Shown: positions 1 through 64,000 of the stretch, one piece after another | How positions within the stretch are numbered: position 1 is the stretch's first letter | Layout: every line of letters begins with the position of its first letter | NCBI RefSeq assembly: GCF_025753855.1 | Contig: NZ_JAOWPT010000014.1 | Span: forward strand, 62,001 to 126,000 | Direction of reading: 5' to 3' | Length of the DNA stretch: 64,000 bases | DNA from: Mesorhizobium sp. ZC-5 | GTDB taxonomy: Bacteria > Pseudomonadota > Alphaproteobacteria > Rhizobiales > Rhizobiaceae | Program-made: the position numbers and the translations under genes | Notes under the pieces: model-generated | Database searches by the model: none | Told to the model about the DNA's origin: nothing | The model's input: only the letters and a program-made list of their open reading frames with translations

Positions 1-344
1 TGAGGCCGTCCATCGAGGAGTGGTACTTGCTCGAGCACGGTATCAAGAGACGAATAGAGATCGTCGTACAGGGCTTTAGCATGATCCCGCCCGTTCTATC
101 AGGCACCAACCGTATAGCGACGATACCCTTGCGACTGGCTCAGCATTTCGCAAAAACAATACCCCTGCAGATAATGGAGCTTCCGCTGCCACTTCCCTCA
201 TTGAAGGAGGCCATCCAATGGCCTGCGCTTCACAGCAGCGATCCCGCAAGCATTTGGATGCGGGAAATGATGTTAGATGAGGCATCTCGCATGGCTTCCT
301 CACCCGAGAGACTGTTTGGAAATTCTACTCTGGCGGCCGTCTAG
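1..344 (+). CDS. LysR-family transcriptional regulator, C-terminal part (cut by window start)
   Basis: The reading frame is open from the first bases of the window to a TAG at 342-344. It encodes the last third of a LysR effector-binding domain: a segment reading [19 protein letters not shown] followed by IPLRLAQHF. This matches the part of LysR proteins where the second alpha/beta subdomain crosses back before the final helix. The DNA-binding N-terminus lies outside the window, so the target genes cannot be named. An apparent start (TTG at 27) is internal to the domain and is not a real start. Confidence 0.7.
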
Positions 345-796
345 CGGTTTCCACGGACCCAAATGTCCGCTTCGTGTCAAGCGAAGTGAGGATTTGACCC
401 CCTAATACAAGAAGCCAGGCCTTTTGCGACAGCCGAGATTGCCCTGAAGCTGGGCCGGCGACCGGCGCACCAAGCCGTTCCAAGTGCCATTTCGCTTTCT
501 CGACGAGTTCGGCATTGCTCTTCACGAGCTCAGTCAGCGACATCTGGGTCGTGTCCTCCATACCGATCCGGACATCGCCACTGAGCACATAGGACTGCAT
601 CAATCGCGAATCGGCGGGATGCTGGCAACACCCGAATCGTGCCACCTTGGCCCAGTCTGGCTATTCGGCTGGGAGAAGGGCGACAGACGCAGCACCATAT
701 ATTGTGGCCACCTGAGGCGAACGGGATAAGCGGTCTGCACCAACAAACAGTGCCGTTCGCTCTGCCGACAGCTTCCCAATCATATTGCGTAGGTCA
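325..796 (-). pseudogene. Remnant of a DUF849 / BKACE (beta-keto acid cleavage enzyme) gene
   Basis: On the minus strand, 645 down to about 460 encodes a segment with SYVLSGDVRIGMEDT and then LVKSNAELVEKA. This is the C-terminal signature of the BKACE family (usually GGHVRVGxEDN, then KSNAELVEKA). BKACE enzymes are about 300-residue zinc enzymes that cleave 3-keto acids with acetyl-CoA. Reading further upstream, the same frame meets a TAG at 661-663 and no complete N-terminus fits before the neighbouring aminotransferase. The 3' part also runs past the normal family end. I read it as a truncated, inactive remnant; the portion above about 660 is only weakly family-like. Confidence 0.55.
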
Positions 797-2119
797 TCAG
801 GCGAAAGCCGGCAATGCTCGGTCGAAGGCCCGTACTATCTCGTCGATATCCGCGCCCTCCATGGCGGTGGAGAACGCCATCAACCCGTTGCCTGAAATGA
901 TCACGCCTTCGTCGAACAATACCTTAGCGAGCGCCGAAACCCGCGCGGCGCCATCCGCCGCTGCGAATGTGGAACGGTAGTCGCTCAACGGTGCGTCCGT
1001 CAGGTGGAAACGGCGTAGCGAGCCCAGCCCGGTAACTTGCCCCTTGATCCCGTGTCGAGCAAAACACGCACGAATACCCTGGTCGAAGCGATCACCGAGC
1101 GCCTCGAGCTTCTCGAATGCGGCGGGTGTCAATTCCTCCAGAGCGGCTATACCGGCCGACATCGACATGGGATTGGCACTGAACGTCCCGCCATGAGGAA
1201 CAGCGGGTTTGCCCTTGCTCGGATCGAACACCGACATCACTTCCGCCAGCCCGCCGATGGCGCCGATTGCAAAGCCGCCGCCGATGATCTTGCCGAGCGT
1301 GGTAAGGTCCGGGTCGATGTCGAAACGGCCCTGAGCGCCATTGTAGCCAAGGCGAAACGTGATGACCTCATCGAGAATCAACAAGGCCCCGAGTTCGCGC
1401 GTGACCCGCCGCAGCATCGCCAGATAGTCGGACTTTGCCGGCACGAGGCCAGCGCGGTTTGGCATCACATCGACAAGCACGGCGGCGAGGCTGTTGCCGC
1501 TGGCACGCAGGATTGCCTCGGCGACCGGGGTGTTGTTGAAGGGAATGACGACGACATCGTCGAGCACCCCTTGGGGTGTCCCCTCGGCTGCCGGCACGGA
1601 TCCCGGCCTATCGATATCCCCCCAGGTAACTGGACTGGCGTCCAGACTTGTCTCGGCCGGGTCGTACGTTCCGTGATAGGCGCCCTCGCATTTTGCTATT
1701 TTCGGTCGGCCGGTATGGGCGCGCGCCGCCTTGATAGCGTTCATCACCGCTTCGGTGCCGGAATTTGTGTAGCGAAGCTGCTCGACGGACGGCAGACGAT
1801 CGCACAGAATTTCAGACAGCCGGATTTCGCTCTCGGTAGGCATGCCGAAACACGTTCCGGCTTCAAGCTGCCGTGTAGCCGCCTCGAGGATTTGGCGATT
1901 GCCATAGCCATGGATCAGAGAGGTGGAGTTTCCCAAGGCATCGATCCGGACATGGCGGTCGATGTCGGTGATCCGGCAGCCATCGCCGCGCCTTGCATAG
2001 ATTTGATGCGGTTTGCGATAGACGGTGGTGCGCGTGTTCCCGCCAGGCATGACCTCGCGGGCACGCGCATAGAGCTTTTCGGAATTTGGTGTCGCTGGTC
2101 CTGACATGATGTCGCTCAT
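797..2119 (-). CDS. Class III PLP-dependent aminotransferase (glutamate-1-semialdehyde aminomutase-like)
   Basis: The protein has about 440 residues and is collinear with the HemL branch of class III aminotransferases. It has an N-terminal VMPGGNTRTT segment, the cofactor loop SGTEAVMNAIKAAR, the GAYHGTYD motif and the PLP-lysine region TTLGKIIGGGFAIGAIGG. It is the third gene of an operon with an alpha/beta hydrolase and an MFS transporter behind a sigma-54 promoter, so a catabolic transaminase is more likely than tetrapyrrole synthesis. A GTG lies one codon upstream of the chosen ATG and there is no strong ribosome site, so the start is uncertain by a few residues. The amino-group donor or acceptor cannot be read from sequence. 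Confidence 0.8.
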   Translation of the reverse strand: MSDIMSGPATPNSEKLYARAREVMPGGNTRTTVYRKPHQIYARRGDGCRITDIDRHVRIDALGNSTSLIHGYGNRQILEAATRQLEAGTCFGMPTESEIRLSEILCDRLPSVEQLRYTNSGTEAVMNAIKAARAHTGRPKIAKCEGAYHGTYDPAETSLDASPVTWGDIDRPGSVPAAEGTPQGVLDDVVVIPFNNTPVAEAILRASGNSLAAVLVDVMPNRAGLVPAKSDYLAMLRRVTRELGALLILDEVITFRLGYNGAQGRFDIDPDLTTLGKIIGGGFAIGAIGGLAEVMSVFDPSKGKPAVPHGGTFSANPMSMSAGIAALEELTPAAFEKLEALGDRFDQGIRACFARHGIKGQVTGLGSLRRFHLTDAPLSDYRSTFAAADGAARVSALAKVLFDEGVIISGNGLMAFSTAMEGADIDEIVRAFDRALPAFA

Positions 2120-2204
2120 CACTTGGTTCTAGGGGGCAAGGTTGATCCGCGCGCGACGCACGCGGCGCCGTTGGGACAGCGCCGCGGCCTTCTATTCCGC
2201 CGCC

Positions 2205-3821
2205 CTAGTTACTCAAGTCGCGGCCACGGGTCTCTGGGAGCAGAAACGCCCCGATAACCGCGGTCAAACCGGCAAACGCGACGGTGTACCATAGGCCACC
2301 GAAAATATCGCCGGTCGCGATGACGACAGCTGTTGCCACAAAGGGCGCGAATCCACCAATCCAACCGTTGCCAAGTTGCAGGGCGACCGACACCCCGCTG
2401 TAGCGGATCCGGACAGGAAACAACTCGACCAACAATGCCCCGAGCGGTCCGTAGACCATCGTCGCAAGAAAGATCAAAGCGAACAGAACAGCGACCACCA
2501 TGGGGCCGTTGGGCTGGGCGGGTGTATTTGCCGGCGGCATGCCCTTTTCGGTCAATGCCGCAAGGAGTGCGGCATCATCGAAGGTTTTGGGTGCGTCATC
2601 GTTGATCTGGATGCGAAGGGGTTCAGCGTCGGTGTTGATGGTGTAGGGGACGGCGTGCGCCGTTAGCAGCGCCTTCACCGTCTGGCAGTGTGTCGCTGCC
2701 TTCGGTCGGAAAAGCTGCCCGACGAACGACTGATCCTGGCGGCAGTCATTGCCAGTTAGCACCACTGACGTCTTCGAGCGGAACTGTGCGAGCGCAGGGT
2801 TCCCGTAGCTCGCAAGGCCCTGGAAGAGCGGTATGATCAGCAGGGCTGACAGCGCGCAACCCGTCACCACGATCCACTTGCGTCCGACCTTGTCGGACAG
2901 CCAACCGAAGAAGAGGAAGAACGGCGTTCCCAAAGCGAGTGCCGTTAGAAGGTAGAAGCTTGCCTGGTCCTGGCTCATCCTCAACGTCGTGGTCATGAAA
3001 TAAAGACTGTAGAAATGCCCCGTATACCAAATTACCGCCTGACCAGCGACGGCGCCGAAGATCGCAACGAGCACATGGCGCAGGTTTCGGCCGTCGGCAA
3101 ATGTATCGGCGATCGGATTCTTCGAACCTTTGCCCTGTGCCTTCATCTCCTGGAAGATAGGTGATTCCTGCAGTTTGAGACGAATGTAGAGCGACAGCAA
3201 CAGAAGGACGATCGAGCCGATGAACGGTATGCGCCAGCCCCAGTTTGCGAAGTCTTCCGCTGACATGGAAGCACGACACAAGACGATCACTATCAGCGAC
3301 AGGAACAGGCCGAATGTCGCGGTGATCTGGATCCAGCTCGTCGTGAAGCCTCGCCTTTCCACATCGGCGTGCTCGGCGACGTAGGTGACGGCACCGCCGA
3401 ACTCGCCGCCGACGGCCAGCCCCTGCAACAGCCGCAGACAGACCAGGAGTATCGGAGCGGCCCACCCGATGGACTCGAATGTCGGCAAAAAACCGACCGC
3501 TACCGTAGCAAAGCCCATGACCAGCATGGTCACGAGAAACGTTTTCTTGCGACCGACAAGATCACCCAGCCGGCCAAACACAACGGCTCCGAAGGGACGA
3601 AGGACGAAGCCCGCCCCGAAGGTCGCCAGTGCAGCGAGCAATGCAGCCGTTTCATTGCCTTTGGGGAAAAACAGGGTGCTGAACAATACGGCAAGGGAGC
3701 CGTAGATGAAGAAATCATACCATTCGAACACGGTTCCCAAGGCGGCGGCAAAGACGATCCGCTTGGTGTCGCGGTCGAGATCGTGCGATTGCGAAGCGGC
3801 AGTGATACTTTGAAAGGACAT
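2205..3821 (-). CDS. MFS transporter, metabolite:H+ symporter (MHS) type
   Basis: The product has 538 residues with about 12 hydrophobic helices. It carries the MHS hallmarks: an early FFIYGSLAVLF helix, the loop GRLGDLVGRKKTF after helix 2, and a second copy SDKVGRKW in the C-terminal half. This family includes proton-coupled carriers for dicarboxylates, shikimate and betaine. Between helices 8 and 9 there is an extra hydrophilic stretch of about 90 residues (coordinates roughly 2500-2790), which explains why the protein is longer than the usual 430 residues. A clear GGGAGG site lies 5 bases before the ATG, and the gene follows the hydrolase by 13 bases. It is the likely importer of the operon's substrate. 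Confidence 0.85.
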   Translation of the reverse strand: MSFQSITAASQSHDLDRDTKRIVFAAALGTVFEWYDFFIYGSLAVLFSTLFFPKGNETAALLAALATFGAGFVLRPFGAVVFGRLGDLVGRKKTFLVTMLVMGFATVAVGFLPTFESIGWAAPILLVCLRLLQGLAVGGEFGGAVTYVAEHADVERRGFTTSWIQITATFGLFLSLIVIVLCRASMSAEDFANWGWRIPFIGSIVLLLLSLYIRLKLQESPIFQEMKAQGKGSKNPIADTFADGRNLRHVLVAIFGAVAGQAVIWYTGHFYSLYFMTTTLRMSQDQASFYLLTALALGTPFFLFFGWLSDKVGRKWIVVTGCALSALLIIPLFQGLASYGNPALAQFRSKTSVVLTGNDCRQDQSFVGQLFRPKAATHCQTVKALLTAHAVPYTINTDAEPLRIQINDDAPKTFDDAALLAALTEKGMPPANTPAQPNGPMVVAVLFALIFLATMVYGPLGALLVELFPVRIRYSGVSVALQLGNGWIGGFAPFVATAVVIATGDIFGGLWYTVAFAGLTAVIGAFLLPETRGRDLSN

Positions 3822-3834
3822 TTGAACCTCCCAA

Positions 3835-4665
3835 TCAAACAGTTTGCTGAGAGAGGCCAGCGCCTCCCATCAGACGGGATCGGCTGATGTTCTCGACGAG
3901 GAATTCGTCGAGCACGCGGTTGAAAACATCGGGCTGCTCAAGCATCGGGAAGTGGCCCGCCTCGGCGACGATCTCAAGCTGGCTATCGGGAATTCCTTCC
4001 GCCAAAATAACCGATTCACTCGGAGGCGTGATGACGTCCTCATTCCCGACGACGACCAGGGTCGGGACGCGGATCTCTCCGAGCCTGAGGCGACTGTCCG
4101 ATGCATTGAGTGAGGCGATCGCCTGGCGCGCCACGAAGTCCGGAGTTTGCGCGACCTCTTCCTTGGCAAATGCCACGAGCTCAGCGCTTGCGGCCCGGCC
4201 GAAAGATTTTTGGATGACATTCTGGCTCGCCGTAACGACTCCCAGCTCATCGATTGCCGTCAGCACACTGTCGGCATTTACGTGCTCGCCTAGCCCATGT
4301 GATGTAGCCCCGACAAGCACAAGCGCTCGCACGCGTTCGGGGTGGGAAAGCGTAAAACTCTGAGCCACGGTCCCTCCCATCGAAAGGCCAACGAGAATAG
4401 CCTCGCCGATTTCCAGGGCGCGATACACTTCCAGGACATCCTCCGCAAAGGCCGGTACCGTGTAGTCGCGTCGCTTGCGGCGCGGGGATGCACCATGTCC
4501 GGGCAAATTGATCCTGATGACCCTGTATCGCGACGAGAACGCCTCGATTTGTTCTCGCCAGAATTCGGCTGTGGTCGTGAATCCATGGACAAAGACCAGT
4601 GGTGTTCCTGCTCCAGACACACGTACCACGGTGTCTCTTATTTCAAAGGTGTCGATGCGCGTCAT
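3835..4665 (-). CDS. Alpha/beta-fold hydrolase
   Basis: The protein has 276 residues and a complete alpha/beta-hydrolase layout: oxyanion region VHGFTTTAEFW, nucleophile elbow GLSMGGTVAQ (Ser), acid-containing NEDVITPP and C-terminal AGHFPMLEQP with the catalytic His. The frame is open further upstream to 4692, but ATG 4665 is preceded by GGGAGGA at proper distance. It also sits 37 bases below the sigma-54 promoter at 4702-4718, so this start is preferred. It is the first gene of the hydrolase-transporter-aminotransferase operon. An ester, lactone or amide is a likely substrate, but sequence alone does not say which. Confidence 0.85.
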   Translation of the reverse strand: MTRIDTFEIRDTVVRVSGAGTPLVFVHGFTTTAEFWREQIEAFSSRYRVIRINLPGHGASPRRKRRDYTVPAFAEDVLEVYRALEIGEAILVGLSMGGTVAQSFTLSHPERVRALVLVGATSHGLGEHVNADSVLTAIDELGVVTASQNVIQKSFGRAASAELVAFAKEEVAQTPDFVARQAIASLNASDSRLRLGEIRVPTLVVVGNEDVITPPSESVILAEGIPDSQLEIVAEAGHFPMLEQPDVFNRVLDEFLVENISRSRLMGGAGLSQQTV

Positions 4666-4701
4666 CTCTTTCCTCCCTGCGCGTTTCCACACGGGGAACT
4701 T

Positions 4702-4718
4702 TGCAAGGCCCGGGCCAG
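4702..4718 (-). promoter_or_regulatory. Sigma-54 (-24/-12) promoter for the hydrolase operon
   Basis: On the minus strand these bases read CTGGCCCGGGCCTTGCA. The GG (-24) and GC (-12) dinucleotides are exactly 10 bases apart, and TGGC and TTGCA match the RpoN consensus, with only the usual A of TGGCAC replaced. Transcription would begin near 4690, about 25 bases before the ribosome site of the hydrolase gene. A sigma-54-dependent activator is encoded divergently next door, which makes the assignment much stronger. Confidence 0.8.
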
Positions 4719-4925
4719 TCCACGCTCGCGCGCCAACAACCCTCTTATCGAGTTGGTATCGTTGTAGAAAATCGTCGCCTTTGAAACTGTGAGCGATGTT
4801 TGACAGGCCGCAACCGGGATAGTAATGTCACCGAAGAGACACACTATCGTCTCGCTTGCGGGACACTCGGACATCATGAAGCCTCGCAAGCCTGCGCTTG
4901 GGGCTTGGCCAACACAGGTGCTTCA

Positions 4926-6353
4926 ATGGCGCTTCCGGATTGGTTTGTCGGTTCATCCGAAGAGGCCGACTTTCTGAGGCTCATCCTCGATCATGTCTCG
5001 GACTGTCTGGTTGCCGTTGATACGTCCGGGACGATCGTGTTGATAAACGAGCCTTATTGCCGCCTGCTGGGAGGCGAGGCAGAGGAGTTTCTAGGTCGGC
5101 ACATAACCGATGTGGTTGGGCAACAAACCCGGCTTCATCTTGTTGCTCGAGGCATAGGGACCCATGTCGGCTATCCCTTGGAAGTTCGTGGCCACAAATT
5201 GGTGACGAAGCAGGTTCCTGTACAGCGCGATGGTATTACTATCGGCGCGGTAGGGCTGGCCCTGTTCTCCGATTTCGATGCGCTAAAGAAAACATACAGC
5301 CGTATCTCGAAGGCGGAGCTCGCCATCCCTCAAAGCAACAAGCTCTGGCAATCAAAATTCAGCTTGGACGACATCCTTGGACAAGGTGAGCAGATGGATG
5401 CGTATCGCGGCGCCCTTCAGTCGGTCGCGGAATATGAACTGCCAGTGCTCATCTGCGGCGAAACCGGCTCGGGCAAGGAACTGGCCGCGCATGCAATTCA
5501 TGCCCTATCAGACAGATCCCGCGGACCCTTCGTCTGGGTCAATTGCGCTTCGATTCCAAGCGAGCTCGTCGAAGCTGAGCTATTCGGTTACGAGGGTGGC
5601 GCCTTCACGGGTGCCCGCAATCGCGGCAAGCCGGGCAAGTTCGAACTTGCCGCAGGTGGCGCGCTGTTCCTGGACGAAATTGGCGATATGCCGCTTTCCC
5701 TTCAAGGCAGCTTGCTGCGCGTCCTTCAGGCCAACGAGATTGTGCGGGTAGGCGGCACCACTCCCGTGAGCGTCAGCGCGCGTGTTATCTGTGCTACCAA
5801 CCGACCGCTCGCCAATATGGTCAAAGCTGGCCGCTTTCGCGAAGATCTCTACCACCGGCTGAATGTGCTTCCCATAATTGTACCTGCTTTACGTGAGCGC
5901 GACGATGTCGGTTTTCTCGCGGAGCAATTGCTCTCACGCATCACCGACCGTCTGGGCAAGCCAGCGCCCGCGTTGGCGGCGAAGGACCGTCAACTCCTGC
6001 TCCGGCATTCATGGCCCGGCAACGTGCGCGAACTGGAGAATGTTCTGACGCGACTGGTCATCACCGGCAAACTTTCTGCGTCTTTCCCAGAGTTTCCTTT
6101 GGAGCCGACATATGCGGGATCGAACCCTCCGCTCAAGCACCGAATTCAAGCCCAAACCGGAGCGGAGATTCGGGCCGCGTTGAAACAAGCTCAAGGGAAC
6201 AAGCGTCGCGCCGCGGATTTGCTCGGCATAAGTCGCGCACATTTATACCGGCTCCTGAAGGCGCACAGTGCCCAAGGGCCTGTCAAAGGTGAAATGTCGC
6301 CGATGCAACCTTCAAGCCAGCGCAAGAATACTTCGTTTGGGGCTGGCGGCTGA
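4926..6353 (+). CDS. PAS-domain sigma-54-dependent transcriptional activator (NtrC/Fis type)
   Basis: The N-terminal 120 residues form a PAS sensor (LILDHVSDCLVAVDTSGTIVLINEPYC). Next comes an AAA+ domain with Walker A GETGSGKEL near residue 178, the sigma-54 contact loop GAFTGA near 225, Walker B ALFLDEIGDM and the R-finger region. The C-terminus is a Fis-type helix-turn-helix (NKRRAADLLGISRAHLYRLLK). The frame is open back to a TTG at 4800, but ATG 4926 has an AGGTG just upstream and precedes the PAS domain; the true start may lie between. It is divergent from the hydrolase operon, which has a matching -24/-12 promoter and is its likely target. The PAS ligand is unknown. Confidence 0.88.
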   Translation: MALPDWFVGSSEEADFLRLILDHVSDCLVAVDTSGTIVLINEPYCRLLGGEAEEFLGRHITDVVGQQTRLHLVARGIGTHVGYPLEVRGHKLVTKQVPVQRDGITIGAVGLALFSDFDALKKTYSRISKAELAIPQSNKLWQSKFSLDDILGQGEQMDAYRGALQSVAEYELPVLICGETGSGKELAAHAIHALSDRSRGPFVWVNCASIPSELVEAELFGYEGGAFTGARNRGKPGKFELAAGGALFLDEIGDMPLSLQGSLLRVLQANEIVRVGGTTPVSVSARVICATNRPLANMVKAGRFREDLYHRLNVLPIIVPALRERDDVGFLAEQLLSRITDRLGKPAPALAAKDRQLLLRHSWPGNVRELENVLTRLVITGKLSASFPEFPLEPTYAGSNPPLKHRIQAQTGAEIRAALKQAQGNKRRAADLLGISRAHLYRLLKAHSAQGPVKGEMSPMQPSSQRKNTSFGAGG

Positions 6354-6565
6354 CCCCGGAAGGGCAACGCGACCGTTGCCACTTCGCAGGCGCTCCACGT
6401 CCGGTTGGCATCCGCGAATTGTCATATCCTGACGGCCAACTGCCCTGCGCATGCCACTCGATCGTCGCACCAGGACGATAGGGAGAACGTGACGCCCCCT
6501 CTTGCAAGGACGGGCACCTCAGACCGGCATCTATCATTATCGTCCCGAGCCGCTTGGACCACCCC

Positions 6566-7402
6566 TTAACCGGATTGGAGAAGGAAGACCGCCGGAATGG
6601 CCAAAAGCAGCCCGATCCCTTGTGTAATCGAAGGCCGCTCTCGCAGAACGGCGATGGCCAACAGGATGGTGGCGACCGGATAAAGTGAGGCGACGGCGGC
6701 AGTCTCGGCCAACCCTCCCGTGGCAAATGCAAGCATCAGCAGCAGGTTTGCAGTTCCATCGAGAAGGCCGGCAACAGCAGCGACACCCAAGCTCCGCAAC
6801 TGAAACACGTGTCTTCGGCTTCTCAGGGCCACGGCAGTAACCAGTACAAATGCTGTGGCACGAACAAGCGTGAGTCCCCAGATCCCTCCCCCTGCCGCGT
6901 CGACTCTATCAAGGCCGATGTAGAACAGGGCCAAGCCAAGCCCGGCACCGATAGCGACAATGATGACCGATGGGTTCCGGATGCTCTTGTACAAGCCACC
7001 ACTCAAACCCGATAGAAGAGCAGCGCTGAGGCCGGCAGCCCCGAGCCCAAGCAACAGATGCCCTGTCAGCGCTTTGCCGGTCAGAATATCCACCAGAGCC
7101 GGAACGGCGATTGCAACGACGGCGGTGACCGGTGCGACCTGGGTCATCTGTCCCTCGGCGAGCGCGCGGTAGAGGAGCGACACACCGACCGCGAAACCTG
7201 CGCCAGCCGACAAACACCAGTTCAGCGGAAGCGTAGGGGGCGGGCTGCCCTTGAAGCATGCCGCGACGCCTAAGACCAGCAAGCCCGTTCCGAGCGCCAC
7301 CAACACGACCCGGCGCCAATCCGAACCGCGGGACGCGACACCGCCAAGAAAATCGCCAGCGCCAAAAGCGGCGGCCGCCAAGCTTGCGGCCGTGACACTC
7401 AT
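6566..7402 (-). CDS. EamA/DMT-family transporter (10 helices)
   Basis: This is a 278-residue, very hydrophobic protein made of two five-helix halves, each resembling an EamA repeat (for example LASLYPVATILLAIAVLRE near the end, typical of the second repeat). Members export amino acids or metabolites or take up small solutes. The ATG at 7402 is chosen; a GTG three codons upstream is also possible. It is divergently transcribed from the XRE-cupin regulator at 7618, and the operator sites in the shared interval suggest that regulator controls it. Substrate unknown. Confidence 0.8.
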   Translation of the reverse strand: MSVTAASLAAAAFGAGDFLGGVASRGSDWRRVVLVALGTGLLVLGVAACFKGSPPPTLPLNWCLSAGAGFAVGVSLLYRALAEGQMTQVAPVTAVVAIAVPALVDILTGKALTGHLLLGLGAAGLSAALLSGLSGGLYKSIRNPSVIIVAIGAGLGLALFYIGLDRVDAAGGGIWGLTLVRATAFVLVTAVALRSRRHVFQLRSLGVAAVAGLLDGTANLLLMLAFATGGLAETAAVASLYPVATILLAIAVLRERPSITQGIGLLLAIPAVFLLQSG

Positions 7403-7571
7403 GCGCAGCACCCAGTGAGCAGAACGGGTTTCAATGGTCGATGCATATCCGCCGCCGCCCTTATTGTCGGGGATGTATCTGACTTCAAAGCAATGGCTTT
7501 ACGAGCGATCGGAAGGTACATCTTCATCAATCCTTGAACAAATGAGATGGCATGATTGAAGTCCCCGCACC

Positions 7572-7623
7572 GGTCATTATACTGACCGTAAGCGGCATAT
7601 CTGGAGAAGTCAATATAATGACC
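7572..7623 (+). promoter_or_regulatory. Two operator-like sites, GGTCATTATACTGACC and AGTCAATATAATGACC
   Basis: The first site (7572-7587) has perfect GGTCA/TGACC arms around an A/T centre. The second (7608-7623) is its near copy, 36 bases away centre to centre, and overlaps the ATG at 7618. A very similar pair sits at the start of the paralogous regulator at 37797. The arrangement fits autorepression by the XRE-cupin protein and shared control of the divergent transporter. Confidence 0.6.
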
Positions 7624-8217
7624 AAGCACGCAGCAGCGGTGGCAACCGAGAGAGAACTGGGAACGCTGCTCTCGTCCAAGGTGCAGCATTTGCGGCAATT
7701 GCAGAATATGAGCCTTGATGCGCTAGCGAAGCGCGCGGGCCTTTCGAAGGGCACGGTTGTGGCCATCGAACAGGCAAAGGCAAATCCGAGCATTGGAGTC
7801 TTGTGCCGCCTGGCCGTCGCGTTCTCGCTGTCGGTCAACGACTTGCTAGGTCAAACTTCGGAAGAAATCACAGACGATCGTATCGAACGGACCAAACCAG
7901 CAACACTTTGGAAAACCCCGCAAGGCAGCGAGGCGAAACTGATGGCATCGACCTCAGGCCGAACGATGTTCGAGATGTGGTCCTGGACGATTGCGCCCGG
8001 TGATGTCCATTGGTCGGACGCTCACAGCCGCGGCACTCGTGAACTTGTTTCGGTCCTGCGAGGAAGTCTGAAGCTCACTGTCGGCTCCGAAACCATAATC
8101 TTGCAAGCCGGCGAAGCCGCGCGACTCCTCACCGATCAGCCGCACTCCTATGCGGCTGCCGACGATCATGCCGTTTCGTTTTCCATGGCTGTGCTGGAAC
8201 GGGGCGTAGAAACGTGA
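7618..8217 (+). CDS. XRE-family regulator with C-terminal cupin domain
   Basis: The protein has 199 residues. Its N-terminal HTH_3 domain includes LDALAKRAGLSKGTVVAIEQAKANPSIG written in the usual Xre order, followed by a cupin half (VLRGSLKLTVGSETIILQAGEAARL) that senses a small ligand. The frame opens at 7552, but ATG 7618 has GGAGAA 9 bases upstream. The gene overlaps its own putative operator. A clear paralogue, of the same length class and with the same operator, is at 37797, next to a different divergent gene. Confidence 0.85.
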   Translation: MTKHAAAVATERELGTLLSSKVQHLRQLQNMSLDALAKRAGLSKGTVVAIEQAKANPSIGVLCRLAVAFSLSVNDLLGQTSEEITDDRIERTKPATLWKTPQGSEAKLMASTSGRTMFEMWSWTIAPGDVHWSDAHSRGTRELVSVLRGSLKLTVGSETIILQAGEAARLLTDQPHSYAAADDHAVSFSMAVLERGVET

Positions 8218-8314
8218 CCCCGCGGCAATATGGCGTTGGCTTGATGGAGTCTCGAGCGGCTACTCAAGCATGACACCCCCATCGTGCCGATAGCGCAAGA
8301 CGTCCGCCGACCGC

Positions 8315-10711
8315 TTAGGGAAGCGCCTTCAGGTATCGGATCCTGCGGCCGGAACTGACTGCCTGGGCGGCATGCACGATGGCATTCGCATCGAGACCAT
8401 GGTGGCGATAGAGATCTGCAATCGTGCCGGTCTGGCCAAAATGCTCGACCCCAAGCGCCTTGACGCGATGCCCGTTCACGCCGCCGAGCCACGCAAGCGT
8501 CGCCGGGTGACCATCAATTGCGGTAACGATTCCGCAATCGCGCGACAGCGGTGCCAACATCCGCTCGATGTGGCTAAGGGCGCCGGTCGTTCCGCGCTGG
8601 CGGGCACGCTCCGCTGCCTGCCAGCCCGCGTTCAGCCGGTCGGCTGACGTGATTGCCATCAGCCCGACGTCGCGCCGGTCCTCTGCCAGAAGCCCAGTCG
8701 CTGCAATCGCCTCTGGCGCGACAACGCCTTGATAAGCGATCACTACGCTGGCGTTCGGCCCGGGCGGTCGCAGCCAATAGGCGCCATTGACGATATCCCG
8801 TGCCAGGTCCGGCCTGATGTCGCGCAACGGCTGCTCGAGCGGCCGGGTGGACAAGCGCAGATAGACCGACCCTCCGGTCTGATCGCGCAGCCATGTCGTC
8901 TCGTCCGGATCTCCTTCGCCGTTGCGCTGCATGTAATCGAATGCGAAGCGCATGATCACAGACAACTCGTCGACGAAGGCCGGTTCGAAGGCGCAAAGCC
9001 CATCCTGCGCCATGCCGATGAGCGGGGTGCCGATCGATTGGTGCGCCCCGCCTTCCGGCGCCAGCGTCACGCCGGAGGGCGTGGCGACCAGCATGAAACG
9101 CGCGTCCTGGTAGCAGGCATAGTTCAGTTGATCGGCGCAGCGATAGATGAACGGGTCGTAGACCGTCCCGATCGGCAGCAGACGCACGCCATTGATCGAA
9201 TGCGATAGACCGAGCGCCCCGAGCATGATCATCAGGTTTGACTCTGCGATCCCGAGTTCCAGGTGCTGCCCCTTGGGTCCGAACTCCCAACTGTAGGTGG
9301 AGGGGATGCGTTCGGCCTTGAAGGTGTCGGCCATCGTCTCGCGCGCAAAAAGGCCACGCCGGTTGACCCACCCCCCAAGATTGGTCGAGACCGTCACATC
9401 GGGCGAGGTGGTGACAATGCGTTCGGCAAGTGGACTCTGCTCGCGCGCGATGTCGTTCAGGATCTGGCCGAAGCCCATCTGGGTCGAGAGCGGCTTGCCG
9501 CGCTGCCCCGATGACGGAAGGGTTTCGGGCACCGGCACTGACGGCGCCGACAGCCGGCGCCGCCCCTCACTGAAGAACGGCACCTTGGAGAAGAAGGCTT
9601 CAAGCTCCGCTTCCGGCAGGGTGGCCGCGGCCCATTTGCCCCACTCCTCACCCGGCTTGACGCCCATTTGCCGGCGGAACCCTTCCATCTGTGCAGGCGT
9701 CATCTGTCCCGCATGATTGTCCTTGTGCCCTGCAAGCGGCAGGCCGTAACCCTTGATGGTGTAACAGATGAAGCAGACAGGGCGGTCATGTCTGGATGCC
9801 GCTTCGAACGCTTCAAGGAGGCTCGGCATGTCATGCCCGCCAAGGTTCGTCATGAGCGCCTGCAACTCGTCGTCGGAGCGGCGTTCGATCAGAGCGGTGG
9901 CCGGACCCTGATCTCCGATCTCGTCGAGCAGCCGCTTGCGCCAGGCTGAGCCTCCCTGGAAGGTCAGCGCCGCATAGAGCTGGTTGGGACACCGCTCGAT
10001 CCACTCACGCAGCTTCTCGCCCCCCGGCTCAGTGAAGGCGGCCTCTTGTAGGGCACCATGGCGCAGGATCACCACGTCCCAGCCGAAGTTACGGAAAATC
10101 TGCTCGAACCGCTGCCACAGGCCCTCGCGGATCACGGCGTCGAGCGACTGGCGGTTGTAGTCCACGATCCACCAGCAGTTCCGTAGCCCGTGCTTCCAGC
10201 CCTCGATCAGGGCTTCGTAGATGTTGCCCTCGTCCATTTCGGCATCGCCGATCAAGCTGACCATACGACCCTCGGGGCGGTCCTTGATCCAGCCATGGGC
10301 CGAGACATAGTCCTGCACCAGCGACGAAAACAGCGTCTGCGCGACGCCGAGCCCCACCGACCCGGTCGAGAAATCGACGTCGTCGATGTCTTTGGTCCGT
10401 GAAGGGTAGCTCTGGGCGCCCTTGTAGCCACGAAAGTTCATGAGCTTTTCACGGGTCTGGTTGCCCGCGAGATATTGGAGAGCGTGGAAGATCGGCGCCG
10501 CGTGAGGTTTGACCGCCACCCGGTCCTGTGGGCGCAGCACCGATCCGTAGAGTGCCGTCATGATCGTGCTCAGGGAGGCGGAAGAAGCCTGATGGCCGCC
10601 GACCTTGATCTCGTCGCTCTCGCGGACGTGGTTGGCGTGGTGGATCGTCCAGGCTGCGAGCCAGGAGACGCAGCGCTCGATCTCGTTCAAATGTGCAAGT
10701 TTCGTCGTCAT
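8315..10711 (-). CDS. Homodimeric 2-oxo acid dehydrogenase E1 (AceE-like, TPP-dependent)
   Basis: The 798-residue protein aligns in order with AceE-type pyruvate dehydrogenase E1. It has a GGHQASSASLSTI substrate-entry region, the TPP motif GDAEMDEGN ending in a VDYN segment, and a transketolase-like pyrimidine-binding half with ELGIAESNLMIMLGALGLS. It is about 90 residues shorter than AceE of enterobacteria. There is no E2 or E3 gene nearby. Instead it is followed upstream in the operon by a VanB-type reductase and a MOSC protein. The neighbouring PLP lyase would release a 2-oxo acid such as 2-oxobutyrate, a plausible substrate. GGGGAAGTGA precedes the ATG. Confidence 0.8.
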   Translation of the reverse strand: MTTKLAHLNEIERCVSWLAAWTIHHANHVRESDEIKVGGHQASSASLSTIMTALYGSVLRPQDRVAVKPHAAPIFHALQYLAGNQTREKLMNFRGYKGAQSYPSRTKDIDDVDFSTGSVGLGVAQTLFSSLVQDYVSAHGWIKDRPEGRMVSLIGDAEMDEGNIYEALIEGWKHGLRNCWWIVDYNRQSLDAVIREGLWQRFEQIFRNFGWDVVILRHGALQEAAFTEPGGEKLREWIERCPNQLYAALTFQGGSAWRKRLLDEIGDQGPATALIERRSDDELQALMTNLGGHDMPSLLEAFEAASRHDRPVCFICYTIKGYGLPLAGHKDNHAGQMTPAQMEGFRRQMGVKPGEEWGKWAAATLPEAELEAFFSKVPFFSEGRRRLSAPSVPVPETLPSSGQRGKPLSTQMGFGQILNDIAREQSPLAERIVTTSPDVTVSTNLGGWVNRRGLFARETMADTFKAERIPSTYSWEFGPKGQHLELGIAESNLMIMLGALGLSHSINGVRLLPIGTVYDPFIYRCADQLNYACYQDARFMLVATPSGVTLAPEGGAHQSIGTPLIGMAQDGLCAFEPAFVDELSVIMRFAFDYMQRNGEGDPDETTWLRDQTGGSVYLRLSTRPLEQPLRDIRPDLARDIVNGAYWLRPPGPNASVVIAYQGVVAPEAIAATGLLAEDRRDVGLMAITSADRLNAGWQAAERARQRGTTGALSHIERMLAPLSRDCGIVTAIDGHPATLAWLGGVNGHRVKALGVEHFGQTGTIADLYRHHGLDANAIVHAAQAVSSGRRIRYLKALP

Positions 10712-10759
10712 TCACTTCCCCGAAAATCAGCGTCCGGATGGCTGCATCCCAGTGGACCG

Positions 10760-11710
10760 TCAAAGATCGAGCTTCAGCACGCCCGTCGCTCGTGACACGC
10801 AGGCGATGAAGCGGTGGCCGCGTGCGTCTTTCGACAGGATGGAATCCCGATGGATCGGCTGCCCACCAAGCATCCCGCATTCGCAGGTCCCGCAAACGCC
10901 GTTCTCGCATGAGGCCAGCAACGGCACCCCGGCTGCGCGCAGGGCCGCGAGCGCCGTGGTCTGCGCCGAAACCTCGACCACCCTGCCCTCACGCAGTTCT
11001 ATGATGAATGGTTCCGGTGGCGCGCCGTCAAGCCCGGCAGGCTGGAAAGTTTCGAAATGAACAGTGCCCTCGGGCCAGTGTTCGGCCGCGCGCCCCACAG
11101 CCGCCATGAATCCGGGCGGCCCGCAATAGTAAGTCTGTGCGTCGGCCAAACGGTTGGCCAGGAGCGCGGCGATATCCTCCCGGGTCGCCGGCTCGTCATC
11201 GAAATGGAGCTGCACATTTCCGACAGGAAGATCGCTCTCGATCGCCGGCAGGAGTGGCGTGAGCGCCCGGCTGCGGGTGAAATAATGCAAGTGGAACGGC
11301 TTGGCCTGCCGGGTGAGCGCGCGCGCCATGGCCAGAATCGGGGTGATTCCGATCCCGCCTGCCAGCAGCAAGATCGGCCCCTCGCCGGGCTTGAGCGCAA
11401 AATGGTTGCGTGGCGCCGAGATGGGCAGTGTGGAGCCGGCCGCAACGGTTTCGTGAATCCACGCCGAGCCGCCACGGCCGTCACTCTCGCGTTTCACCGC
11501 GATGGTGTAGCGGCCGAGCTCGGTCGGGTCGCCGCAAAGCGAATACTGACGCACCTTCCCCTCAGGCAGATGGACATCGACGTGAGAACCTGCCTCGAAC
11601 GGCGGCAGCAGAGGTTTGCGCGGGTGTTTCAGGTCGATGATCAGCACGTCACCGGGCTCCTTGCGGACGGCGGTCACGGTCAGCTTCATGATGATGCGGG
11701 GCGAGGCCAT
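10760..11710 (-). CDS. PDR/VanB-family oxidoreductase (FMN, NAD(P)H, C-terminal 2Fe-2S)
   Basis: The order of domains is that of phthalate dioxygenase reductase. First comes a flavin-binding barrel with RQYSLCGDP, then an NAD-binding domain with LLAGGIGITPILAMARAL. The C-terminal plant-type ferredoxin has CENGVCGTCECG, with the fourth Cys in FIACVS. Such proteins pass electrons from NAD(P)H to an oxygenase or another acceptor. No Rieske oxygenase is present nearby; the partners here are the AceE-like E1 and the MOSC protein. The start at 11710 overlaps no ribosome site of note; an internal ATG seven codons in is an alternative. Confidence 0.88.
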   Translation of the reverse strand: MASPRIIMKLTVTAVRKEPGDVLIIDLKHPRKPLLPPFEAGSHVDVHLPEGKVRQYSLCGDPTELGRYTIAVKRESDGRGGSAWIHETVAAGSTLPISAPRNHFALKPGEGPILLLAGGIGITPILAMARALTRQAKPFHLHYFTRSRALTPLLPAIESDLPVGNVQLHFDDEPATREDIAALLANRLADAQTYYCGPPGFMAAVGRAAEHWPEGTVHFETFQPAGLDGAPPEPFIIELREGRVVEVSAQTTALAALRAAGVPLLASCENGVCGTCECGMLGGQPIHRDSILSKDARGHRFIACVSRATGVLKLDL

Positions 11711-11716
11711 GGCGTT

Positions 11717-12208
11717 TCACTCGTCGATGGGCAAGATCAGATCACCGGGGCGGATCACGCCCCCGACCTCGATTGTGCAGTTCAGTCCCGAGCGGTTCAG
11801 AAGCCCCTCGTAGAGACCCGGAAGCCCCAGCAACTCCTCGATATACTTGCACGGCACATTCATCCGGGCAGCCCTGAGGATCGTTTCACCGACCCGGAAG
11901 CGTTTGCCGACAAGATGGCTAAGCGGAACGCCTCGTGTTGTGATATTGCGCCGGTGATCTTCGGGTGCGAGCTTGGCCTTGAAGCCCGGTATCCTGGGTT
12001 CGCCCTGCGCGATCGCGTCCAGAACTTCGGCTTCGATCAGTGTCACCTCGCGAACGTCAGGACGCGCGGAATAGGTCCCCGTCCCCAGGTAGTAGCGGTC
12101 TCCGACAATGCCTCGGCCGGCCACGAGCTGCGCCTGCGCCAGCTCCTCCATTTCATAAGAGGCAGCGGGCGCGATATGGATGTGCAGCAGCTTTCCTTGC
12201 CAGGTCAT
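11717..12208 (-). CDS. MOSC domain-containing protein
   Basis: The 163-residue protein is a single MOSC beta-barrel (GIVGDRY motif, EVTLIEAEVLDAI, then RRNITTRGV and FRVGETILRA). The expected cysteine lies in ARMNVPCKYIEELL. MOSC proteins bind molybdenum-cofactor sulfur or act in sulfur-carrier and reductive steps, and often occur fused or adjacent to VanB-type reductases, as here (only 6 bases apart). The frame opens at 12280, but ATG 12208 has GAGAGCG upstream and starts directly at the domain. Confidence 0.85.
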   Translation of the reverse strand: MTWQGKLLHIHIAPAASYEMEELAQAQLVAGRGIVGDRYYLGTGTYSARPDVREVTLIEAEVLDAIAQGEPRIPGFKAKLAPEDHRRNITTRGVPLSHLVGKRFRVGETILRAARMNVPCKYIEELLGLPGLYEGLLNRSGLNCTIEVGGVIRPGDLILPIDE

Positions 12209-12365
12209 GCATCGCTCTCGGAAATCGTCTTCCACCAAAATCTGCCGCCAAACTGGCCTGATCAACAGCACCAGTTGCATGGCGTTTTCCCAGTCCAGTT
12301 GGCTTTGCCACGAAATGCGGGGGCCTTGGGGTCGCTTTCAGCGCCAGCTTTCGACGTCCCCTGTC

Positions 12366-13871
12366 TCAGTCACCCTGCCCCGGCAACGCGTCTTGCACTT
12401 GCTTGACAACCTCGCGCAGGACCTCAACGCCCTTCTCGATCTGCCGAATGCTCAAGGCGGCGTAGCCCATGACAAGCCCAACGCGATCGGTGCGGCCTTC
12501 CTCCGAGTGTCGTTCGTAAAGGGGCGATATCAGGTGTAGCCCCAACCCCGTGCGTCGGGCGGCTTCGACCAGTGCCGTTCCCCGCGATCGCTGCAGGTCG
12601 TTGAGCCAAACGACGACGTGCAGACCAGCCTCTGCTCCCTGGACAGCGATGCGATCTCCCAAGCAGCGCTGCAAGGCGCCCAACAATGTCTCCCGACGCT
12701 CGCCGTTCAGCCTGCGCACGCGGCGCACATGGCTTTCGTAGCCGCCGCTCTCGATGAGAGAGGCCAGAGCCTCCTGTTCAGCCACCGGCGAATGCCGGTC
12801 CGCGAATTGTTTGGCGGTTGCGAAGACCTCCTGCAATTCCGGCGGGACGACGAGGTAGCCGATACGCAGCATCGGCGAAAGCGTCTTGGAGATCGTGCCG
12901 AGGTAGATGACAGCCCCGTGGTCCTCGAGACTGTGCAGCGGAGGGACCGGATTGATGTCATAGCGATATTCGCTGTCGTAGTCGTCCTCGATCACGTAGG
13001 CGTTGTTGTGCCGCGCCCATTCCAGAAGCTGATGGCGGCGCGCGATCGGCATGACGCCGCCCAGCGGAAACTGATGCGATGGCGTGACATAGGCCAAGCG
13101 TGCCCCGATCCCCGCCAGCAACTCCGTCTTCATCCCATCCTCGTCGACGGTGACGGGGATGGGCGAGGCACCGGTACTGGCAAAGACCTGACGCGCCATC
13201 CTGTAGCACGGATTCTCGATGACGAAGTGGTCGGCGGGATCAAGAAGCAGGCGAGCGCACAGATCGAGGCCCTGCTGCGAGCCGTTCACAACTATGATCT
13301 GCTCGAGGTCGCAGCTCAAGGTTCGGGCGCGCCAGAGATAGCCCTGCAGCGCCTGGCGTAGCCTGCGCGAGCCGCGAGGATCGTCATAGGCAAGACGCAA
13401 CGGGCGCTGCCCCATCGCCTCGTTCATCACACGTTTCCAGACCAATGCGGGGAAGTCTGCCGGCGCCAGGTCGCCATAGCGGAAATCGACCCTCAACCCG
13501 GTCGGCAAGTAATCTGGCCAGGGCGGCGTGACGCGCAGTCGTTCGCCATAGGCGGATATATGAACCGGGCCTAGCCGTTTCGGGGAAGTGCGGCTTGCCT
13601 CAGGACCGATTAACGAAGATGAAACGCGAGGTCGCGCGCCTTGACGGACTTCGATGAAACCTTCCGCAGCCAGTTGCTCGTAGGCGACCGTCACCGTCGT
13701 TCGCGAAACCCCGAGGTCATTTGCCAGGCCTCGGGAGGACGGCAACTGACTGCCGGTTTCATAGACGCCGCCCAGGATTTGCTCGCGAAGAGCCTCGTAG
13801 ATCTCGCGTGCACCCATCGCGTGCGAGCGACCGGCAGCACCGGCACTTGAAGACTGGCCCATTTCATTCAT
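12366..13871 (-). CDS. MocR/PdxR-type regulator (GntR HTH plus aminotransferase domain)
   Basis: The protein has about 500 residues. The N-terminal winged helix (YEALREQILGGVYETGSQL, then NDLGVSRTTV) is of the GntR type. It is followed by a full fold-type I aminotransferase domain with IEDDYDSEYRY and the PLP-lysine segment YLGTISKTLSPMLRIGYLV. MocR proteins sense PLP or amino-PLP adducts. The gene is divergent from the PLP lyase at 13946. Upstream starts at 13892 and 13970 are possible; 13871 is chosen because it leaves the inverted repeat at 13876-13901 outside the coding region. Confidence 0.85.
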   Translation of the reverse strand: MNEMGQSSSAGAAGRSHAMGAREIYEALREQILGGVYETGSQLPSSRGLANDLGVSRTTVTVAYEQLAAEGFIEVRQGARPRVSSSLIGPEASRTSPKRLGPVHISAYGERLRVTPPWPDYLPTGLRVDFRYGDLAPADFPALVWKRVMNEAMGQRPLRLAYDDPRGSRRLRQALQGYLWRARTLSCDLEQIIVVNGSQQGLDLCARLLLDPADHFVIENPCYRMARQVFASTGASPIPVTVDEDGMKTELLAGIGARLAYVTPSHQFPLGGVMPIARRHQLLEWARHNNAYVIEDDYDSEYRYDINPVPPLHSLEDHGAVIYLGTISKTLSPMLRIGYLVVPPELQEVFATAKQFADRHSPVAEQEALASLIESGGYESHVRRVRRLNGERRETLLGALQRCLGDRIAVQGAEAGLHVVVWLNDLQRSRGTALVEAARRTGLGLHLISPLYERHSEEGRTDRVGLVMGYAALSIRQIEKGVEVLREVVKQVQDALPGQGD

Positions 13872-13875
13872 CGCC

Positions 13876-13901
13876 AACTGGATATTTCGCATTGGCCAGT
13901 T
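13876..13901. promoter_or_regulatory. Inverted repeat AACTGG-N14-CCAGTT, possible MocR operator
   Basis: The arms are at 13876-13881 and 13896-13901, between the divergent MocR regulator and the PLP lyase gene. MocR proteins usually bind repeats in such intergenic regions. The spacing puts the arm centres about two helical turns apart. Confidence 0.4.
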
Positions 13902-13945
13902 TGCCGTCAATCTTTCGGAAACCCAAGAAAGATCTTCGAGGCCGA

Positions 13946-15178
13946 ATGACCCGCACCTATCAATCCGCAACCGATGCTCCCGCGCGTTCGCTCAACGACA
14001 CCGGCCCCGGTTTCGCCACCCGGGCGATCCATCATGGCTACGATCCGTCCGGCTTTTCCAATGCCGTTCAGCCACCAGTCTTCTTGACCTCGACCTATGG
14101 CTTCGAAAGCGTGGCAGCAAACGAGGCCGCCGCCGCGCTTGGCGGAAGGCTCTACGCGCGCGAATACAATCCCACGACAGAGATCCTCGAACAACGGCTC
14201 GCCAATCTGGAAGGAGCCGAGGCAGGTCTGGTCATTGCCTCGGGGATGGCGGCTTTCGGCACGCTGATCCTGTCGCTCCTCTCCCAAGGCGATGAACTCA
14301 TTGTCCACAAGACGCTTTATGCGAACACGCTTGCCATGGTCGAGCAGGCGGTCCCCCGCTTCGGCATCAAGGTCGTGGCGGTCGATCTGTCCGATCCACA
14401 AAATCTCGAGGCCGCGATTACCGAGCGGACGCGGCTTGTTTTCTTCGAGACGCCGGTGAATCCGCTGAGCCGCATCCTCGACATCGCTGCCATTGCCGAG
14501 CGCGCCCATGCGCGCGGTGTCAAGGTTGCAGTCGACAGCACCTTCGCCTCGCCCGCGCTCCAGCGACCGCTTGAACACGGGGCCGACATCGTGCTCCACT
14601 CGCTGACCAAGTACATCAACGGTCATGGCGATGCCCTTGGCGGGGCGATTCTGGGCGACGCCCAAACACTCCGCACGCTGCACGAAACGGGCCTACGCTA
14701 CATCACCGGCGCAGCGCTCTCGCCCATGTCAGCCTTCCTGATCCTGCGCGGTCTGAAGACGCTCACGCTTCGTATGGAACGGCACAGCGCCACAGCCCTT
14801 GCGGTGGCTCAGGCGCTCGAGGCGCACCCGGCGGTGGCATTTGTGAGTCATCCCTTCCTCGACTCGCACCCTGATCAGGTGACAGCGCGAAAGCAGATGT
14901 CCAACGGGTCGGGCATGTTGGCCTTTGGCCTGCGCGCTGGATACGAAGGCGCGCGCCGGATGATGGACCGGCTCAACCTGATCACTCGCGCCGTCAGCCT
15001 CGGCGATGCCGATAGCCTCATCTATCATCCGGCAAGTCTCACACGTGCTCGGCAGCCGATCCGCAAGGATGCCCATCTGGCCGACGGAGTCGGCGAGGAC
15101 CTCATGCGTCTGTCGGTGGGTCTTGAAGACGCCGATGACCTGATCGCCGACCTGCGGCAGGCTCTGGACGCCTTGTGA
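13946..15178 (+). CDS. Cys/Met-metabolism PLP enzyme, methionine gamma-lyase / O-acetylhomoserine sulfhydrylase type
   Basis: The protein has 410 residues with the family hallmarks: TRAIHHGYDP near the N-terminus, SGMAAFGTLILSLL, and the PLP-lysine motif HSLTKYINGHGDALGG. Such enzymes cleave or build the gamma-substituted side chain of methionine, homocysteine or O-acylhomoserine. An upstream-open frame exists to 13721, but ATG 13946 has GAGG five bases upstream. It is followed by a DapA-like aldolase and a PaiB protein in the same direction, and is divergent from a MocR regulator. A lyase that yields 2-oxobutyrate would suit the AceE-like E1 nearby. Confidence 0.85.
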   Translation: MTRTYQSATDAPARSLNDTGPGFATRAIHHGYDPSGFSNAVQPPVFLTSTYGFESVAANEAAAALGGRLYAREYNPTTEILEQRLANLEGAEAGLVIASGMAAFGTLILSLLSQGDELIVHKTLYANTLAMVEQAVPRFGIKVVAVDLSDPQNLEAAITERTRLVFFETPVNPLSRILDIAAIAERAHARGVKVAVDSTFASPALQRPLEHGADIVLHSLTKYINGHGDALGGAILGDAQTLRTLHETGLRYITGAALSPMSAFLILRGLKTLTLRMERHSATALAVAQALEAHPAVAFVSHPFLDSHPDQVTARKQMSNGSGMLAFGLRAGYEGARRMMDRLNLITRAVSLGDADSLIYHPASLTRARQPIRKDAHLADGVGEDLMRLSVGLEDADDLIADLRQALDAL

Positions 15179-15230
15179 TGACCTGTCGTGCGCCCAGCCC
15201 TGCCCTCACGCACCAACCTGGAGCCTTGCC

Positions 15231-16133
15231 ATGGCATTCCTGAGCGGTCTTTCCGCGTTCCCCATCACGCCTGCCGATCGTGACGGCCGCGTCGACACCG
15301 TTGCTCTGCGCAGGCTGATTGCTCGGCTTGGCGACGCTCAGGTCGATTCCATCGGTCTTCTCGGCAGCACCGGCACATACATCTTTCTGTCGCGCGAGGA
15401 ACGGCGGCGGGCGCTCGCCGAGACCTTGGAGGAAACCGCAGGGCGAATGCCGGTCGTGGTGGGTGTAGGCGCGCTACGCACTGACGAAGCCGTGCGGCTC
15501 GCGCAGGACGCCAAGGCCCTTGGAGCTGCGGCGGGGTTGCTTGCCGCTGCCTCTTATACCCCGCTCACTGATGACGAGGTGTTCGAACATTTCTCCACAG
15601 TGGCGCGCGAAAGTGGCCTGCCGATCATCGTCTACGACAATCCGGGAACGACGCATTTCCATTTCACCCCAGCCCTCGTCAACCGCCTGGCAAAGGTTGG
15701 TGGGATCGTCGCTATCAAGAATCCGACCAACAAAAGCGATGCGATCAAGAGCCATCTGGCCGACCAGAGGCGAACGCTGCCGGAAGGGTTCTCGATCGGT
15801 TACAGCGGCGACTGGAATGCCGCCGAGGCCATGATCGCCGGCGCCGATACATGGTACAGCGTCCTCGCGGGCATCCTGCCCGAGGCATGCATGATGATCG
15901 TCAGGGCGGCGCAGCAGGGCGATGCGGCCGAAGCGCGACGGATCGATGCCACGCTTTCGCCGCTCTGGAGCCTCTTCCAGGAGTTCTCAAGTCTTCGCGT
16001 CGTCTATGCCCTTGCCGAATTGCTCGACATTTGCCGTGCCGACCCCCCGCGTCCCATCCTGCCTCTGCCTGCAGCAGCGAAGGACCGGGTCGCCGCCGCG
16101 TTGGAATGCCTGCCATCAGATGCCAGCCGGTGA
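15231..16133 (+). CDS. DapA-family (DHDPS/NAL) aldolase
   Basis: The 300-residue TIM barrel has the family signature GLLGSTGTYIFLSREER, the catalytic Tyr in IVYDNPGTT and the Schiff-base Lys in IVAIKNPTNK. The GxTGE motif of true lysine-pathway synthase is changed to GSTGT, so a different 2-oxo acid aldolase or hydratase-aldolase activity is likely. A second, more canonical DapA is at 27764. GGAG stands about 9 bases before the ATG. It is in an apparent operon with the PLP lyase and PaiB gene. Confidence 0.8.
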   Translation: MAFLSGLSAFPITPADRDGRVDTVALRRLIARLGDAQVDSIGLLGSTGTYIFLSREERRRALAETLEETAGRMPVVVGVGALRTDEAVRLAQDAKALGAAAGLLAAASYTPLTDDEVFEHFSTVARESGLPIIVYDNPGTTHFHFTPALVNRLAKVGGIVAIKNPTNKSDAIKSHLADQRRTLPEGFSIGYSGDWNAAEAMIAGADTWYSVLAGILPEACMMIVRAAQQGDAAEARRIDATLSPLWSLFQEFSSLRVVYALAELLDICRADPPRPILPLPAAAKDRVAAALECLPSDASR

Positions 16134-16166
16134 ACAGCGACCCGGCGGCCCGTGAAAGGAACTGTC

Positions 16167-16802
16167 ATGTATGTACCCGCGCATTTCAATGAACCGAGCC
16201 GAGAAATCCTTTACCATCTGATCGAGAACAACGCCCTCGGCGTGCTGATTACCCATGGCCGGAGCGGGCTCGACGCCAATCACATCCCCTTCGAACTCGA
16301 CGCGTCACATGGAGAAAACGGCACCCTTCGCTGCCACGTCGCCCGCAACAATCCAGTTTGGCAGGACGTGGCGACCGGCGATGAGGTGCTCGTGGTGTTC
16401 CGCGCCGGCGATGCCTATATTTCGCCCCAGTGGTATCCGAGCAAACAGGACTTTCACAAGCAGGTGCCGACTTGGAACTACATCGTCGCACATGCCTATG
16501 GACGGATCACAATCCACGACGACGAACGCTATGTCCGCCGCAATGTCGCCAAACTGACTCACAGGCACGAGTCGACCCAGCCTATCCCGTGGAAGATGGG
16601 GGACGCGCCCAGGGACTTTATCGACACAATGGTCAAGGCGATCGTCGGCATAGAGATCGAGATCACTCGCCTTGTCGGCAAGGCCAAGCTCAGTCAGAAC
16701 AAAGAGCGGCGCGACATCCAAAACGCTGGCGAAATGGTCAACGCCCAGGGGGATCATCCGATCGGTCAGGCGATGCTGGCAGCCGCCGCCCGGAAAGTCT
16801 GA
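16167..16802 (+). CDS. PaiB-family FMN-binding protein (putative negative regulator)
   Basis: The 211-residue protein starts MYVPAHFNEPS and contains ANHIPFELD, HVARNNPVW, WYPSKQ and VPTWNY, all conserved in PaiB. This family has a flavin-reductase-like split barrel and is linked to repression of degradative genes in Bacillus, although the biochemical role is unclear. The frame opens at 16152, but ATG 16167 follows AAGGAA. A close paralogue at 31662 also sits beside a gamma-lyase-like PLP enzyme, so the two families seem to travel together here. Confidence 0.88.
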   Translation: MYVPAHFNEPSREILYHLIENNALGVLITHGRSGLDANHIPFELDASHGENGTLRCHVARNNPVWQDVATGDEVLVVFRAGDAYISPQWYPSKQDFHKQVPTWNYIVAHAYGRITIHDDERYVRRNVAKLTHRHESTQPIPWKMGDAPRDFIDTMVKAIVGIEIEITRLVGKAKLSQNKERRDIQNAGEMVNAQGDHPIGQAMLAAAARKV

Positions 16803-17118
16803 ATGAATGTCGATGGAACATGATCCTTGAGCCACGCCGCGAAATCCATTCAATGCTTTGTCTTAGCTGTGCATGCACGGCCAACACGGCTATGTCGACA
16901 AGGGGGCCGATGGCTCAATCAAGGCCTGACTCATGCGCTAGCGTCACTTTCGTTAGCGAGCGCGTCGGCCTGACGGCTGAAACGATGACGAACATCGATA
17001 CGTCAAGCACCCTGCCCTGCACTTGCCGTGGTTGTTAGGTCTTGCTCATGCTCCCCTAGGAGGACGGTAGTCGATCCATCCGTGCAAGAAAATACGGATT
17101 GGCGCGTCGCGCCTATTC
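16803..17118. other. Intergenic stretch without recognisable gene
   Basis: I see no coding frame with family features, RNA gene or strong repeat between the PaiB gene and the IS6 remnant. It probably contains decayed sequence at the insertion boundary. Confidence 0.4.
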
Positions 17119-17319
17119 ATGTCTGATAACAACAGGATCGAGCAGGACCACCGGCGCATCAAGCGCCGTGTGCGGCCGATGCTGGGTTTCAAGTCGCCGG
17201 CCACCGCCAGCACCCTGTCGGAGATCGAAATGCTTCACATGATGCGCAAGCGACAGGCGAGGTACGCGTTCAATCCAAATCCCTCCCTGGCCGAGCAGTT
17301 CGCCATACTGGCGGCATGA
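17119..17319 (+). pseudogene. IS6-family transposase, C-terminal remnant
   Basis: The 66-residue frame begins in the last third of an IS6-type DDE transposase: NNRIEQDHRRIKRRVRPMLG followed by a FKSPATASTLSEIEMLHMMRK stretch. The Glu in IEQDH is the catalytic E of the DDE triad. Everything upstream (zinc/HTH region and both catalytic Asp) is missing. The stop codon is 52 bases from the terminal inverted repeat at 17374, which fits IS6 elements. Confidence 0.85.
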
Positions 17320-17322
17320 CAG

Positions 17323-17374
17323 CGGCCTGTCCCGACCAACCTTCATGACACAGAAAAAACTTTGCAATACAACC
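17323..17374 (-). repeat. IS6-family terminal end (left boundary of cassette)
   Basis: Read on the minus strand, the outer end begins GGTTGTATTGCAAAG, the typical IS6 terminal repeat form (IS26 begins GGCACTGTTGCAAA). The 52 bases match 23788-23839 in inverted orientation with a single difference. The outer tip faces the cassette at 17375. Confidence 0.85.
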
Positions 17375-17574
17375 AACTCTTGTCGTCGTTTAGCCGCGCT
17401 TTTGAAAAGCCATCAACACGTCAGACTTCGCCCGAGCCGGACGACATCGGCGTCGTTTCGGTGACAAGGCTAATCAAAGACGAAGTCCACGATGCACTTC
17501 CTGGCTTGCCCGCATCCTCCGGCTGATTCTCGAAAAGTGGCTGCGGTGAACGCCCGAAAACTTTGATCGGTTAT

Positions 17575-19572
17575 TCAACGGCCTCCAGCGTCATGGCTTG
17601 CAGACAGACGGACTGGCTCGGCCATCCAGTCGCGGTCGAACCAGCTGAGCTTGGGAGCCTCTAGCCCCAGACTCCCTGCGATGGAGATGGCGAAATCAGG
17701 TACGACCGGGTATGTCGCGACACAGAGTCCGACGAGCGCGAAGGTCACCGCGCGGGCCGCAGTCCGGGCAAGCGCCTCCTTCACCTTCGGCGCAGCCGGA
17801 ACTTGCAGCACTGAACATGAATAGCGCTCAATTGCGTCGACGAACGCCTCGATTGCGCGTGTCAACTGACGTACGTCCGGGTAATCCGCTTCGAATCGCG
17901 CCCGCACTTCCGCGTTGAAGCGTGTGCAGTCCGCGAGGAACGCAATGTCGGTGGCTGACCACTGGCCAGGACACGGGAGCTCGTCTGTCGCGACCCGCCC
18001 GATGACCTCGTTAGCCTTCGCGACCGATCTCGACAGCCGTCCGTCCCAGAAGTCCCGTTTCCAGCTCTCGTAGGCACCCATGGAGAAGTCCTCGACAGAA
18101 CCGTCCGGACGACACCGACACAAGTAGAAGCGAAGCGGCTCGGCAGTTTCTTCCGCAGCGATGTCGTTCACCCAGATTGCGTGATTTCGTGATGTTGAGA
18201 ACTTCTTCCCCTCAAGCGTGAGCATCTGGTTGACGAAAATCCGTCGGGGGAGCATCTCATGGAGATCAAGCGCCGAAAGTACCCCGGGAATAACCAACAG
18301 ACGTCCGAAGGCGTTGTCCGCCCCGAAGAGAATGTCCAGCTCCGGCATCTCGTCCCGTGGGATTTGGTACCAGAAGGCGGGGCATCCGCTCTTTTCTCTT
18401 ATCGTTTCTAAGGCGAGCAAGTGCCGAGGCACGTGTTCCATGGTGATGGTAAACCGCTGGCACTCAAATCCTGGGATTGGAATCCGAATTCCCTCCCGGT
18501 TTGGGTTTGAGATGCAGACTGCCGGAAGCCCCCGGGACAGCCAGGACTCGACATAGAGCTTTGCGTAAATGGGCAGGAAGTTCCGCGAGGCGAAGGATTC
18601 GAGTGCGTCATGCAATGGAGCGAGGTTCAGGAAAAGGCGCTTCAGGGGACGACGTTCCAGCGAGCGCCCGTCGAGATCGACCGGATCCTGGAGTTCGGCA
18701 TCGAGGACCAGCGCGCCGCAATCCTCGCATTCGTGGCCGGAGGAATAGCCGCCGCAATATGGACATTTGCCGTGGACGAAGGCGTCCACCTTGAAGCGCC
18801 CACTTTGGACGTCATACGGGACCAAATGCTCTCTTTCAGCGATCAGGCCCTTGCTGCAAAGTCGCTTAAAGACCTCGAGAACGACCGCCTTGCCGCGGCG
18901 GTCAGGCTTTGTCCCAAGGAAAATATCCGAAACTGCATTGAGCCGATGCAGAGCCTCCTGGAAAGAAGCCGTGTTTTTCTCGGCCAGCTGGTAGTATTCC
19001 AGTCCAGCAGCGTCGGCCGCAATTGCAATGTGCTCAAGGTGACCGTGCGTGCCCTGCAGCACGAAAACCTCTCGGCCGCCGGTCTCGGCAATTCGGCGCA
19101 ACACATCCGCGTAGAGGAACGGTCCTGAGGCATGACCTATATGCATGTTCCCATTCGGGGTAAGCATTGCGGGCACCAGCAGCAGCGGTCTGCTCTTTCC
19201 TATCGCTTCGTTCGTGGAAGTCGCCTCTTCGAAGGCTGCGCGGCTGTGCCACCACACTGTCTGCATGACTGCACCGCTGTCCAAAGCCTCAATCCTGTGC
19301 CTGCTCAGCGGGTCCATCCGAATGCTCTCTCCGCCAAGCAGCAGGAACGTCTTTTCGTCTAGATGAATTCGAACGCCGCCAGAGATCACCGTCCAAAATT
19401 CGACTTCCGTATGGTTGTGACGGCAAGTGGTCGCGCCTGGACTGAGCTTCAATAGTCGGATGGAAACGTCGCCCCCTTCCGGGAAGGGATCATGCATGAC
19501 GATGCCCCCTTCAATCGAGATGGGGACCGCGCGTGTTTCATTTTTGAGATCTATTACTTGCGAACACATCAT
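17575..19572 (-). CDS. Cupin/methionyl-tRNA-synthetase-like didomain protein, probable hydrazine synthetase
   Basis: The 665-residue protein has an N-terminal cupin (about residues 30-115) with metal ligands in RHNHTEVEF (H52, H54, E58) and a later RHR (H92). It then has a MetRS-like catalytic domain: HIGH at 144-147, a four-Cys zinc knuckle (CPYC near 270 and CEDC near 282), and an altered KMSKS loop reading KKFSTSRN near 457. This architecture is known from enzymes that join N6-hydroxylysine to an amino acid through an N-N bond (s56-p1, triacsin and formycin/pyrazofurin type pathways). The lysine hydroxylase gene lies directly upstream; its TGA overlaps this ATG (ATGA), so they are translationally coupled. 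It is not the housekeeping MetRS: the cupin, the degenerate loop and the operon context argue against that. The amino acid partner is unknown. Confidence 0.85.
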   Translation of the reverse strand: MMCSQVIDLKNETRAVPISIEGGIVMHDPFPEGGDVSIRLLKLSPGATTCRHNHTEVEFWTVISGGVRIHLDEKTFLLLGGESIRMDPLSRHRIEALDSGAVMQTVWWHSRAAFEEATSTNEAIGKSRPLLLVPAMLTPNGNMHIGHASGPFLYADVLRRIAETGGREVFVLQGTHGHLEHIAIAADAAGLEYYQLAEKNTASFQEALHRLNAVSDIFLGTKPDRRGKAVVLEVFKRLCSKGLIAEREHLVPYDVQSGRFKVDAFVHGKCPYCGGYSSGHECEDCGALVLDAELQDPVDLDGRSLERRPLKRLFLNLAPLHDALESFASRNFLPIYAKLYVESWLSRGLPAVCISNPNREGIRIPIPGFECQRFTITMEHVPRHLLALETIREKSGCPAFWYQIPRDEMPELDILFGADNAFGRLLVIPGVLSALDLHEMLPRRIFVNQMLTLEGKKFSTSRNHAIWVNDIAAEETAEPLRFYLCRCRPDGSVEDFSMGAYESWKRDFWDGRLSRSVAKANEVIGRVATDELPCPGQWSATDIAFLADCTRFNAEVRARFEADYPDVRQLTRAIEAFVDAIERYSCSVLQVPAAPKVKEALARTAARAVTFALVGLCVATYPVVPDFAISIAGSLGLEAPKLSWFDRDWMAEPVRLSASHDAGGR

Positions 19573-20927
19573 TTCGTTTCCAGTCTCGAATTTCCGGTTG
19601 GCCGTGCCGCTGGCAAGGTCTCGGGGCGACCTTGAGCAGGTTGAAGCACGTGCCCGTCTTGCAGCGCCTTCGCCACCACCGCAGCCCGTTCGGCCAGACC
19701 GCCGAGTGTGTGCTCCGTTGGGCCCCGAAGGCCAAAAGAGTGGTTCAACAAGAAAACGCGAGGTCTCGGACCGGTGAAACACGATTCTGGCATCTGATCG
19801 AGTCCCACTTCGAAGGACTCATCGACAACGACGTCGCCATCTTCCATTCGCGGTTGCAGCAGTTGGAAAAATGATAGATGGCGACGGTTTGAAAAGCCCG
19901 TCGCGCATACCAGGAGGTCAATTTCAAGCGTCGTGGAGTCCGGCTTGCCTCCGATTCCGCGAAGGTCTAGACGAAGACCATTCTCGAGACGCTTTGCCGC
20001 CGTGATTTCAGTATACGGGAACAGCCTGAGCCTGTCGCGTCCGCACGCCTGGTCCTCGAATCGAAGATCGTAGATGCTTTTGAGGACGTCCTTGGTGACG
20101 GTGGAGAAGTTCGTGTTCCTAGTGTCGGAAAGAAAGCTCTTGCGATCTTCAAGTGGCAACTCCGCGAACTTCAGCGAGTGTGGATAAGTGTAGAAATCAT
20201 TTACGAACGGGTTGTCATCCGTCTGTTCGAAGAGGTGGCGCCGACCAACGACGATAACTTCCGACACTTCCCGGTGTTGGAGCAGGAATCTGACTATCTC
20301 GCCGGCGCTTTGCCCGGACCCGACGACCGCAACGCGAGCGTTAGCGTTGATTATTCCCTCGTTCGCATGGGATAGGAAGAAGTTTGAATGCACCACGCGG
20401 CCGGAGTCGACGGCCAGTTCTTCGGGGATGTATGGCTCATGCCCAAGGCTGACGACCACGTCGTCTGCCTCGATTTCTGAAACATCTCCGCTCGAGACAT
20501 CCCTGGTCGTGACGACAAGGGTTTGGGTTCCCGACGGCTTCTCGTGGAACCTGGCCGCCACCGCCTCCTTGCCGAAAGAAATCTTGTTCGCAAAGAACCG
20601 GCTTACCCAGACCAGATAGTCGGAAAACAGCTTCCTTGAAGGATACAGATTGTTCGTATGGATGAAGTGATAGAGAAGCTCCTTGTCACGCAGGAACGAG
20701 AAAAAAGTGAATGGGCTTGCCGGATTCCTCAGGAACGCCAGGTCCTTGAACAACGACACTTGGAGCATCGAATCCTCGAAGGCGATGCCCGGGTGCCATT
20801 CTGCGCTGTCGCGGCGCTCAAGGACTTCCAGCGAATCCAGAACTGAGGATCCCCGCTCCTTGAGGCAGGTCAGCAGTGCCAGGTTTGCTGGTCCGCTCCC
20901 CACGAGTAGTGTCTTTCGTCTTTGCAT
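19569..20927 (-). CDS. Lysine/ornithine N-hydroxylase (FAD, NADPH), probable lysine N6-hydroxylase
   Basis: The 452-residue protein belongs to the IucD/PvdA/SidA family. It has the FAD motif GSGPANLA at 10-17, the conserved WHPGIAFEDSMLQVS and RNPASPFTFFSFL blocks, the NADPH motif VVGSGQSAGE at 201-210, and a C-terminal ATGF followed by LNHSFGLRGPTEHTL. These enzymes hydroxylate the side-chain amino group, usually for siderophores. Here no siderophore synthetase is present; the next gene is the cupin/MetRS-like protein, so N6-hydroxylysine for hydrazine formation is the likely product. Its first 110 bases overlap the 3' end of the saccharopine dehydrogenase-like gene. Confidence 0.88.
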   Translation of the reverse strand: MQRRKTLLVGSGPANLALLTCLKERGSSVLDSLEVLERRDSAEWHPGIAFEDSMLQVSLFKDLAFLRNPASPFTFFSFLRDKELLYHFIHTNNLYPSRKLFSDYLVWVSRFFANKISFGKEAVAARFHEKPSGTQTLVVTTRDVSSGDVSEIEADDVVVSLGHEPYIPEELAVDSGRVVHSNFFLSHANEGIINANARVAVVGSGQSAGEIVRFLLQHREVSEVIVVGRRHLFEQTDDNPFVNDFYTYPHSLKFAELPLEDRKSFLSDTRNTNFSTVTKDVLKSIYDLRFEDQACGRDRLRLFPYTEITAAKRLENGLRLDLRGIGGKPDSTTLEIDLLVCATGFSNRRHLSFFQLLQPRMEDGDVVVDESFEVGLDQMPESCFTGPRPRVFLLNHSFGLRGPTEHTLGGLAERAAVVAKALQDGHVLQPAQGRPETLPAARPTGNSRLETK

Positions 20928-22095
20928 GACCAGCTCCCAAAATTGTGCTTGTTTCCAACAGCCCGGTCGCGCGCTCGGCTAAGACAGCGATCCGGCTTCT
21001 CCTCAGTTGCTCGAGGGCCATCGCGGCAACATCGGCGAGCGCGGCTTTGCTGGGGTGTATGGGACCCCGCAACTGTTGACGCGTGACGCATTCCACGGCT
21101 GTGGCCACCGGAACTGCGGTGGCGATAGCCATGCTTGAGATGCCTCGCTCCTGAAGCTCGGAGCGCAGGATGCACGTCCAACGGCCAACCCGCCCTTGGC
21201 GATCCTCAATGGCGATGTCAAGGACGACCTGGTCGCCATCGTCATTTGGGTTCCGGCGACTTAAAAGCGCCTCCGTGACCTCCTTGACCTGCAGGCGCGC
21301 GCTCCCGATTTCGATCTCCTCGTCGGACAGCAGCCCGAGGCGATGCAACATCCGAACGCCATCCGCAAAGCCAGGCCACCGCACAGTCAACTGTCGAAGC
21401 GTTGGAATGCTAGGATGAGCGCCTGCAGCCGTCGACGAAACCATTGCATCATCGTATGCTTCGAGAAGGCCGACACCATCCACGAACAGCTGAGATACGC
21501 TTTCGAAGCGATTTCGCGTTACGGCTTGGCCGTCGATTCGAGCAAACGCGAGCCTCTGCTCTATGGGCAGCCGACGCCCAAAGGCGAGAGCATAGTTCAG
21601 CGGAGGTTCCGGAATTCTGGGAATCCCTCCGCAATGAGTTACTATGCTCTCTATGTCCTTTATTTCAGCCGCAACCAGCGAGACTAAAGATTCAACCAGT
21701 CCTGGTTCGAGACCCGCTCCCAAGACTACGGGCGGACCGTTAGGCGGTACCCGGAGAATGTCAAGATCCCCAGGGCTCGGCCTGCCGACGCAAATAATAG
21801 GGGTGTGTAGACCTGCCTCGTGCGTTTGGTGCAAAAGCTTGCCGACCAAAACTCGGGAATCTCTCCAAGACGTAGCCATGATCAGCGATCGGGCTTGAAC
21901 CGAGAGAGCGGATGGACCCAACGACACGTCGAAGCGGACGTTTGCGAGATTGCCCAGAAGCCGTTGCGCCACGGCAAGCGCAGAATGGCTCCTGTCAATC
22001 ACGACAACGAACGAGTCCGGCTGGTCCGCAAGTTGCAGCGCCACTGCCCGACCGACCGGCCCGGCTCCGATGACGACGTGTGATCTCTCGTGCAT
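20818..22095 (-). CDS. Saccharopine dehydrogenase-like oxidoreductase
   Basis: The 425-residue protein starts with a Rossmann fold (VVIGAGPVGRAVALQL) and continues with GAGLEPGLVESLV and GIPRIPEPPLNYALAF, all typical of saccharopine dehydrogenase or reductase. Saccharopine is lysine joined through N6 to a second amino acid carbon skeleton. The lysine-hydrazine adduct made by the next two genes has the same shape plus one N, so this enzyme may cleave it oxidatively to free a hydrazino acid and 2-aminoadipate semialdehyde. This is inference. In other described pathways a flavin oxidase does this step, and none is seen here. The last 37 codons overlap the next gene in another frame and look non-conserved, so a late frameshift is possible. 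Confidence 0.72.
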   Translation of the reverse strand: MHERSHVVIGAGPVGRAVALQLADQPDSFVVVIDRSHSALAVAQRLLGNLANVRFDVSLGPSALSVQARSLIMATSWRDSRVLVGKLLHQTHEAGLHTPIICVGRPSPGDLDILRVPPNGPPVVLGAGLEPGLVESLVSLVAAEIKDIESIVTHCGGIPRIPEPPLNYALAFGRRLPIEQRLAFARIDGQAVTRNRFESVSQLFVDGVGLLEAYDDAMVSSTAAGAHPSIPTLRQLTVRWPGFADGVRMLHRLGLLSDEEIEIGSARLQVKEVTEALLSRRNPNDDGDQVVLDIAIEDRQGRVGRWTCILRSELQERGISSMAIATAVPVATAVECVTRQQLRGPIHPSKAALADVAAMALEQLRRSRIAVLAERATGLLETSTILGAGHAKTKDTTRGERTSKPGTADLPQGAGILSSGFAGSP

Positions 22096-22106
22096 AGTGC
22101 CCTGCT

Positions 22107-23345
22107 TCAGCCTTTACTGCCAACTACGGTCGGGGTCGGCTTGCGCCGGATCGTGCGATAGCCAAGGAGAGCGATAGCCGTTTGCAGTAGAGCCAAGCCG
22201 GCAATCAACAGCGTCAGCGTGTCATATCCCAGATGGACTGAGACGAGCCCTGCGGCGAAGGGGAAGAAATACAGGCCAAGAAAATAGCAAAGGCTGAAGA
22301 TGATCTGCACCAAAGTCCGGGACTGCGGCGCAGTCACGCGGATGGCTTCTGCCTGTATCAGGGGATAGGATAGCCCATAAGTTATGCCGGTCGCCAGCGA
22401 TGCCATTGCGTAAATGACGGGGTGGCCCGGGGAGTAGTGAAAGCCGAGAAGCGAAACGACCATCCCGCCCAGAAGTAGCGGCAAGGTGCGGTCGGCCGCA
22501 CTGCGGATTACGCGCGGACCAATTGCAAATCTGGAGCCGACTGATCCTATGGCCCAAAAGCCAAAGAATATTTCGTACGGTAGACCTGAATTATTCGCAA
22601 ATGTAACCTGGAAGTTTATCAAGCTAGTGTAAATGCTTGCGGACAACAGTACAAGAACAAAAAACAGAGCAGATTTGCTGAAGAGGAGATCAAAAAGGTC
22701 GCGCGCAATCGAGGCGTTATTCGGAATATCGGCTTCGCCGATGTTCGCCGCATGTCGCGCTGCCCACGATGACAACGCTGCCCCTGCCGTCGCCGCGAGC
22801 ATTGCCAGAATGAACATATCCAGCGTGCCCAAGCCGGCGTACCGGGTAAGGAGACTGCTCAGCAGCGGTCCGCAGGTTAACCCTAAGGTGGAGAATGCAG
22901 AGTAGGCCATGAAGCTCGATGGCCGGTCTGCATCGCTTGAGAGGGCGGAAATGCATATCGAGCCGATAGTGAAGTGCAGCGCCCATCCGCCTGATTTCAG
23001 CATGTAGCTGAGGAAGTAGGGGAATGTCGCGCGCACCCCCGACAATTCGTTCAAGAGTACGGTCGCGCAGGCTGCTGCATAGAGAAGCCCGCCGATGGGT
23101 GCGAGCCTCCGCACACCAAACTGGCGTATCAGCGTAGGACTGATCAAAACTATTAATATAGCGACCGCCATGCCTGCTGCTGAGATCGAACCAAAAAAGA
23201 TCTCGTCGCGCCCAACAGACAACAGGTAGACTGGAAACAGCGCAAAAACGCCCATCGCGAAGGAAATCAGATATCGTTCAGCAATGAACATGCGCCTGTG
23301 CCACAAAAGGCGCCTATTATTGATCGAGATGCTGCGAACGTTCAT
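22107..23345 (-). CDS. MFS transporter, probable exporter of the hydrazine cassette
   Basis: The 412-residue protein has 12 predicted helices, a short loop with RQFGVRRL after helix 2 and a basic N-terminus (NNRRLLWHRR). It resembles drug- or sugar-efflux MFS members rather than the MHS type at 2205. It is the first gene of the four-gene operon, with only 11 bases before the next start, so it probably exports the product or imports a precursor. The gene is visibly more A/T-rich than those outside the IS ends, in line with horizontal transfer. Confidence 0.8.
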   Translation of the reverse strand: MNVRSISINNRRLLWHRRMFIAERYLISFAMGVFALFPVYLLSVGRDEIFFGSISAAGMAVAILIVLISPTLIRQFGVRRLAPIGGLLYAAACATVLLNELSGVRATFPYFLSYMLKSGGWALHFTIGSICISALSSDADRPSSFMAYSAFSTLGLTCGPLLSSLLTRYAGLGTLDMFILAMLAATAGAALSSWAARHAANIGEADIPNNASIARDLFDLLFSKSALFFVLVLLSASIYTSLINFQVTFANNSGLPYEIFFGFWAIGSVGSRFAIGPRVIRSAADRTLPLLLGGMVVSLLGFHYSPGHPVIYAMASLATGITYGLSYPLIQAEAIRVTAPQSRTLVQIIFSLCYFLGLYFFPFAAGLVSVHLGYDTLTLLIAGLALLQTAIALLGYRTIRRKPTPTVVGSKG

Positions 23346-23787
23346 TTTGTTATACCATGAAACTGTACTTTTCGTCGGTTAGGACGAAGATAAGTTATGT
23401 ATCCGAATATGATTCGCGGTTTTGATGTGACCATTGTCATGGTCGAAGGGATACGTTTCCTTAGATCGAGAGCCGTCCTTCGCCTGTTCATCGTGGCTAC
23501 CCGTGACACGAGTTATGGCCGGCAGCTGTTGCCCGCCCCGCAACGAAGGCTCTCAAGAGTCATGCCAGCTTGCTTGATTGAGCTGAGGAAGGAACTTTAT
23601 GGTTGCTTTTCAGTCGATTAGCCCGAAGCAAAGCAAGAGATCGACTGAAAATGGCCATATCGCGAACTCGACAAACCCAACAAACCCGACAAAAGATGTC
23701 GGATGGCGTTGTTGAGACTGCTCCGCTCTGACCTCGCCGGTGAGCCACGAACATCGTGCTGTGTCCAAATGGAGCCCGGAGTTGAGA
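23346..23787. other. Upstream region of the hydrazine operon, with a stem-loop
   Basis: No convincing gene is seen; a 74-codon plus-strand frame at 23397 has no recognisable features. The promoter of the minus-strand operon should lie near 23350-23450, where A/T-rich stretches occur, but I cannot fix the -35 and -10. The segment also contains the inverted repeat at 23607-23651 and a short tandem ACAAACCC pair at 23671-23687. Confidence 0.4.
23607..23651. repeat. Perfect 12-bp inverted repeat (TTTTCAGTCGAT / ATCGACTGAAAA)
   Basis: The arms are at 23607-23618 and 23640-23651 with a 21-base loop. The outer bases are T4 and A4, so the RNA from either strand ends with a U-run side. It could be a bidirectional terminator that insulates the cassette, or the end of a lost element. 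Confidence 0.5.
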
Positions 23788-23839
23788 GGGTTGTGTTGCA
23801 AAGTTTTTTCTGTGTCATGAAGGTTGGTCGGGACAGGCC
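23788..23839 (+). repeat. IS6-family terminal end (right boundary of cassette)
   Basis: The end begins GGTTGTGTTGCAAAG and is the inverted copy of 17323-17374 (51 of 52 bases identical). Only this tip of the IS remains; it joins IS110 coding sequence at about 23831-23840. Confidence 0.85.
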
Positions 23840-24834
23840 GTATGGGCACGAGTGTTGGCCGAGGCTGGACACGAAGTTCTCCTGATGCCGCCTGCCTATG
23901 TCAAACCATATGTGAAGCGCGGCAAGACAGATGCTGCCGATGCCGAAGCGATTTGCGAGGCCGTCACACGGCCGACCATGCGCTTCGTAGCGATCAAATC
24001 GGAAGACCAGCAGGCGGTTCTCATGCTTCATAAGGCGCGGGAACTCCTGGTGCGCCAGAAGACGATGCTCACCAATGCCATTCGCGCCCATCTTGCCGAG
24101 TTTGGCCTGGTTGCGGCGCAGGGACCGGGTGGATTGTCAGCCCTTCTGGCGGTGTTCGATGCTCATCGAGAGCAACTGCGCTCGATGGTCTGATCGCGCA
24201 AGCTGATCATATCGCGACCGAGATCGCCGCGCTGGAGGCCCGCATTCTCGAATGGCATCTCGGACACGCCGCCAGCAAACGCCTCGCGACGATCCCAGGC
24301 GTCGGACCACTCACAGCAAGCGCGATCGCTGCGAGCGTCCCCGACGCTTCACTGTTTCGTTCGGGCGACAGTTCGCCGCCTGGCTCGGCCTGACGCCGAG
24401 AGCTCATTCGAGCGGAGGCCATGAGCGTCTGATGGGCATCAGCAAACAGGGAGACGGCTATCTTCGCCGCCTGCTTGTCGTCGGCGCTGCAGCCGTGCTG
24501 CGATACGCTCGTCAGTCGACTGAAGCGAAGGTTTTTGGCAACGCAGCTTCTCGAGAGGAAGCGCCCGAAAGTCGTCGCGGTCACGCTGGCCAACAAGATG
24601 GCGCGGATCGCGTGGGCGCTTCTGCGCCGCAACGAGACCTACGTGGCGCCGACGGCACAAAGCGCCGGAAATCGCGCCACAAGCAGACATGCATGGATGC
24701 TGAGAGGAGATGACGAACCGGCAGTGCCGGGGATCGGGACACCCCTTGGGGTCAGAGCGCATCAAAAGCGCGCAAAATTGATTGGGAACCGATCCGCGGA
24801 CTTCATCTTGGCCAGCGAGGCGAGCCTCGCATGA
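23831..24834 (+). pseudogene. IS110-family transposase, 5'-truncated and frameshifted
   Basis: The first piece (23831-24193) contains LMPPAYVKPYVKRGKTDAAD, the DEDD-domain region typical of IS110. A TGA follows, the frame shifts, and ATIPGVGPLTASAIAASV (transposase_20 helix-hairpin) appears near 24280. A second shift gives FAAWLGLTPRAHSSGGHERL (about 24370) and a third gives KVVAVTLANKMARIAWALLR (about 24570). The N-terminal catalytic Asp is missing and at least three frameshifts are present, so it is dead. It abuts the IS6 tip, which suggests repeated insertion at the cassette border. Confidence 0.85.
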
Positions 24835-25077
24835 AACAGGCCGTAGACATGACTGCACCTGGCCGGTCCGTCACCCACAATCACCCTTGCGCAACGGGGG
24901 CCGTCCAGACATGAACCCCGACCGGCGTCCGAGGCCATCGACTAAAAGCGAGGGCCCGGCCAGCCGACCCCGCTCTGGACGGCCGCTGCGAGAAGGTGAG
25001 GCTCTCCACACCGGCAGAAACACGGATCAGACGATCAGCAATGCAACCTGAGTTGGCTCTCCTCAGAGCCGATAGTG
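24835..25077. other. Tail of IS remnant, no gene seen
   Basis: The segment contains an 11-bp inverted repeat GGCCGTCCAGA (24899-24909) / TCTGGACGGCC (24974-24984). No coding frame with family features was found before the Lrp gene. Confidence 0.4.
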
Positions 25078-25521
25078 CTATTTTCGAATGACGGATGATA
25101 AAGCAAACGCCGTAAGGGTATCACGTACCCCTGGCAATTCGGAGATTTGCTGCCAGATTTGCCGAATACGGTCCGCGTCACCGGACTCCACCCGCACCAA
25201 AAGATCGAAGTCCCCGGTCATCACGTCACATGAAACAACCTCCGGAATACGCCGCAACGCGTGTATGACCTCGCCACCTCTCATCCGATCATGTCTATAA
25301 ACGAACATCATTGCGGTCGTGAGAGCTTCGCTGCTCAAACCTTCCCCGGACACGATTGTGTAGCCTTTGATGAAGCCTTCCCGCTCAAGTCGTTCGATGC
25401 GCACGCGAACAGCGTTACGCGACAAGTTGACTTGTCCGGACAATTCAGCATGCGATATGCGTGCGTTGTTCTTCAATTCGTTCAGGATTTTTTCATCGGT
25501 TCTATCAAGCAGGTATTTCAT
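25078..25521 (-). CDS. Lrp/AsnC-family transcriptional regulator
   Basis: The 147-residue protein has the AsnC HTH (LLDRTDEKILNELKNNAR, then LSRNAVRVRIERLEREGFI) and a C-terminal RAM domain with VMTGDFDLLVRV. Such regulators respond to amino acids. It is the last gene of the operon that encodes homoserine dehydrogenase and aspartase, and its start overlaps the preceding gene by 17 bases. Homoserine, aspartate or a related amino acid is the likely ligand. ATG 25521 is chosen over a start at 25536. Confidence 0.88.
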   Translation of the reverse strand: MKYLLDRTDEKILNELKNNARISHAELSGQVNLSRNAVRVRIERLEREGFIKGYTIVSGEGLSSEALTTAMMFVYRHDRMRGGEVIHALRRIPEVVSCDVMTGDFDLLVRVESGDADRIRQIWQQISELPGVRDTLTAFALSSVIRK

Positions 25522-26326
25522 GGGGATCCAAGCCAACCAGTCCTGATTGCATTATCCCGCTAGCCGATCGATATGCGTTTACAGCAATGTCAGGGAGATG
25601 CCTGTGATCTCCCTTTCTCCCATAGCACCTGGCTGTTGCCGCCATCACAAAGGCAGGTAGCGCATCTCGTTCAGCATCCGACAAACTTCTAACACTCTGG
25701 TATCCAGCCAGCAGTGCTTGAGCGTTGTCATTATCCAAGCCTCCGTTCGACCCGCCTGTCCAGTCAACAAGCACATCCGCAACTTCCGAAATGAGCGCAT
25801 CATCATGGCGGAGTCGAAAATTTATGATACCGCTGACCTTGTCATCGAGAAAGAAAACATTCTGATGGACCAGTGCTCCGTGAACCGGTCCTGTCGGCAG
25901 CTCATACGAAGATCTATTCGGATGGGGCTGCAAAATGGAGTGAATCCTTGCCATGGTCTGCCCTAGGCTGTGACACTTGCGCGTTACGGGATCAAACGTT
26001 GACGATCCAGGCACGAAACTCACGATCGCTACGAGTTTGCCAGCTGCTCGAGAGGTGGCATTTCCGTCGAGGCTTCGAATTGGCTTCGGACAAGGGACTC
26101 CGTTTTTGTGGAGCCTCTCCATGGTTTCAAATGCTCGTTCCAGATCTGACGGTTCGGCGCCATTTTCGAACAGGGTGACGATAAGGTCATTTTCTTTGGA
26201 TCTGAAAAGATAGGTCGTCTCGCGGTCTCCATCAGCAATGCCGATGACAGATAACAACGATGTTATCCCGTACGCAGACGCAATAGCGTCGCGATCGCCG
26301 TCAGAGAGCTCTGTGAATACAGCCAT
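25505..26326 (-). CDS. Homoserine kinase (ThrB, APH fold)-like protein lacking catalytic residues
   Basis: The 273-residue protein follows the rhizobial ThrB pattern from its start (MAVFTELSDGD) through KNGVPCPKPI and GYQSVRSLSDAERDALP. However, the catalytic loop, usually HADLFPDNVFF, reads HGALVHQNVFF, so the catalytic Asp is replaced by Ala. The metal-binding motif, usually GLIDFYF, reads GIINFRL, with Asp changed to Asn. It is therefore probably a pseudokinase. In a homoserine-degradation operon it might bind homoserine as a sensor or regulatory partner. The start at 26326 is preferred because it matches the family N-terminus. Confidence 0.78.
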   Translation of the reverse strand: MAVFTELSDGDRDAIASAYGITSLLSVIGIADGDRETTYLFRSKENDLIVTLFENGAEPSDLERAFETMERLHKNGVPCPKPIRSLDGNATSRAAGKLVAIVSFVPGSSTFDPVTRKCHSLGQTMARIHSILQPHPNRSSYELPTGPVHGALVHQNVFFLDDKVSGIINFRLRHDDALISEVADVLVDWTGGSNGGLDNDNAQALLAGYQSVRSLSDAERDALPAFVMAATARCYGRKGDHRHLPDIAVNAYRSASGIMQSGLVGLDPHEIPA

Positions 26327-26343
26327 AACCCTTGCCGCCAATC

Positions 26344-27753
26344 TTAGGAATTATTCGGTGATTTGGAGGGGCAATCAGAGATGCCGAATATCCGAACAAT
26401 CTGGTCTTGAGATAAGATACCCTCTTCTTCTACGACTTGCCGAAGTGGTTTCTTTTCCCCCAAAGCTCTCATTGAAAGAGCCGAAGCTTTACTATAACCA
26501 ATCAATGTCGCCAGTGGCGTAGCGAGAACGAGAGACTGATCGCAAAACGATTTGCATCGATCAACATCGACCTCGATTCCTTCTACGCAACGCTGCTTCA
26601 GAATTTTGATACCTCTTGTCAACATTCGCATGGATTGAAGAATGTTCAAAACTATGACGGGCTCCATCGCGTTCAGCTGCAACTGGCCTGCGCTCGCCGC
26701 GAGCGTCACCGTCAAATCATTGCCTATCACCTGGAACCCAATCTGGTTCATCATCTCAGGGATGACCGGATTGATTTTTCCCGGCATTATGGACGAACCA
26801 GCCTGTACGGCCGGCAGTCGGATCTCTCCGAAACCCGTGCGAGGGCCGCTGCTCAACAGACGCAAGTCGTTGCATATTTTTGAAAGCTTTACCGCGATTC
26901 GCTTCAAGGCGCCGGAGAAGGTAACGAAGGCTCCGGTGTCGGAAGTGGCTTCGACAAGGTTGCGAGCAGGCACCAAATCAAAGCCAGAAATTTGATTGAG
27001 ATGACTGCAGGCAAGGCCTGAAAAGCCAGGTGGAACATTGATGGAAGTGCCGATCGCCGATCCACCCAGGTTAACCTCCATCAGCAGCCTCGACGCTGAT
27101 TGTAAATGCACTATGTCTTCTTCCATCAGTTCCGCGAACGCATCAAACTCTTGGCCAACCGTCATAGGCACGGCGTCCTGAAGCTGTGTGCGACCAACTT
27201 TTGCGACTTGATCATACTGAGCTGCCTTCACTCGGAAGGCGTCTCGAATATTTACCTGCGACGCGATTAGTGCATCGCAGGCCCGCAAGATGGTTAGGCG
27301 TATTGCCGTTGGGTAAACGTCATTGGTCGACTGCGACAAGTTGACGTCGTCATTGGGATGGAGTGTGACATAGTCTCCCACTGCCCGCCCAAGCTTCAGG
27401 AGAGCGAGGTTTGTTACGACCTCATTGACGTTCATGTTGGTGGAAGTCCCGGCACCACCTTGCATCATGTCGACTGGGAAATTCTGATCGATGCCCTGCC
27501 GTTCTATCAGATCTTCACAAGCCTCGGAAATTGCCATTGCTTTTGATCTTGATATCAGCCCGAGATCCATATTGGCCAGCGCCGCTGCTTTCTTCACCAT
27601 GGCCATGGATTGTATGAGTTCGGGAAAGTCCTTCAGTTGTAGCCCTGAAACGTCAAAGTTCTCAGCTGCACGTGCGGTATGTACGCCATAGAGAACGTTA
27701 CTGGGAATGAGGAGCGGGCCGATAAGATCGGATTCAATACGTCCTGGAAGCAT
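26344..27753 (-). CDS. aspA: Aspartate ammonia-lyase
   Basis: The 469-residue protein has the fumarase/aspartase signature GSSIMPGKINPV, the substrate region GGAGTSTNMNVNEV and HPNDDVNLSQSTND. The start at 27753 is chosen because AGAGG is 6 bases upstream and the DapA stop lies only 10 bases before it. It converts aspartate to fumarate and ammonia. In this operon it would complete homoserine degradation after the homoserine and aldehyde dehydrogenases. Confidence 0.92.
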   Translation of the reverse strand: MLPGRIESDLIGPLLIPSNVLYGVHTARAAENFDVSGLQLKDFPELIQSMAMVKKAAALANMDLGLISRSKAMAISEACEDLIERQGIDQNFPVDMMQGGAGTSTNMNVNEVVTNLALLKLGRAVGDYVTLHPNDDVNLSQSTNDVYPTAIRLTILRACDALIASQVNIRDAFRVKAAQYDQVAKVGRTQLQDAVPMTVGQEFDAFAELMEEDIVHLQSASRLLMEVNLGGSAIGTSINVPPGFSGLACSHLNQISGFDLVPARNLVEATSDTGAFVTFSGALKRIAVKLSKICNDLRLLSSGPRTGFGEIRLPAVQAGSSIMPGKINPVIPEMMNQIGFQVIGNDLTVTLAASAGQLQLNAMEPVIVLNILQSMRMLTRGIKILKQRCVEGIEVDVDRCKSFCDQSLVLATPLATLIGYSKASALSMRALGEKKPLRQVVEEEGILSQDQIVRIFGISDCPSKSPNNS

Positions 27754-27763
27754 GTCTTGCCTC

Positions 27764-28642
27764 TTATCCGAGGATTCCAGCATGCAGCATGGCACGCTTG
27801 ATTTCATCCTGGACTGTCGGGCTGACAGCGACGAGCGGCAATCGAAGGTCTGCCTTCATCCGACCAAGAAGCTCCAACGCATATTTGGGACCAGCAGGAT
27901 TCGTTTCGAGGAAGAGCGCTCTGTGGAGCGGCATCAGCTGATCCTGCAACTTGAGCGCTGCTGCAAAATTACCGTCCAGACAGGCCTGCTGGAATAGAGC
28001 ACAAAGACGAGGTGCGACGTTTGCGCTCACCGAAATACATCCATGACCGCCGTGCGCCATATAGCCCAAGGCAGATCCGTCTTCACCCGACAATAAATTG
28101 AATTGCGGGCCGCACGCCATGCGCTCAAGCGAGGGACGCAATATGTTGCCCGTGGCGTCCTTAACCCCACAAACATTGCGACAGTTTTTGAATATTCGCG
28201 CCAGAGTTTCAACTTGGATGTCGACGACGCTGCGAGGCGGTATATTGTAAACTATGATCGGAAGTCTGCTGACAGCGTCAATCGCCTTGAAATGCTGGTA
28301 GATTCCCTCTTGAGTCGGCTTGTTGTAATAAGGAGAGACAATGAGCAGTGCATCGGCGCCTGCGTTTTGAGCATGGCGCACGAACTCCAGGGCTTCCTCT
28401 GTGCTATTGGAGCCGGCCCCTGCGATGACTGGTACACGACCGGCGGCGGCGTCTATGGTGATCTCCACCACCCTCTTGTGCTCGGCATGGGTAAGTGTTG
28501 GACTTTCTCCTGTCGTTCCACACGGTACCAGACCTGATGATCCTTCTGCAATTTGCCATTCAATGAAGTCGCGCAATGCAACGTCATCGACGTGGCCGTC
28601 CTTGAACGGTGTTACAAGCGCTGTGATAGAACCTTTGAACAT
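27764..28642 (-). CDS. dapA: 4-hydroxy-tetrahydrodipicolinate synthase (DapA)
   Basis: The 292-residue barrel has canonical motifs: [10 protein letters not shown] at the start, [11 protein letters not shown], the catalytic Tyr in VYNIPPRS and the Schiff-base Lys in [10 protein letters not shown]. It condenses aspartate semialdehyde with pyruvate. In this operon aspartate semialdehyde is the product of homoserine dehydrogenase, so it may draw off excess semialdehyde towards lysine or diaminopimelate. It is much more canonical than the paralogue at 15231. Confidence 0.9.
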
Positions 28643-28698
28643 CTACACTTTTCCCCTCAGGCAACAATTGCTGGCGGCTGCCAGTTGCAAGACGCCGG

Positions 28699-30114
28699 TT
28701 ATCGTTGCAGTCTGTTTATGCAAACGACCTTGGGTTGCGTCATTTCCTCATAGGCGAACCGAACGCCTTCTCGTCCCATGCTGCCATATTTAAAGCCGCC
28801 GAAGGGCATCGCGTCGAAACGATAGTCCGAAGAGTCGTTGATCATGACGCCAGATGCATCAATTCCGCTGGCGGCATCGAGGGCGTGGTCCAGATCGTTG
28901 GTGAATATTCCGGCATGGAGACTGTACTCGGGCTCGTTAGCCATCGCGATGGCATCCTTCAGCTCACCAAACGGTTGCAGGATGACAATCGGCGCAAACA
29001 CCTCTTCCGACCAGACAGCACATTGCGCGGGGACATTCTCCAGAACGGTAGGCGCGTAGAGATTCCCATGCCGGTGATGACCACAGAGCAAAGCGGCTCC
29101 CGCCGAGATTGCTTGATCGACCATTGCAGTGGCTCGCAAGATCGCTCCTTCTGAGATCATCGGGCCGATGTCGGTCGTTTGCTCAAGGGGATTTCCGGCC
29201 TTCAATCTTGCGGTCGCCTCGACGAACGTTGACCTGAACCGTTCATAGATGGCGTTCTGTACGAGAATTCTCTGCGTGCCTATGCAGTTTTGGCCAGCTG
29301 CCCAATAGGCCCCGGAAACGCAGGCGTCGACGGCTGCATCGAAATTGCAATTTTCCATCACGATCACGGGAGCGTTGCCGCCAAGGTCCATCGCAAGCTT
29401 CTTGATGCCCGCGGCCCGTGCGATCGCCTCGCCGGTGTTGAACCCACCGGTAAAAGATATCATGCGCACGTCGCGCGCAGAAACAAGCGCCTTACCAAGC
29501 TCCGGCCCACCGACGGCAACGGTCACGATCTCCTCAGGCAAGCCGCTCGCGATCAGGGTGTCGACCAGCTTGAGTGCGGAAAGTGGCGTGAGCTCTGACG
29601 GCTTCAAGAGCACGGCATTGCCTCCGGCGATGGCTGGGCCAAGTTTGTGGGCGACGAGGTTCAGCGGATCGTTATAGGGCGTAATGGCAGCGATAATGCC
29701 CAAAGGCTCCCGGGTATACCAGCCCTGGCGAGATTCCGATCCGAGGTAGGAGTCGAACGGTATGATCTCGCCCGCATTTCGTTTTGCTTCATCCGCCGAC
29801 AGTTTGAGAGTGTTGACGCACCGAGTTGCTTCCTTGCGGGCCTGCACGATGGTTTTCCCCGCTTCCCTCACGATGAGCAGCGAGAATTCTTCCAGGTTGG
29901 CCTGGATCGTCGCAGCTGCCCTTTCCAGGACGGCCGAGCGTTTGTATCGCGGCAGGGCTCTTGCGATCTGGGCTCCCCGCTTTGCCCGTTCCAAGAGCGA
30001 GCCCACGCTTCCAGCACTGGTCTGGCGCACTGTTCCAACGACGGCCCCGTCGAAGGGGCTTCTCACGATGATATCTTGAGCAAGGGTAATCTCGCTCAGG
30101 GCTGCACTGCGCAT
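28699..30114 (-). CDS. NAD(P)-dependent aldehyde dehydrogenase
   Basis: The 471-residue protein has [20 protein letters not shown], the cofactor motif [13 protein letters not shown], the catalytic Cys in [11 protein letters not shown] and the [15 protein letters not shown] region. The usual ELGG motif reads DLGGNAP, a form found in lactaldehyde and phosphonoacetaldehyde dehydrogenase relatives. The ATG overlaps the homoserine dehydrogenase stop by one base (TAATG) with GGAGG upstream. Position between homoserine dehydrogenase and aspartase makes aspartate semialdehyde to aspartate the most likely reaction. Confidence 0.85.
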
Positions 30115-31175
30115 TATGCAGCCTCCTTCGCTTCTCGCGACGGTTGAGTCGTGTGGATGGCAACAATATCGGACAGAAGGGCATACGCAGTCTCGACCCG
30201 TCCAGCGCCTGGTCCTGTTATCGTCACCGATCCAAGCAGCTCCGTGTTGAGTGAAACTGCGTTCGTTGCGCCTCCGACTCCTGCGAGCGGGTGCTCTAGA
30301 GCTAGTCTCTTGGGAGCAACACTGCCAACGACAATCCCATCTACACCACGAGCCGCGGATCCGATGAGCTTCCACCGGCAATTCTCCTTGGCAGCCGTTT
30401 CAATGTCGTGAGGAGACAATCTTGAGATGCCCTCGCAGGTGACATCCTCGGGCTTGAGGTTTGCCCCCAGCAACTCGTTTGCAAGGATCACGACTTTCAG
30501 TCGAACATCATGGCCCTCAACGTCCGCAGTTGGGTCGGCCTCAGCATATCCAAGGGCCTGCGCCTCTTTGACGGCAGAGGAGAAGTCCAACCCCCCCTCC
30601 ATGCGTCCCAAGACGAAATTCGAGGTGCCGTTGAGAATGCCCTCAAAGCCTTTCATTTCGGCGCCGGCCAGCGTTTTGTCCGCCAGTCGCATTACCGGAG
30701 TTCCGCTCATGACGGCGCCCTCATACTCGAAGCGCACGCCGCGAGATTTGGCCAGTGCCTTGAGCTCCTGGGCGGCAAGAGCTACCGGACCCTTGTTGGT
30801 CGTGACGACATGTTTGCCTGCTTGAAGCGCCCAACGGCAATGGCTGACGGCAGGCTCCCCATCTTTCGGGTTGGTGAACGTCGCTTCAACGACAATGTCT
30901 GCTGGCGCCAGCTTGATGACAGTTTCATTGTCAGCCTCAGAACTGCCGCCGGAAAGCTGCCCAAAGCCACCTTTGGTGAAATTGGCCTCAGTGAGCATCC
31001 GCGGGTCAAGCCCGTTGGGTGATATCACCGAGCCCAGGTAGAGATCACTGACGGCGACGATGTTTAACTGGAAGCCAAGCTGGCGCTCCCACTGCGGATT
31101 TTTTGTCGCGATAAGTCCTGCCAAGGCCCGGTTCACACCGCCAAAGCCAATAAGCGCAATATTGTAAACTGTCAT
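30114..31175 (-). CDS. Homoserine dehydrogenase
   Basis: The 353-residue protein has the N-terminal nucleotide fold [37 protein letters not shown] and [21 protein letters not shown], all conserved in homoserine dehydrogenase. It lacks the C-terminal ACT domain of biosynthetic enzymes, so it should be free of threonine feedback, which fits a catabolic role. GGAGGATC precedes ATG 31175; a longer frame to 31253 is not supported. It is the first gene of the six-gene operon. Confidence 0.9.
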
Positions 31176-31452
31176 GACGATCCTCCAAAGAATTGTGCGG
31201 GCATCATGCGGGTGCGGACCGCACAGTGGAAACGCCGCAATAGGACCAAACAACCGAGCACTTTGCTCATTTTGCCGCTATTTTGTTGGCGTTGCGACCA
31301 ATAGCCTTCCAGCCGCGGGAACCAATCGCCTCCGATTCGCCGGTGGGTGGTCGCCGGACCACCAAGGTCGGACCGCTGATGGCATATACTTGTGCCGGAG
31401 CCAGACGGCTCCCATGTTGGACCAGAGAGCAAGTCCGTGAAGACTCTGGCTC

Positions 31453-31581
31453 AGGAATGAGGTGGGGGCGCGGATGCTGCGGGATCATGAACAATTCACG
31501 GTGTGTTTTGCCCATTGATTTCGCCCGATCCATCAAGATCACCCGATCTGCTACCTGGCGGACAAACCGCACCTGATGGGA
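31453..31581 (-). pseudogene. Remnant of a polar amino acid ABC transporter ATPase
   Basis: The minus-strand frame contains SHQVRFVRQVADRVILMD followed by a segment ending ELFMIPQHPRPHLI. This is the region after the H-loop of GlnQ/HisP-type ATPases (usual form THExxFAREVADRVxFMD ... NPQHPRTxxFL). There is no Walker A or B upstream. The rest of the 31176-31661 interval holds no recognisable gene. Confidence 0.6.
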
Positions 31582-31661
31582 CACGGCTCGAAAGAGAAAC
31601 AGCGTGGCGGATCCGATAGCGGTATTCCTCATGGCCCCTGCCCCGGATGGGACTGTTCGTG

Positions 31662-32303
31662 CTAACTCTGGACGTCGATATCCGCGCGCGCAATCATGGC
31701 GTCGCCAATCAAAATATCGCCCTGGGCTTTCAGGCCAAGGCCAGCGCCGCGCATATCTGGGGCACCGTCATCTTGGCCCAACTTGGACTTGCCGGTCAGC
31801 CTGGTAACCTCGATCTCTATGCCGACGATCGCCTTCACCAACGCGTCAATGTAATCCCTTGGAGCATGCGTCATCTTCCATGGCGTCTCGCGCGTTGCCT
31901 CGTGAATACGCGTCAGGCGCGCTACGATAGCGCGGACATAGCGTTCGTCATCGCGGATCCTGATTTGCCCATAGGCGTGAGCAACCATGTAGTTCCAGGT
32001 GGGGACCTGCCGCTGCGTCTCATGCTTGGTCGGATACCAGGTCGGCGTGATGTAGGCGTCTGCGGCGCGAAATACGACCAGCACTTCATCGCCGTTCGCA
32101 GCATTCTGCCAGACGGGATTGGCGCGGGCGACGTGGCAATGAAGCACGCCTAACGTGCCTTGCTTGGTGTCAAGGAGAAAGGGGATGTGATTTGCATCCA
32201 TTTCACCTTTGCTATTGGTGAACAGGATGCCAAGGGGATTGCGCTCGATCAGGTCGTGAAGGACCTCAAGGCGCGACTCGTTGAAATGCGACGGCAAATA
32301 CAT
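31662..32303 (-). CDS. PaiB-family FMN-binding protein (second copy)
   Basis: The 213-residue protein starts MYLPSHFNES and shares ANHIPF, CHVARANPVW, WYPTKH and VPTWNYMVAHAYG with the copy at 16167. AAGGAGCGG stands just before the ATG. It follows a gamma-lyase-like gene at 32522 in the same direction, 218 bases downstream, and repeats the lyase/PaiB pairing of 13946-16802. Confidence 0.88.
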   Translation of the reverse strand: MYLPSHFNESRLEVLHDLIERNPLGILFTNSKGEMDANHIPFLLDTKQGTLGVLHCHVARANPVWQNAANGDEVLVVFRAADAYITPTWYPTKHETQRQVPTWNYMVAHAYGQIRIRDDERYVRAIVARLTRIHEATRETPWKMTHAPRDYIDALVKAIVGIEIEVTRLTGKSKLGQDDGAPDMRGAGLGLKAQGDILIGDAMIARADIDVQS

Positions 32304-32521
32304 GACCGCTCCTTTGATGCCTAGTGCTATCCCCAGCACCTTTTGCCTTGGCTCTGCGACAAATGTCTTGCCCTTCCCTGGGTCAGAACCGGCGAGTTGG
32401 CGAATTTCGCGCTGACATGCCAGAGACGTTCAGGGCACAAAATTCGCATCGGCTTGAAGATCGCCCAGGGCCAAGTAAATGCTCAATCAAGGAGCAATTT
32501 ACTCGGCAAGAGGGCCACCCC

Positions 32522-33742
32522 TTAGATGGGGTTGGATTTCTCAAACGTTGCGTCCAATGCATTGTTGATGTCGGCGATGAGATCGCGTGGGTCCTCAAGG
32601 CCGATCGACAGGCGCAGATGTCCATATTTTTGGAAGTTGGGCGGATATTTGTTGGAGCCGCCTCGTCCACCGCCGCCGACGTGAACGATCAGGCTCTCGT
32701 CATGCCCAAGCGAGACCGCGGAGGTGATCACCTTCAAATTGGCGACGAAACGATTTTGCGTGTCCGGATCGCCTTCCACCGCGAAAGCCATCATCGCGCC
32801 GTAGCCTTGGCCTGCGAATTGCTTTTGCGCCAACTCATGCTGGTCATGGCTCTCAAGGCCGGGGTAGGTCACATATGCGACACGCTTGTCGGTCGCCAGA
32901 TATTGGGCAACCGTTTCGGCCGAGGAGAACTGCTGCTTGAGGCGAAGCGGCAAGGTGACCGAGCCGCGCATGATCAGCCAGGCGTTGAAAGGCGAGATGG
33001 TTCCGCCGACATCCACCAGGGCGTCTGCCTTCACATGGTGGACGAGCTCCTTCGAGCCGATGACAACGCCGCCCATCGCATCGCCATGGCCGTTGATGTA
33101 TTTCGTCAATGAGTGGATCACGAGGTCCGCCCCCAACGCAAGCGGTCGAAAGAAAGGCGGAGGTGTGAAGGTCGAGTCCACTGTTAGAAGCGCGCCGGCT
33201 TCCTTGGCAATCGACACCAGCGTGGCGATATCAGCCACCTTCGTGGTCGGGTTGGCGATCGTCTCGGTATGGATCAACTTGGTGTTCGGCCGGATGGCGG
33301 CTCTCACTGCATCCATGTCGCCCATGTCCACAAAGGTTGCTTCGATCTGATAGCGTTGCGGCAGGAGTTCAGCGAACAGCCGCCAAACCGCTTCATAGGT
33401 GACATCGCCCACAACCACATGGTCGCCTGTCTTCAGGAAGGTGAAGAAAACGGCATGGAGGGCTGCAACCCCTGTTGCAAAGACTGCCGCATCCTCGCCT
33501 CCTTCGAGCGCCGCCAGCTTGCGCTGCAGGCCGATCTGGTTGTGACCCGAATTGCGGGTATAGGAGGGCGTTTCCGTATCCGACCAATCCATGGTCGATG
33601 GGTCTTCCGGAAGAAGATAGGAATTGGCCATGACGATCGGTGTTCGGATCGCGCCGGACGTCTTGTCGATTTCATTGCCGCCGTGCACCGACAGCGTATG
33701 GAAAGACAAGGTGGACAGCTGATGTTTATCGGGTCTGGACAT
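32522..33742 (-). CDS. Cys/Met-metabolism PLP enzyme (cystathionine gamma-synthase / methionine gamma-lyase type)
   Basis: The 406-residue protein has VHGGNEIDKTSGAIRTPI, ETIANPTTKVADI and the PLP-lysine motif HSLTKYINGHGDAMGG. It shares this motif with the enzyme at 13946 but differs elsewhere, including a GGGGRGGSNKYPPNF stretch near the C-terminus. It follows an ABC amino acid importer by 42 bases, so it probably acts on the imported amino acid, perhaps a homoserine ester or a sulfur amino acid. Confidence 0.85.
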   Translation of the reverse strand: MSRPDKHQLSTLSFHTLSVHGGNEIDKTSGAIRTPIVMANSYLLPEDPSTMDWSDTETPSYTRNSGHNQIGLQRKLAALEGGEDAAVFATGVAALHAVFFTFLKTGDHVVVGDVTYEAVWRLFAELLPQRYQIEATFVDMGDMDAVRAAIRPNTKLIHTETIANPTTKVADIATLVSIAKEAGALLTVDSTFTPPPFFRPLALGADLVIHSLTKYINGHGDAMGGVVIGSKELVHHVKADALVDVGGTISPFNAWLIMRGSVTLPLRLKQQFSSAETVAQYLATDKRVAYVTYPGLESHDQHELAQKQFAGQGYGAMMAFAVEGDPDTQNRFVANLKVITSAVSLGHDESLIVHVGGGGRGGSNKYPPNFQKYGHLRLSIGLEDPRDLIADINNALDATFEKSNPI

Positions 33743-33784
33743 TTGTGGCTCTTCGTTGCTGGAGTTTGAAACAGTAATTGTGAC

Positions 33785-34474
33785 TCAACGCCGGGACGGC
33801 ACCGCCTTTTCGAGTTTCTGAAAGGCCTGCGTTATCGCGAAGGTCAGGCCGACGTAAAACACCATCACCAGGATAAGCGGTTCATAGACCAGGAGGGTAT
33901 CCTGACGGATCTTGTAGGCCGCTCCGTAAAGATCCATGACGGTGACCGAGAACACGATCGGCGTGGCTTTCAACTGAAGCACGACCTCGCCGGCAAAGGT
34001 CGGCAAAGCGATGCGGATCGCCCGTGGCAGCCATATGCGACGCAGGATCTTGCCGGGTGACATGCCAAACGCCCGCGCAGCCTCGAGTTCTCCTTTTGGA
34101 ACCGACAGCATCGCCCCCCTTAGGATTTCGCCTTGGTAGGCTGCGAAGTTCAGCGTCAGGGCAAGCACTGCAAAGAAGAACCCCTCGCGCAGTATCGGCC
34201 ACAAAAAGCTTGCCCTTAGGCCGGAGATGGAAGGAAGGTACGACCCAAGGCCATAATAGAGGAGCCACAGCTGTATCAGGAGCGGGGTGCCGCGAAAGAA
34301 CGTGCAATACCCTCTCGACAGCCAACGGAATGCGGAAAAGGCCCCCACTTGTGCGACTGCAAGGAGAATTGCCAAAGCGAAACCGACTGCCACCGAAATG
34401 GATAGAAGCAGAAAGGTTATTGCAGCTCCTCGCACCAGCAAGTCCGCATAGGAGGCAACCCAAGAGAAGTCCAT
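33785..34474 (-). CDS. Polar amino acid ABC transporter permease (HisM type)
   Basis: The 229-residue inner-membrane protein has about five helices and the conserved coupling motif EAARAFGMSPGKILRRIWLPRAIRIALP. The phrase FFRGTPLLIQLWLLYYGLG is typical of HisM/ArtM permeases. It is the second permease of the operon 36862-32522. Confidence 0.9.
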   Translation of the reverse strand: MDFSWVASYADLLVRGAAITFLLLSISVAVGFALAILLAVAQVGAFSAFRWLSRGYCTFFRGTPLLIQLWLLYYGLGSYLPSISGLRASFLWPILREGFFFAVLALTLNFAAYQGEILRGAMLSVPKGELEAARAFGMSPGKILRRIWLPRAIRIALPTFAGEVVLQLKATPIVFSVTVMDLYGAAYKIRQDTLLVYEPLILVMVFYVGLTFAITQAFQKLEKAVPSRR

Positions 34475-34483
34475 TTTGGCCTC

Positions 34484-35206
34484 CTACGCCAATGCTCGCT
34501 GCCCACGGCGGAAATACGATTCCAAAGCGGCAAAGATTTGATTGGAAACAAGGGTAATTATTAGGTAGATCGCCGCAGCCGCCAGGAAAAACACCATGTA
34601 TTGCTTCGTATTGCTTGCAGCAACCCGTGCAGCGAGAGCCAATTCCTGGTAACCTACAACAGCTATAAGTGCGCTGTCCTTGACGACTCCCATCCATAGG
34701 TTGGCGAAACCCGGCAGGGCATTCGGAATCAGCGCGGGGAGGATTACCCTGCGGAATCGTAAGGCCGGGCGCATTCCAAACGCTTTCGCCGCTTCGAGCT
34801 GGCCGACCGGAATTGCCAGAATGGCGCCTCGCAACACCTCCGTCATGTAGGCTCCCTGGACGAAGCCGAGCACGATCACAGCTGCGAGCAGGCCGTTAAC
34901 CTCCAGCGGACCAAGATCAACCAAGGCGAGAACACGGTTCAGGCCGTCGGTCCCAGCATAGTACAATGCTATGATCAAAATCAGTTCCGGAACTGCCCTG
35001 ACCACAGTCGTGTAGAGTTGCAGAAGCCACTCAATTGATCGAAATCCGCTCAACTTTCCAAATGCGCCAAACAGCCCCAAGACCATGCCAAGGAAATAGG
35101 CGCCCATGGATATCAACAGCGTGGCGAGAGCCCCGGTGAGCAGAACGCCACCCCACCCCGGAGGGTTGATGGATAACAATTCCAGAATTGAGTTCACAGA
35201 ATTCAT
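34484..35206 (-). CDS. Polar amino acid ABC transporter permease (HisQ type)
   Basis: The 240-residue protein has VVRAVPELILIIALYY and the loop EAAKAFGMRPALRFRRVILP, the classic EAA motif. The frame opens at 35263, but ATG 35206 fits the family N-terminus. It pairs with the permease at 33785, 9 bases downstream. Confidence 0.9.
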   Translation of the reverse strand: MNSVNSILELLSINPPGWGGVLLTGALATLLISMGAYFLGMVLGLFGAFGKLSGFRSIEWLLQLYTTVVRAVPELILIIALYYAGTDGLNRVLALVDLGPLEVNGLLAAVIVLGFVQGAYMTEVLRGAILAIPVGQLEAAKAFGMRPALRFRRVILPALIPNALPGFANLWMGVVKDSALIAVVGYQELALAARVAASNTKQYMVFFLAAAAIYLIITLVSNQIFAALESYFRRGQRALA

Positions 35207-35281
35207 AGTGGAATCTTTCGAAACAGAGCTAGCGGACTTGCCGCGAAGGATGCTCGTCAGCAAATCCGCTAGATAAATGCA

Positions 35282-36043
35282 TCAGTAAGGATCGTAGTCG
35301 AAGTACTTCTTATTGAATTCCGCGTACTTCCCGTTGGCTCTTATCGCCTTGATGGCGCCGTTCAGTTTCTGCTTGAGCTCTTCGTCCCCCTTGCGAATTC
35401 CGCCGCCTACGCCTGCTCCAAGAATCTCGTCATCGGCAGCAACCGTCCCCTTGAATTCGCAACAGCCCTTTCCGAGGTCCGTTTTGAGGAATTCCTTCAG
35501 GGGCCCGGTGTCTGCAAACGCATAGTCGATCCGACCTGAAGCCAAGTCTTGCAGTGATTCATCAACAGTCGCGTAGCTTTTCTCAGTTGCTATATCTGCG
35601 AAATGTTTCTGGAAGTAAGCCGATTGCGTTGTGGAAACTGCGATCCCGATGGTCTTCCCCTTCATCTGCTCATCAGTGACCCCAGCAAATCCGTCCTTTG
35701 CTCCAATCATGCTTGCCGCTGCGGAGTAGTACTTGTCGGTGAAATCGATACGCTTCTTGCGCTCGTCCGTAATGGACATCGAAGACCAGATTACATCGAT
35801 CTTCTTGCTTTCGAGAGCGGGAATGAGGCCATCCCAGGCAATATCGACGGTTGTGCACTGCTCGTGAAGCTGTTGGCAGACCGCGTCCATGAGATCGATC
35901 TCCCAACCGATCTCTTTGCCGGAGGCATCTTTCGTCGTGTAGGGAGGATAGGCCTCGTTCGCGATGCCAAACCGGATATCGGCATGAGCGTCTGCCGCGA
36001 AACAGAGAATGGTGAGAGTTAGAGCAATAGTCCGATATTTCAT
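35282..36043 (-). CDS. Periplasmic polar amino acid-binding protein
   Basis: The 253-residue protein has a Sec signal (MKYRTIALTLTILCFAADAHA, cut after AHA). The mature part starts DIRFGIANEAYPPYTTKD and contains GWEIDLMDAVCQQL and SSMSITDERKKRIDFTDKYY, the signature of HisJ/ArtJ binding proteins. It is a family 3 solute-binding protein. The presence of two Cys pairs may give disulfides. The ligand may be a homoserine- or sulfur-related amino acid, by context only. Confidence 0.9.
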   Translation of the reverse strand: MKYRTIALTLTILCFAADAHADIRFGIANEAYPPYTTKDASGKEIGWEIDLMDAVCQQLHEQCTTVDIAWDGLIPALESKKIDVIWSSMSITDERKKRIDFTDKYYSAAASMIGAKDGFAGVTDEQMKGKTIGIAVSTTQSAYFQKHFADIATEKSYATVDESLQDLASGRIDYAFADTGPLKEFLKTDLGKGCCEFKGTVAADDEILGAGVGGGIRKGDEELKQKLNGAIKAIRANGKYAEFNKKYFDYDPY

Positions 36044-36079
36044 CTTAGTTCCCCTTTTTGAGAAGTTGGGTGGTGGTGA

Positions 36080-36862
36080 CTAGTGCGAACCCGCTCCAAC
36101 AAATTCCTTGCAGCGGCTGCTCATGGGTGCACCGAAGACCTGGTCGGGAGGGCCGTCTTCCTCCACTTGGCCTTGATGCAAAAACAGCACGCGAGTCGAG
36201 ACATCGCGAGCGAACTTCATTTCGTGGGTGACCAACAACATGGTTCGGCCCTCTTCCGCTAAGCTGCGGATCACCTTGAGGACTTCACTGACCAGTTCCG
36301 GGTCCAGGGCCGACGTCGGTTCATCAAACAGCATGACGGAGGGGTCCATGCAGAGCGCGCGGGCGATCGATGCTCGCTGTTGCTGACCACCGGAAAGGAA
36401 AGCGGGATAGGCATCGCGCTTGTCGTAGAGACCCACTTTGGTGAGCAGCCCATGCGCTTTCTCGACAGCGACCTTTCGATCAACGCCAAGGACGTGAACA
36501 GGGGCTTCGATCACGTTCTCCACGATCGTCATGTGGGGCCAGAGATTGAAGCTCTGGAAAACCATCCCTAACCCTGTTCGGAGTCTCTCAATCTGGCGCC
36601 AGCTTGCTGGATGGCATTTCCCATCATGCCCAATCCGGAACTTGACGTCCTCTCCATTGACCTGGAAGGCTCCCTGGTCAGGGATTTCGAGGAAGTTGAT
36701 GCAGCGCAGAAAGGTGCTCTTGCCAGAGCCTGACGAGCCGATGATCGAAACCACATCACCCTTTTGTGCCGTGAGCGAAATTCCCTTCAAAACTTCGTGG
36801 GCTCCATAACGCTTATGGACATCCCGTACGGCAAGCGCAGGTATCCCAGTGCCAGCATGCAT
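36080..36862 (-). CDS. Polar amino acid ABC transporter ATP-binding protein
   Basis: The 260-residue protein has Walker [10 protein letters not shown], signature [15 protein letters not shown], Walker [16 protein letters not shown] and H-loop VTHEMKFA. The ATG at 36862 has GGAG six bases upstream and is preferred over 36886. It is the first gene of the operon with the binding protein, two permeases and the PLP enzyme. Confidence 0.92.
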
Positions 36863-37056
36863 TCTGATCTCCATCAGGCTCGTCATGGCTTTTCGGTGCT
36901 CATGCAGGCAACGCTCCGCAATCGCTGCGTTGCCGCAGCAAACGTCACCCTTGTGCAGTTAGTCGCAGGAGAGGAAGGCTACTCAAATCTGGCCGTTTGG
37001 CCGCGGCAGGGAGCCCGCGAACCGAGTGCCGTTATCTGGTCGCCACAGATTGTTGT

Positions 37057-37752
37057 TTAAGGAGGAGGAGTAATGGACAGCTTTTGTTTCAGGATCCCAC
37101 ACCCTGGCATGAGGCGCGACAAGCCGTCGGTCAGCATATCGCCTGCTTCTTCGAGCGCGTTTTCAGGCATGGTCTCCAAGCTTTCCAACAGAAACCACAT
37201 GCGACCGGTCAAAGCGTCCAACCGGGTGCGAGAGCACTGTCGCCAATTCCATCTCCTGCAAGTGACGCCTGCATCATCTCGCCAGATGGCCTCTCCCGGT
37301 GCCGGGCATTCCTTTATCGCCTCTCCATTGACAACCGTTTCGAAGACTTCAGTTCCAGCGGCAATTGTTAACCGTGGCCGCCCAACATACGCGTCGTAGT
37401 TTTCACCGCCGACAGGAAGTGCGTACCGAAGGCTGACAGCGTTGTAGAGATCGACAACGGGGTTGATCGTGGGAACCTTGCCGTCTTTCTCCACCCGTTT
37501 TCTGAGAGCCTGGGCAGAGCAGGGAGTTCGGTTCGGCTTTGCACCGAACCGGAAGTACGTTTCCGACCAACTGGCCAAATGCGCGTCTGCCCATGGCGCA
37601 CCTCCCGCCGACACAAAGTTGCAGGCCTCTGCCAGAAGATTTGTATCAACGCTTCCTGTTTCGGCATTCGTGGCATCGATATGGATGGATATGGCGCGAA
37701 AGCCAGGGGCAATGCTGGCAATTCGTTCGTCGACAACCGGGATTTCGAACAC
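37057..37752 (-). CDS. Free-standing B3/B4 (PheRS beta-like) domain protein
   Basis: The 231-residue protein has INPVVDLYNAVSLRYALPVGG and ends of strands typical of the B3/4 domain of phenylalanyl-tRNA synthetase beta (the editing domain). Free-standing copies are thought to hydrolyse mis-charged tRNA or to bind amino acids; function is not established. The start codon is GTG. It is divergent from the XRE-cupin regulator at 37797, with operator-like sites between them, so the pair is probably co-regulated. Confidence 0.8.
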   Translation of the reverse strand: MFEIPVVDERIASIAPGFRAISIHIDATNAETGSVDTNLLAEACNFVSAGGAPWADAHLASWSETYFRFGAKPNRTPCSAQALRKRVEKDGKVPTINPVVDLYNAVSLRYALPVGGENYDAYVGRPRLTIAAGTEVFETVVNGEAIKECPAPGEAIWRDDAGVTCRRWNWRQCSRTRLDALTGRMWFLLESLETMPENALEEAGDMLTDGLSRLMPGCGILKQKLSITPPP

Positions 37753-37780
37753 GGCCCACTAGCTCCCATTGACCATCTTG

Positions 37781-37823
37781 GTGTAATATACCGACCATGG
37801 AACAGAAAGTCAATATACTGACC
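37781..37823 (+). promoter_or_regulatory. Operator-like pair related to the one at 7572-7623
   Basis: The second site (37808-37823) reads AGTCAATATACTGACC and differs from the 7608 site by one base. The first (37781-37796) reads GTGTAATATACCGACC and keeps the centre and right arm. They flank the ATG at 37797 and are 27 bases apart. They are likely bound by the adjacent XRE-cupin protein. Confidence 0.55.
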
Positions 37824-38417
37824 GACGTGGGCGCCGAGGTCGAACACGTCAGTGCAATGGTCTCCCAGAACCTCAAGCTTTTCCGACGCCAGAACGGCCT
37901 CACACTTGACCAGCTCTCTCGAAAATCCGGGGTCAGCAAAGGGATGCTGGTGGAAATCGAGAAGGGCAGCGCTAACCCCAGCATCGCCACTCTTTGCAGG
38001 ATGGCAGTCGCTCTGGGGGTTTCTGTCGCAGACTTCGTAGGCGTAGCATCAAGTGTGCCAGCACGGATCGTGCACCCGCAAGACACTTCCACATTGTGGC
38101 GAGGCCCTGGCGGAGGCAGTGCCACTCTCCTTGTGGGAACGCACGGTCCGGACGAGGTGGAGCTTTGGCGGTGGATTATGTTTCCAGGCGAAACATTCGA
38201 ATCGCCCGGGCATTCTGCGGGAACGCTCGAATTGCTGAATGTGGAAACCGGCGAGCTAACTCTGAAATTGGCTGATACCGATCTCCTAGTTCAATCCGGT
38301 TCTTCGGTTTTGGCACGCACGGAAGACAAGCATGCCTATATGAATCGGGGCACTCAAGAGCTTCGGTTCATCATGGTGGTCGCAGAACTGCAGTACCCAC
38401 GCGTGCAGCATGTTTAG
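37797..38417 (+). CDS. XRE-family regulator with C-terminal cupin domain (second copy)
   Basis: The 206-residue protein has the HTH LDQLSRKSGVSKGMLVEIEK and NPSIATLCRMAVALGVSVADFVG, then a cupin half with LNVETGELTLKLADTDLLVQSG. It is a clear paralogue of the protein at 7618; even the residues coded across the operator (VNILT and VNIMT) agree. No good ribosome site precedes the ATG. It probably represses itself and the divergent B3/B4 gene. Confidence 0.85.
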   Translation: MEQKVNILTDVGAEVEHVSAMVSQNLKLFRRQNGLTLDQLSRKSGVSKGMLVEIEKGSANPSIATLCRMAVALGVSVADFVGVASSVPARIVHPQDTSTLWRGPGGGSATLLVGTHGPDEVELWRWIMFPGETFESPGHSAGTLELLNVETGELTLKLADTDLLVQSGSSVLARTEDKHAYMNRGTQELRFIMVVAELQYPRVQHV

Positions 38418-38616
38418 GTACAATTCCCGTATCCCACGCTATATGCGCTTTTGGCTAAGTCGGACCGGCGGAACGATTTCCCGCAACCCCGATGCCTGTC
38501 TCTTAGACCAGCACTGAATGCTAGAGCCATGATTGACAATACGGGATTGAACGCGTCCTTCGTCGGATGCAGCGAGGGGCACACTGGACCTGTGCGCATG
38601 CGGCAATGCCTGCCTG

Positions 38617-39093
38617 ATGCTCGTCTGCGGAAAGCCAGAAGACGGGCTTCCGTTCCCCACGTCGAAATGGCACGAGCCAACTTCCGTGCAGCTCGACAAT
38701 CTCATGCCCCAGCAGGAAATCTCCCGCCGTGTAGGCCCTTCGGCGCCAGCGGTAGCGCGCCGCCTTCAAACGGCTTCGCTCCACCGGATAATCAAGAAGA
38801 AGGACATCTCTGTCGTAAACGAGAGGGCGATTGGGCGCCCCCTGACGGTTATCGCGGAGGTGACGACCGAAACAGGAAAGACTGGATCTGATCGACGAGA
38901 TAAAAAAGCGTTTCGCGAGCTGTCCACAGGTGCAGCAGTGCTACTGCATCACTGGCGAGACGGACTTTGTGCTTATCATGAATGCCAGCGACATGGATGA
39001 GTAAACGGCACTGATGCGCCAATCGTTCTTCGAGGGCGGAAATGTGACGAGCTTCGAAGCTGCGTTGCAATGGAGAAAGCCGACGGCCGATCC
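38617..39093 (+). pseudogene. Lrp/AsnC-family regulator, decayed
   Basis: The first frame has QQEISRRVGPSAPAVARRLQ and later RPLTVIAEVTTE, typical of the AsnC HTH and linker. After a frameshift near 38880 the RAM domain continues as LIDEIKKRFASCPQVQQCYC and ITGETDFVLIMNASDMDE, then meets a TAA at about 39002. Further Lrp-like sequence (ALMRQSFFEGGNV) follows in the same frame. At least one frameshift and one stop make it inactive. The adjoining stretch 38418-38616 shows nothing recognisable. Confidence 0.7.
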
Positions 39094-39138
39094 CGCTTTT
39101 GTCTCACCTGCGCATCGGAATGGTTTCGTCTTGATATT

Positions 39139-39951
39139 CTAGACTAGATCCAAGCTTATATCCTTGAACGGAATTTCCAAAGGCTGTGCTCGCCACCGCT
39201 GTCCCGACTGAGCCGGTAGAGCTACGGTCAAAGTGCCTGTGGTAACGATGTCTCCCGATTTGAGGGGTTGACCGCCAAAGCGCTCCAGTTCTCGTACCAA
39301 ATAGGCTAATGCGGCGAGAGGGCTACCCAGGACCTGCGACCCACCACCCACCGCCGCGGAACCGTTTTCACAAGCAAGCGTCACCGAAAAGCTATGCAGT
39401 TGCTTTCCCCATCGCTCGCGGTCACTTTTGATTGAGTGCCGGGAGCCGAGAAGTAGGGCAACATGAACACCCGTTGCCGCAGCATCTGCGACATTGAAAC
39501 GCCATTCTGGAAAGATCGACGTGCAAACCTCGAAGCCGAGTGCTGCCCATTCCACACACGAGAGAAGATCGTGTTCGTCCATGCGAGGGTCCGGAGGTGC
39601 GCACAAGCCGAGCGCGACTTCAGCCTCCATTCTGACGTTCGGCCAATGCGCTACCGCAAGGCTCGTCTTCACGCCTAGATCGAACGTTGTTTGGTCGTAG
39701 AGGTAATTCCAGATTGGCCCGCTGATCCCGTAGCCGGCCCACGCGGCAGAGTTGGTAAAGCCAATCTTGCGGCCGACTATTCGCTCACCATTTGCCTCGC
39801 GTCTGCGTCTTATCTCTTCGACAACCCAGTATGCATCCGCCAGTCCAAAGTTTGGATAACGGGACGTAAAAGGTGAGACCTCTCGCAGGACATCGCGTGT
39901 ATTCTGAACTTCATCCGCAATATCCGATAAGATATTCTTGGGAAGCTGCAC
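39139..39951 (-). CDS. 2-keto-4-pentenoate hydratase-like (FAH superfamily) protein
   Basis: The 270-residue protein matches MhpD-type hydratases: YWVVEEIRRRR, VGRKIGFTN, the metal-binding MEAEVALGL and LGSPLAALAYLVRELERFG, with a C-terminal GDIVTTGTLT. Such enzymes hydrate 2-hydroxydienoates or decarboxylate related acids in ring-cleavage pathways. It lies just downstream of the Liv transporter genes, so it may act on the imported compound. A ring-cleavage dioxygenase is not present here. Confidence 0.82.
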   Translation of the reverse strand: MQLPKNILSDIADEVQNTRDVLREVSPFTSRYPNFGLADAYWVVEEIRRRREANGERIVGRKIGFTNSAAWAGYGISGPIWNYLYDQTTFDLGVKTSLAVAHWPNVRMEAEVALGLCAPPDPRMDEHDLLSCVEWAALGFEVCTSIFPEWRFNVADAAATGVHVALLLGSRHSIKSDRERWGKQLHSFSVTLACENGSAAVGGGSQVLGSPLAALAYLVRELERFGGQPLKSGDIVTTGTLTVALPAQSGQRWRAQPLEIPFKDISLDLV

Positions 39952-39972
39952 TTAAACCTCCTACACGATGGG

Positions 39973-40710
39973 TCAAGGCTTCTCCGCCCCGTCGCCGGCA
40001 CCGAGATAGATGCGGCCGACCTCCGGATTGCTGGCGATGGAAACAGCGATCCCGTCCAGCCTGTTGCGCCCTTCGGCGAGCACGTAACAGCGATCCGAGA
40101 TAGCTAGCGCCTTGTGCGCATTCTGCTCGACCAGCACCACGCTAACGCCGCCCTCGCAGCTGATCGTACGGATGTGCCCGAAAACCTCGTCGGTTGCCTT
40201 AGGAGAGAGGCCGGCACTCGGCTCGTCAAGAAGCAGCACTTTGGGGGATGCCATCAGGGCGCGACCGAGGGCCACGATCTGTTGCTGACCTCCGCTCAGC
40301 CGGCCGGCGGTGGCGCTCCAATAATTGCCGAGCGTCGGCAGGATTTTGCGTACCGCATCCTGCCGCTCGCGAACGGGACCGGGCACCGCGACGAGGCCCA
40401 TGCGCAGATTCTCCTCAGTCGTCATGGTCGCGAAGACGTTCCTGACCTGCGGCACATAGCCCAGCCCGGCACGCAGACGCTCGCGCGTCGCGGTGTTGGT
40501 GATATCGTGTCCGGCAAGGGAAATCTTGCCTGCAGTTGGGTGGATGACGCCGACCAGCGTCTTCAGGAGTGTCGACTTGCCGCAACCGTTCGGGCCAATG
40601 ACGGTGACGATCTCGCCTGGCGCCACGCGTATGCTGATACCGTGCAGAATCTGCATTTCGCCGTAGCCGGCCACCAAGCCATCGGCGACGAGAATGTCGC
40701 TCCCGCTCAT
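39973..40710 (-). CDS. livF: Branched-chain-type ABC transporter ATP-binding protein (LivF)
   Basis: The 245-residue protein has Walker A GPNGCGKST, signature LSGGQQQIVALGRAL and Walker B VLLLDEPSAGLSP, and the short LivF-type C-terminus. Its start overlaps the LivG stop by four bases (ATGA). It is part of the four-component LivHMGF-type importer; the substrate need not be a branched-chain amino acid. Confidence 0.9.
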   Translation of the reverse strand: MSGSDILVADGLVAGYGEMQILHGISIRVAPGEIVTVIGPNGCGKSTLLKTLVGVIHPTAGKISLAGHDITNTATRERLRAGLGYVPQVRNVFATMTTEENLRMGLVAVPGPVRERQDAVRKILPTLGNYWSATAGRLSGGQQQIVALGRALMASPKVLLLDEPSAGLSPKATDEVFGHIRTISCEGGVSVVLVEQNAHKALAISDRCYVLAEGRNRLDGIAVSIASNPEVGRIYLGAGDGAEKP

Positions 40711-41474
40711 GCATCTACCCCGCCGAGATAAGCGTCAAGCACCTGCTTGTTCTGCTGGATTTCCGCCGGCGTACCGGCGGCAATGACGTGACCCCGGTCG
40801 AGCACGACCACCCGCTCGCAGAGTTCCATAATGACGTTCATGTTGTGCTCGATGATGAGCAGCGTGATGCCCGAGGCGTGCACCTTCTGCATGACTTTCA
40901 TCAGGTGCCGGATTAGGGTCGGGTTAACGCCTGCTGTCGGCTCGTCGAGCAGCATCAGCCGCGGTCGGCTCATCAAGCAGCGGGCAAGCTCGAGCAACTT
41001 CTTCTGGCCGCCTGAGAGACGCGCCGCGGCAATGTCGGCCTTTTCGGCGAGCCCGACCGTCTCCAACACCTCACGGGCGGCTGCCTCGTTGACTTGCTCT
41101 TCCTGTCTGACCCGCGCGCCTGGCAGAAGGACGGAGAGGAGCCGGTCGCCGAATTGGCCTTCCGGCACCAGCATCAGGTTTTCCAGCACCGACATCTCCT
41201 TCAGCTCTCGCGGGATCTGGAAGGTACGGCGTAGCCCGCGCCGCGCGACCTCGTATGCGCCCAGGCCCTCGATGCGCCGCCCGCCAAACCGGATCTGGCC
41301 GGAATCGGGCTTGGTGAAGCCGCTGATGATGCTGAAGAGCGTGGTCTTGCCCGCACCGTTAGGGCCGATCAGGCCAGTGATCGATCCCTCTCGGACCGAT
41401 AGCTCGCAACGGTCGACGGCCTGGAGGCCGCCGAAGCGTTTGTTCAACCCGGCAATCTCCAGAAGGTTGCTCAC
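40707..41474 (-). CDS. livG: Branched-chain-type ABC transporter ATP-binding protein (LivG)
   Basis: The 255-residue protein has Walker A GPNGAGKTT, the LivG-specific RRGLRRTFQIPRELKEMSVLEN region, signature LSGGQKKLLELARCL and Walker B LMLLDEPTAGVNP. It overlaps the LivM gene by four bases. Confidence 0.9.
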   Translation of the reverse strand: MSNLLEIAGLNKRFGGLQAVDRCELSVREGSITGLIGPNGAGKTTLFSIISGFTKPDSGQIRFGGRRIEGLGAYEVARRGLRRTFQIPRELKEMSVLENLMLVPEGQFGDRLLSVLLPGARVRQEEQVNEAAAREVLETVGLAEKADIAAARLSGGQKKLLELARCLMSRPRLMLLDEPTAGVNPTLIRHLMKVMQKVHASGITLLIIEHNMNVIMELCERVVVLDRGHVIAAGTPAEIQQNKQVLDAYLGGVDA

Positions 41475-42340
41475 GCGCGCCTCCCGGGACCGTAGCGAAC
41501 CGCCACGATTATCATTAGCGCCAGGCCAAGCGCCATCAGGCGAAGTGCGGCCAACTGCACACCGTCGACGACAGTGATGTAGTCCTTGAGAAGTCGCGTG
41601 CCTTCGAGAAGGACGGCAACGACCGCCGTTCCCGCGAGCGTGCCCAGGGTGGAACCTTGCCGGCCAAGCAGCACGGCCGCAAGCACATAGATCGAGATAT
41701 TAGGGCCAAACATGTCAGGTGAGATGTAAGTGAGGTAGCTCGCGAACAACGCGCCACCTATGCCTGCGAGCGCAGCGCCGAGCACGAATGCGAGCGTCTT
41801 GTAAGTAAGGGTCGGCTTGCCGATGGATGCGACCACGGTCTCGTCCTCACGGATTGCGCGCAGCGTCCGGCCTATCGGGAAGTGTGCCAGCCTTTGACTA
41901 AACCAGAAAGCGACGGCGAGCAGCACGGCGGCAATCACCAGGAAGGAAGTTTCTGAATCGAGGCCTGGAATGGTGACGGGCCGCGGTATGCCGGCGATGC
42001 CGTCCGGGCCACCAGCGAGCCACTTTTCGTTGAGAAAGATCAGCCGCACGAATTCGGAGAACCCCAACGTGACAATGGCGAGATAGTCTTCGCGCAAGCG
42101 TGGCGTAAACAGCGCCACCGCACCGCCGAGCGAGCCGCTGACCAGCGCAGCCAGAACGAGAGCAGGCAGCAACGGCAACCCGGCCTGCGTGGTGAGTGCC
42201 GCGCAATAGGCGCCGACCGCGAAGAATGCGACCTGGCCGAGATTGATCAAACCAGTGAGGCCCCACTGGATGTTGAGGCCGAGCGCCACGAAGCCGTAGA
42301 TCACGGCAAAGATGAGGATGGCAACAAGATAGGCTGTCAT
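41471..42340 (-). CDS. livM: Branched-chain-type ABC transporter permease (LivM)
   Basis: The 289-residue permease has GLNIQWGLTGLINLGQVAFF near the N-terminus and the coupling motif SIGKPTLTYKTLAFVLGAALAGIGGALFA typical of LivM. The next gene overlaps by four bases, so LivH to LivF are translationally coupled. Confidence 0.9.
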   Translation of the reverse strand: MTAYLVAILIFAVIYGFVALGLNIQWGLTGLINLGQVAFFAVGAYCAALTTQAGLPLLPALVLAALVSGSLGGAVALFTPRLREDYLAIVTLGFSEFVRLIFLNEKWLAGGPDGIAGIPRPVTIPGLDSETSFLVIAAVLLAVAFWFSQRLAHFPIGRTLRAIREDETVVASIGKPTLTYKTLAFVLGAALAGIGGALFASYLTYISPDMFGPNISIYVLAAVLLGRQGSTLGTLAGTAVVAVLLEGTRLLKDYITVVDGVQLAALRLMALGLALMIIVAVRYGPGRRA

Positions 42341-43203
42341 CGCTCAATTCCCCCCGTCCGGATGAGGCCCGTAGGTCTGACCAGCAGCACCAGCGCCAGC
42401 ACCAGGAAGGCGAGCGCTGTCTTGTAGGTGACCGGCAGCAGCAACAGGCTGAATTCCGACACCGTCGCGAGAAGCAGAGCCGCAAGTGCGGCGCCGGTAA
42501 CGCTGCCCAGTCCACCCAAAATGGCGACGGCAAAGAGTGGGATCAACACCCGCCAGCCGAGAAGTGGGGTGAGCGAGGTCTCCGTGGCAAGCGCCACCCC
42601 GCCGATGGCCGCGAGGAAGCCGCTGGCAAAGATGATGCCGCCATAGACGACTTCCGGCCGGATGCCGGTGACAACCGCGAGCTCTGGATTGGTGGAAGTG
42701 GCGCGCACAGCGCGGCCGAAGGAGGTCCAGCGCAGCGCCGCGATCCCAAATACCAGGATGACCGCGACGGCGCCGATCATGGCCGCTTGCGTCGGCGTGA
42801 CGATGAAGCCGGCGAACACGAAGGGACGCGCAAGCTCGATGGGATACTGATGCACGTCATTGCCCCAAATGAAGCGGACGCCGTTCTGCAGGAAGAGCAT
42901 CAGGCCAAGCGAGAGGAGCACTGGCGGCAGCGTGCCCGCGGCGCGCACGAAACGAAAGATCGTCTGGTCGACTGCGAGCGCGATTAGCCCTGTTAGCACG
43001 GCCGCCAGAAGTGCCGAAAGCCACAGCGGCACGGAGAAGCCACACAGTAACAACGCCAGATAGGCGCCAAGCGTCATGAATTCGGGAATGGCGAAATTCG
43101 GGTAACGCAGAACTCCGTAGATCAACGATATCGCCGCCGCGGGCAGCGTCCAGATCGCGGCCGAGACCAGCGCCGAGACGAGATAGATTTGCAACTCATC
43201 CAC
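42337..43203 (-). CDS. livH: Branched-chain-type ABC transporter permease (LivH)
   Basis: The 288-residue permease has SLIYGVLRYPNFAIPEFMTLGAY and the LivH motif FGRAVRATSTNPELAVVTGI. The frame opens at 43284, but the GTG at 43203 starts the family-like N-terminus and has AGGAAAC upstream. A hairpin separates it from the binding-protein gene 160 bases upstream. Confidence 0.88.
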   Translation of the reverse strand: MDELQIYLVSALVSAAIWTLPAAAISLIYGVLRYPNFAIPEFMTLGAYLALLLCGFSVPLWLSALLAAVLTGLIALAVDQTIFRFVRAAGTLPPVLLSLGLMLFLQNGVRFIWGNDVHQYPIELARPFVFAGFIVTPTQAAMIGAVAVILVFGIAALRWTSFGRAVRATSTNPELAVVTGIRPEVVYGGIIFASGFLAAIGGVALATETSLTPLLGWRVLIPLFAVAILGGLGSVTGAALAALLLATVSEFSLLLLPVTYKTALAFLVLALVLLVRPTGLIRTGGIER

Positions 43204-43323
43204 AATAGCGTTTCCTAGCCTCCAGCTCCGCCTGCCGGCAGCGCCTCCGATGAAATCGCACGCGGGTACGGATTTAAAGCCCACCGCCGTTTGGTCGAGG
43301 TCAGGTGCTGCTTGTCATCCTTA

Positions 43324-43349
43324 CCCCCTCCCCGCAAACGGGGAGAGGG
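43324..43349 (-). terminator. GC-rich hairpin between the binding-protein and LivH genes
   Basis: A perfect 7-bp stem CTCCCCG-CAAA-CGGGGAG extends with further C/G pairs and lies between the binding protein (stop 43366) and LivH (start 43203). There is no clear U-run. It probably lowers read-through or stabilises the binding-protein mRNA, so that the binding protein is made in excess. The same type of GC hairpin is common between rhizobial genes. Confidence 0.55.
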
Positions 43350-43365
43350 ATTGTCAGCGTCTCGT

Positions 43366-44616
43366 CTAGAACACAACGTCCTTGACCGCGCCGATGGGCA
43401 TGATCTTGCCGTCCTTCACTTGCGACACGCGGAAATTGGCCTTAGCGATATTGCCGTTCGCATCGAAGTCGATCGCCCCTGAGGCGCCTTCGTAGTTCAC
43501 CTGCTCACCTGTGCGCAGCGCCTTGATGCCCTCTGCGAAAGAGGTCACTTTGGCGCCGTCGGGCCCGGAGACTTTTCTGACGGCGTCATTGAGCGCAGTG
43601 CCGTCGGTCGACTTGGCCGCCTCAATGGCAAGCGCGAGCAGGACCAGCTGGTCGTAGGCCTGCGCGCCGAAGGAATAGTAGCGGTCGCCGCCAAGCGCCT
43701 TGGCAAGGCGATCATAGGCGGGCGAACCCTCGGCCACGCCCTCTTCGACCAATAGCAGTCCTTCCGCGGCAGGCCCGGCATTCTTGATGAGCTCGGGGCT
43801 CACCGCAAAGCCGGGCACGATAAAGCGTCCGGAAAGACCGAGCTGGTAGGCAGCCTTTAGAATGGCGGTGATGTCGGGCTCGTAGCCGGAGATATGGATG
43901 AAGTCCGGCTGATCAACGAAGGCGCGCGTCACCTCGGAGCGGAACGTGGTCTGGTCCTCATTGTAGGTGGTGAAGCTCATCACCTTCCCTCCCCGCTCCT
44001 CGAAACGCTGGCGGAATGCCGCGACCGTCATCTGCGTGAAGGGCACATTGAGGCCAAGCACGGCGGCCTTCTTCCAGCCCTGGCTGTTGGCGTATTCGGC
44101 ATAAGCTTTGCCAAACAGAAGGTCGTCTGGCTCCGTGCGGAACAGATGACCCTTCTTCTGTACCTCGGTGATGCGGCTGGCGCCGGAGGTCGAGAGCTGG
44201 ATGAGCTTCTTCTCTTGCACGATCGGCGCCACCGCAAGCGTGACACTGCTCGCCCAGGTGCCGACGATCGCGGACACCTTGTCGACATCGACCAGCTTGC
44301 GCGCACCGCGCACGGCTGCTTCAGGGCTGGTCTCGTCGTTTTCCACCACGAGCACGATCTTGCGACCGAGCGGACCGCCGGCCGCATTGATCTCCTCGAG
44401 TGCCACCTTCGCCGAGGTGAGCATCTCCTGCCCGAAACTACCGCCGGCCCCCGACAACGGCATCAGAGCGCCGACTTTGATGTCGCCATCCTGAGCCCAA
44501 GCTGCGCTCAGACCCGGCAGGGCGGTTGCGGCTACCGCTCCGGCGCTGATGGCCAGCAGCGAGCGGCGACTGATGGAGCCGCCCAATGGACGGCGCTTCG
44601 TGAAGTCGCTTTTCAT
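43366..44616 (-). CDS. Branched-chain-type ABC transporter substrate-binding protein (LivK-like)
   Basis: The 416-residue protein has a twin-arginine-like signal (ISRRSLLAISAGAVAATALP with AWA cleavage) and the Peripla_BP_6 opening IKVGALMPLSGAGGSFGQEM. Later blocks GTWASSVTLAVAPIVQEKK and TSGASRITEV fit amino acid or aromatic-acid binding members. It stands first in the transport operon. The M24 and Lrp genes immediately upstream suggest a peptide- or amino-acid-derived ligand. Confidence 0.9.
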   Translation of the reverse strand: MKSDFTKRRPLGGSISRRSLLAISAGAVAATALPGLSAAWAQDGDIKVGALMPLSGAGGSFGQEMLTSAKVALEEINAAGGPLGRKIVLVVENDETSPEAAVRGARKLVDVDKVSAIVGTWASSVTLAVAPIVQEKKLIQLSTSGASRITEVQKKGHLFRTEPDDLLFGKAYAEYANSQGWKKAAVLGLNVPFTQMTVAAFRQRFEERGGKVMSFTTYNEDQTTFRSEVTRAFVDQPDFIHISGYEPDITAILKAAYQLGLSGRFIVPGFAVSPELIKNAGPAAEGLLLVEEGVAEGSPAYDRLAKALGGDRYYSFGAQAYDQLVLLALAIEAAKSTDGTALNDAVRKVSGPDGAKVTSFAEGIKALRTGEQVNYEGASGAIDFDANGNIAKANFRVSQVKDGKIMPIGAVKDVVF

Positions 44617-44705
44617 CGTTTTTACTCCCCTTTGTTACTAAACTCTACGCTGAGCCCGCGGCAGCCTTGGGAGGATGACGCCGGGGGATCGGCCGGATTC
44701 TGTTC

Positions 44706-45866
44706 TCAAAAGCCGATGTCGCGTGGGAAATCGGTGATGCAGCGGGACCCGGTTTCCGTGACGATCAGCACATCGGAGTGACGGAAGCCACCGAGGCCCG
44801 GAATGTAGACGCCCGGCTCGACCGAGTTCGCCATGTTGGGCAGGAGCTTGGTCTTGTTGTAAAGACGCAGTTCTCCCTTCTCCTCGCGGCTGGCGGAGCC
44901 GATCATGATGCCGTGGGCATGCCCGGTGCCGTGGCGGATATACTTGACCAGGTCGTATTTCTGCAGAATCCCGCGCGTCAGCATATCGATGTCCGACATG
45001 GCGACACCCGGCTTCAGGGCTTCCTTGCCCGCGTCGAACGCCTCGTTGACGGCATCGAGCGTCCTCCTGATCTCAGGTGTAGGCTCGCCATAGACGAAGG
45101 TGCGCTCCAGCTCCGCGCAATAGCCCCAGACGACCGGAAAGATGTTGAGCGATACGAGATCGCCGCGCTTCAGGCGGCGGCTGGTCGGGTGCAGATGCGG
45201 TACCATAGTGTGGTCAGCGAATTGGGCATAGGCGTAGGTGCTGGTTAGTCCGTTGTCGGACAGGGCGCCCATCGCCTTGTTCACCGCCGCGACCGCATGG
45301 GCGGCCACCGCAAGTTCGGTGACGTTGTCCTGCATGGCCTCTAGGAAGGCGTCGGCGCCGATCTTGGCGAGGTCCGCGCCCAATTCAAGCAGGCGGATCT
45401 CCTCGTCCGACTTGATCAGCCGCAACTCCTCCAGCCATGGGCCGACTTCGACGAGTTCTGCCTCGGGAAAGCGGGCCTGAAAGGCGCGGAACAGACCGAC
45501 TGGCAGCAGAGCTTCCTCGATGCCCAGCCTTATCCTGGCGGAGCCGCGGCGCGCGATGAAGTCTGCGCAGAGCTTGAGGCTCGCCTGCACGACATTCTCA
45601 TCATCGCCATAGGCCATCACCTCGTCGAAGGAGCTGTGCTCCTCCATGTTCTCAGTCTCGATAGCCGCACCGCAGACCGCGCTCGACCCCGATGCCGGCA
45701 GAATCGCCCACATCGGCCGTCCCCATTCCGACAGCAGCGGCACGCCGCTCATGTAGAAGACGCTGTCGGCGGTGTGCAGGAATGCGACATCGACGCGCTC
45801 CGCGGCGAGCTTTCTGCGGAGAGCATCGATACGACGTGTCATTTCCTGTTTCGAGAAGGCTGGCAT
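44706..45866 (-). CDS. M24-family metallopeptidase (Xaa-Pro aminopeptidase / creatinase-like)
   Basis: The 386-residue protein has the N-terminal creatinase domain (MTRRIDALRRKLAAERVDV, FYMSGVPLLSEWG) and a C-terminal pita-bread domain with FVYGEPTPEIR, RHGTGHAHGIMIG and SVEPGVYIPGLGGFRHSDV. The canonical metal ligands appear partly replaced: LNIFPVVWGYCAELER stands where DxGxxxxGYxxDxTR is usual. A non-peptidase hydrolase such as the creatinase type is therefore likely. ATG 45866 has GGAG at good distance. Confidence 0.82.
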   Translation of the reverse strand: MPAFSKQEMTRRIDALRRKLAAERVDVAFLHTADSVFYMSGVPLLSEWGRPMWAILPASGSSAVCGAAIETENMEEHSSFDEVMAYGDDENVVQASLKLCADFIARRGSARIRLGIEEALLPVGLFRAFQARFPEAELVEVGPWLEELRLIKSDEEIRLLELGADLAKIGADAFLEAMQDNVTELAVAAHAVAAVNKAMGALSDNGLTSTYAYAQFADHTMVPHLHPTSRRLKRGDLVSLNIFPVVWGYCAELERTFVYGEPTPEIRRTLDAVNEAFDAGKEALKPGVAMSDIDMLTRGILQKYDLVKYIRHGTGHAHGIMIGSASREEKGELRLYNKTKLLPNMANSVEPGVYIPGLGGFRHSDVLIVTETGSRCITDFPRDIGF

Positions 45867-45877
45867 TTCAAACTCCA

Positions 45878-46381
45878 CTAGGGTTTGTTGTCTTGAGATT
45901 CATTGTTCGGTCCGTCTTCGAGACCGGCGACGCCGATCAGGCCGTCGGTCTTGATGTTCTGGAGGATCATCAGCGAGTTGGAATCCTTGATCCCGTCGAC
46001 CGCAGCGAGCTCAACCAGGATGAAGTCGTAGAGATCGCGCAGCGTCTCGAAGCAGGCCTTGATGATCAAGTCGTAGGGACCTGTCGTCACGGCGACACTG
46101 TCGACGAACGAATATTGCTGCAGCACCTTCGCCACTTTGATGATGGCGTTACGCTCCACGTCAATGCCGATGAAGGCCGAGGCCTCGTAGCCGAGATCGA
46201 CGGGATCGGCGGTGGCGCGAATGCGCACCCTACCCTCCTGAGTAAGCTGGCTCAGCTTCTTGCGCACAGTCGGCTCGCTGATGGACAACCGCCTAGCCAT
46301 CTCGGCGGTCGGCATGCGGCCGTCCTCTTGCAAGAGACGGATGATGAGCCTTTCGGTTTGATCAAGCGGTTTTGGCTTCAT
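45878..46381 (-). CDS. Lrp/AsnC-family transcriptional regulator
   Basis: The 167-residue protein has the AsnC HTH (AEMARRLSISEPTVRKKLSQL) and the RAM domain (VAVTTGPYDLIIKACFETL). It precedes the M24 gene and the Liv operon and is divergent from the flavin-reductase cluster at 46662, so it may control one or both. The 280-base gap between them should hold both promoters. Confidence 0.88.
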   Translation of the reverse strand: MKPKPLDQTERLIIRLLQEDGRMPTAEMARRLSISEPTVRKKLSQLTQEGRVRIRATADPVDLGYEASAFIGIDVERNAIIKVAKVLQQYSFVDSVAVTTGPYDLIIKACFETLRDLYDFILVELAAVDGIKDSNSLMILQNIKTDGLIGVAGLEDGPNNESQDNKP

Positions 46382-46661
46382 GTTCTCAATTCAGGTAATT
46401 TGTTCGTTCATATCTTCCATAATCCGAAACTTTTTGCAACGTATTATTTCGGCTTCCATATTTTTCGGCGCGCCAGACTCAAAATGGGCGCGAGCGCGGC
46501 GTCCAAACGCAATCCTGCTTACCGACCGATCTAACAGCGACAACCGACAAAGCGCTCTCATAGAGTCGACAGCGTTCACCCCTCCATTTGGCGGGGTGGA
46601 ACTGCCGCTGCCTTCGGCCGATGATTGCCTTGCAGACAAATTGCGAGCAGGCGGCAAGCGT

Positions 46662-47255
46662 ATGACAAGATTGAGAGTCGTGGCATTCAGCGGCAATTTT
46701 CGCCGGCCTTCCAAGACATTGGCGCTGACGAACGCGATCGTCAGTCAATTGGCGCAGAAGACCAGCGCTGAGATCGTCACCTATGATCTCCTGGACCTGG
46801 ATGAATCTGTTTGCACTTTCGATCGCGCCGACCTGAGCCAGCAATCGGCCCGCATCATCGGCGAGCTCGAGAGCGCAGACGCCCTGATCGTGGCGACCCC
46901 CATCTACAAGGGTGCTTATTGCGGGCTGATGAAGCATATCTTCGACCTTCTTCCAGCCGATGCCCTTTGCGAAACGCCGGTACTGATCAGCGCCAACGGC
47001 GGGGGGCCGCGGCATGCCCTAGTGATCGAGCATCAGCTGCGGCCGCTGTTTGGCTTCTTCGAAGCAGATACGCTTCCGACATGCGTCTATTCCTGCGAAG
47101 CCGACTTCAAGGAAGACAAGATCGTCGATCCGGGAGTTCTAGCGCGGATCGACAAGGCGACCAATCAAATGGCGCATCGGCTCGACGAACTTGGCGAATT
47201 TTCGAGCGAAAGCTCCACTCTCGTTTCTGGGAAAAATCATGCCTATCCTGTCTGA
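46662..47255 (+). CDS. NADPH-dependent FMN reductase (SsuE/MsuE type)
   Basis: The 197-residue flavodoxin-like protein has VVAFSGNFRRPSKTLALTNAI, ATPIYKGAYCGLMKHIFDLLP and ISANGGGPRHALVIEHQLRPLFGFF, typical of SsuE. Such proteins supply reduced FMN to luciferase-like monooxygenases. Indeed, the next gene is one, and overlaps it by 17 bases. An open frame reaches back to 46380, but the domain starts at ATG 46662. Confidence 0.88.
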   Translation: MTRLRVVAFSGNFRRPSKTLALTNAIVSQLAQKTSAEIVTYDLLDLDESVCTFDRADLSQQSARIIGELESADALIVATPIYKGAYCGLMKHIFDLLPADALCETPVLISANGGGPRHALVIEHQLRPLFGFFEADTLPTCVYSCEADFKEDKIVDPGVLARIDKATNQMAHRLDELGEFSSESSTLVSGKNHAYPV

Positions 47256-48480
47256 CACGAAATTCCTTGTCGCCCATTACATGCCCTACACCGACCTTCC
47301 TGATGAGTGCCTGGAACGGGACTCGCTTTGGGTCGACATCCCGAACGCCTACTACGATCCACACAAGGGTCATGCACTTTATGAACGCTACCTGGGCGAG
47401 GCGGTGCTGGCCGAGGAATTGGGCTTCGACGGGCTGTGCATAAACGAACATCACGCCACGCCAGCAAGCATGATGCCGGTGCCGTCCATAATCGCATCGG
47501 CGATCTTTGCCAGGACGGAGAAGTTGCGTGTCTGCATTATGGGCACGCCGCCCAATCTGGAGAACCCGCATCGCCTGGCCGAAGGCTATGCGATGCTTGA
47601 CGTCATGTCAGGCGGTCGGCTCGAAGTCGCTATCCCGCTCGGCACCCCGATGGAATACTGGGTCAATCCCGTGGCGCCGGCGACGGCGCGAGACCGCCTG
47701 CATGAATCGATCGATATCATGCTGAAGTCCTGGGAGACGCAGACCGGCGAACCGAAGGGCTACGATGGCAAGTTCTATCATTACAAATATCTCAATGTGT
47801 GGCCCCGACCGATCCAGCAGCCGCATCCTCCCATCTTTCTCGTCGGCTCCGGGAGTCTCACAACGGTCGAGATGGCTGCACGGCTGGGTTTCGGATATGC
47901 CGCGACTTTCTCGCCGATTCCCAAGCAGATGAAGGCGCTGGAGATCTACCGACAGAAATCGGTCGAAGCCGGACATGACCCGGATCCCTCCAAATTCCCG
48001 CTTACCGCAATGGTCTACGTCGCGGACACCGACCAACAGGCGGTCGAAGAGATGACGCCTTGGGCCGATTTCTACTTTGGTCAGTTGCTCAAATCGGGCC
48101 GGTTTATCGAGTTGCCGGGATACATTCCCGTCGACGAATTCCGCCGGCGCGACGGGAAATTCATTCCCGAATCCCACGGTGTCTTCGACTGGAAGGCGAT
48201 CGAGGCGGTCTACCGTGTCGTCGCAGGCTCACCAGAGACCGTCGCCAATCAACTGGAAAAATGGGCTGAAGAGACCGGGTCAAATCGGATCATCTGCGAA
48301 GTCCACATCGGAAACATGCCGCATGACAAAGTCGTCAGCAACATGACCAAGCTTGCCAAAGAGGTGATCCCGATTCTTGAGGAGCGACGCGACGGAGCCC
48401 CAAAGGTCGAACAGTCACCGCAATCGGCTTACCTCGATCCCCCGGAAATGATGAGATTTAGAAAATGGACGGGCCGGTGA
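47239..48480 (+). CDS. Luciferase-like flavin-dependent monooxygenase
   Basis: The 413-residue protein has the luciferase-family barrel: LAEELGFDGLCINEHH, RLAEGYAMLDVMSGGRLEVAIP and PIFLVGSGSLTTVEMAARLG. With the reductase upstream it forms a two-component FMNH2 monooxygenase. The ribosome site GGGAAA lies before ATG 47239. It may open or dealkylate the compound imported by the Pot-like transporter. The substrate cannot be named. Confidence 0.88.
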   Translation: MPILSDTKFLVAHYMPYTDLPDECLERDSLWVDIPNAYYDPHKGHALYERYLGEAVLAEELGFDGLCINEHHATPASMMPVPSIIASAIFARTEKLRVCIMGTPPNLENPHRLAEGYAMLDVMSGGRLEVAIPLGTPMEYWVNPVAPATARDRLHESIDIMLKSWETQTGEPKGYDGKFYHYKYLNVWPRPIQQPHPPIFLVGSGSLTTVEMAARLGFGYAATFSPIPKQMKALEIYRQKSVEAGHDPDPSKFPLTAMVYVADTDQQAVEEMTPWADFYFGQLLKSGRFIELPGYIPVDEFRRRDGKFIPESHGVFDWKAIEAVYRVVAGSPETVANQLEKWAEETGSNRIICEVHIGNMPHDKVVSNMTKLAKEVIPILEERRDGAPKVEQSPQSAYLDPPEMMRFRKWTGR

Positions 48481-49268
48481 ACAAGAAAATCGTGGATATG
48501 AGCGGGTTCGACCGCTCGGAGTATGTCGTGTCCGGCGTCAGGACGGCCGTTTATTCGATCGGCTCAGGACGGCCCGTCATTTACCTTCACGGAGGCGGCA
48601 CCTTCCCGGGTTTCGATTTCGTGCGCGAGTGGGCCAGGGACCGCCGTGTCATCGTCCCTTATCATCCCGGTTTCGGCGAGAGCGACGACGATCCCCGCAT
48701 CGACGACGTTAGCGACTACATCTTCCACTACATCGACCTGTTCAATCAGATGGGGCTGGATGAAGTCGACATCGTCGCCCACTCGCTGGGAGCCTGGATC
48801 GCGGCCGAATATGCCTCTGTTCAGGCGCCGCGCATCGGCAGGCTCGTACTCGTGGCGCCGAACGGCGTGGTGATCCCGGAGTTCCCCAACCCCGACAGCT
48901 TCAAGATCCCAAAGGAGCAGCTCCACGAATATCTCACGGCCGATCCCTCGGTCGCGCTTCGATATTTCCCTGATGGCCACGACATCGACTTCCTGACGCT
49001 TGGCTTCCGCGAGTTGACGGCCTTCAGCCGAGTCGGCTGGGAGTATCCGCAGGGCAATCCAAAACTGCGCCAGCGCATACACCTGATTACCTGCCCGACG
49101 CTGCTCCTGTGGGGTCAGGAGGATCGGTTTTTTCCGGTGGGCGGTGCCAAGACGTGGCAGGAGCTTTTGCCGAAATCGGAACTGAGGATCCTCCCGAAAA
49201 CCGGGCACCTCGTCTTGGGCGAGAACCCTGATGCGCCGGGCATCGTGCACGAGTTCCTGACACGCTGA
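48465..49268 (+). CDS. Alpha/beta-fold hydrolase
   Basis: The 267-residue protein has VIYLHGGGTFPGFDF, the nucleophile elbow VAHSLGAWIAAE, the acid region WGQEDRFFP and the catalytic His in KTGHLVLGE. It overlaps the monooxygenase gene by 16 bases; a GTG at 48477 is an alternative start. It resembles C-C bond or ester hydrolases found in ring-degradation clusters. Confidence 0.86.
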   Translation: MDGPVNKKIVDMSGFDRSEYVVSGVRTAVYSIGSGRPVIYLHGGGTFPGFDFVREWARDRRVIVPYHPGFGESDDDPRIDDVSDYIFHYIDLFNQMGLDEVDIVAHSLGAWIAAEYASVQAPRIGRLVLVAPNGVVIPEFPNPDSFKIPKEQLHEYLTADPSVALRYFPDGHDIDFLTLGFRELTAFSRVGWEYPQGNPKLRQRIHLITCPTLLLWGQEDRFFPVGGAKTWQELLPKSELRILPKTGHLVLGENPDAPGIVHEFLTR

Positions 49269-49296
49269 TATCCATCCCTGAAGAGGAGAAGTCCAC

Positions 49297-49743
49297 ATGA
49301 AACCTGAACCCGCCGGCATCACGCGCATGAAGGATGCCTATGAAGGGCGCGTCTGGAACATCCTCGGACAAACCTACACACTCAAGCATGTGACCGAGAC
49401 TTCGATGCTTTGGTATGCCGAATTCCCACCGGGAACGTTCGTGCCGCCGCATATCCATCCCACCCAGGACGAGCTGGTCATCGTTCTCGAAGGCGAGATC
49501 CATGCCGTGCTCGACGGAGTAGAGCAGGTTGCAGGCTACGGAGATACGGTCCGATTGCCGATGGGCATTCCGCATGGGCTGTTCAACAAGTCCGATAAGA
49601 AGGCTGAAGCTCTTTTCGTGGTCTCGCCGACCGGCGCGCTGTTCTCTCTGTTTGACAAAATCCACAACGTCGGCGACCCGGCTGAGGTGGTCCGCTTGGC
49701 CGCGCAGCATGAGATCAACTTTCTCCCGCCGCCAGCCGGCTGA
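49297..49743 (+). CDS. Single-domain cupin protein
   Basis: The 148-residue cupin has metal-binding PPHIHPTQDELVIVLEGE (two His and a Glu) and a second-half MGIPHGLFN. GAAGAGGAG precedes the ATG. It could be a small dioxygenase, isomerase or ligand-binding accessory in the same pathway. Confidence 0.85.
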   Translation: MKPEPAGITRMKDAYEGRVWNILGQTYTLKHVTETSMLWYAEFPPGTFVPPHIHPTQDELVIVLEGEIHAVLDGVEQVAGYGDTVRLPMGIPHGLFNKSDKKAEALFVVSPTGALFSLFDKIHNVGDPAEVVRLAAQHEINFLPPPAG

Positions 49744-49800
49744 GCGTCGGGCGCCCGGCGATCGCAAATGCCCGGTTAGTGTGCGTAAATGGGAGCACTT

Positions 49801-50808
49801 ATGTCTTCGACCTGCAGCAATCACGCCAACAACAGCCAGATGTTTCGGCCGCCGATCGGCGATCTGTGGGACTATGCCGACATCTCGCGCGACAAGTGCA
49901 TTGCGCCTGGATTGAAAGTACGCAACTGGATCCAGTACCAGGCGAGCGAGGAGTTCTACATCCAACGCCTGACAGATCGTGGCTATTTGGTCGGCGCCGC
50001 AGGTTACAACGCGGTTGCCGTGATCGGCGACAAGGGGGTGCTGCTGGTGAGCACCCAATCGGGCGTGGCGACCACCCACACGCTCAAGGGGTTGCGCACA
50101 CTGACCGACCTGCCGGTCACGGACATCGTCTACACCCACTACCATATGGATCACATCGCCGGCACGCCCGAGATCGTAGCCGAGACCAAACAGCGCTTCG
50201 GTAGGGAAAGCCGGATCTGGGCGTCCTCGCTCACCGCGCGGCAGATCGACCGCTTTGGCCGTAAGGTACCGATGCCCACCAATGTCATCGAGGGCCATGA
50301 CGGCGACTTCCTGTTCGAGGGCAAGCGGGTGCGCATCCGCACGCCTGAATACAACGGCCATTGCCTGGACAACGCGATCATCCATCTGCCGACCGAGGGC
50401 ATCGTGCAGTTCGACGATATGGTCGAGCCGGAATGCATGCCCTTCCCCCATTTCGGCCCGCAGGAGAACTTGCGGAACTTCGAAGACAACATGATCGAAC
50501 TGCAGGGGATGACCTGGGACTTCGTCAATGGTGGTCACGGCAATTTGGGCAGCCACGGCGACGTCAAATTCTACCTCGACTATTTCGACAAGATGCGCAA
50601 CGCCACGGCGGCGCGCATGGAACGGCTCTCCACGACGGATTTTGTCGTGCCCACCTATTCGTACATGAGTGCCTGGGTGAATTATCTTGCTGCCGTCAGC
50701 GCCCTGGTCAAAGAGGACCTGCGCCCGGAATATGGCCTCTACTACGGATTCGAGGAAAGCGTCCCGACCCATGTCGAGATGATGATCAATCATCTTATCC
50801 TGTACTGA
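49801..50808 (+). CDS. Metallo-beta-lactamase-fold hydrolase
   Basis: The 335-residue protein has the zinc motif THYHMDHIAGT and further metal positions in TPEYNGHCLDN and FDDMVEP. It is related to alkylsulfatase/quinoprotein-cofactor type MBL proteins. GGGAG lies 6 bases before ATG 49801; ATG 49789 has no such site. It probably hydrolyses an ester, lactone or thioester in the pathway. Confidence 0.86.
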   Translation: MSSTCSNHANNSQMFRPPIGDLWDYADISRDKCIAPGLKVRNWIQYQASEEFYIQRLTDRGYLVGAAGYNAVAVIGDKGVLLVSTQSGVATTHTLKGLRTLTDLPVTDIVYTHYHMDHIAGTPEIVAETKQRFGRESRIWASSLTARQIDRFGRKVPMPTNVIEGHDGDFLFEGKRVRIRTPEYNGHCLDNAIIHLPTEGIVQFDDMVEPECMPFPHFGPQENLRNFEDNMIELQGMTWDFVNGGHGNLGSHGDVKFYLDYFDKMRNATAARMERLSTTDFVVPTYSYMSAWVNYLAAVSALVKEDLRPEYGLYYGFEESVPTHVEMMINHLILY

Positions 50809-50811
50809 GGC

Positions 50812-51633
50812 ATGAACGCGTCCATGACAGATCGCTTGCCGATTCCTCCTACCCTCGCCGGGAAGCGCGCTCTGGTGACCGGCGCCAGCCAGGGCTTGGG
50901 CCAGGATATGGCGGTGACCTTCGCCCAGGCAGGAGCCACGGTCGCAATTCACGGCCGAACACTTGGCGAGACAGAGGCAACGATCGAATTGGTCCGCAAC
51001 CTCGGCGCAAACGCGCACGCGGTCGCAGCCGACTTCCTCGAGCCCGCAAGCATCAGGCCCATGGTCGAAGGGGCGATCAAGGCGATGGGCGGTCTGGACA
51101 TCCTGGTGAACAATGCTGGGATCGGCGAGATTTCCACGCTGGAGGATATGGACGAGGCCCTCTGGGATCGCACCATTGCGATAAATCAGAAAGCGCCGTT
51201 CCTCGTCACCAAGGTAGCGGTCGAGACGATGCGGTCCAATGCCGATGGCGGACGCATCCTGTTCATCTCATCGACCGCGGCAAAAACCGCGGACGCCGGT
51301 TTTTCCGTCTATGCCACGGCAAAGGCCGGGCTCCTGGCCTTTGCTCGCTGCATTGCCCCTGAATTGGGTCCGCACGGGATCACGGTGAACGCCATCTGCC
51401 CGGGCTGGATCGACACCGCGTTGTCACGCGACCCGGTCAAAGCGATGGCAGAGGAGCTGAAAGTCCCCTTCGATCAGGTTTGGCAAATGACCATGGCGGA
51501 CACCAACATGATGAAGGCTTTTCTCAAGCCGGCCGACATATCCCAGGCAGCGCTGTTCCTGGTGGGCCCCGGCGCCCGCCACATTACCGCGCAATCGCTG
51601 AATGTCTGTGCGGGATTGGCCTATTGGGGTTGA
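50812..51633 (+). CDS. Short-chain dehydrogenase/reductase
   Basis: The 273-residue SDR has the cofactor motif VTGASQGLGQD, NNAGIGE, the catalytic Ser in FISSTAAKTA and YATAKAG for Tyr/Lys. It follows the MBL gene by three bases, in the same operon. It likely oxidises or reduces an alcohol or keto intermediate. Confidence 0.88.
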   Translation: MNASMTDRLPIPPTLAGKRALVTGASQGLGQDMAVTFAQAGATVAIHGRTLGETEATIELVRNLGANAHAVAADFLEPASIRPMVEGAIKAMGGLDILVNNAGIGEISTLEDMDEALWDRTIAINQKAPFLVTKVAVETMRSNADGGRILFISSTAAKTADAGFSVYATAKAGLLAFARCIAPELGPHGITVNAICPGWIDTALSRDPVKAMAEELKVPFDQVWQMTMADTNMMKAFLKPADISQAALFLVGPGARHITAQSLNVCAGLAYWG

Positions 51634-51807
51634 GACAGCGACGACCAAGAAGGTGGCGCGGAGAGTAGAATACGGAGCAGCAGTCCAGTTGCAAAAGCAT
51701 GGTATGTCCTGCCGAGAATCGATCCATGGCGAAGCGTCCGATGGACATTTTCGGGGACGGGCAGAATAAAAAACAAAGAGGAATTACCTCAGAATGGGAG
51801 AGCAGAC

Positions 51808-52956
51808 ATGAAGACGTTGCAGCATTCGGTTCAACCGGGATTGCGGTTCGATCGGCGTGATTTCCTGAAGGCGTCGGGCGCGGCGGCACTTGGCCTCGCG
51901 GGCAGCGCCATGCTCGGCCGGTCCGCCTTTGCACAGAACATCGGTGGAACCCTCGACTATCTTGGGTGGCAGGGCGAGGAGATGCCCGGCGCGATGGGAG
52001 CCTTCGCCAAAGAACACGGCATCAAGATCAATCCAAGCTATATCGCCTCCATCGACGACGTCGACGCCCGTTATGCCGGTGGCGGCGGCAGCGGCTTCGA
52101 CTTGCTGTCGACCACCACGTCAACAAGTGACCAATTGGAGAAGAATGGGCACGTGCTGACGCCGCTCGATCTCGAGCGGATACCGCGGCATGGAAATCTG
52201 GCCAACTACTTCACACAGAATGCGCGTACGATCGGCATCGCCGACGCGGAGGGCAAGCTGTTCGCGATACCACATTCGTTTGGGGTTTTCGGTATCACTT
52301 ACGACAGCAAGGCCATCTCCGAGCCGAAGGCGTGGACCGATCTGCTTGATCCGAAATTTAAGGGACGCATTACCATGCCGGGAGATCCCGGCGCCAACTT
52401 CACACTTGCCGCGCATATTCTCGGACACGATCCGTTCCGAACCCCGAAGGGCAAGATCGACGAGATTGCCGCGTTCATGAAGCAGTTCATCGACCAGTCG
52501 AAGACCATTGCGCCGAGCTATGGCGACGTGGCGTCGCTCATCGGTTCGGGTGAAGTGGTCGCCTCCTTCCTGGGCTGGGCGGCGATCGATGTCTTTGCTG
52601 CTGCCGCCGGCAACAACAATGTGCGCACCAACATTACCCCGACGGACGGCACCTTTACCTTTGTCGAAGCTTATGTGATCCCTCAAGGGGCGGACAAAGC
52701 CGACACGGCCTATGCGTGGATCAACGAGGTGCTCGATCCAAAGGTCAACGCCGCCGCCGCGATGGAACTGGCCGCTGGCCCGACGGTAAAAGGTGCAGCC
52801 GCCTTCATCGATCGCGCCAAGAGCCTCTATCCGGTCGATGACGTCGATGCATTCCTGGCAAAACGCCCGGTTCTCCTGCAAGCCCCGATCGAATCCGACG
52901 AATTTATCACGCTGGGCGAATGGGTGGCGAAATTCCAAGAGCTTCTGGTCAAGTAA
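51808..52956 (+). CDS. Spermidine/putrescine-type ABC transporter binding protein (PotD-like)
   Basis: The 382-residue protein carries a Tat signal (RRDFLKASGAAALGLAG, cleavage after AFA). The mature part has GTLDYLGWQGEEM, FAIPHSFGVFGITYDSKAI and RITMPGDPGANF, as in PotD/PotF family 1 solute-binding proteins. It starts the Pot-like operon 170 bases after the SDR gene. The ligand may be a cationic or nitrogen-rich compound degraded by the genes upstream. Confidence 0.88.
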   Translation: MKTLQHSVQPGLRFDRRDFLKASGAAALGLAGSAMLGRSAFAQNIGGTLDYLGWQGEEMPGAMGAFAKEHGIKINPSYIASIDDVDARYAGGGGSGFDLLSTTTSTSDQLEKNGHVLTPLDLERIPRHGNLANYFTQNARTIGIADAEGKLFAIPHSFGVFGITYDSKAISEPKAWTDLLDPKFKGRITMPGDPGANFTLAAHILGHDPFRTPKGKIDEIAAFMKQFIDQSKTIAPSYGDVASLIGSGEVVASFLGWAAIDVFAAAAGNNNVRTNITPTDGTFTFVEAYVIPQGADKADTAYAWINEVLDPKVNAAAAMELAAGPTVKGAAAFIDRAKSLYPVDDVDAFLAKRPVLLQAPIESDEFITLGEWVAKFQELLVK

Positions 52957-52965
52957 GTTAGCGAA

Positions 52966-53853
52966 GTGCAGATACCTCGTTTTGGAAGCTTTTGGCCCCG
53001 GTTCAGACTGACGGCAATGACCTTGCCGGCAGTCCTTGGCCTGTTGGTGTTTTTCGTCGTCCCTGTCCTTTTCCTGCTCGGCTACAGCTTTATGACGGCC
53101 GGGCGGTTCTCCGTTCATCTACCGCTGACGCTGGAGAACTTCAGGGCGGCGGTCACATCGTCAGCCAGCCTGCGGCTGGCGCGCAACTCACTCATTGTCG
53201 GCGGCTCCGTCGCGACACTTTGCGTCCTCATCGGCATTCCGGTCGCCGCTTACATCAGATATCGCGCCGGACGCTGGGAGTTTCCCGTTTTGCTGCTCTT
53301 CGTCATCGCGATGTTCGCAAGCTATCTTGTACGCATATACGCCTGGCGGCTGATGTTGGGGGAACACGGTGCAGTCAATGCAACTTTGTTGGCACTTGGC
53401 GTGATCGATACGCCACTTAAGGCGCTGCTGTTCAGCAAACTCGCTATCGTGCTGGCAATGGTCCACATCGGCATTCCCTGGGTCGTGCTTATCTTGTATT
53501 CGGCGATGCGCCCGCTCGAACCGCGCTATCTCGAGGCGGCGCAGGACCTCGGCGCGACGGCCACGCAGCGGTGGTGGAAGGTTATGTTTCCGCTGCTGGC
53601 GGCACCCATTGGATCCGCTTTCCTGCTGATCTTCATCCTCGCATCGAGTGACTACGTTGCGCCCCAGTTTCTTGGTAGCCCGGGCGATCAGCTCATCGGC
53701 ATACAAATCCAGTCCGATTTCAGGGGGCTCGGCAACTGGGGCGTTGGCGCCGCGCGATCATTCCTCACTCTGCTGGTCTATGTATTTGCCTTCGGTCTGT
53801 TGACCGTTGTGCTCCGCTTCAAACGCCTCAAAGAAATCCACTGGGAAAACTAA
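52966..53853 (+). CDS. ABC transporter permease (PotB-like)
   Basis: The 295-residue permease has about six helices and the motif LEAAQDLGATATQRWWKVMFPLLAAPI. It starts at a GTG with no strong ribosome site, 9 bases after the binding-protein gene; an ATG at 53017 is an alternative. Confidence 0.88.
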   Translation: MQIPRFGSFWPRFRLTAMTLPAVLGLLVFFVVPVLFLLGYSFMTAGRFSVHLPLTLENFRAAVTSSASLRLARNSLIVGGSVATLCVLIGIPVAAYIRYRAGRWEFPVLLLFVIAMFASYLVRIYAWRLMLGEHGAVNATLLALGVIDTPLKALLFSKLAIVLAMVHIGIPWVVLILYSAMRPLEPRYLEAAQDLGATATQRWWKVMFPLLAAPIGSAFLLIFILASSDYVAPQFLGSPGDQLIGIQIQSDFRGLGNWGVGAARSFLTLLVYVFAFGLLTVVLRFKRLKEIHWEN

Positions 53854-53865
53854 AGGGCAGGCAGC

Positions 53866-54678
53866 ATGAAGAACGTGGTCCTCCTGGCAAGCACAGTGTT
53901 CGCCCTGCTCTACCTTTTCGTTCCACTGTTCATCGTGGTTCTATTTTCATTTCATGCGACGGGTGGATTGTCATTTCCCTTCGAGGGCTTCTCATTGCGA
54001 TGGTATGAGGAAGTCCTGTCCTCGCCGGATTTCCTGAACGCGACGAAGAACTCGTTCTATGTCGCTTCGGCCACCGCGGCCATCACGCTGGTTGTGTTCA
54101 CGGCAGCGGCTTACGGCATGTCGCGATCGACGGCGCGCTGGCGAGATACCCTTTCTCCGCTCTTCCTGTTGCCAATCACCCTGCCTGGCATTTTCATCGG
54201 CGTGGCGCTTCTGCTGTTTTTTGCTCGCATTCAGCTGCCTCTGTCACTGATGACTGTCATCATAGCCCATATCGTCTTTGTCGCCCCGTTCTTCTATCTG
54301 ATCACCAGCGTTGCGCTTGAGAGCCTTGACCCCTCTCTGGAAGAGGTGGCGCTTGATCTGGGGGCCAGCCGCTACCAGGCGTTCTTCAAGATCGTTCTCC
54401 CGCAGATCTGGCCGACGTTGGTGGGTGCAACTGTGTTGGCCTTCATGTTGTCGTTGGATGAGTTCATCATCACCTTCTTCGTCATCGGAAACGACGGCAC
54501 CCTTCCGATGTATATTTTTTCCAAGCTTCGCCGCACCGTAGATCCGTCGATAAATGTCGTATCGGCCCTCCTCATCGGGGCAAGCTTGCTGCTGTGGATT
54601 GTGGGACTGATGATGATGTGGCTTCAACGTGAGCGGGCTGCGATCGGTGTAAATGGCAAGGAGAACATAACAACGTGA
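53866..54678 (+). CDS. ABC transporter permease (PotC-like)
   Basis: The 270-residue permease has FPFEGFSLRWYEEVLSSPDF and the coupling loop EEVALDLGASRYQAFFKIVLP. It overlaps the ATPase gene by four bases. Confidence 0.9.
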   Translation: MKNVVLLASTVFALLYLFVPLFIVVLFSFHATGGLSFPFEGFSLRWYEEVLSSPDFLNATKNSFYVASATAAITLVVFTAAAYGMSRSTARWRDTLSPLFLLPITLPGIFIGVALLLFFARIQLPLSLMTVIIAHIVFVAPFFYLITSVALESLDPSLEEVALDLGASRYQAFFKIVLPQIWPTLVGATVLAFMLSLDEFIITFFVIGNDGTLPMYIFSKLRRTVDPSINVVSALLIGASLLLWIVGLMMMWLQRERAAIGVNGKENITT

Positions 54679-55748
54679 ACCAGACTACCAATCCGCGCCT
54701 CGAAGTCCGATCCGTTAGCCATTCGTTCGGTGCGTTCCAGGCTGTGAGGGACGTATCGCTAACATTGCATCAGGGCGAATTCCTGTCTTTTCTCGGTCCA
54801 TCCGGGTGCGGCAAGTCGACAATGCTGCGCATCATCGCTGGCTTCCTGGTCCCGACTGAAGGCAAGGTGCTGCTGCACGGGCGCGATGTCACGGCCACGC
54901 CGCCGAACCGTCGCCCAGTTAATCTGGTCTTCCAGCGACCGACGCTATTTCCCCATTTGAACGTGTTTGAGAACGTCGCATTTGGGCTGCGCATCGCCAA
55001 GCTGTCGGAGCCCGAAATCAAACGACGCGTCATGAGCATGCTTGAGATCGTTGATCTTGGCGCGCTCGCGAGGCGGCGATCGCATGAATTGTCCGGCGGA
55101 CAGATGCAGCGTGTCGCGGTCGCCAGGGCGCTCGTGAACGAACCGCAACTTCTCCTGTTGGACGAACCGTTCTCGGCACTCGACATCAAAATCCGCCTTC
55201 AGATGGAATGCGAATTGCGACGGATTCACCGCGACTACGGTGCCACGATCGTCTTCGTCACTCACGACCAGCGTGAGGCGATGGCGATGTCGGATCGGAT
55301 CGCGCTGTTCCGCCAGGGCGGAATCGAACAGATCGCCCCTCCAGACGAGATCTATCGGGCACCAATCTCCGAATATGCGGCGCGATTTGTCGGAGATGCC
55401 AACATCTTGCGGGTCGACCTGCTACCGCAAGCGCCGGGATTGGCTCGGGTGGCCAGCCATGAGGTCAATGTCGGTAACCTTCATGACTGTACATCCACGT
55501 CCGCCGTCATGATCCTTCGGCCCACCGCCATACACTTCGAGGCCATCACATCGGATGGACCGGGGTTGCCGGGGCTGGTCACCGATGTGGCCTACCGCGG
55601 CACCGGCTTTTCTTGCGAGGTGAAGGTTGACGGTCTTAGCGAACCGCTACGCGCGGAGGTCAGCGCGCTTGGTGGCTTCCGGATCGCTGTCGGAGATCGT
55701 GTCAAAGCGACTTGGTCCGGAGCGGAGGTGCGGATGATCGCGACGTGA
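54675..55748 (+). CDS. ABC transporter ATP-binding protein (PotA-like)
   Basis: The 357-residue ATPase has Walker A GPSGCGKST, signature LSGGQMQRVAVARAL, Walker B LLLLDEPFSALD, H-loop THDQREAM and a C-terminal TOBE domain. The start is GTG within the permease stop region. It completes the PotDBCA-type importer. Confidence 0.92.
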   Translation: MNQTTNPRLEVRSVSHSFGAFQAVRDVSLTLHQGEFLSFLGPSGCGKSTMLRIIAGFLVPTEGKVLLHGRDVTATPPNRRPVNLVFQRPTLFPHLNVFENVAFGLRIAKLSEPEIKRRVMSMLEIVDLGALARRRSHELSGGQMQRVAVARALVNEPQLLLLDEPFSALDIKIRLQMECELRRIHRDYGATIVFVTHDQREAMAMSDRIALFRQGGIEQIAPPDEIYRAPISEYAARFVGDANILRVDLLPQAPGLARVASHEVNVGNLHDCTSTSAVMILRPTAIHFEAITSDGPGLPGLVTDVAYRGTGFSCEVKVDGLSEPLRAEVSALGGFRIAVGDRVKATWSGAEVRMIAT

Positions 55749-55787
55749 ATAGGCAGTATGCACCAATGGGAGCGGCGGGAGGACTGT

Positions 55788-56561
55788 TCAAGACGCCTTC
55801 ATCAAGACGCCAACAAGCTCGGTCCTGTTTGAAACCGAAAACTTCTTGTACAGCGTCCCGAGATGTTCCTTCACTGTGTGGGCGGAAATTCCGAGCGAAC
55901 GTGCGATTTCCTTGTTCGACCGGCCCTGGCAGATCAGCCTGGCAACCTGCCGTCCACGTGGTGGCAAGACCTCAACATTCTGGAATTCCGATCTATCATT
56001 GGCCGGTTCGGCAGGGGGTGGCGAGGGTGGTTCGGCCATTGGTGCTTTGATGTCGAGCGCCGCGTACGCATGACTGCTGGCACGGCAAACCAGATCCATC
56101 GCGGCGCGTGCCTCCAACGAGTACGACCCATAGATTTCCGATCGACCGATATAGATGACGGCCGCAATCTTTCCGTCCACCTTGATTGCGCCGGCCATGC
56201 AATGCCCAAACCCCCAGCGACGCAGAAAGGCCAAGTTGCCCTGGTCAATCCAGCCCGGCCGCCCCTTCATCATTTGATCATGCACCGGCATACCGCTGGT
56301 CGCGACGTATTCGAGCAGCAGGTCCTTCGTCTTGCTGTCACGATATTCAACGTGCAGCCCTTCGGGCACTTCTTTCGAAAACAGGAGCTTTGGCGTGGCC
56401 CCGTCCAGGGCATAGATAGATATAGCGAGGGATCCGACATAATCGGCGATAAACCTGCTTGCCTCTTCACCCAGCGTGTCGACCGTCTTGCTCTCGGCCA
56501 CTCGCATGAGCGATTGGCCTAGGCGCAGGGAACAGTCCAATTCGTTCGGAGACAGCGTCAC
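55788..56561 (-). CDS. LuxR-family regulator with N-terminal sensory (GAF-like) domain
   Basis: The 257-residue protein has a sensory half (to about residue 180) and a C-terminal LuxR HTH with RQVARLICQGRSNKEIARSLGI and HTVKEHLGTLYKK. It converges with the transporter operon, 40 bases away, and probably controls the 46.6-55.7 kb cluster. The N-terminus lacks an obvious acyl-homoserine lactone pattern, so another ligand is likely. Confidence 0.85.
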   Translation of the reverse strand: MTLSPNELDCSLRLGQSLMRVAESKTVDTLGEEASRFIADYVGSLAISIYALDGATPKLLFSKEVPEGLHVEYRDSKTKDLLLEYVATSGMPVHDQMMKGRPGWIDQGNLAFLRRWGFGHCMAGAIKVDGKIAAVIYIGRSEIYGSYSLEARAAMDLVCRASSHAYAALDIKAPMAEPPSPPPAEPANDRSEFQNVEVLPPRGRQVARLICQGRSNKEIARSLGISAHTVKEHLGTLYKKFSVSNRTELVGVLMKAS

Positions 56562-56720
56562 GTTATCCTGGGTTCATATGAGTACAGCAATGGGTAGACA
56601 ACCTACCGCATGAGAAGAAACAGTGCCACCGACATCGATAGTCGGCTGCCGCAACTGCGCTTCGGGGCGGTTGCGTCTGCGACACGGCCGCACCGTATCG
56701 CCAGGTCAATGGGGCGGCGG

Positions 56721-57281
56721 TTACTTCCTCGTAAGGGAGAGCAGCCTGGCTCTCAGGTCTACGACGTCCGCGGCTACGGCTCCATCATCACGCATGGCAA
56801 GGCCGAGCCACGCTCCGTCCGCCGCGAGACGGACGATCTCAAGGACGGGGTCACTGTCAGTTTCGCGATGCCGCCGCAGCCGTGCGTCGAGCCAATCAGC
56901 CCAGATGCGTCGCAGGCCCGGCTCGGCAATCATCGATACCGACAGGGCTGCCCATGGCCCCTTGAGACCGAACTCATGCCCGACGAACACAGTGTCGAGA
57001 TAGGCGCGTGTGAAACTTCCCCAACGCTCGGGATCCCTCGCGATGGCATGGTCGAGTTCCGCGTCAAGACGTTTGAGGATGTTTTCGAACATGCCTTCAA
57101 CGAGGATCTGCTTCGACTGGAAATGATGCAACAGGCCGCCTTTCGTGACTCCCGCCGCCTCGGACACCGCTTGCAAAGTTATACCTGCAAGGCCCAAATC
57201 CACTGCGAACTTCTCGGCGCAGTCGAGAAGTTTCCTGCGAACCAGCTCCGGCTGCTTCTTGCGAAGATGACCTTGCGACAT
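56721..57281 (-). CDS. TetR-family transcriptional repressor
   Basis: The 186-residue protein has the TetR HTH (ITLQAVSEAAGVTKGGLLHHF) and a helical ligand domain. Its ATG is 2 bases after the SMR stop, so they form one operon. It probably represses that operon at the palindrome 57651-57682, with release by cationic drugs. Confidence 0.9.
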   Translation of the reverse strand: MSQGHLRKKQPELVRRKLLDCAEKFAVDLGLAGITLQAVSEAAGVTKGGLLHHFQSKQILVEGMFENILKRLDAELDHAIARDPERWGSFTRAYLDTVFVGHEFGLKGPWAALSVSMIAEPGLRRIWADWLDARLRRHRETDSDPVLEIVRLAADGAWLGLAMRDDGAVAADVVDLRARLLSLTRK

Positions 57282-57283
57282 CG

Positions 57284-57628
57284 TCAGTGCACGGTCGTGC
57301 GGGAGAATACCTGCATCACGACCACGCCGCTCACAATCATGGCGATACCCACCAGTGCCGCCACGTCGATTGCCTGGCGGAAGACCGTCACACTGACGAA
57401 AGCTGTCAAAACGATGCCGAGGCCGCCCCAAATGGCGTAAGCCACCCCGAGCGGTATGCCTTTGAGGGCTTGGGAGAGGAAGAAGAACGAAATCCCGTAA
57501 AGGATCGTCATCGCAAGGACAGGCCCGATACGGCTGAACTGTTCTGACTTTTGTAGAAAGGCTGAACCAGTGACCTCGCAGACGATAGCAATGGCGAGCG
57601 AGCCGTAGGCAAGGAACGAGGAGGTCAT
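57284..57628 (-). CDS. SMR-family multidrug efflux protein
   Basis: The 114-residue protein has four helices and the SMR landmarks: the essential Glu in IVCEVTGSAFLQKSEQF and IPLGVAYAIWGGLGIV in helix 3. It acts as a dimer to export quaternary ammonium or similar cations with proton exchange. ATG 57628 fits the family length better than 57664. Confidence 0.92.
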   Translation of the reverse strand: MTSSFLAYGSLAIAIVCEVTGSAFLQKSEQFSRIGPVLAMTILYGISFFFLSQALKGIPLGVAYAIWGGLGIVLTAFVSVTVFRQAIDVAALVGIAMIVSGVVVMQVFSRTTVH

Positions 57629-57650
57629 GGGTACACCGAAAAGACAAATA

Positions 57651-57682
57651 CTATAAGATACCATCCAGCCGGTATCTTATAG
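57651..57682. promoter_or_regulatory. Perfect palindrome CTATAAGATACC-N8-GGTATCTTATAG, TetR operator
   Basis: The two 12-base arms are identical when inverted and lie 22 bases upstream of the SMR start. TATAAG within the arm could serve as -10. The size and position fit a TetR/QacR-type operator. Confidence 0.75.
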
Positions 57683-57893
57683 ATCATGCCTCGTGCTCAA
57701 TGGCAACCGGCGCCCTCACAAAAGAGCACTTTCGGCCGATCCTCAGCTATTTCCTCGGCGTTCCTGTTCGGTAACGTGACTCCCGAGAATTAACCCCGAT
57801 AGGGCCTGCATGCCGGCGTGCCGCAGCAACTGCTGTCTGGAAGTGGATGGCGTAGTGGCTATTGCAGGCCGGATTGTCAAGATATAGGTCGGC

Positions 57894-58721
57894 TCATTCC
57901 ACCAAAGTGCGGGTGAGCGGGTGGTTGCGGTCGACCAAACCGTCAATCACATCGAAATGATGCCGATCAGGCTCCTCGACAGCATCAGTAGCGGCACCCA
58001 GCCCCGCCCAGACATTGCCCAATAGTGCATTCTGGCGCCGAAACTCAGCGCGCTCCGCGCCGCCTACCCAGCACGTCAGTCTTGCGCCTTCAATGGGCCG
58101 CAGCAATACGGGACTTTCGACGTTCGCCTCAGTCTCATCTATCCTCAGTTGCTTGTTCATGACGGTGCGCATCAACGGCCGAAGATCGTGGACACCTGAG
58201 ATCGAGACTGTATTCACCACCCTGTCCTGCACCGATGGCGGCAAAAGGACGTCCGATGTGATCATGCGCGTAACAAGGTGGCCGCCGGCGGAATGGCCTG
58301 TAAGGCGCATCGGTCCCTCCACCATGGCGGCCGCCGTGCCAATAGCCGCGGCAACTTCGCGAACGATGCCCGCGATGCGGATTTCGGGGCACAGCGTATA
58401 GGAAGGCATGGCCACTGCATGGCCATGTGCGAGTGGCCCGGTGGCAAGATGCGACCAGAAGCTCTTGTCCAGCCGTAACCAGAAGCCTCCATGAACAAAA
58501 ACCACGAGACCTTTCGGAGTGCCTTCGGGAAGAAACAGATCGAAGAGATTGCGCGGCCTTTGGCCATAGCGTTGATCAAGCCTTGCACGCCCTTGAGCTT
58601 TCATGCGCGCGCGGAAACGCTCCGCCGGCTCGATCCACAGATCTGGCCATCTCTCGCCCCCGGCGATGTTGGGACCGTTGGCGTAGGCATTGTCCCAGTC
58701 CACTATTCTATGCAAAGGCAC
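57894..58721 (-). CDS. Alpha/beta hydrolase, kynurenine formamidase-like esterase
   Basis: The 275-residue protein has the oxyanion motif FVHGGFWLRLDKSFW, nucleophile elbow LTGHSAGGHLV and C-terminal DRHHFDVIDGL with the catalytic His. This is the arrangement of arylformamidase-type hydrolases. GGAGG stands 8 bases before a GTG at 58721, which decides the start; the frame is open to 58736. It lies just upstream of the anthranilate-CoA genes, so hydrolysis of formylkynurenine or another aryl amide to feed anthranilate is plausible. Confidence 0.8.
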   Translation of the reverse strand: MPLHRIVDWDNAYANGPNIAGGERWPDLWIEPAERFRARMKAQGRARLDQRYGQRPRNLFDLFLPEGTPKGLVVFVHGGFWLRLDKSFWSHLATGPLAHGHAVAMPSYTLCPEIRIAGIVREVAAAIGTAAAMVEGPMRLTGHSAGGHLVTRMITSDVLLPPSVQDRVVNTVSISGVHDLRPLMRTVMNKQLRIDETEANVESPVLLRPIEGARLTCWVGGAERAEFRRQNALLGNVWAGLGAATDAVEEPDRHHFDVIDGLVDRNHPLTRTLVE

Positions 58722-58925
58722 GCTTTTCGCCTCCAAATGAAAACTGACTTGTTGCCGTTTTGGCCTTTTGCTTCGAGCCGGCCAGAAAGCGCGCTATGGC
58801 GCGGTCGAGGGATGCTGCAACTGCTCGTAGAGTGTGCATTTCAGGTTCGTACGCCTTCGAAAAGGAAAAAGCGCTGCCGGAAATAGCAATGACCGGAGCC
58901 ACCCGTGCGCGTCAATAGCAAGGCA

Positions 58926-58956
58926 AAAAAACTTTAGGCTTGAAATAATTTTCGGT
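58926..58956 (-). promoter_or_regulatory. 31-bp element, inverted copy of 61389-61419 (putative MarR operator)
   Basis: Read on the minus strand it begins ACCGAAAATTATTTCAAGCC and matches the element at 61389 in 28 of 31 bases. It lies 110 bases before the CoA ligase start. The core around AAGC is an imperfect palindrome. The remaining part of the 58722-59065 gap holds no other recognised feature. Confidence 0.65.
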
Positions 58957-59065
58957 TCGTGGGAGCCTTTGTCGGCGGCCATTGCCCGCCTTTCACGGGC
59001 AATGAGGCAGAGAGGCCAATGGCCGCGAATTTGCCGATTGGCCGGCTATCAAGTCGGGGGGAAAT

Positions 59066-60694
59066 ATGCTTGGGCCTTCAGCGCATATCGACACGTTCAC
59101 GCGCGATCATCTGCCGCCGCCGGAGCAATGGCCGGATTTCCTGCTCGACGGCTTCGACTATCCCGAACGCCTCAACGCCGGCGTCGAACTGACCGACCGG
59201 CTGGTCGAGAAAGGCCTCGGCGACCACACCGCGCTGATCGGCAACGGTCGCCGCCGCACCTACAAGGAACTGTCCGACTGGACGAACAGGCTGGCCCACG
59301 CGCTGGTCGAGAATTACGGCGTCAAGCCGGGCAACCGGGTGCTGATCCGCTCGGCCAACAACCCCGCTATGGTCGCCTGCTGGCTGGCCGCCACCAAGGT
59401 CGGCGCCGTGGTCGTCAACACCATGCCGATGCTGCGCGCCGGCGAACTCGGCAAGATCGTCGACAAGGCGGAGATCACCGTCGCGCTCTGCGACACCAGG
59501 CTGATGGACGAGATGACCGCCTGCGCCAAGGACAGCGCGTTCCTCAAGCAGGTCATCGGTTTCGATGGCACCGCCAACCATGATGCCGAACTCGATCGTG
59601 CCGCTCTCGACAAGCCGGTGACGTTCAGCGCCGTCGACACCGGCCGCGACGATGTCGCGCTGCTCGGCTTCACCTCGGGCACGACAGGCGTGCCGAAGGC
59701 GACGATGCATTTCCACCGCGACCTGCTGATCATCGCCGACGCCTATGCCCGCGAAATCCTCCAGGTGACGCCGGACGACATCTTCGTCGGCTCGCCGCCG
59801 CTCGCTTTCACCTTCGGCCTTGGCGGGCTCGCCATCTTCCCGCTGCGCTTCGGTGCGGCGGCAACGCTGCTGGAACAGGCGACGCCGCCCAACATGATCC
59901 ACATCATCGAGACCTACAAAGCGACGATCTCCTTCACCGCGCCGACCGCCTACCGCGCCATGCTGAAGGCCATGGATGAAGGGGCCGACCTGTCGTCGCT
60001 GCGCGTCGCCGTCTCGGCCGGCGAAACCTTGCCCGCTCCGGTTTTCGAGGAATGGACGCAAAAGACCGGCAAGCCGATCCTAGACGGCATCGGCGCCACC
60101 GAAATGCTGCACATCTTCATCTCCAACCGTTTTAGCGACATGAAGCCTGCTTCCACAGGCAAACCAGTCGGCGGCTACGAAGCGCGCATCGTCGACGATG
60201 AGATGCGCGAGCTGGCGCGTGGCGAGACCGGACGGCTGGCGGTGCGCGGCCCGACCGGCTGCCGCTACATGGCCGACGACAGGCAGAGGGAGTATGTGCG
60301 CGACGGCTGGAACCTCACCGGCGACACGTTCACCCAGGACGAGGACGGTTTCTTCCATTTCGCCGCGCGTTCCGACGACATGATCGTCAGCGCCGGCTAC
60401 AACATTGCCGGACCGGAGGTCGAGGCAGCACTGCTGTCGCATCCCGATGTCGCCGAATGCGCGGTCATCGGCGCCGAGGATGGCGAGCGCGGCCAGATCG
60501 TCGAGGCGCATGTCGTGCTTGTGCAAGGCGTGGCGCCCGATGCGTTGACCACCAAGCGCCTGCAGGATCACGTCAAGGCAACGATCGCGCCCTACAAATA
60601 TCCGCGCTCGGTCAAATTCATCGCCGCGCTGCCCAAGACCCAGACCGGCAAGATCCAGCGCTTTCGGCTGCGGGACGCCGACTGCAACAAATAG
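59066..60694 (+). CDS. 2-aminobenzoate (anthranilate)-CoA ligase
   Basis: The 542-residue protein belongs to the benzoate-CoA ligase group of adenylate-forming enzymes. It has the P-loop FTSGTTGVPKATMHFHRD, DGIGATEMLHIF, GWNLTGDTF and the catalytic Lys in PKTQTGKIQRF. GGGGGGAAA precedes the ATG. The neighbour at 61492 is the fused monooxygenase/reductase specific to 2-aminobenzoyl-CoA, which makes anthranilate the likely substrate. It feeds the aerobic CoA-dependent degradation pathway. Confidence 0.85.
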   Translation: MLGPSAHIDTFTRDHLPPPEQWPDFLLDGFDYPERLNAGVELTDRLVEKGLGDHTALIGNGRRRTYKELSDWTNRLAHALVENYGVKPGNRVLIRSANNPAMVACWLAATKVGAVVVNTMPMLRAGELGKIVDKAEITVALCDTRLMDEMTACAKDSAFLKQVIGFDGTANHDAELDRAALDKPVTFSAVDTGRDDVALLGFTSGTTGVPKATMHFHRDLLIIADAYAREILQVTPDDIFVGSPPLAFTFGLGGLAIFPLRFGAAATLLEQATPPNMIHIIETYKATISFTAPTAYRAMLKAMDEGADLSSLRVAVSAGETLPAPVFEEWTQKTGKPILDGIGATEMLHIFISNRFSDMKPASTGKPVGGYEARIVDDEMRELARGETGRLAVRGPTGCRYMADDRQREYVRDGWNLTGDTFTQDEDGFFHFAARSDDMIVSAGYNIAGPEVEAALLSHPDVAECAVIGAEDGERGQIVEAHVVLVQGVAPDALTTKRLQDHVKATIAPYKYPRSVKFIAALPKTQTGKIQRFRLRDADCNK

Positions 60695-60715
60695 AACCTC
60701 GGACGCGCCAAACCG

Positions 60716-61321
60716 GTGAAGGCCCTGTTCAAGACGGCAGGGCAAGCTTACAAGGCGCATCATGCGCTACCGCCGGATGCTGGAACGATTGCCGACGTGA
60801 ACCACGACAATGTAGTCAAGACGATCTCGCCGGACTGGGTTGATGGCGAGACGAAAGTGATGGAATCCCCTGCCGACCATGGCCAGGATCTGCGCCTGTG
60901 GCTCAGGTTGCTGACATGCTCGACGCTCATCGAAAGCGAGATCCGGCGCCGCCTTCGCGAGCAGTTCGACTGCACGCTGCCGCGGTTCGACCTGATGGCG
61001 CAGCTGGAGCGGGCCAAGGCCGGCATGGTCCTGGGCGAGCTCTCCAAGCGTATGATGGTGTCGCCCGGCAACATAACCGCGCTGGTCGAACGGCTTGTCG
61101 AAAGCGGCCACGTCACCCGCACCGTTTCACCGGCCGACAGGCGGGTGCAGATCATCGCCCTGACGTCCTTCGGCCGCGCAGAATTCGAGAAGATGGCGAC
61201 CGCGCACGCGGATTGGATCGCCGAGCTGTTCGACGTCATTACAGCGCGGGATGGCGAGATCCTGTTCGACAGGCTGGGCAAGCTCAAGCGCTCGGTCGTC
61301 ACCGCCCTCGCCCGGGATTGA
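60716..61321 (+). CDS. MarR-family transcriptional regulator
   Basis: The protein has a MarR winged helix (GMVLGELSKRMMVSPGNITALVERL, then VSPADRRVQIIALT). The N-terminal 40-50 residues before the fold look non-conserved, so starts at 60797 or 60860 are also possible. It lies between the ligase and monooxygenase genes; the two inverted 31-bp elements before those genes are its likely operators, and anthraniloyl-CoA a likely inducer. Confidence 0.85.
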   Translation: MKALFKTAGQAYKAHHALPPDAGTIADVNHDNVVKTISPDWVDGETKVMESPADHGQDLRLWLRLLTCSTLIESEIRRRLREQFDCTLPRFDLMAQLERAKAGMVLGELSKRMMVSPGNITALVERLVESGHVTRTVSPADRRVQIIALTSFGRAEFEKMATAHADWIAELFDVITARDGEILFDRLGKLKRSVVTALARD

Positions 61322-61388
61322 CGGGTTTCCTTCAGCCGATCCGCAAGGCCGAACCTGCCTTCACAGGCTTCTCATAGCATCGGTTGCT

Positions 61389-61419
61389 ACCGAAAATTAT
61401 TTTAAGCTTGAAGTTTTTT
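61389..61419 (+). promoter_or_regulatory. 31-bp element, putative MarR operator upstream of monooxygenase gene
   Basis: The element begins ACCGAAAATTATTTTAAGCT and has a core TTTAAGCTTGAA close to a perfect palindrome. It lies 73 bases before the ATG of the monooxygenase and is the inverted partner of 58926-58956. Confidence 0.65.
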
Positions 61420-61491
61420 CCGAGCCAGTTCATGGTGACGGGAAGAGCAGAGCGACTCGCGGTCGGTCGGCGAAACGCGTGGGAGGACAGT

Positions 61492-63825
61492 ATGCGCATC
61501 GTCTGCATCGGCGGCGGCCCGGCCGGTCTTTACTTCGCGTTGCTGATGAAGAAACAGCAGCCCCTGCACCACATCACGGTGGTCGAGCGCAACCGGCCAT
61601 TCGACACGTTCGGCTGGGGCGTGGTGTTCTCCGACGCCACCCTCGAATCGATGCGTCAGTGGGACCTGCAGACGGCCGCCAGCATAGAAGATGCCTTCAA
61701 CCACTGGGACGACATTGAGCTCGTCTTCAAGGGCCGCAAGATCAGAACCACCGGCCACGGTTTTGTGGGCATCGGCCGCAAGAACATGCTCAACATCTTG
61801 CAGGAACGCTGTCTTGAACTTGGCGTCGAATTCGTCTTCGAGCGAGACGTGCTCGACGACGGAGAATTTCGCGACGCCGATCTCATCATCGCGTCGGACG
61901 GGGTGAACTCCCGCTTACGGCTGAAATATGCAGATGAATTCAAGCCCGACATGCAGATGCGGCCGAACCGCTATATCTGGCTTGGCACCGACAAGCGCTT
62001 TGACGCCTTCACCTTTGATTTTCGTCCCACCGAGCATGGCTGGTTCCAGGCCCATATCTATCGGTTCGATGCGACCACCTCGACCTTCATCGTGGAAACG
62101 ACGGACGAGGTTTTCCGCGCGCATGGCCTCGACAAGATGGATCAGGACCAGTCGATCGCCTTTTGCGAGAAGCTGTTCGCCGAGACGCTCGACGGCCACA
62201 GCTTGATGACCAATGCCCGCCATCTGCGCGGCTCCGCCTGGCTGAATTTCGGCCGCCTGATTTGTGAGAAATGGAGCCATTTCAATGGCACGAACCACGT
62301 CGTCCTGATGGGCGACAGCGCACACACGGCGCATTTCGCCATCGGCTCGGGCACCAAGCTCGCCATAGACGATGCCATCGAGCTGACCCGCCAGTTCGAC
62401 ATCGTCGGACATGATGCGAAGAAGATCCCGTCCGTGCTCGACGCCTACGAGGAGATCCGCCGCGTCGACGTCGCCCGCATTCAGAACGCGGCGCGCAACG
62501 CGATGGAGTGGTTCGAGGTGGTCGGCACCCGCTATGCCGACCAGCTCGAGCCGGAACAGTTCATGTATTCGATGCTGACCCGCTCGCAGCGCATCAGCCA
62601 CGAGAATCTGCGCCTGCGCGACAAGGACTGGCTGGAAGGCTACGAGCGCTGGTTCGCCGTGCGCGCCGGTGTCGATCCTGGGCCGAACGGATCGGTGCCG
62701 CCGCCGATGTTCACGCCTTTCACGATCAGCGGCCTGACGCTGAAGAACCGCATCGTCGTCTCACCAATGGCGATGTATTCGGCCACCGACGGCTTGCCCG
62801 ACGACTTCCATCTCGTCCATCTCGGCGCGCGCGCCATGGGCGGCGCGGCGCTGGTCTTTCCGGAAATGACCTGCGTGTCGCCCGACGCCCGCATCACGCC
62901 GGGTTGCCTCGGCCTCTGGAACGACGAACAGGCCCAGGCCTTCCGGCGGCTCGTCGATTTCGTCCATCGCGAGACGCCTGCGAGAATCGGGATTCAGATC
63001 GGTCATGCGGGCCGCAAGGGAGCAACGAAAGTTGCCTGGGAGGGCATCGACCAGCCGGTCGAGGACGGCGGCTGGCCGCTGATCTCGGCCTCTGCCCTGC
63101 CCTATCTCAAGCATTCGGACGTGCCGCGCGCCATGACGCGGGACGATATGGACCGCGTGCTGGCCGACTTCGTGGCCGCGACGAAGCGCGCCGCCGACAT
63201 CGGTTTCGACATTCTCGAACTTCATGCCGCGCACGGCTACCTGCTGTCGAGCTTCCTGTCGCCGCTGACCAATCTGCGCGAGGACGAATACGGCGGCAGC
63301 CACGAGAATCGCGCGCGGTTCCCGCTCGAGGTTTTCCGTGCCGTGCGGGCCGTTTGGCCACACGACCGGCCGATCTCGGTGCGCCTTTCCACCCACGACT
63401 GGTTCGAAGGCGGCAACATGCCGGAGGACGCAGCGATCTTCGCCAGGATGTTCAAGGAGGCCGGCGCCGACCTGATCGACTGCTCGTCGGGCCAGGTAGT
63501 GAAGGAGGAAAAACCGGTCTACGGCCGTCTGTTCCAGACGCCCTTCTCCGACAAGATCCGCAACGAGATCCAGGTGCCGACGATTGCCGTCGGCGCAATC
63601 TCGGAGGCCGACCACGCCAATTCGATCATCGCCGCGGGGCGCGCCGACCTCTGTGCCGTCGCCCGCCCGCATCTCGCCGACCCGTCCTTCGTCATGCATG
63701 AGGCGGCCAAGATCGGCTATGCCGAGCAGAGTTGGCCAAAACAGTATCATTCGGCGCGCGCGCAATATGTGAACAATCTGGCGCGCGGCGCGAGCCCTGC
63801 GCCGGCGCCGGCGGGCAAGGCATGA
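61492..63825 (+). CDS. Bifunctional 2-aminobenzoyl-CoA monooxygenase/reductase
   Basis: The 777-residue protein is a fusion. Residues 1 to about 390 are an FAD monooxygenase ([18 protein letters not shown], and later [19 protein letters not shown]). From about 400 to the end it is an Old Yellow Enzyme-type FMN reductase ([22 protein letters not shown], and [10 protein letters not shown]). This fusion is known from aerobic anthranilate degradation, where it hydroxylates and reduces the CoA-bound ring. GGAGGACAGT precedes ATG 61492, so the longer frame to 61384 is not used. The last bases overlap the next gene. Confidence 0.9.
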
Positions 63826-64000
63826 CGGTGCGCCACGCCCTTGTCACCGGCGCCGGCAGCGGCATCGGCAAGGCCGTCGCGCTGGCGCTTGCCGCCAAAG
63901 GCCATCGTGTCAGCCTCGCCGGCCGCCGGGCGGCGCCGTTGGAAGCCGTGGGCGACGAGGTTTCCGCCGCCGGTGGTGAAGCCTTCGTCGTGGCCGGCTT
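63822..64000 (+). CDS. Short-chain dehydrogenase/reductase, 5' part (cut by window end)
   Basis: The frame starts at ATG 63822, overlapping the monooxygenase stop (ATGA), and gives the SDR opening [19 protein letters not shown] followed by [10 protein letters not shown]. The catalytic part is outside the window. In this operon it probably acts on a later 3-hydroxyacyl-CoA intermediate. Confidence 0.88.

Follow-up and report, generated by a model that had tools for sequence, protein, structure and literature searches.

Hydrazine synthetases characterised in detail come, according to a review, mostly from actinomycete clusters, and the partner amino acids of the published enzymes are Gly, Ala, Ser, Glu and Tyr. 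In the pyrazomycin pathway of Streptomyces candidus, PyrL, PyrM and PyrN are a saccharopine-dehydrogenase-like protein, a lysine N6-hydroxylase and a cupin/MetRS didomain protein, and they yield a Lys-Glu hydrazine and then, as proposed, 2-hydrazinoglutarate (PMC8664883). The RHS1 cluster of Rhodococcus jostii RHA1/DK176 encodes a dehydrogenase, a hydroxylase, a zinc cupin and a MetRS-like protein with an MFS gene nearby, and Lys-Glu hydrazine was formed in R. jostii RHA1 when its native genes were overexpressed (PMC8664883). The hydrazinoacetic acid systems Spb38-40 and Tri26-28 also combine a hydroxylase with a cupin/MetRS synthetase, and in print they use glycine as partner and an FAD oxidase for release. 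One rhizobial protein, Q8KGM6 (CAD31310) of Mesorhizobium japonicum R7A, is given as a hydrazine synthetase under Zhao et al. 2021 (PMC11705231, Table 2); it probably represents a Mesorhizobium didomain type other than the one described here (25–28% identical, L018-like).

The window, the whole stretch of 64,000 nucleotides of Mesorhizobium sp. ZC-5 DNA that was analysed, carries on its minus strand four codirectional genes in the order MFS transporter, saccharopine-dehydrogenase-like protein (SDH), lysine N6-hydroxylase (NMO) and didomain hydrazine synthetase (HS), as the open reading frame list and Pfam confirmed for the four-gene operon named in the initial annotation (Table 1). The gap between MFS and SDH is 11 nt, whereas SDH and NMO overlap by 110 nt and NMO and HS by 4 nt (ATGA), an arrangement that resembles a coupled operon. 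The length of HS is counted from the ATG that overlaps the NMO stop; the Pfam scan used the 735-aa form encoded by the longest open reading frame. The set is a compact operon with a transporter and without tailoring genes, in contrast to the Pyr genes, which feed a C-nucleoside cluster. It also differs from RHS1, in which cupin and MetRS are separate genes surrounded by lysine 2,3-aminomutase, ATP-grasp and AMP-binding genes. The Streptomyces locus L148 (G697) has the same order of SDH, NMO and didomain synthetase, but its surroundings contain aminotransferase, ATP-grasp, PfkB and Rieske genes.

Table 1. Features of the operon and its flanks, in window positions
Feature	Position	Strand	Evidence or description
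HS, cupin/MetRS-like didomain hydrazine synthetase, 665 aa	17575..19572	-	Pfam Cupin_2 9e-8, tRNA-synt_1g 3e-52
NMO, lysine N6-hydroxylase (SidA/IucD/PvdA family), 452 aa	19569..20927	-	Pfam Lys_Orn_oxgnase 2e-77
SDH, saccharopine-dehydrogenase-like, 425 aa	20818..22095	-	Pfam Sacchrp_dh_C 9e-17
MFS transporter, 412 aa, first operon gene	22107..23345	-	ORF; Pfam MFS_1 3e-16
Upstream block kept in Mesorhizobium copies	23552..23651	-	14 aligned upstream regions, one of them from the window
Inverted repeat, left arm, 57 nt	17323..17379		Flanks operon
Inverted repeat, right arm, 57 nt	23784..23840		95% complementary, 6404 nt from left arm

HS was found again in 14 Mesorhizobium contigs at 87–100% identity, among them plasmid pM0123d (L040), the symbiotic plasmid of M. 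amorphae CCNWGS0123. Over 9 kb, the window is 99.4% identical to this plasmid, which marks the genome as a Mesorhizobium relative. The MFS gene comes first in the Mesorhizobium loci as well. Between two clades, dN/dS was approximately 0.2 for HS, NMO and MFS (0.15–0.19 for MFS against the sister clade) and 0.33–0.42 for SDH, values that indicate purifying selection on the operon genes. The recurrence of HS together with these ratios argues that the gene set did not come together by chance. Against near relatives the ratios were partly high, with few changes underlying them: up to 0.71 for SDH, and 0.48–0.91 for MFS in comparisons with L038, L039 and L041-L043. Of 13 loci, 3 have a broken NMO, and in L050 the HS and MFS genes are each split.

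Cupin_2 and tRNA-synt_1g lie in the single HS open reading frame, and the match to the MetRS fold family would also be expected of a duplicated housekeeping methionyl-tRNA synthetase that is fused to a cupin and charges tRNA. We rejected this identity on score cut-offs and residues, and consider it extremely improbable. HS scored below the cut-off for all nine NCBIfam aminoacyl-tRNA synthetase models listed; for the MetRS models, bits against cut-off were 174.8/553 (best), 169.3/587, 146.9/551, 146.8/336.35 (TIGR00398 metG), 116.4/633 and 64.6/598. HS has KFSTSR where the three MetRS control rows (L152-L154) have KMSKS, in a residue alignment that did not serve for a tree; two further intended controls, L151 and L155, proved to be wrong open reading frames and are not counted. 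An NMO gene or remnant precedes HS in all 13 Mesorhizobium loci with upstream flank, and contig C5 carries another open frame that is a candidate MetRS-family gene. In the cupin domain, the zinc positions H52, H54, E58 and H92 align one to one with D63, H65, E69 and H103 of RHS1, of which the alanine variants are inactive (PMC8664883). HS also retains the ATP-site lysine of the characterised hydrazine synthetases, K457 of the KFST motif, matched by motif with the counterpart described as K458 in PyrN (PMC8664883); PyrN was compared by description, with L148 as the stand-in for its sequence. Judged by these scores and residues, HS is a hydrazine synthetase rather than a housekeeping MetRS; the hydrazine reading of the initial annotation is thereby supported and, as far as sequence allows, stands up to that annotation's own check against a housekeeping MetRS. 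For HS, tRNA-independent N-N bond formation is predicted.

The same annotation had placed the pair of hydroxylase and cupin/MetRS protein in several actinomycete pathways. This is too narrow, since relatives of HS occur in Pseudomonas, Paraburkholderia, Bacillaceae, Acidobacteriota and rhizobial plasmids. The best-scoring reference was the L148 synthetase (31% over 632 aa, 288 bits), closely followed by L019 (282 bits).

The top solved-structure matches of NMO are KtzI and the lysine N6-monooxygenase MbtG. SDH is 30% identical over 304 aa to the SDH of the Rhodococcus RHS1 cluster and 34% identical over 353 aa to that of Streptomyces L148, whereas two other SDH genes in L031 matched it at E 0.004 and E 3 only. 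A search of 392 Streptomyces-genus genomes with the Rhodococcus SDH (E 1e-12) gave two places, both adjoining N-hydroxylase and cupin/MetRS genes. The window SDH thus matches cluster-linked dehydrogenases, and it shares one operon with the lysine N6-hydroxylase and the synthetase. The operon contains no FAD oxidase of the DadA/Spb39 kind, nor does the annotation of pM0123d list one within the 42 kb around it. SDH belongs with the dehydrogenases that accompany hydrazine synthetases, and we propose that it frees the hydrazino acid. The initial annotation had it free the product from lysine; this step agrees with that proposed for PyrL (PMC8664883), and its chemistry is for the same reason already known rather than new.

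Phylogenetic analysis was based on a list of 37 synthetase rows, of which 35 remained after removal of L024 and L037, which had no trimming motif. A second tree of 31 rows left out the long-branch rows L027, L149, L029 and L108. In this tree, which contains synthetase rows only, one clade united the window with L044, Streptomyces L148 and two Rhodococcus synthetases, separating 5 from 26 rows (100/99.7). In the 35-row tree, the window belonged to a six-row set (95/100) that included L027, whose long sequence row lacks the arginines discussed below, and L149 was placed elsewhere. In the 31-row tree HS groups with the dehydrogenase-linked synthetases, and the FAD-oxidase-linked rows (stand-ins for Spb40 and Tri28) fell in other clades. 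Arginines R383 and R424 are present in all five clade rows and in 0 of 30 other synthetase rows, including the FAD-oxidase-linked ones, while the column that holds H176 in the window has an Asp in 29 of the 30 others and in none of the five clade rows. Among solved structures the nearest chains, 9vq4 and 9l8v, show the same arginine and Asp traits; a literature search found no paper naming them. The restriction of R383 and R424 to the clade fits an acidic partner amino acid. Evidence on the other side comes from Streptomyces L149: it carries the same pair of SDH and NMO genes, yet its MetRS-like protein is divergent, falls outside the clade, lacks both arginines and retains the Asp.

From the genes and residues above we infer the activity, substrate, transport direction and product of the operon. 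Its product is quite probably a small alpha-hydrazino acid, with 2-hydrazinoglutarate as the most likely one, made by a route of the PyrL/PyrM/PyrN type and probably exported. The flavin hydroxylase NMO would form N6-hydroxylysine; the MetRS-like domain of HS would adenylate an acidic amino acid, preferably glutamate, and give an unstable ester on the N6-hydroxyl oxygen; and the zinc cupin domain would rearrange this ester such that the alpha-nitrogen of the amino acid bonds to lysine N6. SDH would then oxidise the lysine C6-N6 bond, which water would split into allysine and the free hydrazino acid, and the MFS protein would carry the product out.

Clade membership and the arginine signature agree on glutamate as the putative partner, and both are common to HS and RHS1, although the in vivo use of glutamate is that of RHS1. 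The MetRS-like domain is only 31% identical to the Rhodococcus enzyme, which makes a transfer of substrate unsafe, the residues near R383 differ (VPRH in the window, APRY and AARY in comparison rows), and the published synthetases accept a range of amino acids. The same machinery acting on aspartate, giving hydrazinosuccinate, or on another residue is therefore a minority reading with some weight. Less likely again is that SDH cuts the other C-N bond, so that the hydrazine stays on the lysine side (6-hydrazino-norleucine type) and 2-oxoglutarate is released. Published regiochemistry does vary among pathways (C-alpha-N for Apy10, C-epsilon-N for Spb39), but the C-terminal domain family of SDH and a weak match (E 3e-4) to a solved structure are of the L-glutamate-forming saccharopine dehydrogenase kind, and PyrL is proposed to yield 2-hydrazinoglutarate (PMC8664883).

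Alpha-hydrazino acids can strongly inhibit pyridoxal-phosphate enzymes: hydrazinosuccinate has a Ki against aspartate aminotransferase two orders of magnitude below that of aminooxyacetate (PMC6285999). A literature search found no report of like inhibition by 2-hydrazinoglutarate.

The setting of the operon beside nodulation genes, a link absent from the initial annotation, looks new. In the window, nodA lies 22 kb from the operon, and in all seven sister-clade loci read the operon is 0.2–2.9 kb from a nod gene cluster. Among 146 Mesorhizobium genomes, all 40 that matched a hydrazine synthetase carry nodA, versus 61 of the 106 that did not (Fisher 3e-8, a figure that ignores relatedness). That a tailoring-free four-gene version lies beside nod genes and evolves under purifying selection suggests a small reactive metabolite in legume symbiosis, and offers a short, testable route to it.

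We infer a role in symbiosis only tentatively, at well below even odds: during infection, rhizobia may release 2-hydrazinoglutarate or a similar alpha-hydrazino acid that blocks pyridoxal-phosphate enzymes in the host plant or in rival microbes, and Mesorhizobium symbiosis regions may have taken up more than one synthetase type for such a purpose. Rhizobitoxine blocks comparable targets by other chemistry. For ordinary symbiosis-region cargo, such as an antibacterial or competition factor that hitchhikes with nodA and has no part in nodulation, we see about an even chance. Symbiosis regions hold much unrelated cargo, the operon is flanked by inverted repeats and adjoined by canavanine-use genes, and 85 of the 101 nodA-bearing Mesorhizobium genomes are without the window-type synthetase. 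Upstream of the operon there is no nod box or tts box and no good sigma54 site by consensus patterns, and window-wide the numbers of such matches did not exceed those in shuffled sequences. The proximity of nod genes in every sister-clade locus read speaks against mere hitchhiking, as does a second synthetase type, which lies on the same contig as nodA in 16 of the 28 genomes.

The conserved upstream block contains a 12-nt inverted repeat, found by eye (23651-23640/23618-23607), and TGGCATGACTCTTGAG at 23567-23552. The latter departs from the sigma54 pattern at two positions and was not taken as a promoter; at one mismatch or fewer, the pattern had no match in the block. Rfam gave 0 matches at the gathering score across the window. 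For a metabolic tie between the operon and the canavanine genes, nothing was found beyond position. The stretch 17128-17302, adjoining the left arm of the flanking repeat, matches records annotated as IS6 family transposase, suggesting that this arm may be the end of an IS6-family remnant. On the side of the right arm, L038 and L039 are homologous to the window as far as 23840.

A notable feature of the operon encoding the hydrazine synthetase is its setting among nodulation genes. In the genus of M. amorphae, represented by 146 genomes, the cupin/MetRS synthetase (HS) had a match at 1e-25 in 40 genomes and nodA at 1e-60 in 101. All 40 genomes with an HS match contained nodA, as compared to 61 of the 106 without (Fisher 3.0e-8, kinship uncorrected), and for the synthetase type of the operon itself, here called the window type, the numbers were 16 of 16 versus 85 of 130 (Fisher 0.0029, again uncorrected for kinship). 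Given that relatedness is uncorrected and that mobile regions are common to these genes, the figures are evidence of co-location and not of function. In 12 of the 16 genomes the window type and nodA were located on one contig, 6–159 kb apart, and in the other four on separate draft contigs. One contig also carries both in the window genome, a 6.34-Mb draft in which the window covers bases 62001–126000 of contig C14 and nodA is 21.8 kb from HS.

In a second Mesorhizobium clade that bears the operon (eight genomes), nod genes converge on it in all seven loci read (L044, L045, L047–L051). Their order, by NCBIfam or Pfam, is sulfotransferase, NodJ, NodI, NodS, NodC, NodB and NodA in L125, which overlaps L051; L047 is a short contig that ends after nodS. 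HS and the sulfotransferase gene are separated by 0.2 kb in two loci and by 2.7–2.9 kb in five, and in the eighth genome nodA lies 15.6 kb away. In the literature searched, outside which lay most subscription papers and the supplements with sequence networks, none of the papers listed described a hydrazine operon from a nodulation region. The nodulation setting would surprise a specialist and is open to direct test.

Open reading frames and Pfam domains bore out the gene order of the initial annotation: an MFS transporter, a saccharopine dehydrogenase-like protein (SDH), a lysine/ornithine N-monooxygenase (NMO, the predicted lysine N6-hydroxylase) and the didomain HS. A gap of 11 nt separates MFS from SDH, and the next two junctions are overlaps, of 110 nt between SDH and NMO and of 4 nt between NMO and HS. 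The length of 665 amino acids given earlier for HS is correct with a start at ATG 19572. MetRS models matched HS below every cut-off (174.8 bits versus 553; metG TIGR00398, 146.8 versus 336.35). Cupin residues H52, H54, E58 and H92 align to D63, H65, E69 and H103 of RHS1, the synthetase system of Rhodococcus jostii RHA1, and K457 is within a KFST motif. The predicted chemistry is of the kind of the pyrazomycin proteins PyrL, PyrM and PyrN; the MetRS-like part of PyrN is reported to form an aminoacyl ester of N6-hydroxylysine independently of tRNA, and its zinc cupin to rearrange this ester to the N-N bond, likewise without tRNA (PMC8664883). The 735-residue longest-ORF form of HS also matched 187 Escherichia plasmid records at 1e-5.

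Coordinates of features (window positions unless a contig is named)
Feature	Position	Strand	Remark
Hydrazine operon	23345 to 17575	-	MFS, SDH, NMO, HS
57-nt inverted repeats	17323-17379 and 23784-23840		flank the operon; 95%
IS6-matching DNA	17128-17302		beside left repeat
12-nt inverted repeat	23607-23651	-	21-nt spacer; by eye, upstream of operon
IS110-type transposase remnant	24252-24713	+	between operon and canavanine cluster
Likely canavanine-use cluster	25078-37752	-	
Cys/Met-type PLP enzyme	32522-33742	-	canavanine cluster
B3/4-domain protein	37057-37752	-	canavanine cluster
nodA	C14:57148-57732		
Second synthetase locus (L024)	G000:C16:74112-77762		MFS, NMO, PhyH-family protein, cupin, MetRS-like

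A tree calculated from 31 MetRS-like domains, after omission of four long-branch rows, placed HS in a clade of five with M. atlanticum L044, Streptomyces L148 and two Rhodococcus proteins, with support of 100/99.7 against the 26 others. An SDH of the window kind is encoded alongside all five. In the aligned columns, R383 and R424 occur in every clade row and in none of the 30 others, and all five lack the Asp that 29 of the 30 others have at the column aligned with window H176, the exception being L027. By E. coli MetRS numbering, R424 corresponds to His301 and the lost Asp to Asp52 of the methionine pocket. The same arginine and Asp traits characterise 9vq4 and 9l8v, the closest chains of known structure, which were deposited as methionine-tRNA ligase. 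The Lys-Glu hydrazine was reportedly formed by R. jostii RHA1 when its native genes were overexpressed in it (PMC8664883). Based on the clade membership, the RHA1 product, these residues and the two structures, the partner of N6-hydroxylysine is likely to be an acidic amino acid, with glutamate the first candidate. Two observations speak against this reading, namely that HS is just 31% identical to the glutamate-using enzyme, and that the MetRS-like protein of the SDH-linked Streptomyces locus L149 is outside the clade and lacks both arginines.

SDH contains a Sacchrp_dh_C domain, and its top solved-structure match was PH1688 (E 4e-11), with a weak match to a glutamate-forming saccharopine dehydrogenase structure (E 3e-4). 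It is 30% identical to the cluster-linked SDH of Rhodococcus, 34% to that of L148 and 28% to that of L149. Two other SDH genes, in L031, barely resemble it (E 0.004 and 3) and are located near a FAD-oxidase-linked synthetase. The Rhodococcus SDH, searched at 1e-12, was found in at least two places in 392 Streptomyces-genus genomes, both adjoining N-hydroxylase and cupin/MetRS genes; four candidates were scored per genome among the rows listed, and distant members may escape. Release of 2-hydrazinoglutarate by this type of SDH was proposed earlier for PyrL (PMC8664883).

A scan of genome contigs with HS gave 93 relatives, of which 80 loci were kept. Fourteen are from Mesorhizobium (87–100% identity to HS); the best segments of the remaining 66 are at most 33% identical, and SDH was seen beside HS relatives in only two of these, Rhodococcus L066 and L070, within the flanking DNA covered. 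Among 395 genomes drawn from the family of the window genome, eight had HS matches at 1e-25 and the window genome alone had the window type. In the same family, L027, from a reduced 1.16-Mb genome, has a divergent didomain synthetase, together with a gene resembling a hydroxylase and an SDH-like stretch broken across two frames. Between the two Mesorhizobium clades, dN/dS was 0.19–0.22 for HS, 0.18–0.21 for NMO, 0.15–0.19 for MFS and 0.33–0.42 for SDH; versus nearer relatives, with few changes, values were scattered (up to 0.91 for MFS and 0.71 for SDH). Of the 13 loci that span the whole region, three (L041–L043) have a broken NMO and one, L050, has split HS and MFS genes, which may reflect decay or draft error; all four genes are open in the additional loci L133 and L134. 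In L041–L043, SDH, HS and MFS are still open despite the broken NMO, and these strains have either lost the pathway or obtain N6-hydroxylysine elsewhere.

A 9-kb stretch of the window is 99.4% identical to pM0123d, the symbiotic plasmid of M. amorphae CCNWGS0123 (PMC6145117). The window genome is placed in a genus of three genomes, separate from that of M. amorphae, and given this identity the symbiosis DNA may have been transferred recently between genera. The DNA beside the left flanking repeat matches records annotated as IS6 family transposase, and an 87-residue ORF in it had no Pfam match. For L038 and L039, position 23840 is the exact limit of homology to the window on one side; on the other, homology ends beyond the left repeat, at 17053 and 17128, in L038 near a contig end. 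CCNWGS0123 has a 1032-bp IS110-family transposase gene in the interval corresponding to the IS110-type remnant. The likely canavanine-use cluster further comprises genes for an ABC transporter, homoserine dehydrogenase, aldehyde dehydrogenase, a DHDPS-family protein, a fumarase/aspartase-like lyase, an APH-family kinase and an Lrp regulator. A B3/4 canavanyl-tRNA deacylase is reported to adjoin such operons in Pseudomonas and Rhizobium (PMC10018355).

The operon can be read either as a symbiotic effector or as cargo of a general kind, for example a competition factor. No nodulation or nitrogen-fixation control promoter was recognised upstream of it. The upstream alignment displayed a conserved block, and the 12-nt repeat, whose arms match perfectly in the window, has one variable arm in the second clade. 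Pyridoxal-phosphate enzymes would be the expected targets of an alpha-hydrazino acid, and hydrazinosuccinate strongly inhibits aspartate aminotransferase (PMC6285999).

The second synthetase locus of the window genome differs from the operon in having a PhyH-family protein in place of SDH. Matches to HS of 25–28% identity, most starting in the cupin part, were found in 28 of the 146 genomes, four of which also contain the window type. Such a match shares a contig with nodA in 16 of the 28 (19–214 kb apart), and in M. amorphae one lies 417 kb from nodA on the plasmid contig that also bears the first operon. Nine of the 28 loci were read, plus the similar plasmid locus L018; among the nine, NMO and PhyH were each present in eight, a FAD-oxidase-like ORF in two and an ACC-deaminase gene in six, one of them fragmented. 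Q8KGM6 of M. japonicum R7A, listed as an identified hydrazine synthetase (PMC11705231), probably belongs to this second type.
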